This document shows, piece after piece, positions 1 through 64,000 of a stretch of 64,000 nucleotides of DNA. The notes beneath the pieces are model-generated. The model saw only the letters and a program-made list of their open reading frames with translations. It was not told the origin of the DNA and made no database searches. Made by a program: the position numbers and the translations under genes. This DNA is from a virus, in IMG/VR virus record IMGVR_UViG_3300042484_003148, positions 1 to 64,000 of that record. One strand, given 5' to 3'. The stretch's first letter is position 1; each line of letters opens with the position of its first letter.

Positions 1-1386
1 ACAGAAACCTAATATAGGTTCAACGCAACCACCCATACTTCCACTAACATCACACACAATATTTAATGACTTAATATCATAAAACCTACCTTTAACAATA
101 AATTCACTATCACTGTGTTTTTTGTTGATTTTCTTGTAAGTTCTGTTTAATGAACCACTACCTTTTAATTTATTTACTGTACTAAAGATAACCTTTAAGA
201 AGTTTTCTTTTTGTGGTGTGATTTGTTTCATTAATTCATCTACAAACCCTGTATCAACACCTCTTGCTTTACAATAAGCATCAATGTTTCGCATCCTATC
301 TGCAATTTCTTCTGGTGATATTTCATCTTCATCACTTGATGTAAAATCATCTAATGATTGGAAGTTTTTACCACCTCCACCACTTGGGTTGTTTTTGTCA
401 ACTAAATATCTTAGTGCATATAAATCTAATGTACCTGTATATCTATCATCTTGTACATAAGTGATATTGTCATTATTTTTAATAATGTTTAGGTAGTCGT
501 GTGATTTAATATGAACTTTATAAGTTTGATTATCTTTTAAGATTCTATCTCTAACAACATCATAACCTATTGTATCACATTCACTCTGTAGTTTTTTAAT
601 ATGTTCATCAAAAAATTGATACAGTTGTTCAAATACTAAATTAGAGTTATTTTCACCTTTATCATAACCAGCTTCTAAAAAAGGTTCTAAATGAATACCT
701 GACCCACATTTTTCCCAGTTTGATGGGAATATATAATGTTTATACGGGTTTTCTTCGTCAGGATATGATTTTGGGTCATAATTAGGGTTAATTTCTAATT
801 CTTTTATTATTTCACCCATTATTCTAATATTATTAGATAATTTATCAAATCTTTTCTTTGATTCTTGGTTATCTGGGTTTTTTTGAAGATAATTAGATAA
901 TGTTTCTAATTTATCAGTTGATTGTAATAAATCAAGTTTAATTGTATCAAGTGGGGAGTCTTGAAATATCAAACTAATATGGTCACGTAATGCAACTTGG
1001 AACCTTTCAGCTCTATATTGGTATTGTATATTGTAGTTGATAATAGCATCAGTAACAATATTACATTTACTTCTTTGAACCTCATTTGTAAAACCATACA
1101 GACGTTGTAAGTGTGCTGATTTGATGTGCATTAACTCATGGAAAATTAAATATGTAATTTCTGAGTTTTCTAATTTATTAATGAAATGTTCATTATAAGA
1201 AAATAAGAAATTTTTAAACTTAGCAGATACACAAGCAGTATCAATATCGGTTCTTTCTTTGAACTCAATTAAGGTTGTGAAATAACCAAAATAACGATGT
1301 GCTGTTAATGATGAATGTGTTAATAAATCAATAATAGCGTTTGTTAATTTAGCATTTTTAATTTTTACTGGAGATTCGTATGACAT
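1..1386 (-). CDS. VWA-like metallopeptidase protein, 3' end cut by window
   Basis: The frame is open from an ATG at 1386 to the window edge (462 codons). It starts MSYESPVKIKN and carries FHELMHIKSAH near residue 80, an HExxH zinc-protease motif. Near residue 450 it has VCDVSGSMGG, the DxSGSxG metal-binding (MIDAS) motif of von Willebrand A domains. An N-terminal metallopeptidase-like part followed by a VWA-like part matches the DUF2201 arrangement, known from bacteria and large phages and often paired with a MoxR-type ATPase. A role in protein remodelling is inference; no ATPase partner is visible here. A TAnnTTTG promoter lies just upstream. Confidence 0.8.
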   Translation of the reverse strand, partial: MSYESPVKIKNAKLTNAIIDLLTHSSLTAHRYFGYFTTLIEFKERTDIDTACVSAKFKNFLFSYNEHFINKLENSEITYLIFHELMHIKSAHLQRLYGFTNEVQRSKCNIVTDAIINYNIQYQYRAERFQVALRDHISLIFQDSPLDTIKLDLLQSTDKLETLSNYLQKNPDNQESKKRFDKLSNNIRIMGEIIKELEINPNYDPKSYPDEENPYKHYIFPSNWEKCGSGIHLEPFLEAGYDKGENNSNLVFEQLYQFFDEHIKKLQSECDTIGYDVVRDRILKDNQTYKVHIKSHDYLNIIKNNDNITYVQDDRYTGTLDLYALRYLVDKNNPSGGGGKNFQSLDDFTSSDEDEISPEEIADRMRNIDAYCKARGVDTGFVDELMKQITPQKENFLKVIFSTVNKLKGSGSLNRTYKKINKKHSDSEFIVKGRFYDIKSLNIVCDVSGSMGGCVEPILGFC

Positions 1387-1425
1387 TTTATCTTGGTTTT
1401 AAATTGTTTGTTATTAATTGATATG

Positions 1426-1456
1426 CAAAATTATATAAATTTTATTTAAATTACAA
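1426..1456 (-). promoter_or_regulatory. Bacteroidota-type promoter
   Basis: On the minus strand a TTG (1456-1454) stands 20 nt before TAATTTTG (1433-1426), matching TTG-N19/20-TAnnTTTG. It sits 40 nt before the ATG of the VWA gene and overlaps the 3' end of the preceding small gene. Confidence 0.55.
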
Positions 1457-1654
1457 TGAAGTTGCGGATTTAATTTCAATAAACCAATCAGGATTATTTT
1501 CAACATCATCTTTATAGAAATAATAAGATTTATATTTATCTTCGCGATATTCTTCATCTGTGATTGAATGAAAATAATCACCTCTGATAGTTTGTTTAAA
1601 TATCCTACCAGCTGGACATTTTATTAAATCTTTAATTATTTTAAACGTTCTCAT
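1451..1654 (-). CDS. Hypothetical 67-aa protein
   Basis: I chose the ATG at 1654 (MRTFKIIKDL) because it lies 1 nt after the stop of the upstream membrane gene; a longer frame would overlap that gene by 65 nt. The product is rich in Lys, Asp and Tyr (YKSYYFYKDD), probably soluble, with no motif I recognise. It is the last gene of the small-gene operon before the VWA gene. Confidence 0.65.
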   Translation of the reverse strand: MRTFKIIKDLIKCPAGRIFKQTIRGDYFHSITDEEYREDKYKSYYFYKDDVENNPDWFIEIKSATSL

Positions 1655-1655
1655 G

Positions 1656-1961
1656 TTATAACCGACTTTTAAATTTTGAATGATTTTTAGCAATTCTTTT
1701 AGAAGTTTCTTCGATTGCATCTTTTATTTCTTTAGTAATCGGTTTACTATTTTGAAATAAATGTTTTGTTATTTTAGCGTTGTTAGGTACATATAATTTA
1801 TAACCAACATAAAACCAAATTATTATTTCTGTTATTCCAGTTAAACCTCGTAAGGTTGTGTCTGTATGCCTAATATTGGTAGCTAAATAACATAAATATT
1901 CTGATAGTGCAACTATCAAAGGATACAGTAGCATCCAAAGTACGAAGGGTAGGTTTTTCAT
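1656..1961 (-). CDS. Small membrane protein, 101 aa
   Basis: Two hydrophobic stretches are visible, about residues 4-27 (PFVLWMLLYPLIVALSEYLC) and 42-58 (GITEIIIWFYVGYKLYV), followed by a basic tail, so this is a likely two-pass inner-membrane protein. Its ATG overlaps the TGA of the upstream miniprotein by 4 nt, so translation is probably coupled. Function unknown; phage proteins of this shape can act in superinfection exclusion or lysis timing, but nothing here decides it. Confidence 0.7.
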   Translation of the reverse strand: MKNLPFVLWMLLYPLIVALSEYLCYLATNIRHTDTTLRGLTGITEIIIWFYVGYKLYVPNNAKITKHLFQNSKPITKEIKDAIEETSKRIAKNHSKFKSRL

Positions 1962-2092
1962 CTTTTATAAATTAATATATTGTTCGTCCAATTTTCAGAA
2001 TTAATCCAATTTTCATTAGTCTTAAGAAATTTAGTATATAACTTAGTGTTGTAAAGGTATATACCATCAGTATTGTTTATGTCTAGTTTCAT
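1958..2092 (-). CDS. MKL miniprotein, 44 aa
   Basis: Starts MKLDINNTDG and ends WTNNILIYKR, the typical miniprotein ends (family described at 7166-7306). ATGA overlaps link it to the gene before (stop 2089) and to the membrane gene after. Confidence 0.75.
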   Translation of the reverse strand: MKLDINNTDGIYLYNTKLYTKFLKTNENWINSENWTNNILIYKR

Positions 2093-2388
2093 ACAGTTTT
2101 TATTTTAACAGTATCTTTATGATAAATTGGTAATAAATAACAATCTTCACCTTCTAATAATCTTTTTACCATTAATGGTGTGTCATCAAAACCCATTTTG
2201 AAACAAAAGAAATCATTATCATCTGAACAATATGGACCTTTATTGTAACGTACACTAAATATACCATTACCATAATAAAGTGCTATATCCATTGTATTTT
2301 GGTTTTTATTTCTTAATAACAAGTAATAAACCTCACTACCATCATTTTCTTTTAAAACTTCCCAATTATAATCACCACATTGAATCAT
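2089..2388 (-). CDS. Hypothetical 99-aa protein
   Basis: Starts MIQCGDYNWEVLKEN. It alternates charged and aromatic residues in strand-like runs (YYLLLRNKNQ, GIFSVRYNKG), suggesting a small beta-rich soluble protein. It shares a 4-nt ATGA overlap with the downstream miniprotein. No family recognised. Confidence 0.65.
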   Translation of the reverse strand: MIQCGDYNWEVLKENDGSEVYYLLLRNKNQNTMDIALYYGNGIFSVRYNKGPYCSDDNDFFCFKMGFDDTPLMVKRLLEGEDCYLLPIYHKDTVKIKTV

Positions 2389-2417
2389 TTCAATGTTATT
2401 TATTGTTGTAATTTTTT

Positions 2418-2537
2418 TTATCTTGCAAATATATTAATTTGGTTGAGATAATTTAAGTCAACTAATCCTTGAATATGATTGTTGCGTAAAACAACATAAT
2501 TTTTAACCTGTTTTACACGAAATATTTTTAATTTCAT
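2418..2537 (-). CDS. MKL miniprotein, 39 aa
   Basis: Starts MKLKIFRVKQ and ends NYLNQINIFAR with a TAA stop. It follows the promoter at 2563-2593 by about 25 nt, so it is the first gene of its transcript. Confidence 0.72.
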   Translation of the reverse strand: MKLKIFRVKQVKNYVVLRNNHIQGLVDLNYLNQINIFAR

Positions 2538-2562
2538 CTTTCCAATATTTTATATTCAACGC

Positions 2563-2593
2563 AAACCTAACTAAAAGGTTTCAATAAAACAAA
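2563..2593 (-). promoter_or_regulatory. Promoter with extended phage motif
   Basis: The minus strand reads TTTG (2593-2590), 19 nt, then TAGGTTTG (2570-2563) continuing CGTTGAATATAAAAT. The spacer holds TTGAAACCTTTTA. It is nearly identical to the element before 7306 and shares TTGnAACCTTTTA-n3-TAGnTTTrCGTT with copies at about 19630, 24290 and 44350. Confidence 0.7.
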
Positions 2594-2632
2594 AATAATT
2601 GTTGGAAATCTTTTAAATAACCAACAATTATT
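2585..2632 (-). terminator. Rho-independent terminator
   Basis: A 12-bp inverted repeat (2594-2605 with 2621-2632, CCAACAATTATT arm) is followed on the minus strand by TTTTGTTTTATT. It lies 5 nt after the stop of the miniprotein at 2638 and ends the SbcCD transcript. Confidence 0.75.
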
Positions 2633-2637
2633 ATTTT

Positions 2638-2763
2638 TTATCTAACAAAAATGCCTAACCAATTACAATGATTTTTAGTAAGATTGGTAGTTCCTAAAAC
2701 AGTGCTTTTATAAAAAACTGTTGAAGTGAACGAAATTCCAAAGTCTGATTTTTTAAGTTTCAT
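2638..2763 (-). CDS. MKL miniprotein, 41 aa
   Basis: Starts MKLKKSDFGI and ends NWLGIFVR, stop TAA. It begins 3 nt after the SbcCD stop and is followed at once by a strong terminator, so it is the last gene of that operon. Confidence 0.72.
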   Translation of the reverse strand: MKLKKSDFGISFTSTVFYKSTVLGTTNLTKNHCNWLGIFVR

Positions 2764-2766
2764 ATA

Positions 2767-5700
2767 TCAATTAATACTAATCAAACTACAACCTTTTTCA
2801 TCAGCTGTTACAGTTAAACTGTAATCAACATTTAATTCATCACTGTAAGCGTGTTCAATGATGACTATTTTCTCAATTTTTTCTTTGATTTTATGAATTA
2901 ACTCAAAGAAATTAGTTACTGAATCACCAACTAGTTTACCTGTTACCTCATCTAAGAATAAAAAGTTACCTAATGATTTATTATTAATTGACCTTAATGC
3001 TAATCTTAATATAATCGAAATAAAGGTCCTTTCCATTCCGGAGCCACCAATTACATTTTGTATAGCTGTATTATCATTGTAACTATACATTTTTAATGTC
3101 ATATTTTCATCAAAATAAACATTAAAGTTACATAAATCATTGATTAAATTATGTATTTCATTGTTGATGTCTTCTCTCATATTTAATAAGAGTAATTTAG
3201 GTACACCATCTCTGTGAATACACTCAACATAACAAGTATTAATTTGTTCTTCAAGTTCTTGTTCTTGAAATTTACTTATTCTGTCATTAATTGTTTTAAT
3301 GTTATTTGTTAAGGTTGTAATAACATTATTTTCAATAAAACTAACATTTGCTTTAATTCCATTAACTTCATCTTGTAAAGTTTTTAATCTAGCATCGTAA
3401 GTATCTATTACCTTTTGAACCTTTTCATTTTCAATAACTTTATTGTTTTCAATAACAACTCTATCATAGGTATTTTTATTATTACCTATTTTCAAGTCAA
3501 CATTTTCAATTAATAAAGGAATGTTGTTCTTTTGGTTAACTAATTGTTGTCTTTTATCGAATTCTTCTTTTTCTTTTTCGATTTCAACAATTAATTCCTG
3601 GTTTTCTGACATCTTAACAGATGTATCCTCTAAATCTTGTTTGAAACGTATGATATTAGCTTCAAGTAACTTAATATCATTTTCAAAACCAACCTTTTTA
3701 CTCTCTTCATTTTTTATTTTGTTTAAAGATTCTGAAATTTTATCCTTTAATGATAATATTTCTTTGGTATCTTGTTCCTTAATATTATTTTCAAAACATT
3801 TAATAGTTTCTAATATACTAAGAATCTCAGGTGTATTATTTTTAGATTCCTCTAACTGGTTTATTTCAGTTTTTTTATCATTAATCTTATTTTGAATGAT
3901 AACTAACTGAGCTTTACCTAATTCTCTGTCACAAGATGGGCAAATTTTGCTTTTATCTAAAATTTCTATCTCAGATAAAATATTATTAATTTTAGAATCA
4001 ATCTGTTTATTAATTAAACCAATTTCTTGTTCTTTTAACTTGATTTTAGATTCTAAATTACCTAATTCTTTAGTAATATCAGTTTTAAAAGAATCAATAG
4101 ACCTGTTTAGAAGTAATATATTACCATTGCAAACAGCAATATCATTTCTAACTGAATCAACCTTATTAGTTGTTTCTTTAATATTCGATTTTACCCCAAT
4201 AAACTCGTTCTGTAATGAATCTTTTATACCACATAAGGTATTATATCGTTCAATGTTATAAGTGTCTCTTAGAATTGATATTTTTTGTTCAAGTTCTTTT
4301 TGAGAAACAAAATAACTATCTTTTTGTTCAATTAAAACATTTAATTCTTCTTTAAGTTTGTCAAGTGAAGTGTTAGCTAAGGCTTTGTCAATAGGATGTA
4401 ACTTTTTAAGTTCATTTTCCTTGTACTCTTGACCTGTTTTTAACCTTTTCTCTCTATCAACTAAAGAATCATTAAGTTCTTTGATTTTGTCTTTGTTGGT
4501 TTGAATTTCATCTTTTATTAATTGAATTTTAACCAATTCATCTTCTACTTTAAGAACTATTTTTTCTTCTTTTTTATAAAGTTCTTTTTTGTAGTCTTTG
4601 TATTCAGCTAATTTTCTTTCAAAAACATCTAAACCTGAATATTTTAAAATACTATCCATAAATACTGATTCATCCATTGATAATAAATTATTCAATGTAT
4701 CAGCATTAACTAAATATAAAGCTAAGAAATCATCAAATGAACCAATTATATTTGATAAATATTCCTGGTTTTTAGATTTTTCTTCATCAGTTTGGTTGAT
4801 TATTTCACCATTACTATCAATAAGATTGATTTTTAATGTTGTTGGACAAGCTGTAATCTTAGTTTTACTTCTATCCCACTTTCTTTCAGTTCTTCTAACT
4901 AAAGAAAATCTAGTTTCATCAACATTTATAATAGCACCTGATTCACAGTAATCTAAATCACGTTTGTTATTAATAAATCTGTTATCACCATTGGTTTCTC
5001 TTTTTAGAGTTTCTAATGTTTTACCATGTAATAAATATAAAATACCTGAAAGTAAATTGGTCTTACCAACTGCATTTTCACCCATAATTTGATACAAACC
5101 GTTGTTTTTATCCCAGTTCATTTCAAATCTATCAGCATGTGAACGATAGTTATCAATATAAAAAGATTCAATTCTCCAATCTTTTCTTTCAATACTATTA
5201 GATGCCCCTAATCTTTTATTAATTTTATTATCTATCTCAATAACTTTGTCAATAAATTCAGGTTCATAATTTTTATTTAACAAATGTTGTTTAAATACTT
5301 GTTGCTGTACATCGTAATTGGTAATATTAACCAAAGATTTTCTAACAAAATCATTCTCAACAATTTTATTGTTTCTTATTTTGTTTTCTTTCTTTTTAAC
5401 TTCAACAACGGTTGGGTATTTGGATTGTATAAATAACTTAATCTTTCTCCAATTTTCACTTGTAAAATTAATAGCATCATCGGTCCAATCAACTTTTACG
5501 TGAGTATATTTCTTAACCTCAGAAGATTTAAGTTTAATATTTAAATTATCGTAATCAATTGTTTCATCAACACCAGTACCTTTTAAGTAATAGTTAATGT
5601 AACTATATTCATTTTCAATCTCAATAAGTTCATGTTTTATGTTTTTAACATCTGAGATGTTCCATAAAATAAAGCCATGTTTATCAACAGATTCACCATA

Positions 5701-6345
5701 ATTATTTTGATATAATGATGATGGATATGCACCTTTAATTGATTTATCTTTATTATGAAATAACTGATATTGATGTATGTCACCCATTAATAATAAATCA
5801 CCTTCAAAGTCTTCTAAACTAACATATTTAGAATCTTCAAATTCTTGACCAAAAAATGTTCTTGAACCATTAATAGGGTCATGAAATAAATCAATAACTA
5901 ATTTATCTGTTGGTTTGGTAAAACCAGGTTCTAAAACCCAAGGTGATGTCTTGTCGCTATGATGCCATACTGACCAAATTACATTTTCATCATTGTAAAA
6001 TGTGGTCGCATCGTAATATTTAACCTTTGGGTTGTTAATCAAATTGATAACAGTATTTACTGAATCAACACGATTAACAGCTTTCATGTTAAGGTCATGG
6101 TTACCTAATGTAACTCGAACTTCAGCAATTTTAGATAGTTCATTCAAGAACCAACCACCAAGTTTTTTGGTTTCATTGTTTACTTTATTAAAATCATGAA
6201 ATAAATCACCAACTATAACTATTCTGTCAGGTTTAACCTCGATTAGTTTTTTGATTGTGTTTTCAAGAACTTGTTTTTGTCTTGCTTGATACTCAAGTTT
6301 ATTCATTAAATGAATATCTGAGAGGTGTGCTATGGTTTTTATCAT
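2767..6345 (-). CDS. Fused SbcD-SbcC (Mre11-Rad50) nuclease/ATPase
   Basis: This 1192-aa protein joins in one chain what T4 encodes as gp47 and gp46. Residues 1-250 are a Mre11-type phosphoesterase: SDIH (9-12), GDLFHD (46-51), GNHD (81-84), LFHD (153-156) and GDIHQ (188-192) supply the metal ligands. The Rad50 half has a Walker A motif GENAVGKTN (422-430), long coiled coils, a zinc-hook CPSC near 800, an ABC signature IGGSGMER near 1100 and Walker B FLFLDEVTG near 1130. The family resects double-strand ends for recombination-dependent replication. The ATG overlaps the TGA of a miniprotein by 4 nt. Confidence 0.93.
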   Translation of the reverse strand: MIKTIAHLSDIHLMNKLEYQARQKQVLENTIKKLIEVKPDRIVIVGDLFHDFNKVNNETKKLGGWFLNELSKIAEVRVTLGNHDLNMKAVNRVDSVNTVINLINNPKVKYYDATTFYNDENVIWSVWHHSDKTSPWVLEPGFTKPTDKLVIDLFHDPINGSRTFFGQEFEDSKYVSLEDFEGDLLLMGDIHQYQLFHNKDKSIKGAYPSSLYQNNYGESVDKHGFILWNISDVKNIKHELIEIENEYSYINYYLKGTGVDETIDYDNLNIKLKSSEVKKYTHVKVDWTDDAINFTSENWRKIKLFIQSKYPTVVEVKKKENKIRNNKIVENDFVRKSLVNITNYDVQQQVFKQHLLNKNYEPEFIDKVIEIDNKINKRLGASNSIERKDWRIESFYIDNYRSHADRFEMNWDKNNGLYQIMGENAVGKTNLLSGILYLLHGKTLETLKRETNGDNRFINNKRDLDYCESGAIINVDETRFSLVRRTERKWDRSKTKITACPTTLKINLIDSNGEIINQTDEEKSKNQEYLSNIIGSFDDFLALYLVNADTLNNLLSMDESVFMDSILKYSGLDVFERKLAEYKDYKKELYKKEEKIVLKVEDELVKIQLIKDEIQTNKDKIKELNDSLVDREKRLKTGQEYKENELKKLHPIDKALANTSLDKLKEELNVLIEQKDSYFVSQKELEQKISILRDTYNIERYNTLCGIKDSLQNEFIGVKSNIKETTNKVDSVRNDIAVCNGNILLLNRSIDSFKTDITKELGNLESKIKLKEQEIGLINKQIDSKINNILSEIEILDKSKICPSCDRELGKAQLVIIQNKINDKKTEINQLEESKNNTPEILSILETIKCFENNIKEQDTKEILSLKDKISESLNKIKNEESKKVGFENDIKLLEANIIRFKQDLEDTSVKMSENQELIVEIEKEKEEFDKRQQLVNQKNNIPLLIENVDLKIGNNKNTYDRVVIENNKVIENEKVQKVIDTYDARLKTLQDEVNGIKANVSFIENNVITTLTNNIKTINDRISKFQEQELEEQINTCYVECIHRDGVPKLLLLNMREDINNEIHNLINDLCNFNVYFDENMTLKMYSYNDNTAIQNVIGGSGMERTFISIILRLALRSINNKSLGNFLFLDEVTGKLVGDSVTNFFELIHKIKEKIEKIVIIEHAYSDELNVDYSLTVTADEKGCSLISIN

Positions 6346-6461
6346 TTTCTTGGAAATATTATTAGTGCGTTGTGGTTGGATTTAGTAGTAAAGTTTTTTA
6401 TACGTAACATTTCGATTTTATAATCTAGACCACTTAATAAACCTGTTATGTATAATTTCAT
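6342..6461 (-). CDS. MKL miniprotein, 39 aa
   Basis: Starts MKLYITGLLS and ends NALIIFPRK. Its TGA overlaps the ATG of SbcCD, so the nuclease gene is probably translated by coupling from this tiny gene. Confidence 0.75.
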   Translation of the reverse strand: MKLYITGLLSGLDYKIEMLRIKNFTTKSNHNALIIFPRK

Positions 6462-6589
6462 CTTTTTGTTATTATTAATCGGTTGTAGTGAATTTCGGGT
6501 ATATATCTTTCAGTTTTATTATTAATTCTATGAAAAACTCCACTATTATTGAATAGTACAAAGTTTGAGTTAGTTATTTTTAATTTCAT
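6458..6589 (-). CDS. MKL miniprotein, 43 aa
   Basis: Starts MKLKITNSNF and ends YNRLIITKR. ATGA overlaps on both sides. Confidence 0.75.
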   Translation of the reverse strand: MKLKITNSNFVLFNNSGVFHRINNKTERYIPEIHYNRLIITKR

Positions 6590-6705
6590 CTTCTTTCAAA
6601 AATTAATAACATGTTATGATTTCTTTTGTTTTGTAAAGTGAATTCAGATGTTATCTCACGTTTCCAGTTAAACGTTTTCAATAAAGCAGATATATCTAAT
6701 TTCAT
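6586..6705 (-). CDS. MKL miniprotein, 39 aa
   Basis: Starts MKLDISALLK and ends NMLLIFERR. ATGA overlaps on both sides; the upstream partner is the small membrane protein. Confidence 0.73.
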   Translation of the reverse strand: MKLDISALLKTFNWKREITSEFTLQNKRNHNMLLIFERR

Positions 6706-6911
6706 CTTTTAAATTTTTTATATAATTTATATAAAATATAACTTTTTAGTGAAAATCCAAATATAACTAAAATTATTATAAAATAACTATTATCTATTTG
6801 GAATATTAGATAGATATCTAATAAGCAAGCCACTAATAAGAATATTGATAACATAATACCTAGTTTCTTAAAGAAATTGAATTCTAATCTTTTGATTGTT
6901 TCTATTGTCAT
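6702..6911 (-). CDS. Small membrane protein, 69 aa
   Basis: Two hydrophobic helices (about 18-38, LGIMLSIFLLVACLLDIYLI, and 43-60, YFIIILVIFGFSLKSYIL) with a basic N-terminus and tail. It is embedded in the miniprotein array with ATGA overlaps on both sides. It has no MKL start. Function unknown. Confidence 0.7.
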   Translation of the reverse strand: MTIETIKRLEFNFFKKLGIMLSIFLLVACLLDIYLIFQIDNSYFIIILVIFGFSLKSYILYKLYKKFKR

Positions 6912-7039
6912 CTTGTGTAAATTGTTATGTAATTAATAAAATTATTTATATTTTTACCTGGTTTATGACTACCTTTCATAAAATTATAATCAGGACTTGT
7001 TAAGAAAAAGCTATTGGGTTTACTTATATTTAATTTCAT
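6908..7039 (-). CDS. MKL miniprotein, 43 aa
   Basis: Starts MKLNISKPNS and ends FINYITIYTR. It has the LTSPDYNFMKG form of the SxDYxxLxG core seen most clearly at 10327-10976. Confidence 0.75.
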   Translation of the reverse strand: MKLNISKPNSFFLTSPDYNFMKGSHKPGKNINNFINYITIYTR

Positions 7040-7055
7040 CTTTTGTAAATTATTA

Positions 7056-7169
7056 TTATCTGTCAAGAATTAATAAACGATTATAATTTATTTTTAAATC
7101 ACGTCCAGAAGTTATCATGTAATAAGGTGTTATATCACCTAAATAAGGTTTCCAAATTTTTAATTTCAT
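7056..7169 (-). CDS. MKL miniprotein, 37 aa
   Basis: Starts MKLKIWKPYL and ends YNRLLILDR, stop TAA, leaving a 16-nt gap before the next gene. Its ATG overlaps the upstream TGA. Confidence 0.73.
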   Translation of the reverse strand: MKLKIWKPYLGDITPYYMITSGRDLKINYNRLLILDR

Positions 7170-7306
7170 CTTTTAAATATTACCATTGCGTTACTCCATC
7201 TTTTTATCTTAATTTTACTTTTTTGTTTTCCAACTAAAACATGATAATAAAGATTATCACTAACAAAATTAACTTTATACGTACTATTATCTATTTCAAG
7301 TTTCAT
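7166..7306 (-). CDS. MKL miniprotein, 46 aa; first of the array and family description
   Basis: Starts MKLEIDNSTY and ends SNAMVIFKR. Family traits over about 48 members: 35-54 residues, start Met-Lys-Leu, a short first strand, a middle often reading SxDYxxLxG, and a last strand Asn-x-aliphatic-x-Ile-aromatic-x-Arg. Each stop usually overlaps the next start inside AAAAGATGAAACTT, so one DNA junction encodes the Lys-Arg end of one protein and the Met-Lys-Leu start of the next. At this base composition stop codons are frequent, so dozens of tiled frames with matching ends cannot be chance. No known family recognised; one compact beta unit per protein is a guess. Confidence 0.78.
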   Translation of the reverse strand: MKLEIDNSTYKVNFVSDNLYYHVLVGKQKSKIKIKRWSNAMVIFKR

Positions 7307-7330
7307 CTTTCTAATATTTTATCTTCAACG

Positions 7331-7362
7331 CAAATCTACATAAAAGGTTGCAATAAAACAAA
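7331..7362 (-). promoter_or_regulatory. Promoter with extended phage motif
   Basis: TTTG (7362-7359), 20 nt, TAGATTTG (7338-7331) followed by CGTTGAAGATAAAAT; the spacer holds TTGCAACCTTTTA. It starts the miniprotein-SbcCD operon about 25 nt before the first ATG. Confidence 0.72.
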
Positions 7363-7383
7363 TAATTTTTAAAAATAGTTTGG

Positions 7384-7400
7384 TTCTATTTATTAAAAAC
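7384..7400 (+). promoter_or_regulatory. Candidate late promoter (TCTATTTATTAAAAAC)
   Basis: A copy of the (A/T)CTATTTAtAA motif seen before other virion genes, 8 nt before the tape-measure ATG. Assignment as a promoter rests only on its recurrence. Confidence 0.35.
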
Positions 7401-7407
7401 AAAATCA

Positions 7408-9792
7408 ATGGCTGATAACTTAAATGCAACCAATAAAAGATTAGCTGAAATAAGAGATTTACAAGCTGAATTAAATAGATATGTAGGTGTTTATATGGAG
7501 AATATTGATTCTTCTAATAAGATTCGTGAAGAAGAAAAAAGAATTATAAAAGAAACATCTAAAGAACAAGAGAAACAAAATGAAATTGAAAAGGAAAAAC
7601 AAAAAAGATTAACTAGAACAAAAGGTATTTTAAAATCCATATATGATGAAACAGTAAAACTTACTGGTGGTTTTAGTGGTGTATGGAAGTATTTGAATGA
7701 TGCTGATATTAGTGGTAAGAGTTTGGTAAGGTCTATGGGTCTTAACTCAACTATGACTGCCACTATGAATAATAATTTGAGGCAATCAGCTGTTTATGCT
7801 GCTCAAATGGGTGTTTCATTTCAAGATTTAGCTAAAGCACAAGCATCTTTTGCTGAATCTACAGGCACTATGGCTTTGTTGAATGTAGAGACTCTTGAAA
7901 GAATGTCTGAAGCTGCTGGTGCTACTGGTCTTGGTGTTGAACAACAAGCTAAATTTCTAGGTCAATTACAAAATGTTGGTATAGGTGTTGGTAAGGCTAG
8001 TACTGTTGTTGAGAAAACAATGAAGTCTAGTCAAGCTATGGGTTTAAATATGTCTACATCACTTAAATTGATGACCGAAAATATGTCAATGATGAACAAA
8101 TTTAGGTTTGAAAATGGTGTTGAAGGTTTTCAGAAAATGACTCAATTTGCTCAACAACAAAAAATGAGTATTGAAGGTCTTTCTTCAGCAATGGATAAAT
8201 TTCAATCACTAGAAGGTTCTATTGAAGCTACAGCTAGGTTGTATACTATGGGTGGTGAGTTTGCTAAAAATGATGCGTTTAGTTTAGGTTTTAATGCAAG
8301 AAATAACCCAGAAGTTTTTGCGCAACAAATAAATGATATGATGAAAGGACTTGCTGTTCAAGATTCTAAAGGTATATTTAAAGTTAGTGCGGTTGATATG
8401 GACCGTTTAAGGGTTGTATCTGAAATAACAGGTGATAGCGTTGAAAAATTAAGAGAACAAGCTGTTCAATTATCTAAACAAGAATTTGTTGGTAAGAGTG
8501 TATTTGGTAATATTTCTAAAGATGATAGAAATTTGATTGCTAATATAATGGAGCAAGATAAGAGTGGTACTTTTACAGTTAAAATTGATAATAAAAACTT
8601 TAAACTTAATGAATTAGGTGAGTCGCAACTTAGTTTGTTAAGAAAACAAACAGAATCTATAGCTGAACAAGCAAAAGTAACACAAGATTGGAATAGTGCT
8701 TTAGATAATTCAATTAATTCTTTAAAAGCTAATTTATTACCTGTACTTAATGTAATAAATGGTTATTTAGGTGCTGTAAATAATATAGGTACTAATTGGG
8801 TAGCTAATATAGGTAAGGTTATTGCGTTAGCTGGACCATTAATCGCTGGAAAAGCTATTATGACAGGTGCTAATTCTTTTATTGGTGGTAAGTTTGATGA
8901 TATGTTTGATTTAAGTAAAAAAAAGAAATCAACATCATCTTTTTCTTCTGCTGGTGGTTCAAGTGTTAGTGATTTGGGTAAACTTAAGGATATACCTGAT
9001 GGACCTGCATTGCAAAGTAGAGCTGCTGGAATTGCAGCAATAGGTGTTGCTGCTTTAGGTATTGGTGCAGGTATAGGTGTTGCTGCTTATGGTGCTTCAT
9101 TATTAGCAGATTCTATTTCTAAATTAAATGTTGAACAAATGAAAACTTTAGCATTTACTATGGGTGCAATCGGATTGACAATGGGTGGTATTTTAGTGGC
9201 TGGTGTTATTGCGCTAGGTTCAGCAAGTGAGTTTGCTGCGCCTGGTTTATTAGCACTTGGTGGTGCTGCACTTATGGTTGGTGCAGGTATAGGTGTTGCT
9301 GCTTATGGAATCGGTACTATGGTTGATAGTTTGGGTAAGGTAGGTAATATTGGTGCTAACATTACTTCATTAGGTAAAGGGTTATCTAGTTTAGTTTCTT
9401 TAAATACACTTGCAGGTATAACCACGTTAGGTTCTTTAGGGAATACATTAGTTGGTTCTGCATCAGGTTTTAGTAGTGCAGGTAATATGTTTAAAAATGT
9501 TGGTGAGTTTATGAGTAAACCTGCTAAAAATTTAATTGAACTACAAAATACTATTAAAGCTTTAAAAGATTTTGATGGTAATAGTATGTTGTCACAGTCA
9601 ATAAAAGACCTTAATAATGTTATCGCTAAAGGTATAGAAATTAAATTACCAAATAATGGTGTACTTAATGTAACTACCAATGTTGATTTGTATATTGATA
9701 GAGAGAAACTTGCTACTAGTTTGCAGATTGGTCAAAGAAGTTTTGCTGAATTATTTAAATCTCAGAAAGGTGTTGCTGCTGTTAAAAGTTAA
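7408..9792 (+). CDS. Tail tape-measure protein
   Basis: At 794 aa it has an N-terminal charged coiled coil (about 20-75), a long Ala/Met/Gln-rich helical middle with SFAESTG and SVEKLREQAVQLSKQ, and a C-terminal hydrophobic zone (about 540-690) in which AGIGVAAYG occurs twice. This is the layout of phage tape-measure proteins, which set tail length and may help DNA enter the cell. It is a single plus-strand gene between minus-strand arrays, with an ACTATTTA-like motif just upstream and a terminator just downstream. Confidence 0.75.
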   Translation: MADNLNATNKRLAEIRDLQAELNRYVGVYMENIDSSNKIREEEKRIIKETSKEQEKQNEIEKEKQKRLTRTKGILKSIYDETVKLTGGFSGVWKYLNDADISGKSLVRSMGLNSTMTATMNNNLRQSAVYAAQMGVSFQDLAKAQASFAESTGTMALLNVETLERMSEAAGATGLGVEQQAKFLGQLQNVGIGVGKASTVVEKTMKSSQAMGLNMSTSLKLMTENMSMMNKFRFENGVEGFQKMTQFAQQQKMSIEGLSSAMDKFQSLEGSIEATARLYTMGGEFAKNDAFSLGFNARNNPEVFAQQINDMMKGLAVQDSKGIFKVSAVDMDRLRVVSEITGDSVEKLREQAVQLSKQEFVGKSVFGNISKDDRNLIANIMEQDKSGTFTVKIDNKNFKLNELGESQLSLLRKQTESIAEQAKVTQDWNSALDNSINSLKANLLPVLNVINGYLGAVNNIGTNWVANIGKVIALAGPLIAGKAIMTGANSFIGGKFDDMFDLSKKKKSTSSFSSAGGSSVSDLGKLKDIPDGPALQSRAAGIAAIGVAALGIGAGIGVAAYGASLLADSISKLNVEQMKTLAFTMGAIGLTMGGILVAGVIALGSASEFAAPGLLALGGAALMVGAGIGVAAYGIGTMVDSLGKVGNIGANITSLGKGLSSLVSLNTLAGITTLGSLGNTLVGSASGFSSAGNMFKNVGEFMSKPAKNLIELQNTIKALKDFDGNSMLSQSIKDLNNVIAKGIEIKLPNNGVLNVTTNVDLYIDREKLATSLQIGQRSFAELFKSQKGVAAVKS

Positions 9793-9801
9793 TATTTAAA
9801 A

Positions 9802-9836
9802 AAACCTCTCTTATTAATTTAGGAGAGGTTTATTTT
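9802..9836. terminator. Bidirectional terminator
   Basis: AAACCTCTC (9802-9810) pairs with GAGAGGTTT (9823-9831), with T runs on both strands. It sits between the convergent ends of the tape-measure gene and the 94-aa gene. Confidence 0.85.
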
Positions 9837-9837
9837 G

Positions 9838-10122
9838 TTAAACATTTATCGGTTCTTTTTGTTTTATGTTATTCATTTTTTCTTTAATAATTAAACAATC
9901 AGTTAAAGCATCATTATAATTATCATATACTTTATCAGTATTAAATAACCTATTTAAACCCCATGTTTGATATAGTCTTAACCAACCAGGACCTGTTTTA
10001 ACTATTTCTATCTGAAATATAGATTCATTATCTATAACAAATTTGTTAATTCTGAATATAAATTCAGGTTCTTCTATTTTCTTTTTAAAAAGAAGATTTT
10101 TAAATGTTTTTATTAGTTTCAT
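9838..10122 (-). CDS. Hypothetical 94-aa protein
   Basis: Starts MKLIKTFKNLLFKKK (basic amphipathic segment), then a compact domain ending in GWLRLYQTWG and KVYDNYNDALTDCL. The Trp/Tyr and YxxYxxAL pattern resembles each half of the tandem-repeat protein at 46676-47170, so both may share a small domain. Function unknown. Confidence 0.65.
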   Translation of the reverse strand: MKLIKTFKNLLFKKKIEEPEFIFRINKFVIDNESIFQIEIVKTGPGWLRLYQTWGLNRLFNTDKVYDNYNDALTDCLIIKEKMNNIKQKEPINV

Positions 10123-10189
10123 ATTTATAATTTGGTTAGTAGTTTGTAATAATACATTTTTTTTATCATTAAAACAAATAATATTAGTT

Positions 10190-10330
10190 TTATTTTGAAT
10201 AAATTTTAAGATAATTTAATCCATAATCAGTTAACTCTTCGTTAATATTTATGTTGTTTATGTAAAAATATACTGCTGAATATTTAAACCTAGGTGCTAG
10301 TTCAGTTAGGTTATCTATTTTTAGTTTCAT
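10190..10330 (-). CDS. MKL miniprotein, 46 aa
   Basis: Starts MKLKIDNLTE and ends LNYLKIYSK, stop TAA. It is the last member of this cluster; about 65 nt separate it from the 94-aa gene. Confidence 0.72.
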   Translation of the reverse strand: MKLKIDNLTELAPRFKYSAVYFYINNININEELTDYGLNYLKIYSK

Positions 10331-10464
10331 CTTGTATATATTGTTATGTAATTAAACCACCTTTCCCATAATTTATTAATAGTTCTTTCGCCTATAAGTA
10401 CCTCAAAATCACTTGATTCAGTAAATAACATAGTTTCAAAATTTGTTTCTATTATTAGTTTCAT
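10327..10464 (-). CDS. MKL miniprotein, 45 aa
   Basis: Starts MKLIIETNFE; core ESSDFEVLIGERTI; end WFNYITIYTR. A clear SxDY/W-NYIxIY subfamily member with ATGA overlaps on both sides. Confidence 0.78.
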   Translation of the reverse strand: MKLIIETNFETMLFTESSDFEVLIGERTINKLWERWFNYITIYTR

Positions 10465-10592
10465 CTTGTATAAATTTGAATGTAATTAGTCCAAACAGAA
10501 ATATCTTTGATTATAAACCTACCCATTAATAATTCATAATCAGCTGAATAAATAAAAATTATATCTGTATCTGTTTGTTGTTTAAGTTTCAT
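10461..10592 (-). CDS. MKL miniprotein, 43 aa
   Basis: Starts MKLKQQTDTD; core YSADYELLMGRFII; end WTNYIQIYTR. Close paralogue of 10845-10976, sharing MKLKQQTD, the ADY/VDY core and NYIQIY. Confidence 0.8.
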   Translation of the reverse strand: MKLKQQTDTDIIFIYSADYELLMGRFIIKDISVWTNYIQIYTR

Positions 10593-10720
10593 CTTTTGTA
10601 AATTGATAAATTATCTAAACCGAAAACACCTTTATCTAAACTGTTGATTATTTTGAATAATCTAGATTTTTTAAAAGGTATATCAGAATATTTTGGTCTG
10701 TTTAGTATTTTTAGTTTCAT
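10589..10720 (-). CDS. MKL miniprotein, 43 aa
   Basis: Starts MKLKILNRPK and ends LDNLSIYKR. It is more divergent in the middle than its neighbours. ATGA overlaps on both sides. Confidence 0.74.
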   Translation of the reverse strand: MKLKILNRPKYSDIPFKKSRLFKIINSLDKGVFGLDNLSIYKR

Positions 10721-10848
10721 CTCCAATAAACGTTTATGTAATTAGTCCATATTTCCCCTGGTTCTATTTCACGATGATTAATAAGTAAATCATAATCACT
10801 TGATTGGGAAAATCTTAAACTCTGATATTTTTCTATTCTAAGTTTCAT
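10717..10848 (-). CDS. MKL miniprotein, 43 aa
   Basis: Starts MKLRIEKYQS; core QSSDYDLLINHREI; end WTNYINVYWR. Strong subfamily member with ATGA overlaps. Confidence 0.78.
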   Translation of the reverse strand: MKLRIEKYQSLRFSQSSDYDLLINHREIEPGEIWTNYINVYWR

Positions 10849-10976
10849 CTTTTGTAGATTTGTATGTAATTAACCCAACTATAAATATCATTTATCTTGC
10901 CTTTGCTAGTTAATATTTCGTAATCAACTGAATCAACGAATTTGTTATCTATATCGGTTTGTTGTTTAAGTTTCAT
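10845..10976 (-). CDS. MKL miniprotein, 43 aa
   Basis: Starts MKLKQQTDID; core DSVDYEILTSKGKI; end WVNYIQIYKR. Paralogue of 10461-10592 two genes downstream, pointing to local duplication. Confidence 0.8.
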   Translation of the reverse strand: MKLKQQTDIDNKFVDSVDYEILTSKGKINDIYSWVNYIQIYKR

Positions 10977-11104
10977 CTCACAAATATACAAATTTTATTG
11001 CACCAAAATTTAACTAAATAATGGTCTCCATTATCTGATAATAAGAATCCTTGCATACCTGAATGATTAAAATCACCCATATCGTTGTATTGATTAACTT
11101 TCAT
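10973..11104 (-). CDS. MKL-type miniprotein (MKV start), 43 aa
   Basis: Starts MKVNQYNDMG and ends WCNKICIFVR. It has a Gly/Asp-rich middle instead of the DY core, but the same length and ATGA junction. It is the first gene after the long hairpin at 11119-11201. Confidence 0.7.
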   Translation of the reverse strand: MKVNQYNDMGDFNHSGMQGFLLSDNGDHYLVKFWCNKICIFVR

Positions 11105-11118
11105 ATTAATTTATATTT

Positions 11119-11201
11119 AAAAAGATAGGTTGTAAATTATATTACAGAACTTAATTGCGTCTGTTTTTATTTACATTTTTATAATTACAACCTATCTTTT
11201 T
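11119..11201. other. Long structured hairpin between genes
   Basis: AAAAAGATAGGTTGTAA (11119-11135) is the exact complement of 11185-11201, a 17-bp stem around a 49-nt loop that can form an inner ACAGA/TCTGT stem. The T run lies within the stem, so it could be a terminator for the minus-strand gene at 11202, a regulatory leader, or a small RNA. Confidence 0.6.
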
Positions 11202-11333
11202 TTATCTTTTGTAAATGTTTATATTATTAGTCCAATTTTCAACAGGACTTATAATACGTTCACCTATTAACAAAATATAATCTAGTGAATTTATAAATTC
11301 ATTATCCTCTTGGTAAATTACATCTAATTTCAT
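11202..11333 (-). CDS. MKL miniprotein, 43 aa
   Basis: Starts MKLDVIYQED; core NSLDYILLIGERII; end WTNNINIYKR, stop TAA. It begins 2 nt after the stop of the 245-aa gene. Confidence 0.78.
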   Translation of the reverse strand: MKLDVIYQEDNEFINSLDYILLIGERIISPVENWTNNINIYKR

Positions 11334-11335
11334 AA

Positions 11336-12073
11336 CTATTCACCAAATATAATAATTTGATTTAATTTAAGCAATAAATTATCAATATTTTTATCATGTT
11401 TATATTGGTTAGATAATCTATTGATAACATTTTCAGGTTCAGGATGAAATAAGAAACTATTCTTTGGTTTAGTTGCATAAAATTCATACATCTGTTCAAA
11501 ATCTAAATTATTAACATAAAACTTAGAGTTCTTTAGATTTTTAAACTTAGATAATATTTCTAATGCTTCATTAATATTATCTAAAGGTGACCTTTGTTCA
11601 AATGCATAAACACTGTCTAAGTTAACGTTATTCAAATTAACTATTTCTGAGTCAACTGTAATATGTGTAATATCTTTATGTTGTTTCGTATTAAACTCAA
11701 TTGATTTAAATCTAAACAAATATAATACATTAAATTTATCAGACAAATCAATATCAATATCTAATACTGTTAAATTACTTGCTTCCTCTTCAGTAAATAA
11801 ATTTAAAACAGAACCATTTTCAGTTAAATTAAAACCTTCAGTGCTATTACTTAGTAGTTGAGATATTTTAATTCTATCAGGTATAGTTGAAATATCTAAA
11901 GGTTTTTTAATTTCTTTAGTTATATTTAAACTATCTAAATCAATTTTTTCATCTGAAATAATAACTTCAGCACCACCTTCTTTAAGTTTGTCTATTAACT
12001 TATCGAATTTTTCTGGTGATAATTCGATTGAACCTTTTGGTAGGGGTGAAACTTGTTTTTCTTCTTGAGGCAT
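11336..12073 (-). CDS. Hypothetical 245-aa protein
   Basis: Starts MPQEEKQVSPLPKGSIELSP, an acidic, Pro-containing lead, followed by Leu/Ile/Asn-rich segments (LTVLDIDIDLSDKFNVLYLF, VNLNNVNLDSVYAFEQ) that look like a repeating beta-type fold, ending LNQIIIFGE. No catalytic motif seen. It is the first gene of a transcript that continues into the miniproteins. Confidence 0.65.
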   Translation of the reverse strand: MPQEEKQVSPLPKGSIELSPEKFDKLIDKLKEGGAEVIISDEKIDLDSLNITKEIKKPLDISTIPDRIKISQLLSNSTEGFNLTENGSVLNLFTEEEASNLTVLDIDIDLSDKFNVLYLFRFKSIEFNTKQHKDITHITVDSEIVNLNNVNLDSVYAFEQRSPLDNINEALEILSKFKNLKNSKFYVNNLDFEQMYEFYATKPKNSFLFHPEPENVINRLSNQYKHDKNIDNLLLKLNQIIIFGE

Positions 12074-12109
12074 AGTTATTTTGTTTTACAATGAGAATAC
12101 AATATTAAT

Positions 12110-12160
12110 AATTAAAAGTTAAAGAACAAAATAATTGTTAATATTTATGTTCTTTAACGT
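12110..12160 (-). terminator. Hairpin, likely terminator of the GIY-YIG gene
   Basis: GTTAAAGAAC and GTTCTTTAAC form a 10-bp stem (12149-12158 with 12118-12127), followed on the minus strand by TTTTAATTATT. It lies between the GIY-YIG gene and the 245-aa gene. An AACCTTTCTTA-N8-CGTTAAAG sequence (about 12147-12180), like a weak phage-motif promoter, overlaps it. Confidence 0.45.
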
Positions 12161-12206
12161 GAATTGTTAAGAAAGGTTACGTAGTTATTGTAAATATTTC
12201 AAGTTT

Positions 12207-13490
12207 TTAATACAAAACTTTAAACGTATGTCCGCAAGGAGTTGGTTGGTTTAGTTTTATTGCTGTTGAGATTAATTTACCCATCCACTGAGCTTTAACA
12301 TCATCTTTTTTGATTCGTTCAGCAATTTTAATTATTTCTAACTCTTCAAAGATAAATTCACCATCTTTATAGACTTCATAACCTGTGATATAACCTTCTT
12401 TTTTAACAAACGTTGGTTCGTAGTTCCAGAAATAACCAAATGCTAATCTTTTATTTTGGATAGCACGAGAGATTGTTGATGTACTATTATCTTTTTGGTT
12501 TAATGTTCTGCAAGCTTCAGCTACTGTTTTGAAGTTACCTATTAGTTCACCTTTTCTATCAAACTGATAAATAATGTTATGTTGATGTTTGTAAACTTTA
12601 TTTTCTTCAATCTTTTCAAAATAATTGTTTACGTCTTCAATAGTTGAATCAATTTTAAAGAAATGATATTTACCACCTTTAAATGGAAAATTAGGTTTCC
12701 AATGAATATTAGTATTAAACTGTTCATTAAATTCTTTTAATGTATCAAAATCACCAATTTTTTCACGTTCAGTGTTATACACAGATATTTTGTCATGATT
12801 CTGTTTATATTCATCACCGTGATATTCTAATCGAAAACCATCTTTAAATATTTTACCACTTTTTAAATGATGTGCTACAGATGCTGGTGTATATGTTATT
12901 CCTGTAAGGGTTAAATATTCAGTTACAAGATTTATATTTTTAAATGTTTGGATAAAATCATCATTTTTATATAAATCAACTTTTGTTGACCTGTCTTTTG
13001 GTGGTTCGTGAAATATACCGTCATAAGACCACATGAAACCTTTGTAAGATTCGTGACATCTTTCAGCCTTATTGAATTGTCCCATTTTTCTACGACCTGT
13101 GTAATGAAGATGTGCTTCAACAGCATCATCCCAAATTTTAATTAAATTGCCTTCTAGGTCAAATTGGTGAACTGGGATTTTTACATGAACTTTTGGATAT
13201 TTAGGGTGGGAATAACATACTGTTTTAGCCATATTATAATAACCATAAATATCCATGTATTCTTGTTCATCTTTATTTCTGTTATCATGATTAGTTTCTT
13301 TTAAAATTTTAAATTCAAAATTTTCGCCACCATGTTTATTCCAACCGTTTTGTAATTTACTACAAACATGTGTACCTTTTTTAAGCAATCTTTTGTGTTC
13401 CGAAAATCTTCTTTCAGTTTCAAAAGCTGAACCAATATACATGTTACCTGTTATTTTATTTACTATCGCGTAAATATAAGCTTTCCTCAT
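12207..13490 (-). CDS. GIY-YIG homing endonuclease with NUMOD-type repeats
   Basis: Residues 5-100 are a GIY-YIG nuclease: YIYAIVNKITGNMYIGSA, the catalytic Arg region ERRFSEHK, and GGENFEFKIL. Four or more repeats follow of the NUMOD/IENR kind, such as VHQFDLEGNLIKIW, SVYNTEREKIGDF and YQFDRKGELIGNFKTVAEA, which bind DNA in homing enzymes. It is a 427-aa free-standing gene immediately downstream of DNA polymerase, a common homing position. It is a mobile gene spreading itself rather than a replication factor. Confidence 0.88.
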   Translation of the reverse strand: MRKAYIYAIVNKITGNMYIGSAFETERRFSEHKRLLKKGTHVCSKLQNGWNKHGGENFEFKILKETNHDNRNKDEQEYMDIYGYYNMAKTVCYSHPKYPKVHVKIPVHQFDLEGNLIKIWDDAVEAHLHYTGRRKMGQFNKAERCHESYKGFMWSYDGIFHEPPKDRSTKVDLYKNDDFIQTFKNINLVTEYLTLTGITYTPASVAHHLKSGKIFKDGFRLEYHGDEYKQNHDKISVYNTEREKIGDFDTLKEFNEQFNTNIHWKPNFPFKGGKYHFFKIDSTIEDVNNYFEKIEENKVYKHQHNIIYQFDRKGELIGNFKTVAEACRTLNQKDNSTSTISRAIQNKRLAFGYFWNYEPTFVKKEGYITGYEVYKDGEFIFEELEIIKIAERIKKDDVKAQWMGKLISTAIKLNQPTPCGHTFKVLY

Positions 13491-13549
13491 TTGTTTTATT
13501 TATGTTTAGTTGGACCAATACTATATTGGTCCGTTAATTAGTTTAGTTG

Positions 13550-16500
13550 TTATAGATTATCAATAATTTGTTGGTATTTTACATATTGACCACCTTTGAA
13601 AACAGTAACCCAGTATTCATTACCAATCTTTAGAAAAACAATATCATCTTCTTTGTGTGATTGTTTTTCAATTTTAAGATTCATGTTGTGTTTTCTTAAA
13701 ATATCTCTAGTCCTTTTATATAAATCGTAATAATTATCACGTTTATCATATTTTACATCACAAGTAAATTCCTCGAAAATAATAGATGGGTCTATTTGAA
13801 ATCTATTCCATGCTTCCATTTCCCTGTTTTCCATTTTGAATAGAACTTTTGATTCTTCAACTTTCTTTTTACCCTTACCAGTAGTTTTTTGTTCTTTTAC
13901 TACTTCAACTTTAGGTTCGGTTTCTTCAGTTTTGTATTCAAAAAGACTATCTATATCTTTCTTTTCGTAAGGATATGTTTCATAGGTCCAAGATGTTAAT
14001 ACCATTTCTTCATCTGTGAAATATTTACGATTATTTGGATTAAAACCCTTAGTTTTAACTTTTTTACCGTTACTATCAATGGTTGTAGTCGCTTCTTGTT
14101 TTAAAATTAGATTTTCACCAACATATTGTTTAAAACAAACTGTTAAAGGTTCGACTTTCTTATTAAATGCGTCACAGTATAAATCTCTGTTGTATTTCAC
14201 AATAGAATTTAGGTCATCTTTATCAATTAACTCACAATACATATTACCATCTTTGTCAACTTTATTATTTGCTTGTGCTGAACTATTTCCAGTGTTTACA
14301 AAGTAATAAATCTCACCTAAGTCAGGATGCGTTAAATCATTGTCAATAATTAATTCAAAGTGTGGTTGTTTTGACTTAACCGCACCATTTTTATTACCAT
14401 GTATTGCAAAGTATGGTGTTATTACTGTTTGAATAAATGTATTAAAACCATCTTCTGACATTAAATCAAATGTGTTAATACATTTTTCATACCACTCTCC
14501 AAATGAATCATAATTTTCATAACTTTTTAATAAGTTAGCTAATTCCATTGGTACTTCTGAATTAATATAATTATATTTCAGTAAGTTTTTAATTTTTTTA
14601 TCAAAACTAGTACCTGGAATTTTATTGATATATTCAATTGGTTGGTGTTTAACTTCTAAAGGTAATAATAACTCAAGTTGGTTCTCAACTTTCTTTTTAG
14701 CTGCTTTAGGTTTTCTTCCAATCTTTTTTAAATAACCTTCATGTGATGTCTCATGAAATAACATTTTAATGAGGTTAGGTAAATGAACTTTTTGAATGTA
14801 ACTTGTAACCTTCATTTTTATTTTAGTCTTACTAGCCACATCAATTGCTGGTATTTCATTGTAATAAATTTTGTTGAATGTGTTATAATAAAGTTCAACA
14901 AATTCTTTTGGTTCGTTTTTAATTAAATGTTTAATACCTGTATCTAAAAAATCTTCAATATATTTTGGCATTGTCGAAGATTTAATTGAGTTACCAACCA
15001 TTTTTAGTTTAGATTTTTTAGTCATAGTTTTTTTATCAAACTCAACTTCATAAGAAACATAATTTTTACGAGCTAAGTTTAATGAGTTTAACCATTCACC
15101 ATCATCATCAACAGTCATGAAGTCACAAAACATTAAATCATTGAATCTTGGTACAAAACAATCTTCTCTTCTATATTCATTACCAAACCTATCTTTATAG
15201 TCGAAATAACCTGCATCAACAGGGTTTGGTAATTTATTGCCATCTAAATCATATTCAAAAACACTTGGTATTACACTATTAAGACCATCAGTATCACAAA
15301 CTGCTGGTTGCATACCTAATTTATACATAAAATGTGTCATTTTTCTAAGATATTGTCTTCCTGAACACGTAATTCTTTCTGCAATATTTTTTGTATCAGA
15401 CCAATAAAAGAAAATACTACCATTAGCACCAAAGTTACTATTGTTAAATATTTTTAGAGGTAACTGTTTGGCTTTATATAAATTTCGCATTACAGGGTCT
15501 GGGTCTGTAACTGCTAGTTTTTTATATAAAGTTCTATTAGCACCCATAAATTTTAATAGTCTTCTAAGGATTCCAAGAACGTCAGTTTTGGGGAATAAAT
15601 CATATTCTAGCTGCAAATTTGGGTATAAGCTTCCAAAATCTGCCTTCTTTATGAAACTTCCTTTACTATTTATCAAATTTCCAAGCATAAAAGTTGCTGA
15701 AATACCACCAACAAAATCATGTTTTTCTTTCTCTGGTTTAGGTATAGCTAACCTATTTTTGTAACTCCAATCAGTCATTAATAAGTTCCATGAAGAAGCA
15801 CCACCAATTGAACAAGTTCTAGGGAATGATGTTGATAACCATTTTGATACCATGAAACTTGCTTCGTTATATATACTATCAATTTGAAAAGTTTCCCATA
15901 AGTCATCTAGTAAATATTGGTGTACTATTTCACTGCCTTTAATATAGTCAGTTTTATCTGGGTGTTCACTTTTAAAAGTGTCTAATAAAACACTACCATT
16001 TTCAACATCAACTTGTAAAATATCAGGTATTTTCACATACTCATTATTTTCTTTGTTAATTAAATACCAAAGATTTTCTTTATAGATTTTATAAATATCA
16101 TTACCTTCAACATACATACGGTTAGGTTTGTTTGCTTTGTTGAATTTTGTAATATATTTAAGACCTGTTGCTTTAATATCACTATTGATAGCTTTTGCAC
16201 GTCTAACAGCATGTAATGTATCAATTACGTTGGTATAGAAAACACCTTCAATAGATAGACCAGTTTGTTCGTAATCTTCAGTCTCACCACCAAGTTTAAT
16301 ACTTGTTTTTGTTCTAGTAATAGTTAAAATCTTGCTTAAGTCAATATTTAGTATTTTTGCTCTAACAATAAAGAAGTTAAAGTCAAAGTTTTCACTATTG
16401 TAACCAAAAACAATACTTGGTTTTAATTCAACAATATAATTAAAGAAATCAATAATAATTTTTCTTTCGCTTTCATCATCATCTTCTTTCTCTACTGTTA

Positions 16501-17146
16501 AAACTTTATTAAAACCACGATTATCTGACATACCAACCATGAAAATTCTCTTTTCAGTAGCTAATAAACCAGTAGTTTCAATATCGAAACATAGTCTATG
16601 TACATCGTTGTAAAATTCAAAATCCTTAAACAATTTGATTCCTTTTTGAATCATAACTTGTTCGTTAGATTTGATATTAAAAAATAATTTAGTACCATCT
16701 TCATCTTTGGACCATAAACCTAACCCACCTTCTTTAAAGAAAGCAACAATATTATTATATGATTTACTAGATTTAACTAACCATTTATAACCTTGGTCAA
16801 GTCTATCAACAACCTTACTTTCTTTATCAACTGTTCTTAAAGACTGAAATGTAATACCGTGTTTTTCCATAGCTTTATACTTCCAAGCCATGTCACCTTT
16901 ATAAAACTTACTTTTGAAAGCTGAAATATCTTTCATCCATAAAAAAGGTTCGTATGTTATTTGTTCAACTTTTTTAACTCCATCAACATCTGAAACAACA
17001 TAAGCTTTGTTGCTTGTTTCATCAGCTATAACATTTGTAACATGTATCGGTGAATTTACACCTTCTAAGAAGTCTGTTAGTTCTTTATCTTCTACTTTTG
17101 GTGATGAAGCTTGTTTTTTTTGCTCTTCTTTTATTTCCTCAGCCAT
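13550..17146 (-). CDS. Family B DNA polymerase
   Basis: Replicative polymerase with 3'-5' exonuclease, about 1198 aa against about 900 in T4 gp43. CFDIETTGL near residue 190 is Exo I, and FGYNSENFDF is consistent with Exo II. Motif A is ADFGSLYPNLQ, motif B LPLKIFNNSNFGANG, and motif C VCDTDGLN carries the catalytic DTD. The ATG at 17146 (MAEEIKEEQ) is chosen; the longer frame begins with TTG. A Lys/Glu linker (TTGKGKKKVEE) near residue 1090 leads to an extra C-terminal domain of about 100 residues not typical of T4 polymerase, possibly a clamp- or partner-binding module. Confidence 0.92.
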   Translation of the reverse strand: MAEEIKEEQKKQASSPKVEDKELTDFLEGVNSPIHVTNVIADETSNKAYVVSDVDGVKKVEQITYEPFLWMKDISAFKSKFYKGDMAWKYKAMEKHGITFQSLRTVDKESKVVDRLDQGYKWLVKSSKSYNNIVAFFKEGGLGLWSKDEDGTKLFFNIKSNEQVMIQKGIKLFKDFEFYNDVHRLCFDIETTGLLATEKRIFMVGMSDNRGFNKVLTVEKEDDDESERKIIIDFFNYIVELKPSIVFGYNSENFDFNFFIVRAKILNIDLSKILTITRTKTSIKLGGETEDYEQTGLSIEGVFYTNVIDTLHAVRRAKAINSDIKATGLKYITKFNKANKPNRMYVEGNDIYKIYKENLWYLINKENNEYVKIPDILQVDVENGSVLLDTFKSEHPDKTDYIKGSEIVHQYLLDDLWETFQIDSIYNEASFMVSKWLSTSFPRTCSIGGASSWNLLMTDWSYKNRLAIPKPEKEKHDFVGGISATFMLGNLINSKGSFIKKADFGSLYPNLQLEYDLFPKTDVLGILRRLLKFMGANRTLYKKLAVTDPDPVMRNLYKAKQLPLKIFNNSNFGANGSIFFYWSDTKNIAERITCSGRQYLRKMTHFMYKLGMQPAVCDTDGLNSVIPSVFEYDLDGNKLPNPVDAGYFDYKDRFGNEYRREDCFVPRFNDLMFCDFMTVDDDGEWLNSLNLARKNYVSYEVEFDKKTMTKKSKLKMVGNSIKSSTMPKYIEDFLDTGIKHLIKNEPKEFVELYYNTFNKIYYNEIPAIDVASKTKIKMKVTSYIQKVHLPNLIKMLFHETSHEGYLKKIGRKPKAAKKKVENQLELLLPLEVKHQPIEYINKIPGTSFDKKIKNLLKYNYINSEVPMELANLLKSYENYDSFGEWYEKCINTFDLMSEDGFNTFIQTVITPYFAIHGNKNGAVKSKQPHFELIIDNDLTHPDLGEIYYFVNTGNSSAQANNKVDKDGNMYCELIDKDDLNSIVKYNRDLYCDAFNKKVEPLTVCFKQYVGENLILKQEATTTIDSNGKKVKTKGFNPNNRKYFTDEEMVLTSWTYETYPYEKKDIDSLFEYKTEETEPKVEVVKEQKTTGKGKKKVEESKVLFKMENREMEAWNRFQIDPSIIFEEFTCDVKYDKRDNYYDLYKRTRDILRKHNMNLKIEKQSHKEDDIVFLKIGNEYWVTVFKGGQYVKYQQIIDNL

Positions 17147-17231
17147 ATTATTACCTTTATTGAATCGTAAAAATGACAATAAAAAATGTAAAAAACAACT
17201 AAATGAGTTAAATTATTTTTATATAAAACAA

Positions 17232-17265
17232 AAAACTCTTTTAATTAATTTTAAAAGAGTTTTTA
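17232..17265 (-). terminator. Terminator after the tail-protein gene
   Basis: AAAACTCTTTTAA pairs with TTAAAAGAGTTTT (17232-17244 with 17251-17263), with T runs at both ends. It lies 32 nt after the stop of the 294-aa structural gene and before DNA polymerase. Confidence 0.8.
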
Positions 17266-17296
17266 TTACATGTATAATATTACTTTTTAATATTGT

Positions 17297-18181
17297 CTAA
17301 GACCAACCATCAAAATTACTGACAATACAATCAATAATTGTATTCACATCTACATCAAAACTGTAAGCAGATATACCATAATAAGGTGAACAATCAGTTA
17401 CTGTAACTACAGGGTCACCGCAACCTAATATTTGAGTTTTGCTTGATAGATTTAGTATGTGTGTTGGGTTAGGGTCACTAGTGATAATAGTTTCATATTT
17501 TATTTCAGTTGTTAAATTATTATTACATATATTTACACTATTGTCAGCAATTTGGTCATTTAATGTTTCAGTTGTAATACTAAACGCAATATTTTTAATA
17601 CTGAATGTATTGTTTGAGTTTGTTTGAATACCTGTTATGATTGATATGTTATTTTGATATTCCGGTTTAATATTATTTGTTATATTGTTTAATATATATG
17701 TATCAATTTCAGTTTTACTATTGAAAATTAAATTTTTACCTGTATAAACTGAATATTGTTTGTTGTTTATAAATACATTTAAACCATTAAAATATAAGTT
17801 ATAAATCAATGATGATTCAACACAATTAATTAAACTATTGTTTGTTGTATTATCAATTAAGTTAACTAAATAACGTTTTGTTTTGATTAAATTTTGTGGT
17901 AAATAATTAATTAAATATTTTATGTTATTATGTTTAGTTCCATCTAAACAATTTGGTTCTGTACCGGATATATCTGATACAAAGTTAACTTTTAGAATAT
18001 TGTCTGGATTGGTTGATTGGTTGTAATTTGTGTCGCTATCACCTAAACTAAAATAACTAGCTTTCATACCAGTTTTTCTACCTTTTAAACCACCGTTTAA
18101 ATAACCTTTACCTTTATCAGTCCAATAAACTAATAAATCAATATCACATATATCTGAGTTAGTATCTTTAATGTATCCCAT
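17297..18181 (-). CDS. Tail/baseplate structural protein
   Basis: At 294 aa, it starts MGYIKDTNSDICDIDLLVYW, followed by TDKGKGYLNGG and SYFSLGDSDTNYNQS. The same signature (YIKDS, LTxxGKxxL, GDSDTNY) opens the neighbouring 468-aa protein and, more loosely, the 687-aa protein at 22161. This resembles the N-terminal attachment domain of tail-collar/fibre proteins. The rest is Asn/Thr/Ile-rich and beta-like, as in fibres. It sits 4 nt after the 468-aa gene. Confidence 0.6.
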   Translation of the reverse strand: MGYIKDTNSDICDIDLLVYWTDKGKGYLNGGLKGRKTGMKASYFSLGDSDTNYNQSTNPDNILKVNFVSDISGTEPNCLDGTKHNNIKYLINYLPQNLIKTKRYLVNLIDNTTNNSLINCVESSLIYNLYFNGLNVFINNKQYSVYTGKNLIFNSKTEIDTYILNNITNNIKPEYQNNISIITGIQTNSNNTFSIKNIAFSITTETLNDQIADNSVNICNNNLTTEIKYETIITSDPNPTHILNLSSKTQILGCGDPVVTVTDCSPYYGISAYSFDVDVNTIIDCIVSNFDGWS

Positions 18182-18185
18182 ATTG

Positions 18186-19592
18186 TTATTTTAATATTGT
18201 GGTTTGGTTAGTGTCAGTTACATTGTATTCAATAGTATAAATATCTCCAGGTTCCACTGATTGTGATTCAATATCTATATATCTGCCATTAGGTATTGAA
18301 ATTAAATTTTCATATTCAACAACTATTATATCATAATTATTATCAGGTAATGTATGATATACATTATTTTTATAAAAATCAGGAAATATATACTGACTTG
18401 TTAGTTTAGTTGACCCAAATTCTATTTCTACTGCTGTATTGTTATATAATTGTGTTTTATTAATGACAATACCTTTTGTTGAAAAATCTTTGTTTCCAGG
18501 TATGTAAGATGTATTTAAATTATCTATTTCAATATCGGTTAATTGTGTATTGTAATAATCTGCTGAGTTTACTATATATATGTTTTTAATTATATCACCA
18601 TACCATATACCACCAATTCTTCTAGCACCAATACCTAATTTAAAAATATAACCCATTATACTACCATTTAATATTTTAGGGGTTATTGGGTCAAATGTAA
18701 ATTTTTTATTTAAAATACTTGTTTTTATTGAGTTACCATAAAAATTAACACTACCTGTAGATTTAGCTGATATTGGTGTTAAATTTAAATTATTTACAAT
18801 ATTTTGATATGTATCATTTAAATATTTATTTATTTTATTGTTGTTATCATTGAATGTTTTACTATTAAAAATTTCAGGTAAATAGTTTAACGTAACTTTT
18901 GGATAAATAAAAGGAAATTGTAATGGTGGTGTAGTTTTAATTATGTTTTGTTTTACTCTACCGCTACTGTAATACGTAATTGTACCATTCGTATCAGCTA
19001 TTGATTGACCATTGGTGTTTAAATAATTTAAAGCTAAATTATCAGCTTCTAATTGAGATACAGTACTAGTTTTGTAACCATAAGGTAATGACACTGTATA
19101 ATCATCAATAGAGGTTCTTTGATACTGTAAATCTGGTGATGAACCATCATCATACGGTAGATTTGCTGTTATTTTAGGTGTAAATATTTTAGAAACAGGG
19201 TTTGAATAATAAACAAAACCACATTGTGTACTATTTAATGTTTCAATTGTTTGAACAGTACCATCAGGATTTTGATATTTTTGAATTAATGTATTGTCTA
19301 CAGTACAGTATGATGAAATTAACACACCTTTTGGGTCTTTATTGATAATGTAATTAATGTTTAGTCCTGATGATAAGCTACTATTACATTCATTATATTC
19401 ACCACTTAATGCAGGTATGAAATTTCTAGTCAATATATTTCCATTCGTTGTTAGTTGATAGTTCGTGTCACTATCACCAACAACAAAATGTGTTATTGTT
19501 ATGTCTTGTTCAGAACCATTAAGATATAAATTTTTACCTTTTTGAGTTAAAAAACAAGTTAGTTCGATATTTGAATCTTTAATGTATGCCAT
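18186..19592 (-). CDS. Tail/baseplate structural protein
   Basis: At 468 aa, it starts MAYIKDSNIELTCFLTQKGK and continues with ITHFVVGDSDTNY, the shared attachment-domain signature. The long Asn/Tyr/Ser-rich remainder looks like virion beta structure. It is probably co-transcribed with the 294-aa paralogue. An ACTATTTAAA motif lies just upstream, and a plus-strand operon starts divergently about 90 nt away. Confidence 0.6.
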   Translation of the reverse strand: MAYIKDSNIELTCFLTQKGKNLYLNGSEQDITITHFVVGDSDTNYQLTTNGNILTRNFIPALSGEYNECNSSLSSGLNINYIINKDPKGVLISSYCTVDNTLIQKYQNPDGTVQTIETLNSTQCGFVYYSNPVSKIFTPKITANLPYDDGSSPDLQYQRTSIDDYTVSLPYGYKTSTVSQLEADNLALNYLNTNGQSIADTNGTITYYSSGRVKQNIIKTTPPLQFPFIYPKVTLNYLPEIFNSKTFNDNNNKINKYLNDTYQNIVNNLNLTPISAKSTGSVNFYGNSIKTSILNKKFTFDPITPKILNGSIMGYIFKLGIGARRIGGIWYGDIIKNIYIVNSADYYNTQLTDIEIDNLNTSYIPGNKDFSTKGIVINKTQLYNNTAVEIEFGSTKLTSQYIFPDFYKNNVYHTLPDNNYDIIVVEYENLISIPNGRYIDIESQSVEPGDIYTIEYNVTDTNQTTILK

Positions 19593-19595
19593 ACA

Positions 19596-19608
19596 AATTT
19601 AAATAGTG
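19596..19608 (-). promoter_or_regulatory. Candidate late promoter (ACTATTTAAATTT)
   Basis: A copy of the ACTATTTA motif directly upstream of the 468-aa virion gene. Confidence 0.35.
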
Positions 19609-19629
19609 ATGAAAATAATTTTAGGATTA

Positions 19630-19662
19630 TTGAAACCTTTTATTTAGTTTTACGTTAGAATA
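19630..19662 (+). promoter_or_regulatory. Phage-motif promoter
   Basis: TTGAAACCTTTTATT, then TAGTTTTACGTTAGAATA: the TTG-N12-TAGnTTTrCGTT motif with no upstream TTTG box. It lies 19 nt before the ATG at 19681. Confidence 0.65.
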
Positions 19663-19680
19663 GTTAAACTAATAATTAAT

Positions 19681-20163
19681 ATGGAAAATAGTATTAAAGA
19701 AATCAGTAATTTCTTAAAACCAAGTACTACTTATTTAATGCCTTGCGGAAATTTATTTGAATCGGATTATATTAGTACAAGAAGTATGTTGTTTAAAATA
19801 ACTTCTAAGTGTGATGAACTGTTAGAAACATGCTCAATAGGTAATCTTGATGATTGGTTAATAAATGATTCAGGTTTGAAAAAATGTGGAAATAGTGTGT
19901 ATCAATTAACGGTTAATAAATTGTCGGATTATATTTTATATAGAACCGTAAATAAAAGACCTTTAACTATAAAAGCTGGGGATAAGTTTTTGTTCCCTGA
20001 ATTTAAACCATTTATAAAAACTATCTATGAATTTGATAAAAACCCTTGGAATAAAAGTATTATAGACGGTTTTTGTACTTACGATGGTTCATATTCGTTA
20101 CATAGAGCTTTTAAATCATATAGTAATTGTATAAATTATATTATCTTACAACCTGAAATATAA
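19681..20163 (+). CDS. Hypothetical 160-aa protein
   Basis: Starts MENSIKEISNFLKPSTTYLM; has five cysteines not in a zinc-finger pattern, and segments SKCDELLETCSIGNLDDW and FCTYDGSYSLHRAFKSYSN. No family recognised. It is the first gene of a short plus-strand operon under a phage-motif promoter, between minus-strand virion genes. Confidence 0.65.
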   Translation: MENSIKEISNFLKPSTTYLMPCGNLFESDYISTRSMLFKITSKCDELLETCSIGNLDDWLINDSGLKKCGNSVYQLTVNKLSDYILYRTVNKRPLTIKAGDKFLFPEFKPFIKTIYEFDKNPWNKSIIDGFCTYDGSYSLHRAFKSYSNCINYIILQPEI

Positions 20164-20175
20164 ATGTTAATTAAT

Positions 20176-20298
20176 ATGGAAAATTACTCAAAACTTAGAT
20201 TAGAAACGTATCAACAAGCTGTTAAAGATGGTAAAGTGAATGATTCACCTTTAGCATGGCACATTTGGAAAAGAAACTTTAATATAAATCAGAAATAA
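20176..20298 (+). CDS. Hypothetical 40-aa protein
   Basis: ATG at 20176; starts MENYSKLRLETYQQAVKDG and ends WKRNFNINQK. Its TAA overlaps the next ATG (TAATG at 20296-20300), indicating coupled translation. Function unknown. Confidence 0.65.
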   Translation: MENYSKLRLETYQQAVKDGKVNDSPLAWHIWKRNFNINQK

Positions 20299-20597
20299 TG
20301 AATAAATTAAGAAGATTTTTGAACATTCCTAGTAAACAACAAATGTCTTTAATAGAAAAAGATATTTTGTTTGTTAAGGAATTAGCTGAAAAAGAAAATA
20401 AAAAACGTTGGTCGGATGATTATGATAACGTACAAAAATTAAACAGTACATGCCCAGTTTGTAGAAAAACTGATGTTGTTAATAAAATTGCTGAAACTAA
20501 AGGTAATAAATATTCAACATATACTGAACCTGTTAATCATTGTAATTCTTGCGGAAATCAGTGGGTTAAATGTTCTAAAAACCATATAAATCATTAA
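20298..20597 (+). CDS. Zinc-ribbon protein, possibly truncated by a TnpB insertion
   Basis: At 99 aa, it has CPVC (about 52-55) and CNSCG (about 82-86), a four-cysteine zinc ribbon, after a helical Lys/Glu N-terminus. Proteins of this form usually continue after the second knuckle; here it ends 12 residues later, 18 nt before the end of the TnpB gene. A plus-strand frame lacking a start resumes beyond TnpB at about 21985, so the original gene may have been split. Confidence 0.65.
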   Translation: MNKLRRFLNIPSKQQMSLIEKDILFVKELAEKENKKRWSDDYDNVQKLNSTCPVCRKTDVVNKIAETKGNKYSTYTEPVNHCNSCGNQWVKCSKNHINH

Positions 20598-20614
20598 AAT
20601 TTATACAGTTAATT

Positions 20615-21895
20615 TCATAAAAGGTTTGAATCTGTTGATACATACTTCAACTCGAATATATCCCTTACTTTTATTGGGTTGAACAATAACCCACTATCAA
20701 TTATCTTACTAACGTAAGAATCAAAGACTACTTTTCTCATGATGTTAACCGCTCCGTTAACATCTGCGTTTATTAAACCCTTAGCTGATTGAAATAACCC
20801 TCGTTGAACTCTTTTATTAACTTTAAAGAACCCGTTTGGTATCGCTTCACCATACTTATACAATTTCTCTAATATTAGAGAATCTGTTTTTGAGGTATAA
20901 CTTTCTTCCGTTTCAGTTACTTTTATACCTACCATTTCACACTTATATTTAATCTTATTTAACAGATTTAAATAAGATATGTAACAGAATTTTTGGTTAT
21001 TAATTCTACCAATATCAATGGAGTCCTTCCATTGTTTGTTGTAACCAACTATTAAATTACCTATCTTATTATCTACTAAATAATCTACAATGTATCTACT
21101 TATTTTATGATATAAATCATTCAATGTGTTCTCTCTGTCTACATATAAATTCTTAATTTGTTCAGTTAAACCCTTAGTACCTTGTCTAACTTTAATTGAA
21201 GTTAATCTAGCTAGTTCTTTGTTAAAGAACTGATTGTAACTTTTAATTTGATTACCGCTAAGTAAAACAGGATTTGTAAATGAACTAACCAAGGTCACTA
21301 AGTTATTAACACCTAAGTCAATTGAAGCGTGTTCATCGTAGTTAACATCTTTGTTTTCAATATGTTTTTCATAAATAATTTCAACTTTGATGTAATTTTT
21401 TTTAGATATCAACCTAACTTGATTAAAGTTTTTAATTAATTCTTTGTATTTATCAAACTGTGGTATATATATTTTTAATGTTTTAGACAAGTGAATATAA
21501 CCGTCATCTTTAATAATACAAGCTTGGTTTGTATAAATCAAGTTAGATAAACAATTTTTACCTTTGAAGTTAGGTAATTTAGGTTTACCTTTATACTTAG
21601 TTGGGTTATTTGACCAATCTTTAACGGCAGCAATGTAAGATTTAACATCTTGTTCAAGAACCTTTAGTGTCTGTTGAGCAACTTGAGCTTTAAGTAATTT
21701 ATAATTAACAGCACCTTCAAGATTAGTTTTACATTTCATTAACACATCTAAGTCTTTATAAAACAAAAACTTACCTTCGTTATTAAGGTTTGTTTTAACT
21801 TCATAAAGAGCTTGGTTATAAAGGTTGTTAGCAACTTTACAAAGCTCAGTTAGATGAGTGGATGTGTTAATGTCAAATGTGTAAACTAATTGCAT
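20615..21895 (-). CDS. tnpB: TnpB (IS605 OrfB-type RNA-guided nuclease)
   Basis: At 426 aa, it has a helical N-terminal region and a RuvC-like core: first Asp in ASIDLGVNN near residue 190, EESYTSKTD near 328, and last Asp in NADVNGAVNIMR near 381. IVGYNKQWK stands where many TnpBs have their catalytic Glu; this GxNxxWK form belongs to a known TnpB clade in which another Glu may serve (inference). The zinc-finger cysteines are absent. There is no TnpA next to it. The family cuts DNA using an RNA from the 3' end of its gene. An ACTATTTATAATAAAT motif precedes it. Confidence 0.85.
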   Translation of the reverse strand: MQLVYTFDINTSTHLTELCKVANNLYNQALYEVKTNLNNEGKFLFYKDLDVLMKCKTNLEGAVNYKLLKAQVAQQTLKVLEQDVKSYIAAVKDWSNNPTKYKGKPKLPNFKGKNCLSNLIYTNQACIIKDDGYIHLSKTLKIYIPQFDKYKELIKNFNQVRLISKKNYIKVEIIYEKHIENKDVNYDEHASIDLGVNNLVTLVSSFTNPVLLSGNQIKSYNQFFNKELARLTSIKVRQGTKGLTEQIKNLYVDRENTLNDLYHKISRYIVDYLVDNKIGNLIVGYNKQWKDSIDIGRINNQKFCYISYLNLLNKIKYKCEMVGIKVTETEESYTSKTDSLILEKLYKYGEAIPNGFFKVNKRVQRGLFQSAKGLINADVNGAVNIMRKVVFDSYVSKIIDSGLLFNPIKVRDIFELKYVSTDSNLL

Positions 21896-21913
21896 TGATT
21901 ATGTTATTAAATG

Positions 21914-21932
21914 TTATTTATTATAAATAGTA
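21914..21932 (-). promoter_or_regulatory. Candidate late promoter before tnpB
   Basis: ACTATTTATAATAAATAAC, virtually identical to the sequence before the TnpB genes at 32131 and 42768 and related to motifs before virion genes. Confidence 0.45.
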
Positions 21933-21984
21933 AAAATTATTAAAATAATTTGATATTATAGAATAAATTCTATAATTTTAGATA

Positions 21985-22102
21985 CCATATAAATTGGTTC
22001 AAACATATTACAGTAGAACTTGTGATAATTTATCATTATCGAATTTAAGAACAAAGTTTAAGTCTGTATATGATATTGTTGAAACTAAACCTATTTTATA
22101 AA
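21985..22102 (+). pseudogene. 3' gene fragment next to tnpB
   Basis: An open plus-strand frame, beginning after an in-frame TAG, reads IPYKLVQTYYSRTCDN and on to DIVETKPIL before TAA and a terminator. It has no start codon and abuts the TnpB unit, so it is probably the tail of a plus-strand gene interrupted by it, perhaps the zinc-ribbon gene at 20298. Inference from position and frame. Confidence 0.45.
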
Positions 22103-22107
22103 AACAA

Positions 22108-22143
22108 AAAAACCTCTCCTAGTAATTAAGAGAGGTTTTTCTT
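22108..22143. terminator. Bidirectional terminator
   Basis: AAACCTCTC (22110-22118) pairs with GAGAGGTTT (22130-22138), with T runs on both sides, between the gene fragment and the 687-aa minus-strand gene. Confidence 0.85.
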
Positions 22144-22160
22144 TTTAAAAATACTTTATA

Positions 22161-24224
22161 TTAAAAATCTAAACTTAATTCAATCAATTTAGTTTGGTTA
22201 TTTTTCTTTTCTAATGGTGTGCTTAATTTACCAACAGCAACTAACACATTATTATCATCATAAATACCTATACTTGAAATTAAAACACTATTTTCTGTTT
22301 CATCAAACGTTGGGTTTTGACTTGTATTAAAATTATTGTAAGGTAATGTTATTAAAAATTTAGTTTTAAACACTGTTGCACTAATATCTGTATTTACATT
22401 ACCATAAAAGAATGATTCATCACCAAAATTAAGTGTTGTTGTATCTGAAGCTAATGGTATGTTAATATAGTTATTTAAATTGTATGTGGTACCACCTGTA
22501 ATTATATTATTATCTATAACATAATTAATGTTTTGGAAAGCTGTTGATGGTATTGTACCACCTGACCAAGTACTGTAACCATTTAATCTTGATGTATAAT
22601 CAAATTCTTTCCATGCTTCTGGTGAAGGTCTATCGTTAGGATTATTAACTAACTGATAAATTATTTTAAATGTTCTAAACGTAAATCCGGTACCTGATGC
22701 AAAACCTGTGTTATTACTTAAATACTGTAATTCACTATCAGAAATATTAAATCTACAAACTTGGTTGTTTGTTAACGCATTGTTAGATGTTTCACCACTG
22801 AATACAGTGTAAATTTGGTTATGTAAACCACCTTTATAACCATAACTTAAATTAAAACTATATGCTGTTGTATTATCAAATAAATACGTAACGTAAAGTC
22901 TTTGGTTTGTTGTTGTAAAGATATTTGGATTAGTTACCGTTCCTAAAGTATTACCAATATTACTTATTTCCGGTAAAGTAAAATTTCTATCACTTTTGTA
23001 ACTAAGAGCAGTTAATAATTCTTCGTTTTCAACGATAGCAAGTTTCAAGTTAGGAAACACCTTTCCAATAACTGTATTGTAACTGTCATCAGCTATCAAA
23101 TCGTAGTACGGTGTGTTTAAACCAGACAATATCTTGGTTGTAGTAGTGTTTAAACATTTTAATTTAACACCTACTTTGTTTGATGTTTTGGACCAAATTA
23201 CTGTTGGTATATCTAAAACAGTAGAACCACTATAAAATTGTTCACCATAAAAGTTTGAAACACTATTATTAGTAAAATGAACAATACCTAATGATTTTTG
23301 TGAATCACCTAATGTATTAATGTATTCTTTGAAACCAGCATAGTTTTTTGTGTTAAATTCACCATAAGGTTTGAATGTTGAATCTTTACCTGCTAATTCT
23401 TCTGTGTAAACTATACTTAAATTCCAAACAGGAACATCATCATTACCTACATTGAATGAATTATCAAATGATAACGTATCACTATTCCAATAATCACTAA
23501 TTACACTTGAACCATAGTATGAATTTATTGAATCACCACCTGGATATATAATTGCTTGCGCAACCGTTGAACCTGTAAAACTATTAAAATTTGGTGTGTT
23601 TCTATCTACTGTAACTGATAATGTATTTCCAGATAACGTACCTGTTTTAGCTTGTATTTTATAAAATAAATGAGGTAATAATTTGTTTTGGTCAATAACA
23701 CCATTTGTTGTGGTTCCTGTTGTTGATGGATTAACCCATTGAACCATTATTAGGTCATTAACAGCAGGTTCTGTTGATAATGTGAATCCAGAACCTTGTC
23801 TAATATGAATAGTATTAGACCCTGAAGAACCAGATAAAGGTACGATAATATTTGCTTGTCTAACATAAGTTGTTGATGTTAGACCCGTGAAACCTGATGT
23901 CGTTGAGCCAGTAAAGAAGCCTCTTGTTTTGGCTGTATTTTTGACTGAAATTTCGGTTGGAATGACAGTTGGTAGTGGACTTAAATTTGATGTTGATGAG
24001 TCGGTTGGTTTTATGAAATATTTTAAGTCAGGGTTTTTATCTTTTGGTCTCAAAACACTTAATATTGAACCTGTTTGATTTGTATTATTTAAAAATTGGT
24101 AATCTACCTCGTCATCGGAAATACCCCATTGAGAAAAACGCAGTAGACCGCTTGCTAATAATTTTCTTCCGTATGTTGATAATTTTGTTTGGATAGCTAA
24201 GGAATCCTTTAAAATGAAGCTCAT
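22161..24224 (-). CDS. Large tail/baseplate structural protein
   Basis: At 687 aa, it starts MSFILKDSLAIQTKLSTYGR and continues with KLLASGLLRFSQWGISDDEVDY, a diverged form of the attachment signature found at 17297 and 18186. The rest is Ser/Thr/Asn/Gly-rich with many TGST and SGNT strings, typical of beta-structured virion proteins. Its end (SSIGIYDDNNVLVAVGKLST) resembles tail-fibre or baseplate-wedge ends. A T/ACTATTTA motif precedes the gene. Confidence 0.65.
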   Translation of the reverse strand: MSFILKDSLAIQTKLSTYGRKLLASGLLRFSQWGISDDEVDYQFLNNTNQTGSILSVLRPKDKNPDLKYFIKPTDSSTSNLSPLPTVIPTEISVKNTAKTRGFFTGSTTSGFTGLTSTTYVRQANIIVPLSGSSGSNTIHIRQGSGFTLSTEPAVNDLIMVQWVNPSTTGTTTNGVIDQNKLLPHLFYKIQAKTGTLSGNTLSVTVDRNTPNFNSFTGSTVAQAIIYPGGDSINSYYGSSVISDYWNSDTLSFDNSFNVGNDDVPVWNLSIVYTEELAGKDSTFKPYGEFNTKNYAGFKEYINTLGDSQKSLGIVHFTNNSVSNFYGEQFYSGSTVLDIPTVIWSKTSNKVGVKLKCLNTTTTKILSGLNTPYYDLIADDSYNTVIGKVFPNLKLAIVENEELLTALSYKSDRNFTLPEISNIGNTLGTVTNPNIFTTTNQRLYVTYLFDNTTAYSFNLSYGYKGGLHNQIYTVFSGETSNNALTNNQVCRFNISDSELQYLSNNTGFASGTGFTFRTFKIIYQLVNNPNDRPSPEAWKEFDYTSRLNGYSTWSGGTIPSTAFQNINYVIDNNIITGGTTYNLNNYINIPLASDTTTLNFGDESFFYGNVNTDISATVFKTKFLITLPYNNFNTSQNPTFDETENSVLISSIGIYDDNNVLVAVGKLSTPLEKKNNQTKLIELSLDF

Positions 24225-24238
24225 GTTTAGTTGTTTTG

Positions 24239-24255
24239 TTTATTTTTAAATAGAG
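24239..24255 (-). promoter_or_regulatory. Candidate late promoter (TCTATTTAAAAATAAAC)
   Basis: A motif copy about 15 nt before the ATG of the 687-aa virion gene. Confidence 0.35.
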
Positions 24256-24289
24256 TTAAGAAAATTATTTTTATAATATCTTGTAACCT

Positions 24290-24318
24290 TTTATTTTGTT
24301 TTACGTTAGAATATAAAA
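24290..24318 (+). promoter_or_regulatory. Phage-motif promoter
   Basis: TTGTAACCTTTTATT, then TTGTTTTACGTTAGAATA; the same spacing as the copy at 19630. It lies about 40 nt before the ATG at 24357. Confidence 0.65.
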
Positions 24319-24356
24319 ACTAATAATGGTGTTGGTTTTAAAAGTTAAAAGTACTT

Positions 24357-24635
24357 ATGGAAAATGTAAATGAAGAAAAAATTGTTTTGTTATTTTGTAG
24401 AGAAAATTTGACCGAAATTAATAAAACTAAATTAATTGGTGAAATTGATATAAATTGTTTTGAAGGTTATTTGAAACCCATTAAACAAGCTGGTGTTTTA
24501 ATTTTTGTTGAAAATGATGGTTCTAGTAAATGTTTTAGGAATCGTTATGGTAGTAGTTTTGATTTTAAATTTGAAGATTTAACTGATGATTATAGAGTAG
24601 TTAAATATCATGAAAAATTAGAGCGTTTGTTTTAA
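24357..24635 (+). CDS. Hypothetical 92-aa protein
   Basis: Starts MENVNEEKIVLLFCRENLTE; acidic, with an alternating strand-like centre (AGVLIFVENDGSSK). No known motif. A single gene under its own phage-motif promoter and terminated by the shared hairpin. Confidence 0.65.
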   Translation: MENVNEEKIVLLFCRENLTEINKTKLIGEIDINCFEGYLKPIKQAGVLIFVENDGSSKCFRNRYGSSFDFKFEDLTDDYRVVKYHEKLERLF

Positions 24636-24643
24636 TTTAAAAA

Positions 24644-24675
24644 TAAAACCTCTCTTAAATATTAGGAGAGGTTTT
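24644..24675. terminator. Bidirectional terminator overlapping a coding end
   Basis: AAACCTCTC (24646-24654) pairs with GAGAGGTTT (24666-24674). The right arm encodes the last residues (KTSP) of the convergent GIY-YIG gene. Confidence 0.82.
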
Positions 24676-25797
24676 CGCATTTTTTCTAGGTTTGGGAATC
24701 ATGTGTGATGTAATTTCTAGAAACCAACCTTTTTTCTTAGCAAAATTAACTAAACCACCATATTCTTTTATAAAATCATGTTTGTATATAAATTGTAAAG
24801 CTATCTGATGACACTTCTCTTTATCATCCCAATAACCTGCTGGTCTACATTTGTATTCCATTCCTTCACAGATAAAATTCAACCAGCCATTTAATCTACT
24901 TTTTTCATAGGCATGTTGACTTTTCTCATTAAATTCCTTTCTCGATTTATACTTTTGAGCTTCGTTAAGGCAGTTCTCTTTAATATTCCAATAACCAACT
25001 GGTTTATTTGATTCTGTCATGTGACTTGTAATTTCTTCAAGAAAACCATCTATTTTTGATGCCGCTTGGTAAGCACCTGGATATTTTCTTTGGAATTCAG
25101 ATTTACTTGAACAAGTACCTGCGTATTCAGCACATTTTTCTTTTGTCCATTTTATAGGTCCATTTCCTAGTGATGAACTACCTAACCCAGTTTTTGCTTT
25201 ATTTAAAATATTCCAACCATTTTTCAAATATTCTTGTATTGTACTATGTTCTAATATTTGAGCTTCTTCGTTAGGTATGGGTGTTTCGTTTAATATTTTA
25301 AACTCAAAATTAGCGTTTGTTTTTTCTATATGTTTATAAACAGGACTAGTGGTTTTATGGTAAGTTATATGTGTATTATACCTTACTTTAGTATTATAAG
25401 TGAGACCCACATATACATGGTTGTCTGAGAACTCAAAAATATATATAAATTTATTGAAATAATTACCACACGGTTTCATGTGTTGGCAGATAGAATCTAA
25501 AAAAGAATCCTTTCTTGCTTTTTCATAAGCCGCTGGTGAGTTTATTTTAAACTCATTTCTAGACGAAAAATTTTGTGCTTCATCAAAACAGGTTTTATAA
25601 CACCAATAATTTTTTGGTTTTATTTCTTTTTTATTATCATAATTAGTTATCTGTTGCAACCATCCATTTTTTCTAGATGCTTCATAGGCACTCCCGTTAT
25701 TTTGTCTAAACTCTGAATTCGACTTATATTTTTGAGCTTCATTTTTACAATTATCGAAATTATTCCAATAACCTTTAGGTACTGTATATTTTCCCAT
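24655..25797 (-). CDS. GIY-YIG endonuclease with YW...EA repeats
   Basis: The 380-aa protein has a GIY-YIG domain in the middle (about 115-210: YIFEFSDNHVYVGLTYNTKV, then NANFEFKILNE). Flanking it are five copies of a roughly 45-residue repeat (pattern YWxxxxxCxxEAxxYxSxxEF...AYExSRxxGWLxxI), two before and three after. Such repeats are presumed DNA-binding modules of homing nucleases. The C-terminal codons lie inside the terminator hairpin, so the gene probably inserted up to, or recruited, an existing terminator. Confidence 0.82.
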   Translation of the reverse strand: MGKYTVPKGYWNNFDNCKNEAQKYKSNSEFRQNNGSAYEASRKNGWLQQITNYDNKKEIKPKNYWCYKTCFDEAQNFSSRNEFKINSPAAYEKARKDSFLDSICQHMKPCGNYFNKFIYIFEFSDNHVYVGLTYNTKVRYNTHITYHKTTSPVYKHIEKTNANFEFKILNETPIPNEEAQILEHSTIQEYLKNGWNILNKAKTGLGSSSLGNGPIKWTKEKCAEYAGTCSSKSEFQRKYPGAYQAASKIDGFLEEITSHMTESNKPVGYWNIKENCLNEAQKYKSRKEFNEKSQHAYEKSRLNGWLNFICEGMEYKCRPAGYWDDKEKCHQIALQFIYKHDFIKEYGGLVNFAKKKGWFLEITSHMIPKPRKNAKTSPNI

Positions 25798-25880
25798 ATA
25801 ATATTTTACATTTTTTATTATTTTAAGTTTGATATTTTTAATTTACTAATTTTATTTCAATTTTCCAAATATTTATTTTA

Positions 25881-26258
25881 TTAATTTAAACTATCTTGAA
25901 TGAAAATATATAGTGGCTCACGTATAGGGACTACTAAATTTTCACAAACATTATTTTTAAAGGTTATATTAAATTCACCTATGTAACTTCCTGTAGTATT
26001 AGTATCTTTCCCTGTCCATTCATACACAATATAGTACTCCATAATGTCACTAAACTCATCAACCCCAACATGACGAACGACAATATCTGCGTTTCTAGAT
26101 GCAATCTTGTACACGTTATTTGCTAAATTTTTCATTGAGAAAGTTACTTTAGCTGTTTTGATTAACTTAGTTAAATCCTCGTAATTGGTTGAATCTGTGG
26201 TTTGAATCTTAACTTTTAAATGTGGTAAGGTACTATTCTTATTTATATAAAAATCCAT
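25881..26258 (-). CDS. BppU-like N-terminal domain virion protein
   Basis: At 125 aa, the pattern (STLPHLKVKIQTTDSTNYED, then VTFSMKN, EYYIVYEWTGKDTNTTGSYI, GEFNITFKN and PLYIFIQDSLN) matches the immunoglobulin-like baseplate/tail domain of BppU (DUF2479) proteins. Those carry receptor-binding proteins in other phages; here it stands alone. It is transcribed divergently from 26289 across a shared palindromic ACTATTTATAAATAAATAG sequence. Confidence 0.6.
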   Translation of the reverse strand: MDFYINKNSTLPHLKVKIQTTDSTNYEDLTKLIKTAKVTFSMKNLANNVYKIASRNADIVVRHVGVDEFSDIMEYYIVYEWTGKDTNTTGSYIGEFNITFKNNVCENLVVPIREPLYIFIQDSLN

Positions 26259-26265
26259 TTTTTAT

Positions 26266-26284
26266 CTATTTATTTATAAATAGT
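26266..26284. promoter_or_regulatory. Palindromic divergent candidate late promoter
   Basis: CTATTTATTTATAAATAG reads as the ACTATTTATAA motif on both strands and lies between two divergent genes, 5-10 nt from each start. Confidence 0.45.
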
Positions 26285-26288
26285 TCTA

Positions 26289-27149
26289 ATGAAACAACTT
26301 TTAACCGAATCAATAACAGCTAATCAGGCTATTGAATATATGAATAAACGACAAGTTGTTGCTATCACTTATGACGACTCAACGGACGGGATTTATTCTA
26401 CGTTTTCAAGATACATCGAAATTTTTGGAATTGGTAAAACTTTAAAAGGAACAAACTGTTTAATTGCATACCAACGCAACAATTATAGCAATAGTCTCTC
26501 CGGTGTAGTAAATGGTGAAAGAGGTAAAAAGTTTGTTAGACCAAATGACCGAATAATGTGGCGTATATTTTTATTAGATAAAATAACTTCGATTAAACCA
26601 ACAAAAGATACGTTTAATACTTCAATGGAGTTTATTAGTAAAAACAGACCTAAATTGAATTTAATGTATAAAAACATGGGTTCTGTTGATAAAAAAATAA
26701 TTCCGGATGGTGCGCCATTGCCACCTAAAACACCAATTGAGAATCCTGTTGATACTGAAGTTAATGCAGTTGACAAACCTGAAGACACTGCTAGTGCTGA
26801 TAAAAATAATGAACCTATAAAACCAACATCTGGTTCAACAGAGACAACTAAAGAGGTCCCATTTCCATTAACTGATGTTAGAAATTTTAAAACTATAGTT
26901 AATAAGTTTGTTAGAAATTACGCAACTAAAAAAAATAAAGCTGTTTATAAAAACGATGTAACACAAATTGATAACGATACATTGCAAGCTGAGGTTAGAA
27001 TGAGTAAAGACACTGATTTCTTTGAATTGAAGAAAACACCTAGTGGTTATACATTAACTTCTATAGATAATAAATTCGGATTTGAACCTTTAGAAGGTAA
27101 AACATTGAGTGATTTATTAACTAAATTTAACAGTAGACCTATACAGTAG
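26289..27149 (+). CDS. Hypothetical 286-aa protein with WYL-like N-terminal domain
   Basis: Residues 10-105 show a small barrel pattern (VVAITYDDSTDG, RYIEIFGIGK, TNCLIAYQRNN, WRIFLLDKITSIKP) reminiscent of WYL/Sm-like domains. A Pro/Asp/Thr-rich linker (about 140-190) leads to a C-terminal domain (FVRNYATKKNKAVYK). In large phages such proteins are often virion-associated. It has a late-type promoter motif and a terminator of its own. Function unproven. Confidence 0.6.
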   Translation: MKQLLTESITANQAIEYMNKRQVVAITYDDSTDGIYSTFSRYIEIFGIGKTLKGTNCLIAYQRNNYSNSLSGVVNGERGKKFVRPNDRIMWRIFLLDKITSIKPTKDTFNTSMEFISKNRPKLNLMYKNMGSVDKKIIPDGAPLPPKTPIENPVDTEVNAVDKPEDTASADKNNEPIKPTSGSTETTKEVPFPLTDVRNFKTIVNKFVRNYATKKNKAVYKNDVTQIDNDTLQAEVRMSKDTDFFELKKTPSGYTLTSIDNKFGFEPLEGKTLSDLLTKFNSRPIQ

Positions 27150-27171
27150 ATAACTTTATAATAACATGAAT

Positions 27172-27209
27172 AAAACCTCTTCTTAATTAATTTTAGGAAG
27201 AGGTTTTTT
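27172..27209. terminator. Bidirectional terminator
   Basis: AAACCTCTTC (27173-27182) pairs with GAAGAGGTTT (27197-27206), followed by TTTTG, between convergent genes. Confidence 0.85.
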
Positions 27210-27213
27210 GTTA

Positions 27214-27459
27214 TTAACAAATTTCACTTAGGATAACTGACCCAGCATCATGTTCATCTAATGTATATTTTTCTGGAAATGTTTTTACATCTAAAGGATT
27301 TACTTTTGACCATAAGTCTAAATATTCAGTATAATATTTATCTTTTATTGATAGTTTTTTAAGATGTTCTAGTAGGTATTTATGTGCTTCTATTTTGTTT
27401 TGAGCCGTAACAAAATATTCAGTACCGTAATCATTCGGGTTGAAGTGATATAATTTCAT
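27214..27459 (-). CDS. Hypothetical 81-aa protein
   Basis: Starts MKLYHFNPNDYGTEYFVTAQ, followed by a helix rich in Lys/Leu (IEAHKYLLEHLKK). It shares the MKL start of the miniproteins but is twice as long and lacks their end. Looks like a small alpha/beta accessory protein. It is downstream of the Dda-like helicase gene on the same strand. Confidence 0.65.
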   Translation of the reverse strand: MKLYHFNPNDYGTEYFVTAQNKIEAHKYLLEHLKKLSIKDKYYTEYLDLWSKVNPLDVKTFPEKYTLDEHDAGSVILSEIC

Positions 27460-27510
27460 TATTATTAATTTTTACAATAATACAATTTTTTTTCTATAAA
27501 AACAAATAAT

Positions 27511-28890
27511 TTAAACATTATTTTCACTAAACATAACCAATTTGCTTGTTGGTCTTGATACTGCTACATATAACGCTTGGTTTTTAGCTTTATTGTTTGA
27601 TAAATTGGTGTATTCACTAATTATATTATCTTCAATAACATAAGTAATTGTATAAGTTGACCCTTGAGCTTTATGTGCTGTTGAGCAGTATCCGTATTGT
27701 AAATTTGCGAAGTTTTTAGATAATAACAAAGCAAGTTGTACATCAGTTTTGTATAATTTATCTAAATCAGCTTTGTATTTGCTTAAACTTTCTTCTGCGA
27801 TAACAGGTATTCTTTTACTAAGAACCATTTTGTTTTCTGCTTCTAATGTTAAATAATTAACTTTGTATTCATAAGGAAACGTCCTTGAACCTTTAGCTTT
27901 TGAATAAGCAGAAACAACTGATTTAATTGTTTTACCTTCTAAAATATCTTTAATAAAAAACTCATCACTATTATAAAACGTTGGTTGTTTATCCTCTCCG
28001 AACATAAAACTATCGTAAGCAACTAATATTTCACCAACAACTAAATCTTTTACATTATCACCAAATAACCTTCTTCTGATTTCTTTATTTAAATTACCAA
28101 CAGAGAATTTATTTTTATGGTTTTCATTGTTAAATGTAACCATTTTGACATAATTATTATCTCTGTTATTGTTTTTAAAATCAGCAACAAAACTATTGAT
28201 TAAAACATCATAATCATTAATCCAATAAGTTGAACTTTTAGATAATTCATCTGTAATATTTACTCTATGTTCTGGTTTTATTGGTCTATCCGATATATTA
28301 AGTGATTGTATATTTTCAGTTAATAACTCACCAATTTTAATAATAGGTGAACCAGCCATTTGTCTTACTTTTTCAGTTAAAGAAAATTTATTTTTTATTG
28401 AAAACACACAACTATCTTCTTCCTGTCCAATTGGGGGTAATTGAGATTTGTCACCAACATAAATTATTTTTGTACCAGGATTAATCATTTTGTTGATTTC
28501 TTGGTAGATTAGGTCACTTACCATCGAAGTTTCATCTAAAATTATAAGTTGAAATTTCTTTATAGAAACCTTTCCTGTTTTATGAGCAAATTCATCTATT
28601 TTAAATTCACCAGTATTTTCATTTAACTTAATAGCTAACGCTGAAGCTACAGTTCTTACATCATCTACAGCAAAGCCTAATGTTTTAGCTAAAACTTTCT
28701 TGGCTTTATGACTAGGTGCGATTGCTGTTACCTTTTTATTATAATCTTTTAATATTTGTTTTAAAAGAAAGGTCTTACCCGTTCCAGCAGGACCTTCTAA
28801 TAGAAATTCTTTATCTTTACTAGCTAAAAATTGTTTAATTAATCTTAAAGCTTCTGTTTGACCTTGATTTAAAACTATTTTATGAGACAT
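27511..28890 (-). CDS. dda: Dda-like SF1 DNA helicase
   Basis: The 459-aa helicase has Walker A LEGPAGTGKTFLLKQI (31-46), Walker B IILDETSMV near 120, a GDKSQLPPIG motif III, and the C-terminal YCSTAHKAQGSTY and LYVAVSRPTSK motifs of the RecD/Dda group. T4 Dda (439 aa) acts 5'-3' in origin initiation and strand displacement. Size and motif order match. The gene symbol is by similarity only. Confidence 0.88.
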   Translation of the reverse strand: MSHKIVLNQGQTEALRLIKQFLASKDKEFLLEGPAGTGKTFLLKQILKDYNKKVTAIAPSHKAKKVLAKTLGFAVDDVRTVASALAIKLNENTGEFKIDEFAHKTGKVSIKKFQLIILDETSMVSDLIYQEINKMINPGTKIIYVGDKSQLPPIGQEEDSCVFSIKNKFSLTEKVRQMAGSPIIKIGELLTENIQSLNISDRPIKPEHRVNITDELSKSSTYWINDYDVLINSFVADFKNNNRDNNYVKMVTFNNENHKNKFSVGNLNKEIRRRLFGDNVKDLVVGEILVAYDSFMFGEDKQPTFYNSDEFFIKDILEGKTIKSVVSAYSKAKGSRTFPYEYKVNYLTLEAENKMVLSKRIPVIAEESLSKYKADLDKLYKTDVQLALLLSKNFANLQYGYCSTAHKAQGSTYTITYVIEDNIISEYTNLSNNKAKNQALYVAVSRPTSKLVMFSENNV

Positions 28891-28918
28891 TATTATTTAT
28901 TTAAACTGTAATTATTCT

Positions 28919-28950
28919 ACAAACTTAATAAAAAATATTTAAAAATACTA
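28919..28950 (-). promoter_or_regulatory. Possible promoter of the dda gene
   Basis: TAAGTTTG (28926-28919) fits TAnnTTTG about 30 nt before the ATG; the upstream box is not clear. Confidence 0.4.
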
Positions 28951-29046
28951 TTTAAACTAAAATAAATAATAAATTATTTGTTTTTTTGGTTATTTTTATT
29001 TATTTTTACAACATCAAACTAACAAAATAAGAAAATATTATGTCCT

Positions 29047-29256
29047 TTGGCAGCTATTATAACAAACACATCACACAAAGTTTTTAATCCACCAGTACCG
29101 TTAACAATTCACTTTAAAGATAGTGATGGGGTTACAGTTCAACATATTTTAGAGCATGGAAAAAGTATAACAATGTTATTTATACCAACATCTGTAATGC
29201 AAATGCATATTAGAAATTTAGTTGAGATAGAAAAAATTGATAATTCTAGGATTTAG
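29047..29256 (+). CDS. Hypothetical 69-aa protein, TTG start or frameshifted start
   Basis: The frame AAIITNTSHKVFNPPVPLTI has no ATG; its first plausible start is TTG at 29047. An ATG 7 nt earlier (29040) is in another frame (ATGTCCTTTGG), so one base fewer would give MSLAAIIT. The product has strand-like segments and a central VTVQHILEHGKSITMLFIP. It is followed 2 nt later by the next gene. Confidence 0.55.
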   Translation: MAAIITNTSHKVFNPPVPLTIHFKDSDGVTVQHILEHGKSITMLFIPTSVMQMHIRNLVEIEKIDNSRI

Positions 29257-29258
29257 AT

Positions 29259-29537
29259 ATGGAAAATAACAAAATTTGGAATTTCGCTTCTGAAGAAGAA
29301 ATAGAAATTTATAACAACATAAGAAATAATCAATTTTTAACAGATTTACAAATTAAAAGAATAAAACATTTTGTTTATTATCTTCAAAAGCATGTTGATT
29401 TTACTAAAATTGATGAAAAAATAATTTCAGATTATATTTTAGGTAGTGAATTTCAGTTTCCGATTGATAATGAACTTGCTTTGTTGATTATTGATGATGA
29501 AAATTTAAAAAGGTTTAAAACTAACCGAAACAACTGA
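29259..29537 (+). CDS. Hypothetical 92-aa protein
   Basis: Starts MENNKIWNFASEEEIEIYNN. Strongly acidic and helical, with no recognised motif. Probably co-transcribed with the preceding 69-aa gene. Confidence 0.65.
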   Translation: MENNKIWNFASEEEIEIYNNIRNNQFLTDLQIKRIKHFVYYLQKHVDFTKIDEKIISDYILGSEFQFPIDNELALLIIDDENLKRFKTNRNN

Positions 29538-29622
29538 TAAATTTAGGTTCTTTATTAAGTTGTTACTTAAAAATTAATTATTAAAGATAAACTTAATTCG
29601 GTTAAATTTAACGCTAACATAG

Positions 29623-30003
29623 TTAGTTTTCTTCTTCAAAAACAATTTGTTTTTCGTACAGTAATTCTTCAATATCTTCAAGTTTGTCACCGAATTTGAA
29701 GATTATTTTTTTATGTGTTACTGCACCTAAATTTTCCCAGGCTAAAGCTATGATACCATCAGCACCATCAGTATAAGTAAAAAATTCATTATCAGTTAAT
29801 AATGTAAAATCTCTTGTGGTGGTCATTGTGTATGTTGATGAAATATAATCTTCATAAGGTGGTTCAGATACATTACTTGCAGGTAATTCCCATTCTGGTC
29901 CGATTACATCATCAATATCTTCTGTAAAGTATAATCTATATGTTTTTTCACCTCTTGGTGAGTGTTTGTCTATTTTTTCTAAGTAACAAAGTTGTTGTGA
30001 CAT
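29623..30003 (-). CDS. Hypothetical 126-aa protein
   Basis: Starts MSQQLCYLEKIDKHSPRGEK, followed by RLYFTEDIDDVIGPEWELPA; acidic with GADGIIALAWENLG. Better-conserved-looking composition than its neighbours but not a family I recognise. One nucleotide separates it from the upstream 309-aa gene. Confidence 0.65.
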   Translation of the reverse strand: MSQQLCYLEKIDKHSPRGEKTYRLYFTEDIDDVIGPEWELPASNVSEPPYEDYISSTYTMTTTRDFTLLTDNEFFTYTDGADGIIALAWENLGAVTHKKIIFKFGDKLEDIEELLYEKQIVFEEEN

Positions 30004-30004
30004 G

Positions 30005-30934
30005 TTATTTTGTTTTTAATCCAATTAAAAAGTTTTTTATTTTAGTAAAAATATTTTGTTTGTTAATTCTATTTGTATCAGTATTAGGTTTTTGAATTGC
30101 ACTTGTGTTAGTTGTAGTTTTAACTAAAATCAACTCATTTAGTTTTAAAATTTTATTAAGAAAAATATCAGCTCTACGTTTTAAGTATTTATCAATTTTA
30201 TTAGGTAAATATTCTTCACTTGTTTTAAAAGAAGTACATAGCTCTTTGATATAATATTGACCTACTTGCGTGTCGCCCATTTGATTTAAATTTACATCAA
30301 TAAACTCAATATAATCAGGATGTAATATTTTATTTATGATTTTTATAAATGGAAGTGTACTTAATTTAGTATCATAATCATTAGGTGTTATTTGGTATAT
30401 TGTAAGTAATTCTTTATAAATCTCATGTATTTCAGCATTAGTTTCCATTTTATCTAAAAAATAAAGATTTTTAACAAAATTATCACCACCAATATTTTGC
30501 ATGTAATTTGTTACGGTATTATATAGTTGTTGTTTATTATTACTTCTATTTTTACGGTCTTTAATTGCTTTGATTGTTATTTCAAATAAATGTGTAATTT
30601 CGTGGTATATTGTACTAATTTGTAAATTATTTTCAGGTATAGTTAAAGTAAATTCGTGTGGTTTTAAGCTATTTGTTTGAATGGATGCTTCGGATTTTTC
30701 TTCCTTGTTTTTATGTTTTATAATTATTTTGTCAAATTTAAAAATTATATCACCAGGTAGGTTTAAATAAAATTCTTGTTTTAATGTACCATTTGATAGT
30801 GGCACATTACCATTTTGAATAACACATTGCCCGTTATTAAAAACCAAGTTTTTATTTGAAAGTATTTTATATAGTTCTTCTGAAAACCTTACAACTTCTG
30901 AGTTTACTCCTCTTTTTTCGTTAATTAAAGACAT
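30005..30934 (-). CDS. Putative zinc metallopeptidase, 309 aa
   Basis: STIYHEITHLFEIT (107-120) is an HExxH zinc-protease motif in a predicted helix. The rest is Lys/Asn-rich, with no signal peptide. A candidate third ligand is not obvious. Its neighbours are uncharacterised, so the substrate is unknown; cleavage of head or tail precursors is one possibility only. An ACTATTTAAC motif lies upstream within the end of the previous gene. Confidence 0.55.
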   Translation of the reverse strand: MSLINEKRGVNSEVVRFSEELYKILSNKNLVFNNGQCVIQNGNVPLSNGTLKQEFYLNLPGDIIFKFDKIIIKHKNKEEKSEASIQTNSLKPHEFTLTIPENNLQISTIYHEITHLFEITIKAIKDRKNRSNNKQQLYNTVTNYMQNIGGDNFVKNLYFLDKMETNAEIHEIYKELLTIYQITPNDYDTKLSTLPFIKIINKILHPDYIEFIDVNLNQMGDTQVGQYYIKELCTSFKTSEEYLPNKIDKYLKRRADIFLNKILKLNELILVKTTTNTSAIQKPNTDTNRINKQNIFTKIKNFLIGLKTK

Positions 30935-30944
30935 AATATTTGTT

Positions 30945-31463
30945 TTAGTTAAATAGTTTAATTATAGAAATTTTATTAATTTTTTGTTTTACAATTTCTT
31001 TAATTTTATATTTACCGTTAAAATAATCTTTTAAATTAATTTGACATTCTTTTGAAATTTTACTGTATTCATTATGTTGTATTTCATTTGTATTTTTTAA
31101 TATTACAGTAAATAATTGGGATGATAAATAATTATTTTCATTACCTAAATCATGTATCGTTACATTGTATAGTATTTCAAAAGCTATAACTAGTTTAGTT
31201 GTTTCAAAACCTAATTTTTCGTAAAAAAAAACATATCTATTAATAGTTTTATCGTATTTATTTGTTTCTATATATTTAACTAATTTTTCTATACGACTAT
31301 CAATAAGTAGTTTGTTAATATTTTTTGTATTATGATTAGATTTAACTATTAATATTAGTAAATTATGTATTAACTTAATATAATCGGTATTAAGTAAGTT
31401 ATCTACAAATTTGTAATGTAGATGATTGTTAAACGATTTTTTTGGACGTGCTACAAATTCCAT
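30945..31463 (-). CDS. Hypothetical 172-aa protein
   Basis: Starts MEFVARPKKSFNNHLHYKFV; helical, Ile/Asn/Lys-rich, with no motif. Its start overlaps the upstream gene by 35 nt, supporting coupled expression. Confidence 0.6.
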   Translation of the reverse strand: MEFVARPKKSFNNHLHYKFVDNLLNTDYIKLIHNLLILIVKSNHNTKNINKLLIDSRIEKLVKYIETNKYDKTINRYVFFYEKLGFETTKLVIAFEILYNVTIHDLGNENNYLSSQLFTVILKNTNEIQHNEYSKISKECQINLKDYFNGKYKIKEIVKQKINKISIIKLFN

Positions 31464-32022
31464 AATATTTATTTATTTTATAATCAATTATTTTTTTTAA
31501 TCTAAACATATAATTTAGTGATTTTTTATATTTTATAGATAATAATAAACAATCAATAAAGTTGATTTTGAAAAATTTAAGTAACATATTATTTGTGTTA
31601 TCACTAAACATGTTCTGGTATTTTAAAAGAGATTTAAATAAATTATCATTTAAAATATCAATAAAATTACCGTTTATTCTACTATTGAATAAATTAATAT
31701 CCTCATTAGTTATGTTTTTAAAATATAAAATGGGTATTATATAATTTATATTTTTATCGTTAATAACATAATTAAATAAATCACCATTATTAATATTGGT
31801 ATAACAAAAATTTTGATAATTCTCTATTATAATATTATTTTCATTATTTTTATAATGATGTGTTTTAATTATGTCAGTACACATTGATAAAATTATTTCA
31901 CCTATTTCGCTGTTTTTACCAGAAAAATCATACATATTTCCAATTAGTCTAAAACTGTGCGGAAAGTTATTATTTTCTTGTATTTCCATTCTAGGACTAG
32001 TAAATATATTTTCTAATGTCAT
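31429..32022 (-). CDS. Hypothetical 197-aa protein
   Basis: Starts MTLENIFTSPRMEIQENNNF; Asn/Ile-rich with SFRLIGNMYDFSGKNSEIG. No motif recognised. First gene of a four-gene minus-strand set (31429 to 29623), 100 nt from the divergent large TnpB. Confidence 0.6.
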   Translation of the reverse strand: MTLENIFTSPRMEIQENNNFPHSFRLIGNMYDFSGKNSEIGEIILSMCTDIIKTHHYKNNENNIIIENYQNFCYTNINNGDLFNYVINDKNINYIIPILYFKNITNEDINLFNSRINGNFIDILNDNLFKSLLKYQNMFSDNTNNMLLKFFKINFIDCLLLSIKYKKSLNYMFRLKKIIDYKINKYYGICSTSKKIV

Positions 32023-32092
32023 AACACTATTTATTTTGTTCTCAAATATATTAACTTATTTCAATAAATCAAAATTATTTTTGTTTTTTTTT

Positions 32093-32111
32093 TACTATTT
32101 ATAATAAATAA
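32093..32111 (+). promoter_or_regulatory. Candidate late promoter before large tnpB
   Basis: ACTATTTATAATAAATAAC, identical over 19 bases to the copy before the TnpB at 21895. Confidence 0.5.
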
Positions 32112-32130
32112 CCGTTAATCTAACTATTCA

Positions 32131-33747
32131 ATGTTTACAACCTACAACCTTAAAGTTAAGTCAATTTCTAATGTTGATGTTTTTGATAACATCGTGTACA
32201 ACTACACGGGTCTGTTTCAAAAACTATACAACAACTTTGACCTTTCGGTTGATAAAAATTACATTGAGTCTTTGTGTAACACATTTAATATTTCACGTTC
32301 ATTATATGATAACTGTGTGACCGATGTTAAAATGTCTTTAGAATCTCTAATCGAAATTAAAAAAGAAAAAGAGTTAGATATTATTGATGTTCAAAAACAA
32401 CTTGATAAACTTAACAAGTTAGATAGATTATCTAAAAGACAAAAGAAGTTTAAAGTTAAACTTAAAAATAAACTTGTTAATTTAAAGAAATCTTTAAACA
32501 AAGATGTTACTTTTGGTGGCAAAGAATTGCTACGCAAAATAACTAAACTTTCTCAAAATACAGATAAAACTGATAAACAAGTTAAGTTACTTGAAAAATA
32601 TAAACAACAGTTTTCTGAAAACAGAAAACGTAATGTATTTCTACAAGGTAGAGCTTGTGAGAGTGGTAACAGAAACATAGAGTTTCACTTAACCGAAGGT
32701 TATTTGATTTATAAGTTTGATAAAAACAATCACATAAGGTTTGATTTTAAACAACCTTATAAAAGTAAAAAACGTTTACAAAATTTACAAAAAATACAAC
32801 AGTTAGTTAACAATAATCAGATAGCTTTAACAGTTAGATTAGATAAAAACCAAATATCATTAACATTTGATAATGAAATTGTCAATGGTTATCAGTTTGA
32901 CACTAAACTGTTGAATGAGTTAAAGAAAAAATATCCTTCAACTGATAAAAAGGTACACTACAAAACTGTTAAAGATGAACAAGCTAACAGAAAAAGTAAA
33001 GGTAAGGTTTTAAACAGATGTGCAGGTGTTGACTTAAACCCAAGTGAAATTGGGTTTAGTATTATAGATGTGGGTTCTGATAATGAGGTACAAAGTATTA
33101 TATTTCACAGAATATATGATGTGTCATACTACACAGATAAAAAGAATATCAAAGGTGCTAGAAAAAGTACGCAGCAAAAGATAAGAAACAAGTTCAAAAA
33201 TGAACTTGCAGTAATATTTGATGATATAATTAGTTATTGTGTCCATTACAAAGTATGTTACTTTGGGTTGGAGGAATTGTTAAATATATCAAACTATAAC
33301 ACCGAAAGAGGTACTGAGTTTAACAGACAAATTAAAAATGTATGGAACAGAAATCTACAAGTTAATTTGTTAAAAGTAAGATGTGATGAACAAGGGATAC
33401 AACTTATAGAAGTTGACCCAAAGTACAGTAGTGTTATAGGGAATTTATTATATGCCACTAATTATGAACTACACGACTGTGTAGGTTCAAGTGTAGAAGT
33501 GGCGAGAAGAAGTTATACAAAATATCTTAGTGGTTGTCCTAATAGACTGTACCCATCTTTAGTGAACTATAAAAGTGAGTCATTGATTGAACGAACTGGC
33601 ATAGCAGTAGCTAACAAAGAAAGTTGGGTAGAGATTTCGAGAGAAATTAAAAAGTCTAGTTACGGAGCAGGGGGATGGTGGAGGTTAAAACCCTCCACCG
33701 TAGGTAAATACTTAAACAGTGAAACATCAATGGTTGTATATCATTGA
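32131..33747 (+). CDS. Large TnpB-family nuclease
   Basis: The 538-aa protein has a Lys-rich coiled coil (about 65-135), then TFGGKELLRKIT and GRACESGNRNIEF, marks of the large TnpB lineage. RuvC residues are seen in GVDLNPSEIG (Asp near 301), FGLEEL (Glu near 380) and HDCVGSSVEVARRSY (Asp near 449). There is no zinc finger. All three acidic residues are present, so it may be active. There is no TnpA. The last 90 nt of the gene fold into a strong hairpin, fitting a guide-RNA scaffold in the coding 3' end. Paralogue of 41044-42768. Confidence 0.78.
   Translation: MFTTYNLKVKSISNVDVFDNIVYNYTGLFQKLYNNFDLSVDKNYIESLCNTFNISRSLYDNCVTDVKMSLESLIEIKKEKELDIIDVQKQLDKLNKLDRLSKRQKKFKVKLKNKLVNLKKSLNKDVTFGGKELLRKITKLSQNTDKTDKQVKLLEKYKQQFSENRKRNVFLQGRACESGNRNIEFHLTEGYLIYKFDKNNHIRFDFKQPYKSKKRLQNLQKIQQLVNNNQIALTVRLDKNQISLTFDNEIVNGYQFDTKLLNELKKKYPSTDKKVHYKTVKDEQANRKSKGKVLNRCAGVDLNPSEIGFSIIDVGSDNEVQSIIFHRIYDVSYYTDKKNIKGARKSTQQKIRNKFKNELAVIFDDIISYCVHYKVCYFGLEELLNISNYNTERGTEFNRQIKNVWNRNLQVNLLKVRCDEQGIQLIEVDPKYSSVIGNLLYATNYELHDCVGSSVEVARRSYTKYLSGCPNRLYPSLVNYKSESLIERTGIAVANKESWVEISREIKKSSYGAGGWWRLKPSTVGKYLNSETSMVVYH
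33660..33703 (+). ncRNA. Candidate omegaRNA 3' hairpin in the tnpB end
   Basis: GGTGGAGG and CCTCCACC form an 8-bp GC-rich stem around a short A/T loop, extended by an outer TACGG/CCGTA pairing, in a genome with very little GC. It lies inside the last codons of the TnpB gene, where reRNA/omegaRNA scaffolds of this family are found. Confidence 0.5.
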
Positions 33748-33788
33748 GAATAATTGTTTATATGTTTAATACCTCATAAATATCAAAT

Positions 33789-33826
33789 TAAAAAATCTGG
33801 ACTGACATGTATTATCAACCCAGATT
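33789..33826 (-). terminator. Terminator of the glycosyltransferase gene
   Basis: AATCTGG (33794-33800) pairs with CCAGATT (33820-33826), followed on the minus strand by TTTTTAATTTG, 12 nt after the glycosyltransferase stop. Confidence 0.6.
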
Positions 33827-33837
33827 CAAAATTAAGT

Positions 33838-35175
33838 TTATTTTCGTTTATTTGCTAAAAGTTCTTTATACCAATCAGCTCTTCTTGCTGTGATTATTTC
33901 TAAATCAAACTCATTTTTTACATCTTCAACAAATTGTTTAGTTAAATCAGTAATTAATTGCGGTTCGTTAGTTATTTTTTTCAAAATTTTAGCAAAATCA
34001 CGGTCATCTTTAGCTATAAAACCATTAACACCATGTTTAATGTATTTAGTGTATACAGGGTTATTAGAAACAATAGGTAATACTTGTTTTAGAGATGCTT
34101 CAGCAAGTTTTAATGGTGATTTACATCTGTTAAATTCGGTATCAACTAATGGAATTAATGAAACATCTATATGGTCATAATGTTTCATATAAGAATTTAC
34201 ATTTTTTGTAAAATGTCTTACATAAGGTTGTTCTGAAGTGTTTGGATATTCTTCATCAACATATTTTTTAAGGTGTTCTAAATAATTATTATCTTTGATT
34301 AGTTTGTAGTTATCAGTAAATGTATTTTCATAACTATACCAAATATTTTCTTCAATTGGTAGTGGTAATTCTTTAAAACTTACAAAGTTATCTTTATATT
34401 TCTCTTTTAAATCATTTGGGATTGATTTAATTTTATTGATATCACCTAAAGCTTTGTTAAATTCATTGAATACAACATTTAAATCAATTCTTCTGTTAAT
34501 AAGTTCTTTAAGTAAGTCTTCATTTAACATACTCATCTTTTTTGAACCTCTTAAGTCAAAACCGTGTAATGATGTTGTAATTTTTGATTGTAAGTTTTTA
34601 TCTGCTGATAAAATTTGGAACATTGATTTCAATTCTTCAAAATCTTTACCATGTGAAGCACCACCGATATAACCAACACGTATTTTATCACTTGATTTTC
34701 TATTGTATGAAAATTGAGGTGCTATATTTACTGTTGCAGCATTATTAAACACACCAATATTTTTATTAAACTGTCTTAAAAAATTAGCAAAATAATCTGT
34801 TGTTGTTGATATTGCATCAGCGTATTTTAAACCACCTAAGATTTGTACATCTCTTTTTTCAGTTTTAATTAAGTGATACATTGGGTGTGACGGGTGTAAT
34901 CTAGGATTATCATCTATATCAATAATGCTAACAATACCTAAACTATCAAAAAATGTTTTCATTTGTTGATTTTCGCCATGTAAACTTTGGTGGAAATGAA
35001 CAATATCATATTGAGCTAATTCTTCAAATGTTGTTTGAGTGAAATCTTGTTTAATTGTTACATCAAATTCATTATCATGGTTTTGTTGCAACATTATTGC
35101 TGGTAAGTAAGTTCTCCAGTAAAAAACACCTGCTTGGTCCTGGTTTACGAATAAAATTTTAATTTTTTTGTTCAT
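33838..35175 (-). CDS. Glycosyltransferase, GT-B/GT4-like
   Basis: At 445 aa, it starts MNKKIKILFVNQDQAGVFYW, with IVHFHQSLHGENQQ and RVGYIGGASHGKDFEELK in the linker region. The donor-binding C-terminus VSLIPLVDTEFNRCKSPLKL and AEASLKQVLPIVS is the Lys/Glu pattern of GT4 retaining enzymes. It may modify host surface sugar or virion protein; it is separate from the glycan operon at 53-59 kb. Single gene with its own terminator. Confidence 0.75.
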   Translation of the reverse strand: MNKKIKILFVNQDQAGVFYWRTYLPAIMLQQNHDNEFDVTIKQDFTQTTFEELAQYDIVHFHQSLHGENQQMKTFFDSLGIVSIIDIDDNPRLHPSHPMYHLIKTEKRDVQILGGLKYADAISTTTDYFANFLRQFNKNIGVFNNAATVNIAPQFSYNRKSSDKIRVGYIGGASHGKDFEELKSMFQILSADKNLQSKITTSLHGFDLRGSKKMSMLNEDLLKELINRRIDLNVVFNEFNKALGDINKIKSIPNDLKEKYKDNFVSFKELPLPIEENIWYSYENTFTDNYKLIKDNNYLEHLKKYVDEEYPNTSEQPYVRHFTKNVNSYMKHYDHIDVSLIPLVDTEFNRCKSPLKLAEASLKQVLPIVSNNPVYTKYIKHGVNGFIAKDDRDFAKILKKITNEPQLITDLTKQFVEDVKNEFDLEIITARRADWYKELLANKRK

Positions 35176-35259
35176 TTTGAAAAGTTTTATAAAAAGTTTG
35201 TAAAAATTTGGTTATTTAAAAGAAACGAACTAATAACCTTTTTTAATATTCACAATATA

Positions 35260-35985
35260 ATGGAAAAAAACAACAATAACAAGCAAACAGGTAAAAATAT
35301 TTTGATTTTAATCTTATTATTTTTACTAGGTATTATATCTATTTGGTTTTTAAATAATTATAATCGAATTAAATCTTATGAAGATTTAAAAAAAGAAAAA
35401 GAGTTTGTTCAAACTTTGAATGATTCTATTCATACATATAAAAATGAAAAAGGACAATTAGTTTATGAAAAAGCTGCACTTAAAGCTGATTTTAGATTAA
35501 TGAAAAAATATAATGATAGTCTATCTACAACAACTAAACGTCTTTTTGAAAACTTTAAAAAAGATAAGAATATTATTTCATCTATGAATGTTCAAATAGA
35601 ATATTTAAGAAGTCAATTAATTAATAATAATGGTGTTGTAGATACGAATAGTAATTCTGTTAGTTTTAAGGATAGTACTGAAACATTATTTTATAAGTTA
35701 TCTATTAATAATGTTAAAACAATTAAAAATAAAAAACCTGAATTAGTTATTGATACAATAAAAACATTTAGTTCTATTGATATTACAACAAAAAAAGATT
35801 CATCAGGTGCTATTAAAACTGTTATAACACCTCAAGATTCAACTACTAAAGTTAAAGATACTGATTCAGTTGTTGAAGACACTAAACCTAAAGATAATAA
35901 TACAGGTAATACTTTAAAAGATAAATTAAAAACAGGTAGTTTAGGTGTTGTTATAGGGATTGTAATAGCTTTGATATTATTTTAA
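35260..35985 (+). CDS. Two-ended membrane coiled-coil protein, 241 aa
   Basis: A Lys-rich N-terminus precedes a transmembrane helix (ILILILLFLLGIISIWFL, about 14-31). A long coiled coil (about 35-120) and a Thr/Lys/Asp-rich linker follow, then a second hydrophobic helix at the very end (GVVIGIVIALILF). The layout could span the envelope, as spanins do, or anchor in both membranes. A lysis role is inference; no holin or endolysin is recognised nearby. Confidence 0.6.
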   Translation: MEKNNNNKQTGKNILILILLFLLGIISIWFLNNYNRIKSYEDLKKEKEFVQTLNDSIHTYKNEKGQLVYEKAALKADFRLMKKYNDSLSTTTKRLFENFKKDKNIISSMNVQIEYLRSQLINNNGVVDTNSNSVSFKDSTETLFYKLSINNVKTIKNKKPELVIDTIKTFSSIDITTKKDSSGAIKTVITPQDSTTKVKDTDSVVEDTKPKDNNTGNTLKDKLKTGSLGVVIGIVIALILF

Positions 35986-36002
35986 ATAAAACAAAAATTA
36001 AA

Positions 36003-36020
36003 ACTATTTATAATTATAAA
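36003..36020 (+). promoter_or_regulatory. Candidate late promoter (ACTATTTATAATTATAAA)
   Basis: A motif copy about 15-30 nt before the ATG of the 162-aa gene that heads the virion genes 36034-38282. Confidence 0.4.
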
Positions 36021-36033
36021 ATTAAATATACAA

Positions 36034-36522
36034 ATGACTCCTATAATAATGAATGAATTTGTTGAAACTGTTAATGGTGTTGTGCAACAAATTAAAGGTG
36101 GTGTGCCAGAGATAGATGATGATTCACTTTCTTCTTCAAATAAAACAAGTGATGAGATTGAACAACAAATGACAACTAAAAACATGGCTCCTTGGGGTAC
36201 CGGAATTGGTTTGGGATACATAACTGGACCTGTTTTTGAAGGAAATGATAAAGATATTGTTGAGAATGTAATTGATAAAAATAAAGTGTCTGCTTTGGAT
36301 TTATTAACTATGGATGAAGATGCACCTTCAGCTGATGAAGATGATGAATCTGAATATATCGATAGAACTAAAAAGTTTGCCGAAGTATTTAATGATTTCT
36401 TTGACGATGAAGAAAAAATGAAAGCTCTTAATATTTTGTTTGATAGATTACATATTTACGATATTGAAGGTAAATACAAAAAATCTTTGTTGAATAAATT
36501 CAAAGATAAACTTTTTAACTAA
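36034..36522 (+). CDS. Hypothetical acidic 162-aa protein
   Basis: Starts MTPIIMNEFVETVNGVVQQI; has a Ser/Asp-rich acidic middle (PSADEDDESEYIDRTKK), a Gly-rich WGTGIGLGYITGPV segment and a helical Lys-rich end. Acidic low-complexity stretches occur in head-scaffold or core proteins, but no family is recognised. It precedes a virion gene by 20 nt. Confidence 0.6.
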   Translation: MTPIIMNEFVETVNGVVQQIKGGVPEIDDDSLSSSNKTSDEIEQQMTTKNMAPWGTGIGLGYITGPVFEGNDKDIVENVIDKNKVSALDLLTMDEDAPSADEDDESEYIDRTKKFAEVFNDFFDDEEKMKALNILFDRLHIYDIEGKYKKSLLNKFKDKLFN

Positions 36523-36542
36523 TAAACTAAAATAAACATAAA

Positions 36543-37841
36543 ATGAGCAAACATAATAAATTCAATATTGATGTTAAATTATTCAATGATGAATATTTTG
36601 ATGTTGTTTTGTGTTTTGATGAAAAAACTGATTTAGATAATATGTCTTGTGGATTAAATTTATATACTGATGGGTTGATTTGTTATATTGATACAACAAA
36701 TCCTTTATCATGGAATGGAAATACTGATTATTCAGTTGTTTCTTTGGTTTCATATCCACAAGCTATTGTTAGTGCAAATACAATTTCAAATAATGGTTTA
36801 ACTTTCTTCGATTATGGAAAGAGTTCTGTTATGTCTGGTGATACTTTAGTTATTAATTACACAGATAGATATTTAAAACTTAATTCTGTTAAGTATAATG
36901 ATGTTAGTGGTAATACTTTCCCTTTAGGTACAGTAACTAGTGGTTCAACAACTAATGGTAATTATTTAACTTTGAGTGGTGGTTCTTATTTTAATAATTA
37001 TTTTAAGTTAGATTCTTATAATTATGAAATATTACCTTATCGTTATCAATATGGTTTAACTATTGAAACTCAGGTAGAATTAACAAATAATTTATTTGGT
37101 TCTATAACAGGTTATACTGGTGGTTTCTTTTTGTTTTTAGGTGCTAAGGCTGAAAATAAATATTTAACATCTTATACAGGTAGAACTTATGTAGATATTT
37201 CTGGTAATACAATTACTACTAGTGGTGAAACTTTTTTAAACACTACTTTAGACACACCTTTGAATCCTATTTCTGGTTCAACTGATTTTAATACTGATTT
37301 ATATGAAAATGTTTTTGGTTTTAAGTTTAATCAAGATAAATCAATAACATTTAGATTTGTAAATGAATTTGGTGATGTTAATGAATATAAATCATTTAAC
37401 ACAATAACTGATTTAGGTTGGTCATTAATTTCTATTGTTTATAAACCATACGGTGATATAAAGAATTTTAATCAAAATAAAGCATGTACTTCTTCTAGAG
37501 AAGGTTCTTTGGAAATATATGTAAATGGTGAAATCTTCTTTTCATTAGAAAATATAAAAGAAATCTGGTTTAAATCTTTAAATGAATCACCTGATAAAAT
37601 AATTGGTGTACCATATAACATTTCATGGGGCGGTGGTTCTTATGGATTAAAAAATTCATACAGAATAGATGAAACAAACCCATTTACTTATTATCATCCA
37701 ACTAATGTTGATAATTTGTTGATTGAATCTAATTTTAATGGTTCGATTAACACAAATATACAAAAATTAAGGATTTATGAAAAACCGCTTAATTTTACAC
37801 AAATTAGAAACAACTATAGATACGAACAATCATTATTTTAA
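36543..37841 (+). CDS. Virion protein with concanavalin/LamG-like fold
   Basis: At 432 aa, there are features of lectin-like jelly rolls: SCGLNLYTDGLICYIDTTNP, TIETQVELTNN, LGWSLISIVYKPYGD, SLEIYVNGEIFFSLENIKEI, and a closing QKLRIYEKPLNFTQIRNNY. Such domains are common in phage tail or capsid-decoration proteins that bind glycans. Probably late-expressed with its neighbours. Confidence 0.6.
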   Translation: MSKHNKFNIDVKLFNDEYFDVVLCFDEKTDLDNMSCGLNLYTDGLICYIDTTNPLSWNGNTDYSVVSLVSYPQAIVSANTISNNGLTFFDYGKSSVMSGDTLVINYTDRYLKLNSVKYNDVSGNTFPLGTVTSGSTTNGNYLTLSGGSYFNNYFKLDSYNYEILPYRYQYGLTIETQVELTNNLFGSITGYTGGFFLFLGAKAENKYLTSYTGRTYVDISGNTITTSGETFLNTTLDTPLNPISGSTDFNTDLYENVFGFKFNQDKSITFRFVNEFGDVNEYKSFNTITDLGWSLISIVYKPYGDIKNFNQNKACTSSREGSLEIYVNGEIFFSLENIKEIWFKSLNESPDKIIGVPYNISWGGGSYGLKNSYRIDETNPFTYYHPTNVDNLLIESNFNGSINTNIQKLRIYEKPLNFTQIRNNYRYEQSLF

Positions 37842-37844
37842 GGC

Positions 37845-38282
37845 ATGGAAAGTTGGTTAAGAGAAGAACTTGATTCAATAATTAAGAATTATAAATCAGG
37901 TATTAATGAATCTGAAAGTTTAGAGGAAGCTGTTTATAAAGGTAGGAAAGTGCCTTTGAGAAAAATAATGCGTGGTGACGTTAAAAAGTTCAAAGTTTAT
38001 GTTAATTCTGGTAAGAAAGATTCAGATGGCAACGTTAGAGCTTTAAGAATTGACTTTGGGCACGGTGGCAGCTCGGCTAAGTCTAAAAATCAAAAGACAA
38101 TGGAAATTAAACGTGATAATCCGAAAAGAAGAAAAGCTTTTAGAGCTAGATTTAATTGCGATAACCCAGGACCTGATACTAGTGCGAGATACTGGAGTTG
38201 CCGTACATGGACCGCTAAAGATAAAGTAAGTGATTTACTTAAAGAAATCATAAAAGAAGAATTGAAAAACCTAACTAATTAA
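37845..38282 (+). CDS. Conserved phage head-associated-type protein, 145 aa
   Basis: The C-terminal half holds a motif block I know from many T4-like and jumbo phages: MEIKRDNPKRRKAFRARFNC, then DNPGPDTSARYWSCRTW, preceded by KKFKVYVNSGKKD and RIDFGHGG. The two Cys and basic cluster suggest a nucleic-acid or metal-binding fold. In other phages it lies among head or prohead genes, but its function is not established. Confidence 0.65.
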   Translation: MESWLREELDSIIKNYKSGINESESLEEAVYKGRKVPLRKIMRGDVKKFKVYVNSGKKDSDGNVRALRIDFGHGGSSAKSKNQKTMEIKRDNPKRRKAFRARFNCDNPGPDTSARYWSCRTWTAKDKVSDLLKEIIKEELKNLTN

Positions 38283-38295
38283 GTTAGGTTTTTTG
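38266..38295. terminator. Bidirectional terminator
   Basis: AAAACCTAACT (38266-38276) pairs with AGTTAGGTTTT (38282-38292), then TTTT. The stop codon of the 145-aa gene lies in the loop/stem; the convergent miniprotein ends 4 nt away. Confidence 0.85.
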
Positions 38296-38298
38296 TTT

Positions 38299-38451
38299 CT
38301 ACATAATTCTTCCATAAATAACTAATTGATTATTATGTAATTTTCTAAGAATGTCACCATCAAATGTTTCGCTAGTTCTAAGAAATAAACACATCATATT
38401 TGATGCATAATTGAAAGGTAGTACGAGTCTTTTGTCTATTATTAATTTCAT
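38299..38451 (-). CDS. MKL miniprotein, 50 aa
   Basis: Starts MKLIIDKRLV and has NNQLVIYGR near the end, followed by IM and a TAG stop. Terminal member of this array; the usual end motif is followed by two extra residues. Confidence 0.68.
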   Translation of the reverse strand: MKLIIDKRLVLPFNYASNMMCLFLRTSETFDGDILRKLHNNQLVIYGRIM

Positions 38452-38579
38452 CTTGGAACTATTATTAATTTATTTTTATAGTGTCTAATATCAGTTTTGG
38501 TTCCTATTAATGTTGGAATAAAAACTGAACAAAATTTCCAATCTCGGTCATTACTTTTGTTTTTTATTACAAGTTTCAT
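38448..38579 (-). CDS. MKL miniprotein, 43 aa
   Basis: Starts MKLVIKNKSN and ends YKNKLIIVPR. ATGA overlaps on both sides. Confidence 0.74.
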   Translation of the reverse strand: MKLVIKNKSNDRDWKFCSVFIPTLIGTKTDIRHYKNKLIIVPR

Positions 38580-38707
38580 ATTTCCTCGTATCTTGATAAT
38601 ATTATTAACTTATTGTAAATTCTAAAACCAATTAATCTATCTTCTAGGTAATCTTGATATATTTCAAAGTCAATTTTAAGATGTTGGGTGTGAATGTCTA
38701 ATTTCAT
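38576..38707 (-). CDS. MKL miniprotein, 43 aa
   Basis: Starts MKLDIHTQHL; the end motif YNKLIILSR is followed by YEEI. Its TGA overlaps the next ATG. It begins 5 nt after the stop of the 80-aa gene. Confidence 0.72.
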   Translation of the reverse strand: MKLDIHTQHLKIDFEIYQDYLEDRLIGFRIYNKLIILSRYEEI

Positions 38708-38711
38708 TGTA

Positions 38712-38954
38712 TTATACAATTTTAAGTAATTCAGTTAATGACTTGACCATTATTTTATCAAAATTACCTTCTATTTTATCAGTTATTTGTAAATATAACA
38801 TATCTTTAAAATTATTATCACTAACACATAACTTGATATTGTTATAAATAAATTCAAAACCTTCATCATTTATTTTAAAATCAATTATAACATTATATTC
38901 TTTTTGAATAAGTGTAATATAATTATTACAAAAGTTTGTATACATAATTTTCAT
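38712..38954 (-). CDS. Hypothetical 80-aa protein
   Basis: Starts MKIMYTNFCNNYITLIQKEY, and has ITDKIEGNFDKIMVKSLTEL near the end. It may be a doubled or extended relative of the miniproteins, but the end motif is missing. ATGA overlap with the upstream miniprotein. Confidence 0.65.
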   Translation of the reverse strand: MKIMYTNFCNNYITLIQKEYNVIIDFKINDEGFEFIYNNIKLCVSDNNFKDMLYLQITDKIEGNFDKIMVKSLTELLKIV

Positions 38955-39073
38955 CTTCTAACTATTATTAATTTATTGGACCAATATTTGACACTACCGC
39001 AACTTGCACTAATATTTCTAGGAACATTAATATGAAAACTAGTTAAACTTATTGTTTTTATTTCAAGTTTCAT
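38951..39073 (-). CDS. MKL miniprotein, 40 aa
   Basis: Starts MKLEIKTISL and ends WSNKLIIVRR. It starts at the stop of the primase gene (TAAAATG) and has an ATGA overlap downstream. Confidence 0.75.
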   Translation of the reverse strand: MKLEIKTISLTSFHINVPRNISASCGSVKYWSNKLIIVRR

Positions 39074-39999
39074 TTTACATATTTTTTAACTTCATCAATT
39101 CCTTTATGTCTGTGAATTTCATTTAAATCCAACAAAGTTTTTTTACCATCAATAACACCTTCGTCTTTTAAATGAACATTTACAATATACTCAATATTAA
39201 ACAACTTAAGTTGTTCTTCTATGTCAATTGAGTTATTTTTAGCATCAGGGTCAAGTATTAATATTACCGAACTATTGTTTTCAATCAACCTATTCATTAG
39301 GTGTGGTGTTAACACTTTACCAGCTAAAGGTATTGTATTTATTGGTATTGTGGTTAAATCCGGATAACCTTCAACTAAATAAACTGGGTGGTTCCAATTG
39401 ATATTAGACTCGTTTAAGATAATCTCTTTTTTCTCCACTTTTGATGCATCGTAAGCAGGTTTAATTTCTTTTCTGAATGAACGTGCTATGAAGAAATTTA
39501 ACTTCTTAAAACGGTTATATGAAGGGAATATGATGCGTCCTTTGTACCAACCTTCTAAACAGAATCCAACATTTAAATATCTTAATGTATTATCTGTTAT
39601 TTTTCTGTCATTTATAACATAATTATAAGCTTCTAAATGTTCTATGTTTGTTTTATCCATTTGTGTGAATGGAATAAACTCTTTTGGTAAAGTAACATAA
39701 GTGTTTTTCTTTTTCTCAACTGTTTCACCTATGTCAATGAGGTTGTAATCCATGTATGCTTTGTAATCTTCTTTTGAAGCATACTTTTTTAACATATAAT
39801 GAACCTTTCCTCTGTATCCACATTTCCAGCAATTGTAAATGTGTTTGTTTGGTTGTAACGTAATACCTAGGTTATGTTTGCCATCAGGTTCTTCACCATT
39901 TTCTTCAGCACATCTTGGACAATTAAAATCCAATGTGCTTGCGTTTGCGTGAGTATGTTTAGGTTTACCTAGTGTTCTGATTAGTATGTCTAATAACAT
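39070..39999 (-). CDS. DNA primase (zinc ribbon + TOPRIM)
   Basis: The 309-aa primase has a zinc ribbon (CPRC at 27-30, CWKC at 57-60), then a TOPRIM domain: PVYLVEGYPDLTTIP (catalytic Glu) and SSVILILDPDAKN (DxD). This is the minimal DnaG/T4 gp61-like arrangement that makes RNA primers for the lagging strand. No helicase domain is fused. It sits inside a miniprotein array and is translated within that operon. Confidence 0.88.
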   Translation of the reverse strand: MLLDILIRTLGKPKHTHANASTLDFNCPRCAEENGEEPDGKHNLGITLQPNKHIYNCWKCGYRGKVHYMLKKYASKEDYKAYMDYNLIDIGETVEKKKNTYVTLPKEFIPFTQMDKTNIEHLEAYNYVINDRKITDNTLRYLNVGFCLEGWYKGRIIFPSYNRFKKLNFFIARSFRKEIKPAYDASKVEKKEIILNESNINWNHPVYLVEGYPDLTTIPINTIPLAGKVLTPHLMNRLIENNSSVILILDPDAKNNSIDIEEQLKLFNIEYIVNVHLKDEGVIDGKKTLLDLNEIHRHKGIDEVKKYVK

Positions 40000-40004
40000 G
40001 ATTT

Positions 40005-40136
40005 TTATCTTATGTAAATTATTAATTCATTAAAAAAATCTTGTTCTTTGAAGAGTTTTAAATAATACTGGTCGTTTATTAAAACATTTTCAAATGTATC
40101 TGTATGGTCTACTATACCGTTTATTTTAAGTTTCAT
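40005..40136 (-). CDS. MKL miniprotein, 43 aa
   Basis: Starts MKLKINGIVD and ends FNELIIYIR, stop TAA; 5 nt before the primase ATG. Confidence 0.75.
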   Translation of the reverse strand: MKLKINGIVDHTDTFENVLINDQYYLKLFKEQDFFNELIIYIR

Positions 40137-40282
40137 CTTTTTCTAACTAACATTAAATTTAATAAACCACATTCATTGAAATTGCTATAAATGTAATTGG
40201 TTGAATATTGTTGAGTAATTTCTTTGTACAACCAATATTCTTTATTGAATTCTCGTCTTGTTATTTCAATTCCAAGTTTCAT
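40133..40282 (-). CDS. MKL miniprotein, 49 aa
   Basis: Starts MKLGIEITRR; has FNKEYWLYKEI in the middle and ends LMLVRKR. A member of the NxEYWxxK subfamily with the next three genes. Confidence 0.75.
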   Translation of the reverse strand: MKLGIEITRREFNKEYWLYKEITQQYSTNYIYSNFNECGLLNLMLVRKR

Positions 40283-40422
40283 CTTTTTCTAATAATTAAC
40301 ATATCTAATAACATATCACTATTAAGATAAATTTATTTATCATCAAATTTATTTATTTTTTTATATATCCAATATTCGCTATCAAACTGTAATGTCGGAT
40401 TTATGTCTGTTATAAGTTTCAT
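40279..40422 (-). pseudogene. MKL miniprotein with in-frame TAA
   Basis: Reads MKLITDINPTLQFDSEYWIY and on to KKINKFDDK, then TAA (40335-40333), then in the same frame IYLNSDMLLDMLIIRKR and the TGA. The intact paralogue at 40419 has NNEYWMFKSINK and LLNDERNMLMDILIIRKR. So one nonsense change splits an otherwise preserved gene; the 29-aa product may be what is made. Confidence 0.65.
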
Positions 40423-40565
40423 CTTTTTCTAATAATTAATATATCCATTAACATATTACGTTCATCGTTTAGTAGATAATTGTTTAATTTATTTATTGAT
40501 TTAAACATCCAATATTCGTTATTGAAAGATAAATTTATTCCAGTTTTTTCAATCCAAAGTTTCAT
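40419..40565 (-). CDS. MKL miniprotein, 48 aa
   Basis: Starts MKLWIEKTGI; core FNNEYWMFKSINK; end LMDILIIRKR. Intact sister of the broken copy at 40279. ATGA overlaps. Confidence 0.77.
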   Translation of the reverse strand: MKLWIEKTGINLSFNNEYWMFKSINKLNNYLLNDERNMLMDILIIRKR

Positions 40566-40687
40566 CTTTTTCTAATAGTTAACATATCACATTTATGTAA
40601 ACCTATACGTTTTTCTTGAATAAGTTTATAAATAAGATTATATTTATTGAAAGTTAAATCAATATTTACGTTTATACCAAGTTTCAT
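40562..40687 (-). CDS. MKL miniprotein, 41 aa
   Basis: Starts MKLGINVNID; middle FNKYNLIYKLI; end CDMLTIRKR. Same subfamily as the three genes downstream. It begins 1 nt after the TGA of the kinase-like fragment. Confidence 0.75.
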   Translation of the reverse strand: MKLGINVNIDLTFNKYNLIYKLIQEKRIGLHKCDMLTIRKR

Positions 40688-40688
40688 C

Positions 40689-41040
40689 TCAAACAAATAA
40701 ATTATCTATTACTTCAACTGCTTTTTGGTATAAATCATCTAGTGTCCCATCATTCTGAATGATAATATCTTTTACAATACTACTGTATGTTGTTTCAGTT
40801 TCATGGTTTATGTTGTTTTCATTATCAGGTCTTTCAATTCCTATAATGTAACCATCTAATTCTCTAATTAACGTTTCTTCAGGTTTTAATCTTAAATCTT
40901 CAAGAATAAATGTTGTTTTGTTATTCTTTTCGATTTCTGCTTTTGTAACTCTTCTAAACCTTTCATCATCAGATACATATAATAGTAAATTTAGTTGTAA
41001 AAAGATAAAATCTTTATCTCTCTTGCAAAGGTAATTATTT
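40689..41040 (-). pseudogene. 3' fragment of a dNMP-kinase-like gene
   Basis: An open frame with no start codon reads LLLYVSDDERFRRVTKAEIE, then LDGYIIGIERPDNENN and HETETTYSSIVKD, then IIIQNDGTLDDLY. The order (VSDxRF, GGYIIxIxRP, HxSE-like, DxIIxNDGTLxxL) is that of the C-terminal half of phage deoxynucleotide monophosphate kinases and related P-loop kinases. The P-loop half is absent, and the frame abuts the large TnpB gene at 41044. I infer that the TnpB unit replaced or split the kinase gene. Confidence 0.55.
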
Positions 41041-41056
41041 AAATTAACAATACAAA
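41026..41056 (-). promoter_or_regulatory. Bacteroidota-type promoter
   Basis: TTTG (41056-41053), 19 nt, TACCTTTG (41033-41026): a near-ideal match. It overlaps the tnpB end and drives the fragment, the miniproteins and primase. Confidence 0.65.
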
Positions 41057-42768
41057 ATTTTTATACAACTTCTTTTAGTACTCATGCTACGTCTTTCTGT
41101 TACCCTACTCAACGAACCTCGCCATCTGCATTGCTTACCGAGGTTAAACAAGCTAGTCCACGTCATATTACTAATGTTCACATTTGAAACATCCTTCTTG
41201 TTCTCTTCGAGAACTCGTACCACGGTGTTCAAAGTACTTTCACTAATCAGTGGTAAACCTGTACAGTTTTTTATAAATCTATACAATCCTCTTCGTCCTA
41301 TCTCAATAGCACTATTAATAGGGTCGAAGTAATTGTACATCATATTTCCAATAAATGATGAATAACTTGGTTGAACTTTAATCAATTCAATACCATATTG
41401 ATTTGTTAACTTCGTTATCATCTCTTCGAGCAAACCTCTATTCCAAACCACTTTGGTTTGTCTGTTCGCTTCCTTGCCTTTTTTATTTACTTCTTTATCT
41501 TCTTTAAAATCCAAGTCTTCCATTACAAAACTTGAACATTTATAATGATTTGCTACGTTAAAGAGTTGAATTGTCATCTCTTTAATCTCATATTGTTGTT
41601 TGTTTTTATGATACAATCTTTCTTCTTTTGTTGCTTCCTGTGGAAGCTTCTTTGTAAAGAAACTTAAATCATAACAGAACTTATGTATTACTTTAACAGC
41701 ATGTTTACCATGTTCAATGTCTTCATTATCAAAATCACGTTCTAAAATTGACACACCTAGGTAACTAGGGTTCATGTCAATCGAAATACAACGACCTTCT
41801 ATTTTGTTAGTTAACCTTAATTCTCTTTCTTTAATATGATGTTGATGACAAACAGTTTTAATTAAAGTAGTTTGAACTTCTTTATCATTATATTTTTGTT
41901 TAATCTCTTTAATTTGTTGTTTCTTTTCAGTTTCATCTAACTTCCAACCGTACAATTTCTCATCATCGTAAGAAATAGAAACTGTTTTATTTGAAACAAA
42001 CAAACTTAAACTAATTGATTTAGTTTGAGATAACTCAACAAGTTTATTAATTAACCATTTTTTATTTTTAGGTACTGAAATAGTTAGATTAACTTTAGTA
42101 CCATGTTTAGGTTTATAAACCAACAAACCTTCATTTAGTTTACTAAAGTCAAAGAATCTATTACCTCTATAGTTTTTCTCACCAATTATAAAGAAAGACC
42201 TTAATCTTTGATTAGTGTACTTTTCTTTTTGTTTGGTTATTCTATCAAATAGTTCGGTTAATTCAGTTTCAAGGTGTAAAATTTCAGTTTCATCAACAGA
42301 AGATGACAAGTAACTAATTAATTTATTATATTGATTATGAAGGTGTGTTAAATGTTGTAGGTTTTTTCTACCACCAAACACGGGTTTGTTATTTAATGAA
42401 CTTCTTAACCTTGGTAATAACGTTTGTAATTTATGAACAGAATGTTTTTCTTTCTTTGTTAACTCTTTTTTATCATTACGTTTTTTAAATAACTCATCAA
42501 GTTCCTCTTGTTTAGTTTCAATACGTTTAAGAAGTTTCTTTCTGTTTGTTTCGCATTGTTTAAAGAAAGTCTTAACTACAGTTTCAAGTGAACTATATTC
42601 TGTATCATTTAAACCAAATTCATTTTTAGTTTTATCATCATATTCTCTATTACCTGATATATCCAAAGTTTTTAACATGTACCTGAAAGCATAGCCATGT
42701 TGTTTCATTTTGTCTTCGACAAAAGAAGCATCACTGTTATGAATAATAGGTAGTTTAAGAGATAACAT
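41044..42768 (-). CDS. Large TnpB-family nuclease
   Basis: The 574-aa paralogue of the 538-aa protein at 32131. It shares the coiled coil, VFGGRKNLQHLTHL and KNYRGNRFFDFSK, and RuvC residues in SIDMNPSYLG (near 328), FVMEDLDF (near 415) and DPINSAIEIGRRGLY (near 482). No zinc finger; catalytic residues intact. Its 3' end encodes a hairpin (AACCTCG/CGAGGTT, about 41114-41144), a candidate guide-RNA scaffold. No TnpA nearby. Upstream lies an ACTATTTATAATAAAA motif; downstream it abuts the kinase fragment. Confidence 0.77.
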   Translation of the reverse strand: MLSLKLPIIHNSDASFVEDKMKQHGYAFRYMLKTLDISGNREYDDKTKNEFGLNDTEYSSLETVVKTFFKQCETNRKKLLKRIETKQEELDELFKKRNDKKELTKKEKHSVHKLQTLLPRLRSSLNNKPVFGGRKNLQHLTHLHNQYNKLISYLSSSVDETEILHLETELTELFDRITKQKEKYTNQRLRSFFIIGEKNYRGNRFFDFSKLNEGLLVYKPKHGTKVNLTISVPKNKKWLINKLVELSQTKSISLSLFVSNKTVSISYDDEKLYGWKLDETEKKQQIKEIKQKYNDKEVQTTLIKTVCHQHHIKERELRLTNKIEGRCISIDMNPSYLGVSILERDFDNEDIEHGKHAVKVIHKFCYDLSFFTKKLPQEATKEERLYHKNKQQYEIKEMTIQLFNVANHYKCSSFVMEDLDFKEDKEVNKKGKEANRQTKVVWNRGLLEEMITKLTNQYGIELIKVQPSYSSFIGNMMYNYFDPINSAIEIGRRGLYRFIKNCTGLPLISESTLNTVVRVLEENKKDVSNVNISNMTWTSLFNLGKQCRWRGSLSRVTERRSMSTKRSCIKILYC

Positions 42769-42774
42769 TAAAGA

Positions 42775-42795
42775 GATATTTTATTATAAATAGTA
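42775..42795 (-). promoter_or_regulatory. Candidate late promoter before large tnpB
   Basis: ATACTATTTATAATAAAATAT, matching the copies before the other two stand-alone tnpB genes. Confidence 0.45.
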
Positions 42796-42837
42796 TAAAG
42801 TTGAAAAAATAAATAAAAAATTCTATTTATTTAAATA

Positions 42838-42866
42838 TTTTAATCCAGATATTACAATAATCTGGT
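42838..42866 (-). terminator. Possible terminator
   Basis: CCAGAT (42845-42850) pairs with ATCTGG (42860-42865), followed on the minus strand by TTAAAATATTT; the U tract is poor. It is 4 nt past the end of the small gene at 42870. Confidence 0.4.
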
Positions 42867-42869
42867 ATT

Positions 42870-43034
42870 TTAAGTTATTTTTTTAACATCTTTCTTTGTT
42901 TTTAATGGTTCTGGATATTTTAATTTTATATATTCCTCATGTGAAATTATGTTGCACATATCAGGAATAACGTGAAAACGTTCCTTTAACATAATATGAA
43001 TAACTTTATATTTTTGAATATAATGAATTAACAT
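42870..43034 (-). CDS. Hypothetical 54-aa protein
   Basis: The ATG at 43034 (MLIHYIQKYKVIHIMLKERF) is taken; an earlier ATG at 43061 is in frame. It overlaps the end of the DUF5664/nucleotidase gene by about 29 nt and ends in a Lys-rich tail (PLKTKKDVKKIT). Function unknown. Confidence 0.5.
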   Translation of the reverse strand: MLIHYIQKYKVIHIMLKERFHVIPDMCNIISHEEYIKLKYPEPLKTKKDVKKIT

Positions 43035-43863
43035 TATATATACGTTTATAACCAACATCATGTTTTATATTATAAGTTTGGTTCATTAAGAATGTTCTGA
43101 TACCTGATTGGTTTAATTCTTTAAAATTACTAAAGCAATCATCTAAAAAAGTATCACATTTTAATTGTTTTAAAATATCAACTTTACTTTTACCATTTGT
43201 CGTGTACACAGGTACACAAGGTAAATTATTTTTTGAAATCCACTCTTCTGTCCATGAAGATGGTATTGACCTAGATGTTACATAAAAATCAGGTTCAAAT
43301 GTTAAGTTAGTTGTAATTGGTTTTATATTTAACCAAAATTCTTTATCATTTTTAATTTTATTCCATAAAACATTATATTCATACGGAAAGTTCCAGTGTG
43401 ATTGGTCAAAACTATTATTAGTATTTATACCTTCTTTTTTAGCTAACTCAATAAATGAAGCTGAAAAGTCTGCTAAAACACCATCAATATCTAAACCTAT
43501 TTTTTTATTGGATAAATATTTATGTTCCCTGTCATCAATAAAATTACTGTTTTCATACCCATCAATCAAAAAACCAATATTACAAGCAGCTAATGCTAGA
43601 TGATATAAACCTGATTCAGGGTCGAAATCTTCACCATTTTTATATGCTTCAATATGTCTAAGAAGTGAACCTATTGTTTCTGAAGCTTTTAACCCTTTTT
43701 TCCAATTATTAGAACCGTCAGAAATTATATTCCCGTCATTATCTTTAATACTATATTTATTTTTACCATATAATAACCCTTTAGATATTTCTCGTGTTAA
43801 TGATGATGGTATTAGATTATAAGGTAATTTACCTTCGTTATATCTTAATCCTTTATTTTCCAT
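43006..43863 (-). CDS. DUF5664 (dATP/dGTP diphosphohydrolase-like) fused to HAD 5'(3')-nucleotidase
   Basis: 285 aa from the ATG at 43863 (MENKGLRYNEGKLPYNLIPS); the promoter at 43884-43915 excludes a longer start. Residues 1-105 show the DUF5664 pattern: LLYGKNKY, NNWKKGL, LLRHIEAYKNGEDFDPESGL, HLALAACN. Residues 120-285 are a HAD-type deoxynucleotidase: GLDIDGVLAD (nucleophile Asp), YVTSRS, CDTFLDDC. Both parts act on the nucleotide pool, so the fusion likely cleans or reshapes dNTPs during phage replication. Confidence 0.78.
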   Translation of the reverse strand: MENKGLRYNEGKLPYNLIPSSLTREISKGLLYGKNKYSIKDNDGNIISDGSNNWKKGLKASETIGSLLRHIEAYKNGEDFDPESGLYHLALAACNIGFLIDGYENSNFIDDREHKYLSNKKIGLDIDGVLADFSASFIELAKKEGINTNNSFDQSHWNFPYEYNVLWNKIKNDKEFWLNIKPITTNLTFEPDFYVTSRSIPSSWTEEWISKNNLPCVPVYTTNGKSKVDILKQLKCDTFLDDCFSNFKELNQSGIRTFLMNQTYNIKHDVGYKRIYNVNSLYSKI

Positions 43864-43883
43864 ATATTTATTATTTAACAACA

Positions 43884-43915
43884 CAAACCTACATTTTTTT
43901 ATTTTAAAAAACAAA
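43884..43915 (-). promoter_or_regulatory. Bacteroidota-type promoter
   Basis: TTTG (43915-43912), 20 nt, TAGGTTTG (43891-43884) followed by TGTTG. It fixes the start of the downstream gene at 43863. Confidence 0.68.
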
Positions 43916-43916
43916 T

Positions 43917-44315
43917 TTAATCATCAAAATCTTCATTCATCATGTAAAGTAAGAAATTAAACTCTGATAATGTTATTTTTTCTAAGTAAGGAAATGTTGT
44001 TCCGTGAAATGTTGTTTTATTGTCTATTGTAATGAATGAACCATTTGCCGAATATTTTTCACCAGTTGTTTTTGATGTATAAATTACCAATATGGTAACT
44101 ATTCTGTCAATATCTTCAGGTTTAGTGTCTTTTTTGTATATTTTAATATCATCTTTAACATAATGAATCACACAACCTTCAAAATTATCATTTGTTAAAT
44201 CAAGTTTTTCTTGTAACGAATTTTCAAAATAATCTTTCAACTTAAAAAAGTTGGTTATTGTTGGTACGTTTGGAGAAATCTTTACTATTCTTATTTTACT
44301 GTCTGTAATGGTCAT
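43917..44315 (-). CDS. Hypothetical 132-aa protein
   Basis: Starts MTITDSKIRIVKISPNVPTI, with GCVIHYVKDDIKIYKKDTKP and SANGSFITIDNKTTFHGTTF; beta-rich and acidic at the end (NEDFDD). No family recognised. Driven by a phage-motif promoter at 44342-44372. Confidence 0.65.
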   Translation of the reverse strand: MTITDSKIRIVKISPNVPTITNFFKLKDYFENSLQEKLDLTNDNFEGCVIHYVKDDIKIYKKDTKPEDIDRIVTILVIYTSKTTGEKYSANGSFITIDNKTTFHGTTFPYLEKITLSEFNFLLYMMNEDFDD

Positions 44316-44341
44316 AACATTTACATTTTAAATTCTTTGTT

Positions 44342-44372
44342 TATAACGTAAATTTATATAAAATGTTTCAAC
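44342..44372 (-). promoter_or_regulatory. Phage-motif promoter
   Basis: TTGAAACATTTTATA, then TAAATTTACGTTATAAACAA on the minus strand; TTG-N12 spacing as in the other copies. It overlaps the first codons of the plus-strand frame at 44363. Confidence 0.6.
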
Positions 44373-44593
44373 TATTTAAAAGAAAAACGATATTTTTAAT
44401 GAATGGAGATAAAAAACCTTATGAAAAATCTTGCTTGATGCTTGATTTTAAAATAGATAACTGGTCTGAATTACTCAATAAAGTTTCTGATGATAAACTT
44501 TATAATGATGAAACTAATGATTTTGGTAAAGAAACTGAACCACATTGTACAGTTCTTTATGGGTTTAATCAAGGTAAAGAAACTATTAACTAA
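44363..44593 (+). pseudogene. 5' fragment, 2H phosphoesterase/Acb1-like
   Basis: The frame has DFKIDNWSELLNKVSDDKLY and TEPHCTVLYGFNQGK, then stops. ExxPHxTVLYG is the first HxT motif of 2H phosphoesterases, including the phage anti-CBASS nuclease Acb1. The second HxT motif is missing and the frame ends close to the left side of an IS607-type element. An in-frame ATG at 44399 (MNGDKKPYEK) may be the real start. Assignment to Acb1 specifically is tentative. Confidence 0.5.
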
Positions 44594-44639
44594 TTTATTA
44601 ACAAAAATTAATATTTACTACTATTTAAATTAAAATATC

Positions 44640-44670
44640 TTGACTTTATCATTTTATTTTATTACATTTG
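44640..44670 (+). promoter_or_regulatory. Promoter of the IS607 tnpA
   Basis: TTG (44640-44642), 20 nt, TACATTTG (44663-44670), 28 nt before the ATG. Confidence 0.65.
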
Positions 44671-44698
44671 TAAATCATTAAATTTAACCTAACATAAA

Positions 44699-45295
44699 AT
44701 GAATTACCTTCCTTCTAGGAAAGCTAGTCAAGTCCTTGGGTTACACCCAAATACTCTTAGAAAATATGCAGACAACGGAACAATACATACAATTAAAAAC
44801 AACGCTGGTCAAAGACTGTATGACGTTCAGTCATACATCAACTTGTCCTTGTCTGTTGATGAATTCGTGTGTTATTGTAGAGTCTCTTCTAAAAAACAAC
44901 AAGATGATTTACAGCGACAAGTCGCTTACATGTCTTCCTTGTACCCTAACGCAACCATTATTCAAGACATCGGTTCAGGTGTCAACTACAAACGAAAAGG
45001 TCTTCAAACCTTACTGGAACGACTTATCAAAGGAGATAAGTTCACACTTGTGGTTGCCCACAAAGACAGACTTGTTAGGTTCGGATTTGAACTCTTTGAG
45101 TTCCTCTTTAACCAAAACAATGGAAAAATCTTGGTTCTCAACATTAACTCAGGAGACCCTCAGACCGAACTCACAAACGACATTCTCAGAATTCTGTACG
45201 ATTACTCGTCCAGCGTTCCAAGACTTAGAGAGTACTATAATAAAATCAAGGAAGATTTCCCTGAATATAACAAAGAAACAGAAGAAAAAACTTGA
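44699..45295 (+). CDS. tnpA: IS607-family serine recombinase TnpA
   Basis: At 198 aa, residues 1-50 are a MerR-like helix-turn-helix (SRKASQVLGLHPNTLRKYAD, AGQRLYD). FVCYCRVSSKKQQDDLQRQV contains the catalytic Ser of the resolvase fold, and VVAHKDRLVRFGFELFE the conserved Arg cluster. Higher GC than neighbouring phage genes suggests recent arrival. The N-terminal DNA-binding order is that of IS607, not of Tn3 resolvases. Full length, apparently intact. Confidence 0.88.
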   Translation: MNYLPSRKASQVLGLHPNTLRKYADNGTIHTIKNNAGQRLYDVQSYINLSLSVDEFVCYCRVSSKKQQDDLQRQVAYMSSLYPNATIIQDIGSGVNYKRKGLQTLLERLIKGDKFTLVVAHKDRLVRFGFELFEFLFNQNNGKILVLNINSGDPQTELTNDILRILYDYSSSVPRLREYYNKIKEDFPEYNKETEEKT

Positions 45296-46373
45296 TGTTT
45301 GGTCTGGCGTTGCCAGATATGTTTACAACAGAACTGTTGATTATATTTCATTAAAAACCGGTTTCGGTGAACCACTTGAAAAATGGAATCTTGTTTTTAA
45401 TGAAATTAACAAACAACTACCTGAATGGTGTAACACAACACCATATCAAATTAAAAAGATGGCTTGTAAAGATGCGTTCAAAGCAAGAACATCTTCTTTA
45501 GCTTTGTTGAAAAACAAAAAGATTAAGTTCTTTAAGTTAAACTATAGAACGAAGTTAAATAAAAACAATATGTATATACCAAAAGATGCAGTTAAATCTA
45601 AAGGAATATACCATACACTGTTAGGTGAAACTAAATTTAAAGAGAATCTTCCAATCATAGAATATGATTGCAGGTTAATAGAAGAACATGGTGAGTACTT
45701 CTTATGTGTACCATACAAACAAACTATAGCTAAATTCAACAACCAAGAAGTGCTTTCAAAAGCTGTAGCTATAGACCAAGGAGTGAGAAGTTTTATAACT
45801 TATTACTCAGAGGATTCAGTTGGTAAGATAGGTAATGAAGACCATGTAATACTATTTAATCTTTGCAAACATATTGATGATTTAATATCAAAAACCAAGT
45901 TAAGTAAAGGGTTTAAAAACCGTAAAAAACGTAAGTCTTATAAAAAAGCAATGAATCGTTTAAAAGCAAAGTTACGCAACTTAGTTGATGAATTACACTG
46001 GAAGTCAATTAACTTTTTAGTTAATAATTACAATGTAATAATATGTCCTAACTTTAAAGTTAGCAACATGGTATTAGATGATGTTAAACGAAAGATAAGT
46101 AGCAAAACAGTACGCAACATGTTAAACTTTAGGTTTTATGTTTTCAAGCAACGCTTGAAACTTAAATGTAAAGAGAGAGGTTGTGTATTGATTGAAACAA
46201 GTGAAGAGTTTACAAGTCAGATAGCAAGTTGGACAGGTGAGAGAGTTAAAGACATAGGTGGTTCAAAAGAGATTAAAAGCGAAGGTGTTGTAGTTGATAG
46301 AGATTACAACGGAGCTAGAAACATATTTATCAAGTGTATCCAAGAGAACTTGGATACATCAAAGATAAATTAA
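45120..46373 (+). CDS. tnpB: IS607-associated TnpB
   Basis: The TnpB-like part begins near 45235 (SRKISLNITKKQKKKLDVW, ARYVYNRTVDYIS) and overlaps the tnpA end in another frame. The ATG at 45120 is the nearest upstream; a non-ATG start nearer 45235 is likely. RuvC residues: AIDQGVRSF and VVDRDYNGARNIF. PNFKVSNMV stands where many family members have a Glu. The zinc-finger cysteines normally between ETSEEFTSQ and DRDYNGA are all missing, so activity is uncertain. The gene end folds into a perfect hairpin. Confidence 0.75.
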   Translation: MEKSWFSTLTQETLRPNSQTTFSEFCTITRPAFQDLESTIIKSRKISLNITKKQKKKLDVWSGVARYVYNRTVDYISLKTGFGEPLEKWNLVFNEINKQLPEWCNTTPYQIKKMACKDAFKARTSSLALLKNKKIKFFKLNYRTKLNKNNMYIPKDAVKSKGIYHTLLGETKFKENLPIIEYDCRLIEEHGEYFLCVPYKQTIAKFNNQEVLSKAVAIDQGVRSFITYYSEDSVGKIGNEDHVILFNLCKHIDDLISKTKLSKGFKNRKKRKSYKKAMNRLKAKLRNLVDELHWKSINFLVNNYNVIICPNFKVSNMVLDDVKRKISSKTVRNMLNFRFYVFKQRLKLKCKERGCVLIETSEEFTSQIASWTGERVKDIGGSKEIKSEGVVVDRDYNGARNIFIKCIQENLDTSKIN

Positions 46374-46446
46374 AGATACAAGGTTGATGTACCTTTATAA
46401 TGCAGACTTAACGACTAAGGTTGTTAATAAAAGTTAGCGTTAACGC
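46335..46446 (+). ncRNA. Candidate omegaRNA scaffold at the IS607 right end
   Basis: A 10-bp perfect hairpin with an AGAA loop (46335-46358), an AAGGT/ACCTT hairpin (46380-46395), a TTAAC/GTTAA pairing and a GCGTTAACGC palindrome follow one another from the tnpB end to the element end. This is where TnpB guide-RNA scaffolds lie; the guide would be the flanking gene fragment. Confidence 0.5.
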
Positions 46447-46632
46447 ATCGGTGATTTTGCTTTTATTGATGATTTTTCACTTGAAGAATTAAAAGATGAT
46501 TTAAAAGTTGAATCAGAACACACTGATAATATTGCTGAAGTTTTGGAAATAGTTTTGGACCACTTAACTGAAAATAAAGAATATTACGTTAAACTTAAAG
46601 ATGCAGGTTTAGCTGATGAATTAGATAAATAA
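46447..46632 (+). pseudogene. DUF5661-like 3' gene fragment
   Basis: A frame without a start codon (a TAA precedes it) reads GDFAFIDDFSLEELKDDLKV, then ESEHTDNIAEVLEIVLDHLT and ENKEYYVKLKDAG. The VExEHTxN...DHLxExxxYYxxL pattern fits DUF5661, small proteins common in large phages. It begins exactly at the right end of the IS607 element, so its 5' part was displaced or lost. Whether the fragment at 44363 was its 5' part cannot be decided here. Confidence 0.55.
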
Positions 46633-46635
46633 AAC

Positions 46636-46675
46636 TAAAAACCTCTACTTAATTATTAAGTAGAGGTTTTTTATT
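46636..46675. terminator. Bidirectional terminator
   Basis: AAAACCTCTACTT (46638-46650) pairs with AAGTAGAGGTTTT (46658-46670), with T runs on both strands, between the DUF5661 fragment and the convergent 164-aa gene. Confidence 0.87.
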
Positions 46676-47170
46676 TTAAATATAGTGGTGGATTGTTTTT
46701 AAAGGTTTATTTGTTAGTTCTTTTTTGTAATTAACAGCTTCATCTTTGTTGTCAAAATGAGTATTTGTTTTATTCCACTCATGTTCACCACCTAATTTAT
46801 ATTGTAATTGATATTTAATTATGTTGTCAGTAAAATGTTGTTCAACCACTCTAAATTCAGTGATATAAGTATTAAAACCGTCCTCGTGTGTTTCAACCTC
46901 TATTTCATTATCTTTATGTATTTCAACTTCTATTTCATCAGTTTGAAATGTTTCATTTAATTCATCTTCATTAGGGAAATAATCTACTTTTGAAATTGTA
47001 GGTGAATTTTTAGATATGAATTTTTTAATTTGAACTAAAGCTTCGTGATAAGTACTGTAACTATCATTAATTACTTTCCAACCAAATTCACCTTGTAGGA
47101 AAAATGGTACGTATAAAATAGTACCATTTTCTTTGGTACGTTCTTCGATTTTGTATTGTGCATTATTCAT
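46676..47170 (-). CDS. Tandem-repeat hypothetical protein, 164 aa
   Basis: Two similar halves, each reading strand-GxxxWK/N-strand-Y/FxxxxEA-helix: GEFGWKVINDSYSTYHEALV and GEHEWNKTNTHFDNKDEAVN. An acidic linker (EIEVEIHKDNEIEVETHEDG) joins them. The protein at 9838 seems to carry one such unit. It may bind a small ligand or peptide; function unknown. Last gene of the SNF2 operon. Confidence 0.65.
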   Translation of the reverse strand: MNNAQYKIEERTKENGTILYVPFFLQGEFGWKVINDSYSTYHEALVQIKKFISKNSPTISKVDYFPNEDELNETFQTDEIEVEIHKDNEIEVETHEDGFNTYITEFRVVEQHFTDNIIKYQLQYKLGGEHEWNKTNTHFDNKDEAVNYKKELTNKPLKTIHHYI

Positions 47171-47196
47171 TCTTATATTTAGTTTTGTTAATTAGT

Positions 47197-47691
47197 TTAA
47201 TAACTTGAGATTTTTCCGTCAATGTAATCTTTAGCTGTAGGGTTTTCTTCTAAATAAGTCATTAGAATATGTGGTGACCCATCACATTTTTCATTTAAAA
47301 CTTTATTTAAACGTTCTTTATATTCATTAAAAAGGTAAGTTGCTTTATTGAATTGTCTTGTGTTTAGTTTAACATCGCTCTCAATAAATGTTTGTTGAGG
47401 TGTGTCATTTTCAACTTCTTTTTCATTTGAATATGTGAAGGTTACAACTTCTTTTCCTAAATTAAACTTTTCAGACTGTGAATTTTTAATTAATTCAAGT
47501 TCGTTTTCTGAAATTAATTCAGGTTTGTTTTTAATAATTTTACCAATAGTACTCTCATTGAATTCAATAATAGAATCTAAAATATTTGTTTCTGTATAAG
47601 TGGGTAACATATTTAGACTTTTTAGATTGGTAAAGAATTCGATTTGTTCAGTAATTAATGTATCTAATACATCTTTATTTAAGTTTTCCAT
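47197..47691 (-). CDS. Hypothetical 164-aa protein
   Basis: Starts MENLNKDVLDTLITEQIEFF; acidic, helical, with ISENELELIKNSQSEKFNLG. No motif recognised. In the SNF2 operon, 4 nt after the 186-aa gene. Confidence 0.62.
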   Translation of the reverse strand: MENLNKDVLDTLITEQIEFFTNLKSLNMLPTYTETNILDSIIEFNESTIGKIIKNKPELISENELELIKNSQSEKFNLGKEVVTFTYSNEKEVENDTPQQTFIESDVKLNTRQFNKATYLFNEYKERLNKVLNEKCDGSPHILMTYLEENPTAKDYIDGKISSY

Positions 47692-47695
47692 TATT

Positions 47696-48256
47696 TTAAA
47701 ATTTAAAGAAGTTTTTTAGTTTAGTCATAAAAGAAATGTTAGATTTCTTATTGAAAGAATTATCTAAACTTTCTATTTTAGGTTTTTTGATTGAATTGAT
47801 TATATTATCAACTTCTTCAAGTGAAATATCTTTAACGTTGTTTTTAATTTCTTCTAATTTGTTTTTTAGAATTGATTGGTTTTCTGTTAAATAATCATTT
47901 CTTTCATCAGGTTCTGCAACAATGTGTTTTTTTACTTTATAGGTAAACTCTACACCATTTTCATCAGTTTTACCATCTTTCCAGGTTTTCTCACCTTTAG
48001 AAAGTTCGTAATCTACATCTTCTTCCTTCTCACCTTCTTGAATATCAAAAACAGAAACAATCTTCTTATTTTTGTTGATTTCATCAAATTTTTCTGAATT
48101 ATCAGCAACACCTTTCCAGATTCTTAATTTTTCATTAAGTTCTTCATCTTCTCCGTTAGTTGCTAGGAATCTTCTTAAATCTTCAGTTGTAATTCTGAAT
48201 TGTTTTTTCTGAACCTCTTGGGTGATTTCAATATCAGTTGTTATTTTTTCAAACAT
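47696..48256 (-). CDS. Hypothetical acidic 186-aa protein
   Basis: Starts MFEKITTDIEITQEVQKKQF. A Lys/Glu-rich protein with EGEKEEDVDYELSKGEKTWK and a basic, aromatic end MTKLKNFFKF. No known domain; composition suggests a flexible partner-binding protein. Directly downstream of the SNF2 helicase gene. Confidence 0.6.
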   Translation of the reverse strand: MFEKITTDIEITQEVQKKQFRITTEDLRRFLATNGEDEELNEKLRIWKGVADNSEKFDEINKNKKIVSVFDIQEGEKEEDVDYELSKGEKTWKDGKTDENGVEFTYKVKKHIVAEPDERNDYLTENQSILKNKLEEIKNNVKDISLEEVDNIINSIKKPKIESLDNSFNKKSNISFMTKLKNFFKF

Positions 48257-48280
48257 TATTATTTTGTTAATTAATATTAA

Positions 48281-50101
48281 TTAGTTTCTAAATTTTTTAG
48301 CGTAAAGTTTCATTAAGTCACTAATTACACTACCGTTATCATTTGCGTTATCAATAAAGTCCTCACCATCAATTACTTTGGAGATAACTTTTTGTTTTTC
48401 AGTTATCATGTCATAAACATACTCATCAATTGAATCTTTTACAATTAAAATCCACGCATTTACTTGGTTTGTTTGTCCTATACGGTCCAATCTACCTATT
48501 GCTTGAGATAATATTGCAGGAACATAGGGGATTGTATTAGCTATAATATTGCTACTTTTTGTTAAAGTTATACCAGCATTACCAGCACCAAAACTAATAA
48601 ACAAATTCTGTAATTCATTACTATCTTGTTGGAATTTATCAACTAATTCTTGTCTAATATAAGAATCAGTTTCACCAATATACAACTCACTATTGTTTTT
48701 GAAGTTTTCGTGAATTTTTTTTAATGGGTTTTTATATTCATCAAACAAAATAACCTTTTCTCCCTCATTGTTTAGTTCGGTAATTAAATCAGTTGAGTAG
48801 TCAAGTTTAATTGATGCTGTATACTGTCTTAATTCATTCATAACACCCATTACACTTACTTGTTTTTGGTTTTCTAAACCTTTGATTGATTTATCTTCTT
48901 GCCAGTCAATCTTAGCAAAACCATTTTCAATATTTTGATAGGTTTTAAGTTGTTCATCACTCATTTCAAGGTAAACTTTTTGAATGTTAAGTGGTGGAAG
49001 GTCTTTAAGGTACTCTGATTTTTTTAATCGAATCATTAAACCTTCTAACTTATCATGCAATTTTTCATAATCAGGTGTTGATATTTGAGACCAACCACTA
49101 AATGATGAACTGTCGTATTTCATACCACACCACTCAGTAAAAAACTTACTTTTGCTTGTGAATTCTAATGGTGATAATAAATGAAGGTTAACAAATAAAT
49201 CAGTTATTGCATTTTGTTGTGGTGTTGCACTAAGTAAAGAAACTTTATTACCTATAATAGGTCTAATATGTTTAAGTAAATTTTTAACCATATTAGCTTG
49301 TGGATTCTTAATTGTATGCGCTTCATCACATATTAACATATCAAACTGTGTTAATCCGTGTTTAGCGAACCTTTCTTTGAAATTGAATGTACCTGATTTA
49401 AAATAATCGTAATTACAAATAATATATTTAGATTCTGAAATAGAATTTTTATTATTCTTTTTCATTTTAGCTGGTGTTGTTTCTAATACAAAAGCTTTTT
49501 GTTTTGTAAATTTAGTTACTTCATTAACCCAGTTAAATTTTAAGTTATTTGGTACAACAACCAACACTTTTTTAACTGAATCTTCATACATTTCACATTG
49601 TAATAATGTAATTAAGGTTTTACCTAAACCTAAGTCAGCAGCAATTAAAATCTTTTCAACCTCATGCGCAAAAATAGCGGCAGCTACTTGATATCTATAA
49701 GGTGTAATACCTGGATTTAAATATTTACTATAATCAAATTCAATTTTATCTAAAGCTAATAAATCTTTCTTTCTTTGTATAGCTTTAGTTTGTTTTGCTA
49801 ATGAAACTTTTAACTCTTCTTGTTTTTTATTATGTTCAGATAGTTTCTTTTTATATTTTTTAATGAAATTGTCACGTTCACCTTCTTGGTGAAAATTGAA
49901 AAATATTTTATCATCACCTTTGTAAGAAAGGATAACTTGATATAAAGAAAAAATATCAAGAACCCAACATTTTTTTGCTGAATCCCATTCTCTTTTTTCT
50001 AAAGATTTAATTTTTGTTATTAAATCTACATTATATAAAAATGACAAACTATAACTATCTCTTTTGAATTTAGTTATGTCTACTACTAATTTATTTTCCA
50101 C
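48281..50101 (-). CDS. SNF2-family DNA helicase/translocase
   Basis: 606 aa: AADLGLGKTLITLLQ (Walker A, near 157), LICDEAHTIKNP (DEAH, near 260), SLLSATPQQN, and AIGRLDRIGQTNQV (motif VI, near 540), with the Asp-Glu-Ala-His and Arg fingers intact. The N-terminus (SYSLSFLYNVDLITKIKSLE, REWDSAKKCW) resembles the HARP-like annealing-helicase region of SMARCAL1-type enzymes. A role in replication-fork remodelling or branch migration, as T4 UvsW has, is inference. Confidence 0.87.
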   Translation of the reverse strand: MENKLVVDITKFKRDSYSLSFLYNVDLITKIKSLEKREWDSAKKCWVLDIFSLYQVILSYKGDDKIFFNFHQEGERDNFIKKYKKKLSEHNKKQEELKVSLAKQTKAIQRKKDLLALDKIEFDYSKYLNPGITPYRYQVAAAIFAHEVEKILIAADLGLGKTLITLLQCEMYEDSVKKVLVVVPNNLKFNWVNEVTKFTKQKAFVLETTPAKMKKNNKNSISESKYIICNYDYFKSGTFNFKERFAKHGLTQFDMLICDEAHTIKNPQANMVKNLLKHIRPIIGNKVSLLSATPQQNAITDLFVNLHLLSPLEFTSKSKFFTEWCGMKYDSSSFSGWSQISTPDYEKLHDKLEGLMIRLKKSEYLKDLPPLNIQKVYLEMSDEQLKTYQNIENGFAKIDWQEDKSIKGLENQKQVSVMGVMNELRQYTASIKLDYSTDLITELNNEGEKVILFDEYKNPLKKIHENFKNNSELYIGETDSYIRQELVDKFQQDSNELQNLFISFGAGNAGITLTKSSNIIANTIPYVPAILSQAIGRLDRIGQTNQVNAWILIVKDSIDEYVYDMITEKQKVISKVIDGEDFIDNANDNGSVISDLMKLYAKKFRN

Positions 50102-50220
50102 TGTATAAAAATTTACTGTTTACAATTTAGAAAAAATAAATTAAATAAACAAATAAAATGTTGGTTATTTTGTAAAAATATTTTAATTTTCTTGTTTATG
50201 TTTACTTGAAATTATAACAA

Positions 50221-50375
50221 TTATTTGTAACAGTTACTTGCAACAGTTACTTGTAACTAACGTAGCGGTGCTTGTGAAAGTTGGTTTCACTAAAGTTTAA
50301 TAGAATCACAATGTTTGTGTTTATCACTAAACTGTCCACGAAGTACAATGACCAACTTTCATAAGCACAGTGTTA
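50221..50375. other. Structured non-coding region with palindromes and nested hairpin
   Basis: GTGCTTGTGAAAGTTGG (50268-50284) pairs with CCAACTTTCATAAGCAC (50352-50368), one mismatch in 17. Inside, AGTTTA/TAAACT and CACAA/TTGTG form further stems. Just before lie direct repeats of CAACAGTTACTTG and the palindromes GTAACAGTTAC and GTTACTTGTAAC. GC is higher than around it. It could be a structured RNA or a replication origin; no open frame covers it. Confidence 0.6.
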
Positions 50376-50385
50376 CCAAATGTTT

Positions 50386-50835
50386 TTATTGTTGTTGAAA
50401 ATGTTGTTTATAATATTTAGCTGAATTTTGAAAAGCGGTTAATCCACCTTCATGTTTGTTTTTATATTTATTTACCATGTTGATTATTTCAGCATTTAAT
50501 TTAGTCTTGAATGTTTGTCTAGGTACTTTACATTTATAAAAATTAAAACACGCATCATCATATTTCGATAATATTCTTTCTATTTTAGCGTTTAATAAGA
50601 TACTGTCAATTGTATCTTTACTATACAATTCTTCTAATTCAATTTTACTTTTTTCAATATCATCAATTATTTTGTCTAGTTTATTGTTTTTGTTTTTAAA
50701 ATATGTTTGAATAAACGGTATTATGATAACTAAAATAGAGATAACAGCAATAATCCAAAATTTAATTTCAGTTTCGTTATTTGATTCTTTTAATTTAACT
50801 ATTTCATTAAAAGCTATTCTTAAACTATCTTTCAT
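50386..50835 (-). CDS. Membrane-anchored coiled-coil protein, 149 aa
   Basis: The ATG at 50835 (MKDSLRIAFNEIVKL) is preferred: it overlaps the upstream stop by 11 nt. A single transmembrane helix (FWIIAVISILVIIIPFIQTY, about 26-45) is followed by a coiled coil (KLDKIIDDIEKSKIELEELY) and a Lys-rich end with QHFQQQ. Function unknown. Confidence 0.62.
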   Translation of the reverse strand: MKDSLRIAFNEIVKLKESNNETEIKFWIIAVISILVIIIPFIQTYFKNKNNKLDKIIDDIEKSKIELEELYSKDTIDSILLNAKIERILSKYDDACFNFYKCKVPRQTFKTKLNAEIINMVNKYKNKHEGGLTAFQNSAKYYKQHFQQQ

Positions 50836-51178
50836 TGTTGTTACGTTTTTCAAGTTCATCTAATAATTTAATAAAATCTGTATTATCATATCCTTCGTTT
50901 ATATTATTAAACTTTTCACGAATTTTATTTATAATTTTAATCTTGTCTTTCAGTGTTATATTTTTACCACTATTGACATAAGTTAATTTATTTATTTTAT
51001 TGTCTAGGGATTCAACAACAAGTGGGTTATTTTTTTGTTGTAATAAATACTTATAATAATCTTCACTTAAATTTTCAATACTAGCCATAATTTTATTTAT
51101 TTCTATTTCTGTCTTTAAAATATTTGGTAACATTAAATATTTGCGAAGGTGGGTTATTAAAGATTGAATAAAGTTCAT
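50825..51178 (-). CDS. Hypothetical helical 117-aa protein
   Basis: Starts MNFIQSLITHLRKYLMLPNI; all-helical, Lys/Asn/Leu-rich (LLDELEKRNNNER at the end). It overlaps the membrane protein gene downstream and has its own TAnnTTTG promoter. The pair may form one membrane complex (inference). Confidence 0.62.
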   Translation of the reverse strand: MNFIQSLITHLRKYLMLPNILKTEIEINKIMASIENLSEDYYKYLLQQKNNPLVVESLDNKINKLTYVNSGKNITLKDKIKIINKIREKFNNINEGYDNTDFIKLLDELEKRNNNER

Positions 51179-51214
51179 AATTTAGGTTTTAAAGTTAATT
51201 AAGATTGAAGAACA

Positions 51215-51246
51215 AATATATGAATAAAAACCCACTTTTGCAAATA
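51215..51246 (-). promoter_or_regulatory. Bacteroidota-type promoter
   Basis: TTTG (51246-51243), 20 nt, TATATTTG (51222-51215), about 37 nt before the ATG at 51178. Confidence 0.66.
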
Positions 51247-51279
51247 TTTTGTTAGTTATAAATAACTGTTATAAGTTTG

Positions 51280-51417
51280 TTATTTTGTAAAAATAAGTAA
51301 ATAATTTAAACCTAAATTATTTAATGGGATTACATTAGAATAATTACCTATACATAATACATATTCATAACTAATTTTAAACTTGTATTCTTCTTCTATA
51401 TAATATTTTAGTTTCAT
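51280..51417 (-). CDS. MKL miniprotein, 45 aa
   Basis: Starts MKLKYYIEEE; middle ISYEYVLCIG; end LNYLLIFTK, stop TAA. Last of a four-gene array. Confidence 0.73.
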   Translation of the reverse strand: MKLKYYIEEEYKFKISYEYVLCIGNYSNVIPLNNLGLNYLLIFTK

Positions 51418-51557
51418 CTTTTAAATATTATTAAATGTCCTGAATGAGTTTTAATAGTTACAACATTGTCTTTTATTTTATTTTCTATCTTTTTATAAAT
51501 CAAACCTTCACTAAATGTAAAGATAGAACTAGTTAAATTTCCAATTTTTAATTTCAT
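51414..51557 (-). CDS. MKL miniprotein, 47 aa
   Basis: Starts MKLKIGNLTS; middle FTFSEGLIYKKI; end GHLIIFKR. The middle resembles its upstream neighbour (KFTEGGIYNLI). ATGA overlaps. Confidence 0.75.
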   Translation of the reverse strand: MKLKIGNLTSSIFTFSEGLIYKKIENKIKDNVVTIKTHSGHLIIFKR

Positions 51558-51688
51558 CTTTTAAATAATTTAAGGTCGTTTAATAAATAATTGTAAGATT
51601 TTGTTACATCTTCATCTATAATTAAATTATAAATACCACCTTCGGTAAATTTCCAACTTGATATTAAATCAGATATAAGAAGTTTCAT
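51554..51688 (-). CDS. MKL miniprotein, 44 aa
   Basis: Starts MKLLISDLIS; middle WKFTEGGIYNLI; end LNDLKLFKR. ATGA overlaps on both sides. Confidence 0.75.
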   Translation of the reverse strand: MKLLISDLISSWKFTEGGIYNLIIDEDVTKSYNYLLNDLKLFKR

Positions 51689-51792
51689 CTTTTAAATGTT
51701 AATAATTTGTTATTTAATGTATTAGCTGATAAAAGTAATTGAAAAATAACCTTATCAAATATTATGTGGTTACTGGCTCTTTTAAGTTTCAT
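51685..51792 (-). CDS. MKL miniprotein, 35 aa (shortest)
   Basis: Starts MKLKRASNHI and ends LNNKLLTFKR. One nucleotide after the stop of the 244-aa gene. Confidence 0.7.
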   Translation of the reverse strand: MKLKRASNHIIFDKVIFQLLLSANTLNNKLLTFKR

Positions 51793-51793
51793 A

Positions 51794-52528
51794 CTATTCA
51801 GTTTCCCTTTCTATATGAAAATCTAAACCTATTTTAGAAAATTCACTATTTCTAGTTGATTGATTATTGTTACTTTTAAAATAATCATTATCATTTGGTA
51901 AAATATTTGCAGGTCTCATCCCGTAATATTCTTCATCACTTAACCCATCATCATCCGGTTCAATTTGAATAAATTGTGGTTGTTCAACAAATTCTTTGTT
52001 TTTAAATGATTTTAAGAACTCACTAGCATCAATACCAGCAAATTCTTCTTCTTCATTAATTGGTTCATTGTTAATTATTAATGGTGTTGTATTTTCAAAT
52101 TCAATAAATTCATCATTATCTTTGATTTTTAGTGAATTATTTTTTATTTTTTCAAGCTTTTCCTCTAATAATTGTTGTTCTTTTATTCTTTTTTCTTCTA
52201 TTTTCTTTTCAATGTTCTCACGTTTAATATTTGTGTTAATATTATCTTTTAAATAAGTTAATAAATAATCAATAGTTGTATCAATGTTTATTGGTTTTAT
52301 TAATAAACTATTAGCGTTATTTGTTTGTGAGTATTTTTCAATAATAATATGTTCATCTTTTTTTAATTTCCAATTTATAGGTATTAAAGCTTTTAATTGA
52401 AAACAAAATATATCATTATTAATTTCAATAGAAATTAAATGTGGTCGTAATTCGTTTAATATTTTTTGAATTTGTTGTTTCATTTTTATTTCTTTTTGAT
52501 ATAATACTATTGATGTATTTGGTGCCAT
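51794..52528 (-). CDS. Hypothetical 244-aa protein
   Basis: Starts MAPNTSIVLYQKEIKMKQQI; an in-frame ATG at 52483 (MKQQIQKILN) is also possible. There is a Lys/Glu coiled coil (about 110-140, EEKRIKEQQLLEEKLEKI), then an acidic region with EEEEFAGIDASEFLKSF and DDDGLSDEEYYGMRP. Possibly a partner-binding protein. It leads the transcript of the following miniproteins. Confidence 0.62.
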   Translation of the reverse strand: MAPNTSIVLYQKEIKMKQQIQKILNELRPHLISIEINNDIFCFQLKALIPINWKLKKDEHIIIEKYSQTNNANSLLIKPINIDTTIDYLLTYLKDNINTNIKRENIEKKIEEKRIKEQQLLEEKLEKIKNNSLKIKDNDEFIEFENTTPLIINNEPINEEEEFAGIDASEFLKSFKNKEFVEQPQFIQIEPDDDGLSDEEYYGMRPANILPNDNDYFKSNNNQSTRNSEFSKIGLDFHIERETE

Positions 52529-52585
52529 ATTGTTTTTATTTCAGTAAACGCAATGTAGTTAAAATTATTTACATTTCCAAATTTT

Positions 52586-52625
52586 TTATAATAAAAAATC
52601 CCAAGTTGTTGTCGCAACTTGGGAC
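52586..52625 (-). terminator. Strong rho-independent terminator
   Basis: CCCAAGTTG (52600-52608) and CAACTTGGG (52615-52623) form a 9-bp perfect stem with a 6-nt loop, then TTTTTTATT on the minus strand, about 36 nt after the 130-aa gene. Confidence 0.9.
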
Positions 52626-52661
52626 TAAACATTATTTTATGAAAAATACAATTTAAAAAAA

Positions 52662-53054
52662 TTAATCTTCAATATCATCAGAATCGTCAGATAAAGCATC
52701 AATCATTAATTTTTTGTGCTTCTCTTTTTCGTAATCTTCTAATGACTTCATGTATATCATTACTCGGTCAACTGTATGAGCATAAATGATAATCACTGAT
52801 TGTTCTTTTTCAAGAATGATGCGAACATCTTCGCCATCCTCACCTTGTTTTACAACCTCGCACCATTTTTTGTACTCTACCATATCGTCATCAGTTACCT
52901 CAGGGTATCTGTTTGCAATTTGGTCCTCTAAAAGATGGATAAAGAAGTCTTTGAATGTTCTGAAATCAATACCATGAATTGGGTCACTTGGTAGGATTTC
53001 ATGTTTGAACTCTAACTTCTCTGGTTGGTTGTCTAACTTTACTTTTTCTGACAT
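52662..53054 (-). CDS. Hypothetical acidic 130-aa protein
   Basis: Starts MSEKVKLDNQPEKLEFKHEI; has GIDFRTFKDFFIHLLEDQIA and an acidic end (SDDSDDIED). A monocistronic unit with a near-perfect promoter and strong terminator and more GC-rich, regular codon use than its neighbours, suggesting high early expression. Acidic and about 15 kDa, it could be a DNA-mimic or inhibitor-type protein, but this is only a guess. Confidence 0.65.
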   Translation of the reverse strand: MSEKVKLDNQPEKLEFKHEILPSDPIHGIDFRTFKDFFIHLLEDQIANRYPEVTDDDMVEYKKWCEVVKQGEDGEDVRIILEKEQSVIIIYAHTVDRVMIYMKSLEDYEKEKHKKLMIDALSDDSDDIED

Positions 53055-53113
53055 TTTGTTGTGATTTTAAGGTTTACATTTAAACAAAGAACCGTTCTTT
53101 GCTTTCGATGTTA

Positions 53114-53143
53114 CAAATGTAGTATAAAAATTTTACATACAAA
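53114..53143 (-). promoter_or_regulatory. Bacteroidota-type promoter
   Basis: TTTG (53143-53140), 18 nt, TACATTTG (53121-53114), about 60 nt before the ATG at 53054. Confidence 0.7.
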
Positions 53144-53149
53144 ATTATT

Positions 53150-54277
53150 TTAAGAAATATTTTTATTTATTTTTATATCTTCTATAGTTTTTAATGCTGA
53201 ACCGTAAACTTGATGCATGTCATAATACTTATAATCAGCCAATCTACCACCAAAAATAACATTTTTTAAATTTTTTGTTAGTTCTTTGTAATCTGAAAAT
53301 AATTTATTATTTTTTTCATCATTAACAGGGTAATATGGTGTTTTTGTTTTATCAAAAGTATCAGGTGTTTCATAAGTCACATAACTTATGCTGTTATCTT
53401 TGTTTTTATTGTTTAATTCAAAGTGTTTATGTTCAGTTGTTCTAGTGTAAGGAATGTCTTCAGATGTGTGATTAATAACTGAAACACCCTGGAAATCACT
53501 AGTATTCATTTTAACTGTATCAAACTTTAGTGTTCTGTATTCTAATTCACCATAACAATAATTGAAATATTCATCTATCTTACCTGTGTAAATTACTGTT
53601 TCAGCTAAATTATCAAAATATTCTTTATTGTTAAAATAATTAGTATTTAATCTAACTTCAATATTATTTAATAAATTTTTAAATAACTCTGTATAACCAC
53701 CTTTAGGTATACCTTGGTATTTATCAAAAAAATATGAATCATTAAAATTTGTTCTTATGGGAATTCTTTTAATAATGGACATAGGTAGTTCTTTAGGTTC
53801 CCTTCCCCATTGTTTTTTTGTGTAACCATAAATAAATGTTTTATAAATATCTTCACCAACTAAAGATAATACATATTCTTCTAGGTTTTTAGGATTAGGT
53901 ATATTAGATTTTACAGATTCTAATTTATCAATAGCTTCTTTTGGTGTTTTAACATTGTACATTTGATATAATGTTAATAAATTAATCGGAAATGAATAAA
54001 ATTTGTCATTATACGATACAATAGGTTTGTAGTTATACGGTAAAAATTCTACATAATTATTTATATCGTCCCATATTTTTTTACTATCAGTATGAAAAAT
54101 GTGTGGACCATATTTATGTATATGTATATCATCTTTGGTTTCGGTATAACAGTTACCTGCTATGTGTTCTCTTTGGTCAATAACTAGGCATTTAAAACCT
54201 AGGTCAGTAAGTTTTCTAGCACATACAGCACCAAACATACCTGACCCAACTATTAGATAATCGTATTGTTTTTTCAT
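53150..54277 (-). CDS. glf: UDP-galactopyranose mutase
   Basis: The 375-aa flavoenzyme converts UDP-galactopyranose to UDP-galactofuranose. YLIVGSGMFGAVCARKLTDL (residues 6-25) is the FAD-binding Rossmann motif; IHKYGPHIFHTD, the GYTKKQWG segment and IPKGGYTELF are Glf hallmarks, and the length is typical. Last gene of the glycan operon; the ATG overlaps the methyltransferase TGA by 4 nt. Rare in phages; it would supply Galf to the adjacent transferases. Confidence 0.93.
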   Translation of the reverse strand: MKKQYDYLIVGSGMFGAVCARKLTDLGFKCLVIDQREHIAGNCYTETKDDIHIHKYGPHIFHTDSKKIWDDINNYVEFLPYNYKPIVSYNDKFYSFPINLLTLYQMYNVKTPKEAIDKLESVKSNIPNPKNLEEYVLSLVGEDIYKTFIYGYTKKQWGREPKELPMSIIKRIPIRTNFNDSYFFDKYQGIPKGGYTELFKNLLNNIEVRLNTNYFNNKEYFDNLAETVIYTGKIDEYFNYCYGELEYRTLKFDTVKMNTSDFQGVSVINHTSEDIPYTRTTEHKHFELNNKNKDNSISYVTYETPDTFDKTKTPYYPVNDEKNNKLFSDYKELTKNLKNVIFGGRLADYKYYDMHQVYGSALKTIEDIKINKNIS

Positions 54278-54930
54278 TCTTTAATAATTAATATACCAAT
54301 ACCCATAATGTTGTAATTATTAGGGTGTTCAGTGAATTCTAAATATTTGTAGTTTTGTTTGATTTCATCCCAAAATGTAACAACACCGCCATTTTCACAT
54401 TTTTCTTTTATATACATGTCATTAATATCATGAAACACACAGTATTTTGATTTTATACCAACATTATAAAAATCATTTTTAACATAACTATAGTCATGAT
54501 TACCATCAATAAAAACTAAATCGTAGTTATTATTTTTTATTATTGGGTCATCACTTGTTGTTGTTATTTTATTTACATTAAATGTCTCTATTAATTCATT
54601 ATTAATAAAATTAAAAGGGTCTATTGTGGTAGTTTCAATATTTTTATTATTTTTTTCCAATATAGTTTTAATTAAAACATGTGTATAACCATTATATGTC
54701 CCGATATCTAAATAATTATGTATTATTTTATTAGATAAAAATTTTAAAAGATTATTTATTTGAGACGGTATTTGCCACATACCGTCAGTGTCTTTATTTT
54801 TTAACATATAAATAATATCATCACCATATAAATCACGTTCATCGTAAGCTAGACCTATTTTATGTATTATTTCTAAATAATCATCTGAATTGTGATTATT
54901 TATTAAATTTTTTATTTCTATATAATTCAT
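54274..54930 (-). CDS. SAM-dependent methyltransferase (class I)
   Basis: At 218 aa, NYLDIGTYNGYTHVLIKTIL is the SAM-binding motif I, and YDLVFIDGNHDYSYVKNDF an MTase_24/FkbM-like motif common in glycan O-methyltransferases; YCVFHDIND follows. In a glycosyltransferase operon it probably methylates a sugar hydroxyl. ATGA overlaps on both sides. Confidence 0.8.
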   Translation of the reverse strand: MNYIEIKNLINNHNSDDYLEIIHKIGLAYDERDLYGDDIIYMLKNKDTDGMWQIPSQINNLLKFLSNKIIHNYLDIGTYNGYTHVLIKTILEKNNKNIETTTIDPFNFINNELIETFNVNKITTTSDDPIIKNNNYDLVFIDGNHDYSYVKNDFYNVGIKSKYCVFHDINDMYIKEKCENGGVVTFWDEIKQNYKYLEFTEHPNNYNIMGIGILIIKE

Positions 54931-55739
54931 AGTATTTCTCTATATTTGTTAACAAAATTATTATTGTCAACGATTTCTCTTTGTGTAAAAAAAGCGTAAT
55001 GTGAAAATATTTTTTCACCAAAAATAATATTAGGTTTATTAATCATTTTTGGTTTATCTACTGATAACCATTGTTCTTCATCAGACCCTACTTCACCATT
55101 AAAATTACTAAATTCTGAACCTAACCATGAAATAACATTTATTGAAACCCTTTGATATTCAGATAATATCCATTTTTTAAATTTATATTTATCTGTATCG
55201 TTATTATTTAAATCGGTTATAAATTTTTCATGTACAAATGACGCAAAATTGCCATCTACCCATCCCATTGCTGGTACCCCATGTTCTTGCCAACAAGCAT
55301 ATTGGTTTAAACCAAAAGGTTGTGTTGGTATAGCACCTATTCTTTGGTGAATGTGTGTGATAACTGAGTTATTTATGATATTACCATATACCAAAAAATA
55401 TTCAGGATTGTTAATTCTAAAATTAAATATTTCCTTTATAGCGTCATTTTCAATATAAACTATATCATCATCTAACCTTAAATATGCTGTCTCGTTGTCA
55501 GTATATTCTTTAAAGAACTTGCAAATTGATAAATTACCATTAATTGGTTCATTTATTTTCACTGTTTTAACCCATTCAATTTCAGATTCCAATTTTAACA
55601 TATAGTTAATATCTTCTTCGTTTGTTGTATTAACCCATAAATGATATTCATCAAAATCATTTTTTTGTTTTTTTAGATATTCAATTAATATTTCTAAATA
55701 TCTTTTTCTACCTGCTGGTGTTACTATTATTTTTTTCAT
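54927..55739 (-). CDS. Glycosyltransferase, GT-A type
   Basis: At 270 aa, it starts MKKIIVTPAGRKRYLEILIE; TAYLRLDDDIVYIE holds the DxD-type metal site, and GVPAMGWVDGNFASFVHEKF the acceptor region. Small single-domain transferase of the glycan operon. Confidence 0.75.
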   Translation of the reverse strand: MKKIIVTPAGRKRYLEILIEYLKKQKNDFDEYHLWVNTTNEEDINYMLKLESEIEWVKTVKINEPINGNLSICKFFKEYTDNETAYLRLDDDIVYIENDAIKEIFNFRINNPEYFLVYGNIINNSVITHIHQRIGAIPTQPFGLNQYACWQEHGVPAMGWVDGNFASFVHEKFITDLNNNDTDKYKFKKWILSEYQRVSINVISWLGSEFSNFNGEVGSDEEQWLSVDKPKMINKPNIIFGEKIFSHYAFFTQREIVDNNNFVNKYREIL

Positions 55740-55747
55740 TATTTTTA

Positions 55748-56389
55748 TTAAGGTTTATTCGTCCAGTTTGTAAAGCTTTGTCCCCAATTAGCTTTATATT
55801 TTTTTACACCTATATGTTTATAATTTTCAATTTTTCTAATAACACCATTATAAACGGTGTCAAAATTAAACCATTCAACATTGTCATACAAAAAATGTGT
55901 ACTGTTTGTTGATTTAAAAATAAAACCTTCATAATCAACAGCTTTTATTTTTGTGCAATTTATTAATTTTTTTAATTCATTTTTAAATTTATATAAAATG
56001 TCTGATTTATATAAACCTATATTACATATACCAATATGTTGTTTTGTTAAATATATAGAATCAATATTTTTGTCAATATAATTGATATTTTTTAATAATT
56101 CTTCTTTAAAATAGCTTTCAACTTCACAAGTATCATGTAAATAAAAATAATAATCACATGGTATAGGGTTTTCAGATAATTCTATTAAAGCTGTGTAGTC
56201 AAAAGAATTATGTGTAATGTAGTTGTATGTTATATTGTGTTCAATTTTAGTATAATTATAATCTGAACCACCAATATAAATAATTATATCATTATTGTTT
56301 ATACCTGATATATTTAATGAATTAATCAATAAAGGTAATGTTATATTGTGATATTCTATATAACTGTTAATTATGTATTTTATTTCCAT
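55748..56389 (-). CDS. Putative glycosyltransferase, 213 aa
   Basis: Starts MEIKYIINSYIEYHNITLPL; IIIYIGGSDYNY, then CDYYFYLHDTCEV, where the HD/DT pair stands in the place of a DxD motif. GT-A-like layout, Asn/Tyr/Ile-rich. Lower confidence than its neighbours; position in the operon supports the call. Confidence 0.6.
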   Translation of the reverse strand: MEIKYIINSYIEYHNITLPLLINSLNISGINNNDIIIYIGGSDYNYTKIEHNITYNYITHNSFDYTALIELSENPIPCDYYFYLHDTCEVESYFKEELLKNINYIDKNIDSIYLTKQHIGICNIGLYKSDILYKFKNELKKLINCTKIKAVDYEGFIFKSTNSTHFLYDNVEWFNFDTVYNGVIRKIENYKHIGVKKYKANWGQSFTNWTNKP

Positions 56390-56393
56390 ATTA

Positions 56394-57080
56394 TTAATTT
56401 ATATGTCTTCCCCAACCTATGTGTTCAACATGTTTTTCTGTTAATATTACTGACCTGAATCCTAACTCTTTATATTTTATACCTGCTTCAGCTTCAAAAT
56501 CTATGTAAACACCTGAATTAATTATTTTAATGTCAACTAATCCAAAATAAGGTTTTATTAAGTTATAGTCAGATAATCTTCTTAAACCAGGGTTAAAACT
56601 AAAACCGTGCCAGACATTTAAGTAACCCAATGATAAAAGTCTATAATTAACACCGTTAGCATTAAAAATTTCGTCTTCAACTGGGTGACCATTTGTATCA
56701 TGTAAATTTCTTAACCAAACATTCACTATTTTAGTATCATTTTCTAGTATTTCTAAACTTTTTTCAATAAATGATTCTTTAGTAAAGAACCAATCTTCTT
56801 CACAATGAAATATGTATTCAGTATTTATTTTTGAATACATTTTATCTATTGATTTTATTTGTCCTAATTTAAGTTCATTTTCAATCCATTCAACATTATA
56901 TTTTTTATATTTTTCTTTTAAATGATTATTTATACCTAATATATTACTATCTTCTATAATAATATATTTTGTTATGGGGTAAGTGTTTTTTTCAAAAAAA
57001 CTGTCCATAGTTTTTTCTAATAAATCAGGTCTCCCACATGATGTTAGTGCAAATGTTATTTGTTTATTTTGAGTTATCAT
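56394..57080 (-). CDS. Glycosyltransferase family 2-like
   Basis: At 228 aa, ITFALTSCGRPDLLEKTMDS opens the GT-A fold, EYIFHCEEDWFFTKESF carries the acidic metal site (EED), and KYKELGFRSVILTEKHVEHI closes the domain. Overlaps its upstream neighbour by 4 nt. Confidence 0.77.
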   Translation of the reverse strand: MITQNKQITFALTSCGRPDLLEKTMDSFFEKNTYPITKYIIIEDSNILGINNHLKEKYKKYNVEWIENELKLGQIKSIDKMYSKINTEYIFHCEEDWFFTKESFIEKSLEILENDTKIVNVWLRNLHDTNGHPVEDEIFNANGVNYRLLSLGYLNVWHGFSFNPGLRRLSDYNLIKPYFGLVDIKIINSGVYIDFEAEAGIKYKELGFRSVILTEKHVEHIGWGRHIN

Positions 57081-57925
57081 AATTCTTTTAAAAATTCTTT
57101 AGCAATATTTTCTTCATTACTATATTTTTGTTTATTTGATAATGATGAATGTCCATTACCGTTATTACTAAAATATGCATGTTTTGCATATTTTTTTAAA
57201 TCTAAATTTTTAAATGTGTAACCTAAATTAAACATTTCTTTAAACCATTCTGTAGCTGTATCTAATTTACATGACCCAAAAGGTATTACATTTTTATTAT
57301 AAATAACTTCTTTGTTATTTATTTCATTATTTATTAAACAAAACCATTCATTTAATCTACATTCTGGTAATGGAAATGGTTTATTTTTATCAACAATATG
57401 GTGAGGTCTTGCTGGTTTGTGTATATTAAATGTTTGAATTATTTCACCGTAATTATAATTAAAATCATTGAATTTTTCACTATTACATTTATTTGCATAA
57501 AACATAGGACAGTTCCAACATTGCCCTATTTCACTAACACCTAAATTGTTTTCAATATTTTCTAGCATGTGTTTTATGATATTGTTTTTATATAAAACAT
57601 CATTATGTGTTATAAATACAAACTTCTTGTCAGACTTTTCAAAACCATATTGGTAACGCATTGATAATCTATATTCTTCATCAATAAAACATCTTTGTTT
57701 GTCAGTTTGGTTAATAAAATTAAAATATTTAGGTTTGTAATGTATTATATTATCAAACTCATTTAATATTAGATTAATATCAAAAACTTCTGGTTGATTT
57801 GGTTCTTCTTGTAAATAAATTTTATCAATATAGTCACCAGAATGTTTCATTAAAGATTTTAAAGTGACCAAAGTTTGATATGGTTTACCATAAACATTTA
57901 TAATAACATCAACTTTCTGTTCCAT
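57077..57925 (-). CDS. Putative glycosyltransferase, 282 aa
   Basis: VDVIINVYGKPYQTLVTLKS is a GT2-type start, and KKFVFITHNDVLYKNNIIKH the metal-site segment (HND). Several Cys (IGQCWNCPMFYANKC) suggest a zinc-bound insertion. ATGA overlap downstream, TAATG overlap upstream. Confidence 0.68.
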   Translation of the reverse strand: MEQKVDVIINVYGKPYQTLVTLKSLMKHSGDYIDKIYLQEEPNQPEVFDINLILNEFDNIIHYKPKYFNFINQTDKQRCFIDEEYRLSMRYQYGFEKSDKKFVFITHNDVLYKNNIIKHMLENIENNLGVSEIGQCWNCPMFYANKCNSEKFNDFNYNYGEIIQTFNIHKPARPHHIVDKNKPFPLPECRLNEWFCLINNEINNKEVIYNKNVIPFGSCKLDTATEWFKEMFNLGYTFKNLDLKKYAKHAYFSNNGNGHSSLSNKQKYSNEENIAKEFLKEL

Positions 57926-59466
57926 TACTGAACTCTTAAAATATATTTATTTAGTTTATTTTGGTTTTTTACAACAAAAGGAAATAATCTTTCAACCCAA
58001 TCTTGTTGTAACATTTCTATTTTTTTGTTGTCATCATTTCTAGTTTGTGATTCTAAATGGTAACAAACACTATTCATGTCGCAAATGTTTTCAAATCCAT
58101 GTAAAATAGTTTGTAGACCTAGTTCAACATCTTCAAAACATGAAATATAATTTTCATTAAACATTCCTAGTTTTTGAAAAGTCTTTAATCTAGTCATAAC
58201 AAAGGCGGCAGTGTTACCACAAACTAATTTATCTTTTGTGTTGTAATTATAGTGTGTTTGTATATTATCGTGTGATACTTGTAAGTTATTATTTTTATCA
58301 ATAAACATAATCTGACCACCATGTTGAATGGTACCATCACCAAAATGTAATCTAGCTCCAATGGTACCTAAATTATGTTTGTTGTTAAATTTATTTACGA
58401 ATCTAGTTAAACAATCATTTAACATAATTATGTCATTATTACAAAATAAAACATAATCAGTGTTTTTATTAACATAATTTTTTACAACATCATTATTAAT
58501 TTTAGCAAAGTTGTAATAATTATATTTAATAACTTCAATGTTGTTGTAAGGGTGTTTTTCAATCAGTTTTTCTGTTTCAGATAAACATTCTTCATTTGAA
58601 CCTGTATCCGCTATGTAAATTTTAAATTTATCTTTTGGATATAATGTATTATTTATGATGCTATCAACACATTGTGTAATTAAATCAATTTTATCCTTAG
58701 TTGGAATAATAATTGATATAAAACCATGTTTTTTTAGTTTAATATTATCATTTTTTTCATACAAAACTTCTATTTTTTCTGAAATAGGTAGTAGTTGTTT
58801 GTATTTTTCAACAAATTGTTGTCTATTAACTTCAAATTCTTCATTTGGTTGTCCTACTGATTCATGAGTGATATCAAAACTAAAAGTAACACCAATTTTA
58901 ACATCTTCTAAGTAATTTGGTATAGTAAAAGAATGGTCATAAAAATGAAAACCTTTAAATTCTTCATCAAATTTATGTTTGATTAAATTTTTATTAACAG
59001 CAAAAAACAAACCATCAACTGTGCAAACATTTATTAGTTCGTTATTGTTTGTACTAACTGAATATTTAGAAAGATATTTTTTTGTGTGTTCAGGTGCATG
59101 ATAAACCTCACCAACCATTGTTTGGTGCATTCTTTCCCAGAAAACACCACTTTCACTCATGTATGTAGAACCAGCTTTACCTATGATACCGTATTCAGGG
59201 TTTGAATTGAAATCTTTTAAAAGATTAATACCCCAATTTTTAGATAACTTAATATCATTGTGACAAAAAATAACTAAATCAGTTTTTGATTCCTCTAAAC
59301 CTTTGTTGTATAATTCAGATAAAGAATATTGATTATAATTCTCGTAACATATAATATCTAAACCATTATTAAGTAAACCTGACGATAATCTTAAGTGATT
59401 AATAAAATTTTGGTTATATTCTGAATTTTTGTGTGAAGAAAAAACTACTGTCAATTTTGAAAACAT
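57925..59466 (-). CDS. Two-domain glycosyltransferase, 513 aa
   Basis: Residues 1-235 are a GT-A-like domain (VVFSSHKNSEYNQNFINHLR, DLVIFCHNDIKLSKNWG). Residues 245-513 are a GT2 rhamnosyltransferase-like domain: FISIIIPTKDKIDLITQCVD, YVLFCNNDIIMLNDC (NND metal site), IGARLHFGDGTIQHGG, ENYISCFEDVELGLQ. First gene of the operon. Two active sites could add two sugars or polymerise a disaccharide. Confidence 0.8.
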   Translation of the reverse strand: MFSKLTVVFSSHKNSEYNQNFINHLRLSSGLLNNGLDIICYENYNQYSLSELYNKGLEESKTDLVIFCHNDIKLSKNWGINLLKDFNSNPEYGIIGKAGSTYMSESGVFWERMHQTMVGEVYHAPEHTKKYLSKYSVSTNNNELINVCTVDGLFFAVNKNLIKHKFDEEFKGFHFYDHSFTIPNYLEDVKIGVTFSFDITHESVGQPNEEFEVNRQQFVEKYKQLLPISEKIEVLYEKNDNIKLKKHGFISIIIPTKDKIDLITQCVDSIINNTLYPKDKFKIYIADTGSNEECLSETEKLIEKHPYNNIEVIKYNYYNFAKINNDVVKNYVNKNTDYVLFCNNDIIMLNDCLTRFVNKFNNKHNLGTIGARLHFGDGTIQHGGQIMFIDKNNNLQVSHDNIQTHYNYNTKDKLVCGNTAAFVMTRLKTFQKLGMFNENYISCFEDVELGLQTILHGFENICDMNSVCYHLESQTRNDDNKKIEMLQQDWVERLFPFVVKNQNKLNKYILRVQ

Positions 59467-59473
59467 GATATTG

Positions 59474-59526
59474 AAATTAAAAATTATATCCCTTTCAAAC
59501 TTTTTACAGTTATCAGGGATATAAGG
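59474..59526 (-). terminator. Terminator/attenuator before the glycan operon
   Basis: TTATATCCC (59484-59492) pairs with GGGATATAA (59516-59524), followed on the minus strand by TTTTTAATTTC. It ends the H1-like gene transcript and stands only about 18 nt before the first glycosyltransferase start, so partial read-through may set that operon's level. Confidence 0.65.
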
Positions 59527-59558
59527 GAGATTTTAAAAAGTTAAATAGTTTAAAAAAA

Positions 59559-59741
59559 CTATTCAGCTTTACCTAAAGCAGCGATAGCGATACGAATATC
59601 TTGAGCTGATGATTTTACATCTTGTAAACCAACACGTACTCTAGTTTTTGCAGCTTTGTTACCTGCGTCAATTTTTGTAGCGTCAGCTTTCAATGCTACT
59701 ACAGATGTCTCTAATCCTTCGATTTGTTCTAAAATTGTCAT
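59559..59741 (-). CDS. Histone H1-like (Hc1-type) small protein, 60 aa
   Basis: Start at 59741 (MTILEQIEGLETSVVALKAD); a longer frame to 59792 runs through the promoter. IDAGNKAAKTRVRVGLQDVK has the GNKAAxxRxR core of Bacteroidota Hc1/H1-like proteins, which are small helical DNA-associated proteins. Codon use is GC-richer than around, as in highly expressed genes. It is less basic than true Hc1, so DNA binding is uncertain. Confidence 0.58.
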   Translation of the reverse strand: MTILEQIEGLETSVVALKADATKIDAGNKAAKTRVRVGLQDVKSSAQDIRIAIAALGKAE

Positions 59742-59761
59742 TTTGTTATTGTTTAATGATA

Positions 59762-59792
59762 CAATATTAACACTTTTATTTTTATTATGCAA
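59762..59792 (-). promoter_or_regulatory. Bacteroidota-type promoter
   Basis: TTG (59792-59790), 20 nt, TAATATTG (59769-59762; one mismatch to TAnnTTTG), 20 nt before the ATG. Confidence 0.6.
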
Positions 59793-59820
59793 GTAATTTG
59801 TTAATTATTTTTAAAATAAT

Positions 59821-59985
59821 TTAGTAACTATTGATTATTAACGTGTTATACCTACTAAATATTTTTAATTCATTTAAATGAATATCTCTAATAACAACAT
59901 ATCTTAAAAAATCTTTATTTATTATGGTTGATAAACCTGAATCAGTAAAGGACTGATAAAATTGGTTGTTTATTTTAAGTTTCAT
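59821..59985 (-). CDS. MKL miniprotein, 54 aa (longest)
   Basis: Starts MKLKINNQFY; middle SFTDSGLSTII; NELKIFSRYN then NTLIINSY, stop TAA. The end motif appears once in place and again extended. Last of the largest array. Confidence 0.7.
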   Translation of the reverse strand: MKLKINNQFYQSFTDSGLSTIINKDFLRYVVIRDIHLNELKIFSRYNTLIINSY

Positions 59986-60113
59986 CTTTTATATATTAAA
60001 ATTTCATTTATAAAAGGGTATGATAATTGTGGATTACCACCTAGATTAAACATAATAACTATTTCAGTATTTTTAAAGTATGTATTTTTTGAAAAGAATA
60101 ATTGTAATTTCAT
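59982..60113 (-). CDS. MKL miniprotein, 43 aa
   Basis: Starts MKLQLFFSKN and ends INEILIYKR. ATGA overlaps. Confidence 0.74.
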   Translation of the reverse strand: MKLQLFFSKNTYFKNTEIVIMFNLGGNPQLSYPFINEILIYKR

Positions 60114-60244
60114 CTTTTATATAACCTTAATTTGTTGTTAAAATGTAAATGAAACATCGCATTAGTTTTACCACTTAAAACATAATATATACCATGATTA
60201 ATGAAATAATCAAATTGATTTGCTGTGTATATTTTAAGTTTCAT
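60110..60244 (-). CDS. MKL miniprotein, 44 aa
   Basis: Starts MKLKIYTANQ; middle NHGIYYVLSGK; end NNKLRLYKR. ATGA overlap downstream; 8 nt after the membrane gene stop. Confidence 0.75.
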   Translation of the reverse strand: MKLKIYTANQFDYFINHGIYYVLSGKTNAMFHLHFNNKLRLYKR

Positions 60245-60252
60245 CTGTAATA

Positions 60253-60663
60253 TTATTTAAAATATTCAATTAATATAATACCTAAACTAAACAAACAACC
60301 TATTATGAATTTAGTTAATAAAGGTTTAAACGGTGATTTTAATAGAACTTTGTCCATAAATGCATTATTTTCACTAGTACCAATATATTCAGTAGGGAGG
60401 TTTCTTAGTTTGTTTAAATAATAATCAGCAATTAACCAATTAATATCCCAAAGAAGAAATATAAGCAAAGGTATCGACCAAACTGATAAGTGATATGTTA
60501 ACCCTAATATAGGTGCAATAATACAGGGAATAATAACCCTTAATAAAGGTTGATGTTCAATAAATTCATCATTTTTTATTTTCTGATAATCAGTAACAAT
60601 GTGGTCAATCATTGAAATAACCCAAATAGTTAAGTTGATAATGAGTAGAGGTAGTAAAATCAT
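60253..60663 (-). CDS. Membrane protein, 136 aa
   Basis: Three or four hydrophobic helices: MILLPLLIINLTIWVISMI (1-19), LRVIIPCIIAPILGLTYHLS (about 41-60), WSIPLLIFLLWDINWLIADY (about 62-81) and FIIGCLFSLGIILIEYF (end). Embedded in the miniprotein array. Function unknown. Confidence 0.7.
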   Translation of the reverse strand: MILLPLLIINLTIWVISMIDHIVTDYQKIKNDEFIEHQPLLRVIIPCIIAPILGLTYHLSVWSIPLLIFLLWDINWLIADYYLNKLRNLPTEYIGTSENNAFMDKVLLKSPFKPLLTKFIIGCLFSLGIILIEYFK

Positions 60664-60665
60664 GG

Positions 60666-60803
60666 TTATCTTGGATAAATAATTAGTGAGTTTTGAAAGA
60701 CTTTGAAATAATTGGAGCTTGGACTTGTTTTACCATCCTTTAAATATAAACCACTACGGTAAGTAAATAAACTAGTAAGTTTAGTTCTTATATGTAATCT
60801 CAT
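60666..60803 (-). CDS. MKL-type miniprotein (MRL start), 45 aa
   Basis: Starts MRLHIRTKLT; middle FTYRSGLYLKDG; end QNSLIIYPR, stop TAA, 2 nt before the membrane gene. Confidence 0.73.
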   Translation of the reverse strand: MRLHIRTKLTSLFTYRSGLYLKDGKTSPSSNYFKVFQNSLIIYPR

Positions 60804-60928
60804 TATCTTGGATATAAAGTTATTTCGTTATAATTTATTAATATTTCTGTATTCGGTAAACCTAAAAGTAACCCACCAGTTACAGTGTTTTGTAGTTTAA
60901 CGGCTCTGTAATTAATTACTAGTCTCAT
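60803..60928 (-). CDS. MKL-type miniprotein (MRL start), 41 aa
   Basis: Starts MRLVINYRAV and ends YNEITLYPR; TAATG overlap with the next gene instead of ATGA. Confidence 0.72.
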   Translation of the reverse strand: MRLVINYRAVKLQNTVTGGLLLGLPNTEILINYNEITLYPR

Positions 60929-60941
60929 CTTCGGTAAATTA

Positions 60942-61064
60942 TTAGTTTATTTTTTTATAAACACCAATATGACCATCATCAAAGTGTATTCTCTTATCTG
61001 TTAAATATTCACCTAAAACATACCACGTAAATTGATTAATCCTGATTGTTGTTTTAAGTTTCAT
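60942..61064 (-). CDS. MKL miniprotein, 40 aa
   Basis: Starts MKLKTTIRIN; middle FTWYVLGEYLTDK; end HIGVYKKIN, stop TAA. The end motif is altered. Its ATG overlaps the upstream TGA. Confidence 0.7.
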   Translation of the reverse strand: MKLKTTIRINQFTWYVLGEYLTDKRIHFDDGHIGVYKKIN

Positions 61065-61198
61065 CTTTTGTAAATTCTAAGGTTATTTAAATATACAGTT
61101 TTTGCTTTGTTGATTTTTTCAGCAAAATCACCCACTAAAATATTAAATATACTGTAACATTCTAATTTTTCAATAGGTTTGGATATTTTAAGTTTCAT
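61061..61198 (-). CDS. MKL miniprotein, 45 aa
   Basis: Starts MKLKISKPIE; middle YSIFNILVGDF; end LNNLRIYKR. ATGA overlaps on both sides. Confidence 0.76.
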   Translation of the reverse strand: MKLKISKPIEKLECYSIFNILVGDFAEKINKAKTVYLNNLRIYKR

Positions 61199-61464
61199 CT
61201 TTTCTCCAATTTATGTCTGCAAAATATCCTAATTATATCAACCAAATCTTGTTCGGTTTCTATTGGGTAGAAATTTCCGTTAAATAACTCAACAGTGAAA
61301 TTGTTATCAATACATTCTGATTTACAATTTGTAATCAAAGCTTCTTGATAAAACTTTTTATCAATTTGTTCTAAATCCAAACAAAGGTAATAATCTTTAT
61401 CACCATCGAATTCGTTACATAGTTCACGTTTGAAACCGTATTTTTTTAATATTTCTTCTTTCAT
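61195..61464 (-). CDS. Hypothetical 89-aa protein
   Basis: Starts MKEEILKKYGFKRELCNEFD; acidic, with Cys in CNEF, CLDL, NCKSEC and FCRHK. No zinc-site spacing is clear. It ends in KLEKR, the Lys-Arg-stop being forced by the shared AGATGAAACTT junction. Function unknown. Confidence 0.66.
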   Translation of the reverse strand: MKEEILKKYGFKRELCNEFDGDKDYYLCLDLEQIDKKFYQEALITNCKSECIDNNFTVELFNGNFYPIETEQDLVDIIRIFCRHKLEKR

Positions 61465-61485
61465 CTTTTATAAATTCTTTAAGTT

Positions 61486-61602
61486 TTATTTAATAAATAT
61501 ATTTAAACAGTTTTTACTCAGTAAAATATCTATAATATCTAACTGTAAGTAGGTTAATTCAAAATCTGAATCTTCAGACCAATGTTCTATATTAAGTTTC
61601 AT
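61486..61602 (-). CDS. MKL miniprotein, 38 aa
   Basis: Starts MKLNIEHWSE; middle DFELTYLQLDII; end KNCLNIFIK, stop TAA. Confidence 0.71.
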   Translation of the reverse strand: MKLNIEHWSEDSDFELTYLQLDIIDILLSKNCLNIFIK

Positions 61603-61709
61603 CTTTTATACTGTAATATTATGTTATTATATTTTAAATCAATGATAATTTTGATAATATCTGGATACATAAATTCAATATCAGACCATGAGTACTGTTA
61701 AAGTTTCAT
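61599..61709 (-). pseudogene. MKL miniprotein with TAA at codon 4
   Basis: Reads M-K-L then TAA (61700-61698), then, still in frame, QYSWSDIEFMYPDIIKIIID and ends NNIILQYKR with the usual ATGA junction. The downstream neighbour at 61486 has a similar middle (HWSEDSDFELTYLQLDIID). Probably a recently broken copy; the frame beyond the stop is still clean. Confidence 0.62.
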
Positions 61710-61711
61710 AT

Positions 61712-62047
61712 TTATCTAATTTTATTCAAATATTTCTTTATTAAATTATCATCTTCGTAAATAACACCAATAGTTACTTCGTATTGATTTTTATCTTTAC
61801 TAACCTTGGATATTTTACAATCTTTAAACAACATCTTGGTTTTTTCATCAAATTCAATAACAAATTCAAGTCCTAGCTTTTCAGTATTGGTTAGTTTTTT
61901 AATACTTTCAAATACAAATATAACATATTCACCCTGTACTCCAACACAAGAACCGTTTTTTATTTTTTCGTATTCAAAAATAGGTAATGTTTTGCATTCT
62001 ATTTCGTAAATTAACCCTTTAGTTGGTGTTATTAAGTTTGCTTGCAT
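61712..62047 (-). CDS. Hypothetical 111-aa protein
   Basis: Starts MQANLITPTKGLIYEIECKT; a beta-rich pattern (GVQGEYVIFVFESIKKL, QYEVTIGVIYEDD). No family recognised. Its start overlaps the upstream membrane gene by 29 nt. Confidence 0.64.
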   Translation of the reverse strand: MQANLITPTKGLIYEIECKTLPIFEYEKIKNGSCVGVQGEYVIFVFESIKKLTNTEKLGLEFVIEFDEKTKMLFKDCKISKVSKDKNQYEVTIGVIYEDDNLIKKYLNKIR

Positions 62048-62237
62048 CTTTGTAAATGTATTTCTTGTATAAATAGACTAATAAACTTAGTATTGCTGCT
62101 AGTATTAATAGTGCAGGTATAATACCTAGAGGTAATAAAATTATAAACCAATTATAGGTTATTATTTTGGTTAGTTTTAAATAAATCAACATTATTTGTA
62201 GTTGACCTATTAGGATGTATAAGTAGTTGCGTGTCAT
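62019..62237 (-). CDS. Small membrane protein, 72 aa
   Basis: Two hydrophobic helices (YLYILIGQLQIMLIYL, and WFIILLPLGIIPALLILAAI to about residue 56) and a Lys-rich tail. ATGA overlap with the upstream miniprotein. Function unknown. Confidence 0.67.
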   Translation of the reverse strand: MTRNYLYILIGQLQIMLIYLKLTKIITYNWFIILLPLGIIPALLILAAILSLLVYLYKKYIYKDASKLNNTN

Positions 62238-62359
62238 TGTTTTAATATAATAATGTAGTTTATAAAGTGCATACTATAGTTTTGTTTGATTAAAATATGT
62301 TTTATTAAGCTATCATTCAAAACGTTGCTCCAACTGTAATCAAATATATTAAGTTTCAT
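62234..62359 (-). CDS. MKL miniprotein, 41 aa
   Basis: Starts MKLNIFDYSW and ends INYIIILKQ. The last Arg is replaced because its junction joins the membrane gene (CAATGAC). Confidence 0.72.
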   Translation of the reverse strand: MKLNIFDYSWSNVLNDSLIKHILIKQNYSMHFINYIIILKQ

Positions 62360-62469
62360 CTGTCGTAAATTATTAGTTTATTGTAATGTGTTTTTACAGT
62401 TTTTATATAATTTAATTGTTTACCTGTATATATTACAAAATCAGTAAAAAGAAATATTTTAAGTTTCAT
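62356..62469 (-). CDS. MKL miniprotein, 37 aa
   Basis: Starts MKLKIFLFTD and ends YNKLIIYDR. ATGA overlaps. Confidence 0.76.
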   Translation of the reverse strand: MKLKIFLFTDFVIYTGKQLNYIKTVKTHYNKLIIYDR

Positions 62470-62582
62470 CTTTTAATTAATAAAATTTCATTAGAATGAT
62501 AACGTTTTTGTAAAACAAAAAACTCTGTTGTTAAATATTTAGGTACGTTATAATTAGGAATAACTTGGGTTTTAAGTTTCAT
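62466..62582 (-). CDS. MKL miniprotein, 38 aa
   Basis: Starts MKLKTQVIPN and ends SNEILLIKR. ATGA overlaps. Confidence 0.75.
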   Translation of the reverse strand: MKLKTQVIPNYNVPKYLTTEFFVLQKRYHSNEILLIKR

Positions 62583-62698
62583 CTTTCAAATATAATTAAT
62601 TTATTATAACGGATTTTGTCAATAATATAATTTAAAGACTCATCATGTTTTACTGTAAAACCTTTGTAAGGTACTATATCTAGTATTTTAAGTTTCAT
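62579..62698 (-). CDS. MKL miniprotein, 39 aa
   Basis: Starts MKLKILDIVP and ends YNKLIIFER. ATGA overlaps. Confidence 0.76.
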   Translation of the reverse strand: MKLKILDIVPYKGFTVKHDESLNYIIDKIRYNKLIIFER

Positions 62699-62829
62699 CT
62701 TACAAAGATATAAATAATATTTTTAGAAACAACGCATTTTAGTCTATTTCCGAAAATAATTCTTCCATTAACATTTTCTATGTAACCTGAATCTAAATTT
62801 ATACCTGTTCTATTAAAGTCAAGTTTCAT
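62695..62829 (-). CDS. MKL miniprotein, 44 aa
   Basis: Starts MKLDFNRTGI; middle LDSGYIENVNGRII; end KNIIYIFVR. ATGA overlaps. Confidence 0.75.
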   Translation of the reverse strand: MKLDFNRTGINLDSGYIENVNGRIIFGNRLKCVVSKNIIYIFVR

Positions 62830-62942
62830 CTGTTATAAGTTCTTAATGCGTTATAACGTTTAAAATAAATTACAGCAATTAATGTACTAGATGTAAATTT
62901 AACCCAATTTGTACTTTGAGTATTAAATATTTTAAGTTTCAT
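62826..62942 (-). CDS. MKL miniprotein, 38 aa
   Basis: Starts MKLKIFNTQS and ends YNALRTYNR. ATGA overlaps. Confidence 0.74.
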   Translation of the reverse strand: MKLKIFNTQSTNWVKFTSSTLIAVIYFKRYNALRTYNR

Positions 62943-63070
62943 CTGTAAGTTAAATATAATGAATCAGTTTTAAATGTGGTCCATACATCTTTTTTGATTA
63001 ACAAGTTAAATGCTAATGTATAATATTCTTTTTTATTATTCTTTGAATCTGGATTTATCTTAAGTTTCAT
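62939..63070 (-). CDS. MKL miniprotein, 43 aa
   Basis: Starts MKLKINPDSK; middle KEYYTLAFNLLI; end TDSLYLTYR. ATGA overlaps. Confidence 0.74.
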   Translation of the reverse strand: MKLKINPDSKNNKKEYYTLAFNLLIKKDVWTTFKTDSLYLTYR

Positions 63071-63180
63071 ACCCTTCGATGAATTAATAGTTTGTTAGAA
63101 CGTTTATCTTTACGTTGAACATGAATATCAATAATAAATTCAAGAAAATTAATAGGAAATATAGTTCTTTTAAGTTTCAT
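63067..63180 (-). CDS. MKL miniprotein, 37 aa
   Basis: Starts MKLKRTIFPI and ends SNKLLIHRRV. ATGA overlaps; one residue follows the usual Arg. Confidence 0.74.
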   Translation of the reverse strand: MKLKRTIFPINFLEFIIDIHVQRKDKRSNKLLIHRRV

Positions 63181-63311
63181 CTTTGGTAAATTCTTATTTT
63201 ATTATTCCATGTTTTGTTATGTAGTTTACCAGATAAACCTTTTGTTAGTAAATCAAAACTAGTTGTCTCGTTATAATTTAAATCACTTAAATTTAATATT
63301 AGAAGTTTCAT
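63177..63311 (-). CDS. MKL miniprotein, 44 aa
   Basis: Starts MKLLILNLSD; middle ETTSFDLLTKGL; end WNNKIRIYQR. It directly follows the 5' nuclease gene. Confidence 0.76.
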   Translation of the reverse strand: MKLLILNLSDLNYNETTSFDLLTKGLSGKLHNKTWNNKIRIYQR

Positions 63312-63315
63312 CTTT

Positions 63316-64000
63316 TTAAACTTTTTTACTAAATGACTTTTCTTTCAAAATCGTAGCGTAGAATGGTTCACAGAAACTCTTTAAACTACCATTCCAATGC
63401 TGCATGAAACCAATTTCGTCAAATATTCTAATTAAATTACGTGAACCTCTATTTTCTTCATCTAAAGGTAGTTCACAAGCTTCTTTTAAGTTGTGAATAT
63501 CATTTTTGGTAACAAAAGGTTCCAATAAATTAATTATTTTATAGTTGTTTTCGTATAGTGATATACCTAACTCTTCGTCTTGTCCATTAATACCGTATTT
63601 AATGTTATCTAGTACTAATAAAGGTTTCTTTTTGGTTAAAGTGCGTTCATTAATTAATTCCTCAGTTCTTTCAAGTATAAACTTAATATCTATCGCTTGT
63701 GTTTTTATCTCAGGAAATAACTTAATTAGTGTGTCTTCACCTAATCCTTTTACACCATATATATTATCACTAGTATCACCACAAAATGTCTTAACAATAG
63801 CTAAGTTTTTGTAATAATGTTTGAAAAATAAATGATAATTATCTTTACATATTAAACTCTTTTTAGAAGCTAAATAAACTTTAATTGTATCAGAATATTG
63901 TAATAACTGTAATAAATCGACATCACCAGTATAAACAGTGATTTTTTCATCTTCATGGTATTGTTTACAATACACAGAAATTAAATCATCAGCTTCAATT
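63316..64000 (-). CDS. 5'-3' nuclease/RNase H (T4 Rnh-like), 5' end cut by window
   Basis: The frame is open to the window edge, where it reads EADDLISVYCKQY, the acidic metal motif of flap/5' nucleases; a GTG at 63975 lies inside it and is not the start. YTGDVDLLQLLQYSD and FCGDTSDNIYGVKGLGEDTL complete the catalytic Asp set and the H3TH DNA-binding loop. The family removes RNA primers and flaps during lagging-strand synthesis. It leads into the largest miniprotein array. Confidence 0.85.
   Translation of the reverse strand, partial: IEADDLISVYCKQYHEDEKITVYTGDVDLLQLLQYSDTIKVYLASKKSLICKDNYHLFFKHYYKNLAIVKTFCGDTSDNIYGVKGLGEDTLIKLFPEIKTQAIDIKFILERTEELINERTLTKKKPLLVLDNIKYGINGQDEELGISLYENNYKIINLLEPFVTKNDIHNLKEACELPLDEENRGSRNLIRIFDEIGFMQHWNGSLKSFCEPFYATILKEKSFSKKV

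What the first reader, a model, noticed from the sequence alone, without database searches (positions are those of the whole stretch)
6342..7306. One repeated junction serves as stop, ribosome site and start
AAAAGATGAAACTT recurs between genes: AAA AGA TGA ends one protein (Lys-Arg-stop), ATG AAA CTT starts the next. With no Shine-Dalgarno in this host group, the arrays may depend on termination-reinitiation. The junction also forces part of the protein ends, so the N- and C-terminal conservation is partly a DNA constraint. SbcCD itself is entered through such a junction.
Basis: partly seen in the sequence, partly recalled or inferred. Interest (0 to 1): 0.75.

Follow-up and report, generated by a model that had tools for sequence, protein, structure and literature searches.

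The report
Chained mini-gene arrays in a phage
A giant phage that probably infects Bacteroidetes carries about 159 tiny related genes chained head to tail so that each stop codon overlaps the next start codon (ATGA); the repeated "junction" is the seam of this array, and its conserved ends mark a new family of small proteins more than a special ribosome site.

Summary
The exact 14-mer occurs 13 times in the window, all on the minus strand, but not once inside 6342-7306, where only 1-3-mismatch variants lie. SbcCD is entered through an ATGA overlap, not through that motif.

The motif is the seam of a previously undescribed family of ~43-aa proteins (MKLxI...F...NxLxIYxR). I called 47 in the window and 159 across two contigs that abut and seem to be one ~265-kb T4-like phage. 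Of 134 neighbouring mini-gene pairs, 109 overlap by exactly ATGA, against 4 of 169 large-gene pairs.

Contexts support, without proving, reinitiation. Array-first starts look like this genome's ordinary starts; internal starts lack A at -6 and -13 but are weakly structured. No Shine-Dalgarno was found.

The "DNA constraint" claim is half right. Codon-3 CTT is strongly non-random, but equally in genes with no upstream junction. Basic C-termini persist in array-last genes ending in TAA, and unrelated genes overlapping a mini-gene start never end in AGA. Arg itself is more frequent at junctions (92% versus 41%).

ATGA coupling is known. The protein family and the scale of chaining are new, with no match in Pfam, PHROGs, PDB or other collections searched.

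The parts
7166..7306 (-). mini-gene 1 (array-first), MKLEIDNSTYK...VIFKR; ATGA overlap with next
7331..7361 (-). Bacteroidetes-type promoter candidate TTG-N20-TAGATTTG; -7 element ends 24 nt before the first ATG of the array
   Evidence: consensus TTTG/TANNTTTG from PMC6847099
7056..7169 (-). mini-gene 2, ends AGA TAA (no overlap with next; 16-nt gap containing a junction remnant)
6908..7039 (-). mini-gene 3; ATGA overlap into the guest gene
6702..6911 (-). guest gene, 69 aa, hydrophobic, not of the mini family; ends KKFKR AGA TGA overlapping the next start
6586..6705 (-). mini-gene 4
6458..6589 (-). mini-gene 5
6342..6461 (-). mini-gene 6, ends PRK AAA TGA overlapping the SbcCD start
2767..6345 (-). 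fused SbcD-SbcC-like nuclease, 1192 aa, entered by ATGA overlap
   Evidence: phrog_35725 1e-48, phrog_77 3.5e-26
1958..2763 (-). three more mini-genes downstream of SbcCD (2638-2763, 2418-2537, 1958-2092)
10190..11333 (-). array of 8 mini-genes
38299..39073 (-). array of 4 mini-genes
40005..40687 (-). array of 5 mini-genes, one broken by an in-frame TAA (40333-40422)
51280..51792 (-). array of 4 mini-genes
59821..63311 (-). array of 17 mini-genes with guest genes; further mini-genes lie outside the window at 64384-66486

Best explanation
The junction is the seam of tandem arrays of a small-protein gene family in a T4-like jumbo phage of a probable Bacteroidetes host. Shown by sequence: about 159 paralogous genes of 29-62 aa (median 44), chained by exact 4-nt ATGA overlaps; a rapidly diverging middle between conserved ends; no Shine-Dalgarno. 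Inferred: each array is read from one leading start with ordinary Bacteroidetes-type context (host-type promoter candidates are seen before some arrays only), and the internal starts are served largely by ribosomes that terminate at the overlapping TGA and reinitiate at the ATG one base back, on weakly structured, A-rich mRNA. The conserved ends are kept mainly because they are parts of the protein, plausibly two strands of one sheet, with an extra nucleotide-level preference at the start (AAA CTT) and at the junction Arg codon. Arrays grow by tandem duplication, with recombination at the repeated seams the likely route. The proteins are probably small phage effectors of early or middle infection (inference only).
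For: Overlap of -4 in 109/134 adjacent mini-gene pairs versus 4/169 large-gene pairs. Profile searches recover the family with E down to 1e-12. Start contexts: A-6 15/109 internal, 12/22 array-first, 106/196 large genes; A-13 27/109, 14/22, 124/196; A-3 95/109, 12/22, 117/196. Mean MFE of 40 nt around internal starts -1.25 versus -3.08 kcal/mol mid-gene, p = 2e-12. SD motif 0/196, 0/109, 0/22. Promoter candidates TTG-N20-TAG(A/G)TTTG 20-24 nt before several array-first genes. K/R C-terminus in 24/34 array-last genes versus 32/196 large genes, p = 5e-10; MKL at array starts with no upstream gene. AlphaFold model for one member: beta-alpha-beta, pLDDT 90.5. Closest paralog within 1 kb for 38/159 versus 6.8 expected, largest of 2000 shuffles 19. 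Published: ATGA pairs couple in archaea and bacteria, and Bacteroidetes do so without SD (PMC6728339).
Against: No expression data exist, so coupling is inferred. Internal starts keep A at -3 and low structure, which could support independent initiation. Some arrays keep intact genes downstream of broken ones (40333-40422, 61599-61714). Only 9/22 array-first genes have TAnnTTTG in -60..-10 (internal 9/109, large genes 31/196), so the one-promoter-per-array picture is not general. The second structure prediction, on another member and alignment, gave pLDDT 77, pTM 0.34 and no strands, so the fold is not settled. Arg is more frequent at junctions than in array-last genes (100/109 versus 14/34), so a junction-level constraint cannot be excluded.
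Confidence: 0.66

Rival explanations
1. Each mini-gene initiates independently on its own A-rich, weakly structured start; the ATGA overlap is only compact packing inherited with the duplicated unit.
For: A-3 in 95/109 internal starts and low structure at the seam; Bacteroidetes initiate without SD using A at -3, -6, -12, -13 (PMC6847099); intact genes lie downstream of broken ones.
Against: Internal starts lack A-6 and A-13, which array-first and large genes have; exact -4 spacing in 109/134 pairs.
Confidence: 0.25
2. The seam is chiefly a nucleotide element (ribosome-binding or recombination signal), and the protein ends are conserved because of it.
For: Leu-3 CTT 65/105 versus 78/599 interior (p about 1e-29 over all genes); Tyr -3 TAC 31/56 versus 109/410 interior, p = 3e-5; Arg 100/109 at junctions versus 14/34 in array-last genes; 5 of 6 unrelated large genes entered from a mini-gene by ATGA begin ATGAAA.
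Against: CTT is as frequent (13/20) in array-first genes with no junction; K/R C-termini persist with TAA stops; unrelated genes overlapping mini-gene starts end in AGA 0/6 times.
Confidence: 0.2
3. A programmed -1 frameshift at AAAAGATGA joins the mini-proteins into polyproteins.
For: The next gene always lies in the -1 frame; an A-rich stretch precedes the stop.
Against: The seams read by eye do not form an X XXY YYZ slippery site; the region is weakly structured; every internal gene keeps ATG, and array-first genes have the same MKL start.
Confidence: 0.03

Closest known systems
Translational coupling by termination-reinitiation at -4 nt (ATGA) overlaps (PMC6728339)
   Same: Co-directed genes with overlapping stop and start; no SD needed in Bacteroidetes
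   Different: Studied on gene pairs; here one gene family is chained by the same overlap more than 100 times in one phage; coupling not measured
Bacteroidetes-type gene starts (Flavobacterium johnsoniae, PMC6847099)
   Same: No SD; A at -3, -6, -12, -13 in large genes and array-first genes; TTTG/TANNTTTG promoter candidates
   Different: Internal mini-gene starts lack A-6 and A-13
Small early genes of T4-like phages (general knowledge)
   Same: Many small, poorly conserved genes in replication regions of a T4-like genome
   Different: Those are mostly unrelated to each other; here one family of about 159 members dominates
Flavobacterium phage immuto (Immutovirus, MW353177)
   Same: T4-like phage of a Bacteroidetes host; terminase 28% identical
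   Different: No mini-gene family and no AGATGAAAYTW seam in its 160 kb

Membership tests
ATGA translational coupling | Stop and start codons of co-directed genes overlap by 4 nt | tested here: met
   109/134 mini-gene pairs versus 4/169 large-gene pairs
ATGA translational coupling | Downstream translation depends on upstream translation | not testable with these tools
   needs reporters or ribosome profiling
ATGA translational coupling | Start context weaker than that of independently initiated genes | tested here: inconclusive
   A-6 and A-13 depleted, but A-3 enriched and structure low
Bacteroidetes-type expression | No Shine-Dalgarno before genes | tested here: met
   0/196 large genes
Bacteroidetes-type expression | TTTG / TANNTTTG promoters before arrays | tested here: inconclusive
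   clear for several arrays including the one at 7306; TAnnTTTG in 9/22 array-first versus 9/109 internal
Known protein family (Pfam, PHROGs, PDB) | Significant profile or fold match of the mini-proteins | tested here: not met
   single-member matches at E 0.007 or weaker; no fold hit below E 2
Programmed -1 frameshift polyprotein | Slippery heptamer followed by structure | tested here: not met
   sequence of the seams; mean MFE -1.25 kcal/mol
T4-like phage | gp23-like head protein, T4-type terminase and baseplate wedge | tested here: met
   phrog_138 4e-57, phrog_2 3e-36, phrog_219 1e-16

The most novel reading that the evidence does not exclude
The arrays are a diversifying library of small phage proteins in which one repeated seam serves both as reinitiation site and as recombination point, so that cassettes can be duplicated, exchanged or lost while every remaining gene stays translatable; the invariant ends form the fold and the middle is the variable, target-binding part.
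Probability: 0.3. Interest if true: 0.78.

Novelty: new variant of a known kind. Interest (0 to 1): 0.55.

Why it matters
ATGA coupling has been studied mostly on gene pairs. About 159 mini-genes of one family chained this way (21.5 kb, roughly 8% of the genome) in a phage whose host group lacks Shine-Dalgarno would be a natural test bed for how far reinitiation can be chained, how strongly it decays along an array, and how phages evolve sets of tiny proteins. The family is unannotated, and genes this short are easily missed by standard gene calling.

Tried and rejected
Two-phage comparison: G001 first looked like a second phage with its own arrays, but its first 255 bases match the first 255 of G000 in inverse orientation at 99.6%, no core gene checked is duplicated, and the other ends of both contigs lie in copies of one IS605-type element. 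I therefore treat them as one genome and claim no independent homologs. Pattern scans of IMG/VR and GTDB gave other loci (L017, L019, L020, L037-L039, L041-L083, L085-L092), but none encodes the family. Relatives of SbcCD, DNA polymerase and terminase in IMG/VR: none confirmed. An independent rerun of the fold on the G001 members did not reproduce the strands. Selection on the variable middle: for seven same-array paralog pairs pooled by hand, pN is about 0.29 and pS about 0.42, so constraint is weak; lower-identity pairs are unreliable and were not used. Searches of the held papers for a described phage array of this kind found none.

Full report
What is there. The window is the first 64 kb of a 195,283-base virus record, G000, at 26.6% GC. 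A 14-mer search with up to 2 mismatches finds 36 sites in the window, all on the minus strand, against 4.8 expected. Reading the sites shows that most are the seam between two tiny genes: AAA AGA TGA ends one and ATG AAA CTT begins the next, the overlap being ATGA. In the interval given (6342-7306) there are six mini-genes and one 69-aa guest gene in front of SbcCD. Six of the seven boundaries are ATGA overlaps, but none carries the exact 14-mer; the second mini-gene ends in TAA, 16 nt before the next start. SbcCD is entered through AAAATGATAAAA, an ATGA overlap without the motif.

How much of it there is. An iterative profile search over translated ATG frames, followed by removal of two doubtful calls and addition of four in-array members, gives 159 genes: 47 in the window, 27 in the rest of G000 and 85 in a second contig, G001 (69.9 kb, IMGVR_UViG_3300042484_002853). 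Lengths are 29-62 aa, median 44, and the genes add up to 21.5 kb. The consensus is MKLxI...F...NxLxIYxR. G001 is probably not a second phage: its first 255 bases equal the first 255 of G000 in inverse orientation at 99.6%, none of the core genes checked is shared between the two, and the other ends of both contigs fall in copies of one IS605-type element. I read them as adjacent pieces of one genome of about 265 kb; the sum is inference. The phage is T4-like (major head protein, terminase, baseplate wedge, DnaB). The named relatives I looked at by terminase, including Flavobacterium phage immuto (28% identical), lack the family. A 5.7-kb contig from another sample (L016) is 100% identical to G000. 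Other pattern hits in IMG/VR and GTDB do not encode the family, and Pfam, PHROGs and PDB hold no convincing relative.

Is the -4 overlap special? Yes. Of 134 adjacent co-directed mini-gene pairs 109 overlap by exactly 4 nt; of 169 adjacent large-gene pairs, 4 do.

Is translation coupled? Not shown. What the sequence says: no gene group carries a Shine-Dalgarno motif (0/196, 0/109, 0/22). Published determinants of initiation in F. johnsoniae are A at -3, -6, -12 and -13 (PMC6847099). Array-first mini-genes match large genes at these positions (55/55/64/64% versus 60/54/64/63%). Internal mini-genes have A-3 in 87% but A-6 in only 14% and A-13 in 25% (p = 1e-12 and 1e-10 against large genes). The seam is less structured than mid-gene sequence. 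Promoter candidates of the Bacteroidetes type lie 20-24 nt before several array-first genes, including TTG-N20-TAGATTTG before the array at 7306, but only 9 of 22 array-first genes have TAnnTTTG in the -60..-10 region. ATGA pairs are known to be coupled in other organisms, and Bacteroidetes use no SD there either (PMC6728339). Together this favours reinitiation over independent starts, at roughly 2.5 to 1 in my judgement.

Is the conservation of the ends a DNA effect? Mixed. N-terminus: codon 3 is CTT in 65/105 internal and 13/20 array-first genes, against 78/599 Leu codons in mini-gene interiors and 1/13 codon-3 Leu in large genes. This is a nucleotide-level signal, or a trace of common descent or conversion, but it does not depend on a junction. 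C-terminus: among 34 array-last genes with TAA or TAG stops, 24 end in K or R (large genes 32/196, p = 5e-10), so the basic end is kept without a junction. At junctions Arg is at 100/109 against 14/34 in array-last genes, and Tyr -3 is TAC in 31/56 against 109/410 in interiors, so an added junction effect is likely. Unrelated genes whose stop overlaps a mini-gene start by ATGA end in AGA 0 of 6 times, so AAAAG is not a requirement for such an overlap; two small in-array guest genes do end in AAA AGA. Of six large genes entered from a mini-gene by ATGA, five start ATGAAA, against 21 of the 82 large genes whose second codon begins with A.

Protein and evolution. AlphaFold on one member with 80 aligned sequences gives beta-alpha-beta at pLDDT 90.5, with strands at 4-12 and 37-42, that is, the conserved ends. 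A second member with its own alignment gives pLDDT 77 and no strands, so this stays tentative. Fold searches found nothing. The closest paralog lies within 1 kb for 38 of 159 genes against 6.8 expected, which points to tandem duplication. Broken members exist (in-frame stop at 40333-40422, stop at codon 4 near 61714, shifted C-terminus at 60942-61064), so the arrays turn over. Function is inferred only: small phage proteins beside replication and nucleotide-metabolism genes.

Verdict. The seam is real and far from chance, the mechanism proposed is plausible and of a known kind, and the larger finding is the array family itself.

Noticed in passing
window 2767-6345 (-): SbcD (metallophosphoesterase) and SbcC appear fused in one 1192-aa protein.
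   Followed up: partly
G000 1-255 and G001 1-255: The two IMG/VR contigs abut in inverse orientation (99.6% over 255 bases), and their other ends break in copies of an IS605-type element, suggesting one genome of about 265 kb.
   Followed up: partly
window 20615-21895 (-), 44766-46373 (+); G000 135250-136551: IS605/TnpB-type genes (20615-21895 by Pfam OrfB_IS605; 44766-46373 by PHROG transposase). A copy at G001 15086-16366 is 92% identical in protein to the one at 20615 and 32% to the one at 135250.
   Followed up: no
window 41044-42768 and G000 122928-124655: A 574-aa gene of unknown function present twice at 77% DNA identity, in opposite orientation.
   Followed up: no
window 51129-51259; G000 120740-120944, 151248-151450: A dispersed repeat of about 130-200 bases, 87-89% identical; two of the copies hold a promoter-like TTG...TAnnTTTG before a gene.
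   Followed up: no
window 12207-13490 (-): GIY-YIG homing endonuclease between a mini-gene array and the DNA polymerase gene.
   Followed up: no
window 40333-40422, 60942-61064, 61599-61714 (-): Broken mini-genes: in-frame stop, apparent frameshift near the C-terminus, and a stop at codon 4.
   Followed up: partly
L030 9672-10190 (G001): A dihydrofolate reductase gene entered from a mini-gene by ATGA overlap and itself starting ATG AAA CTT.
   Followed up: partly
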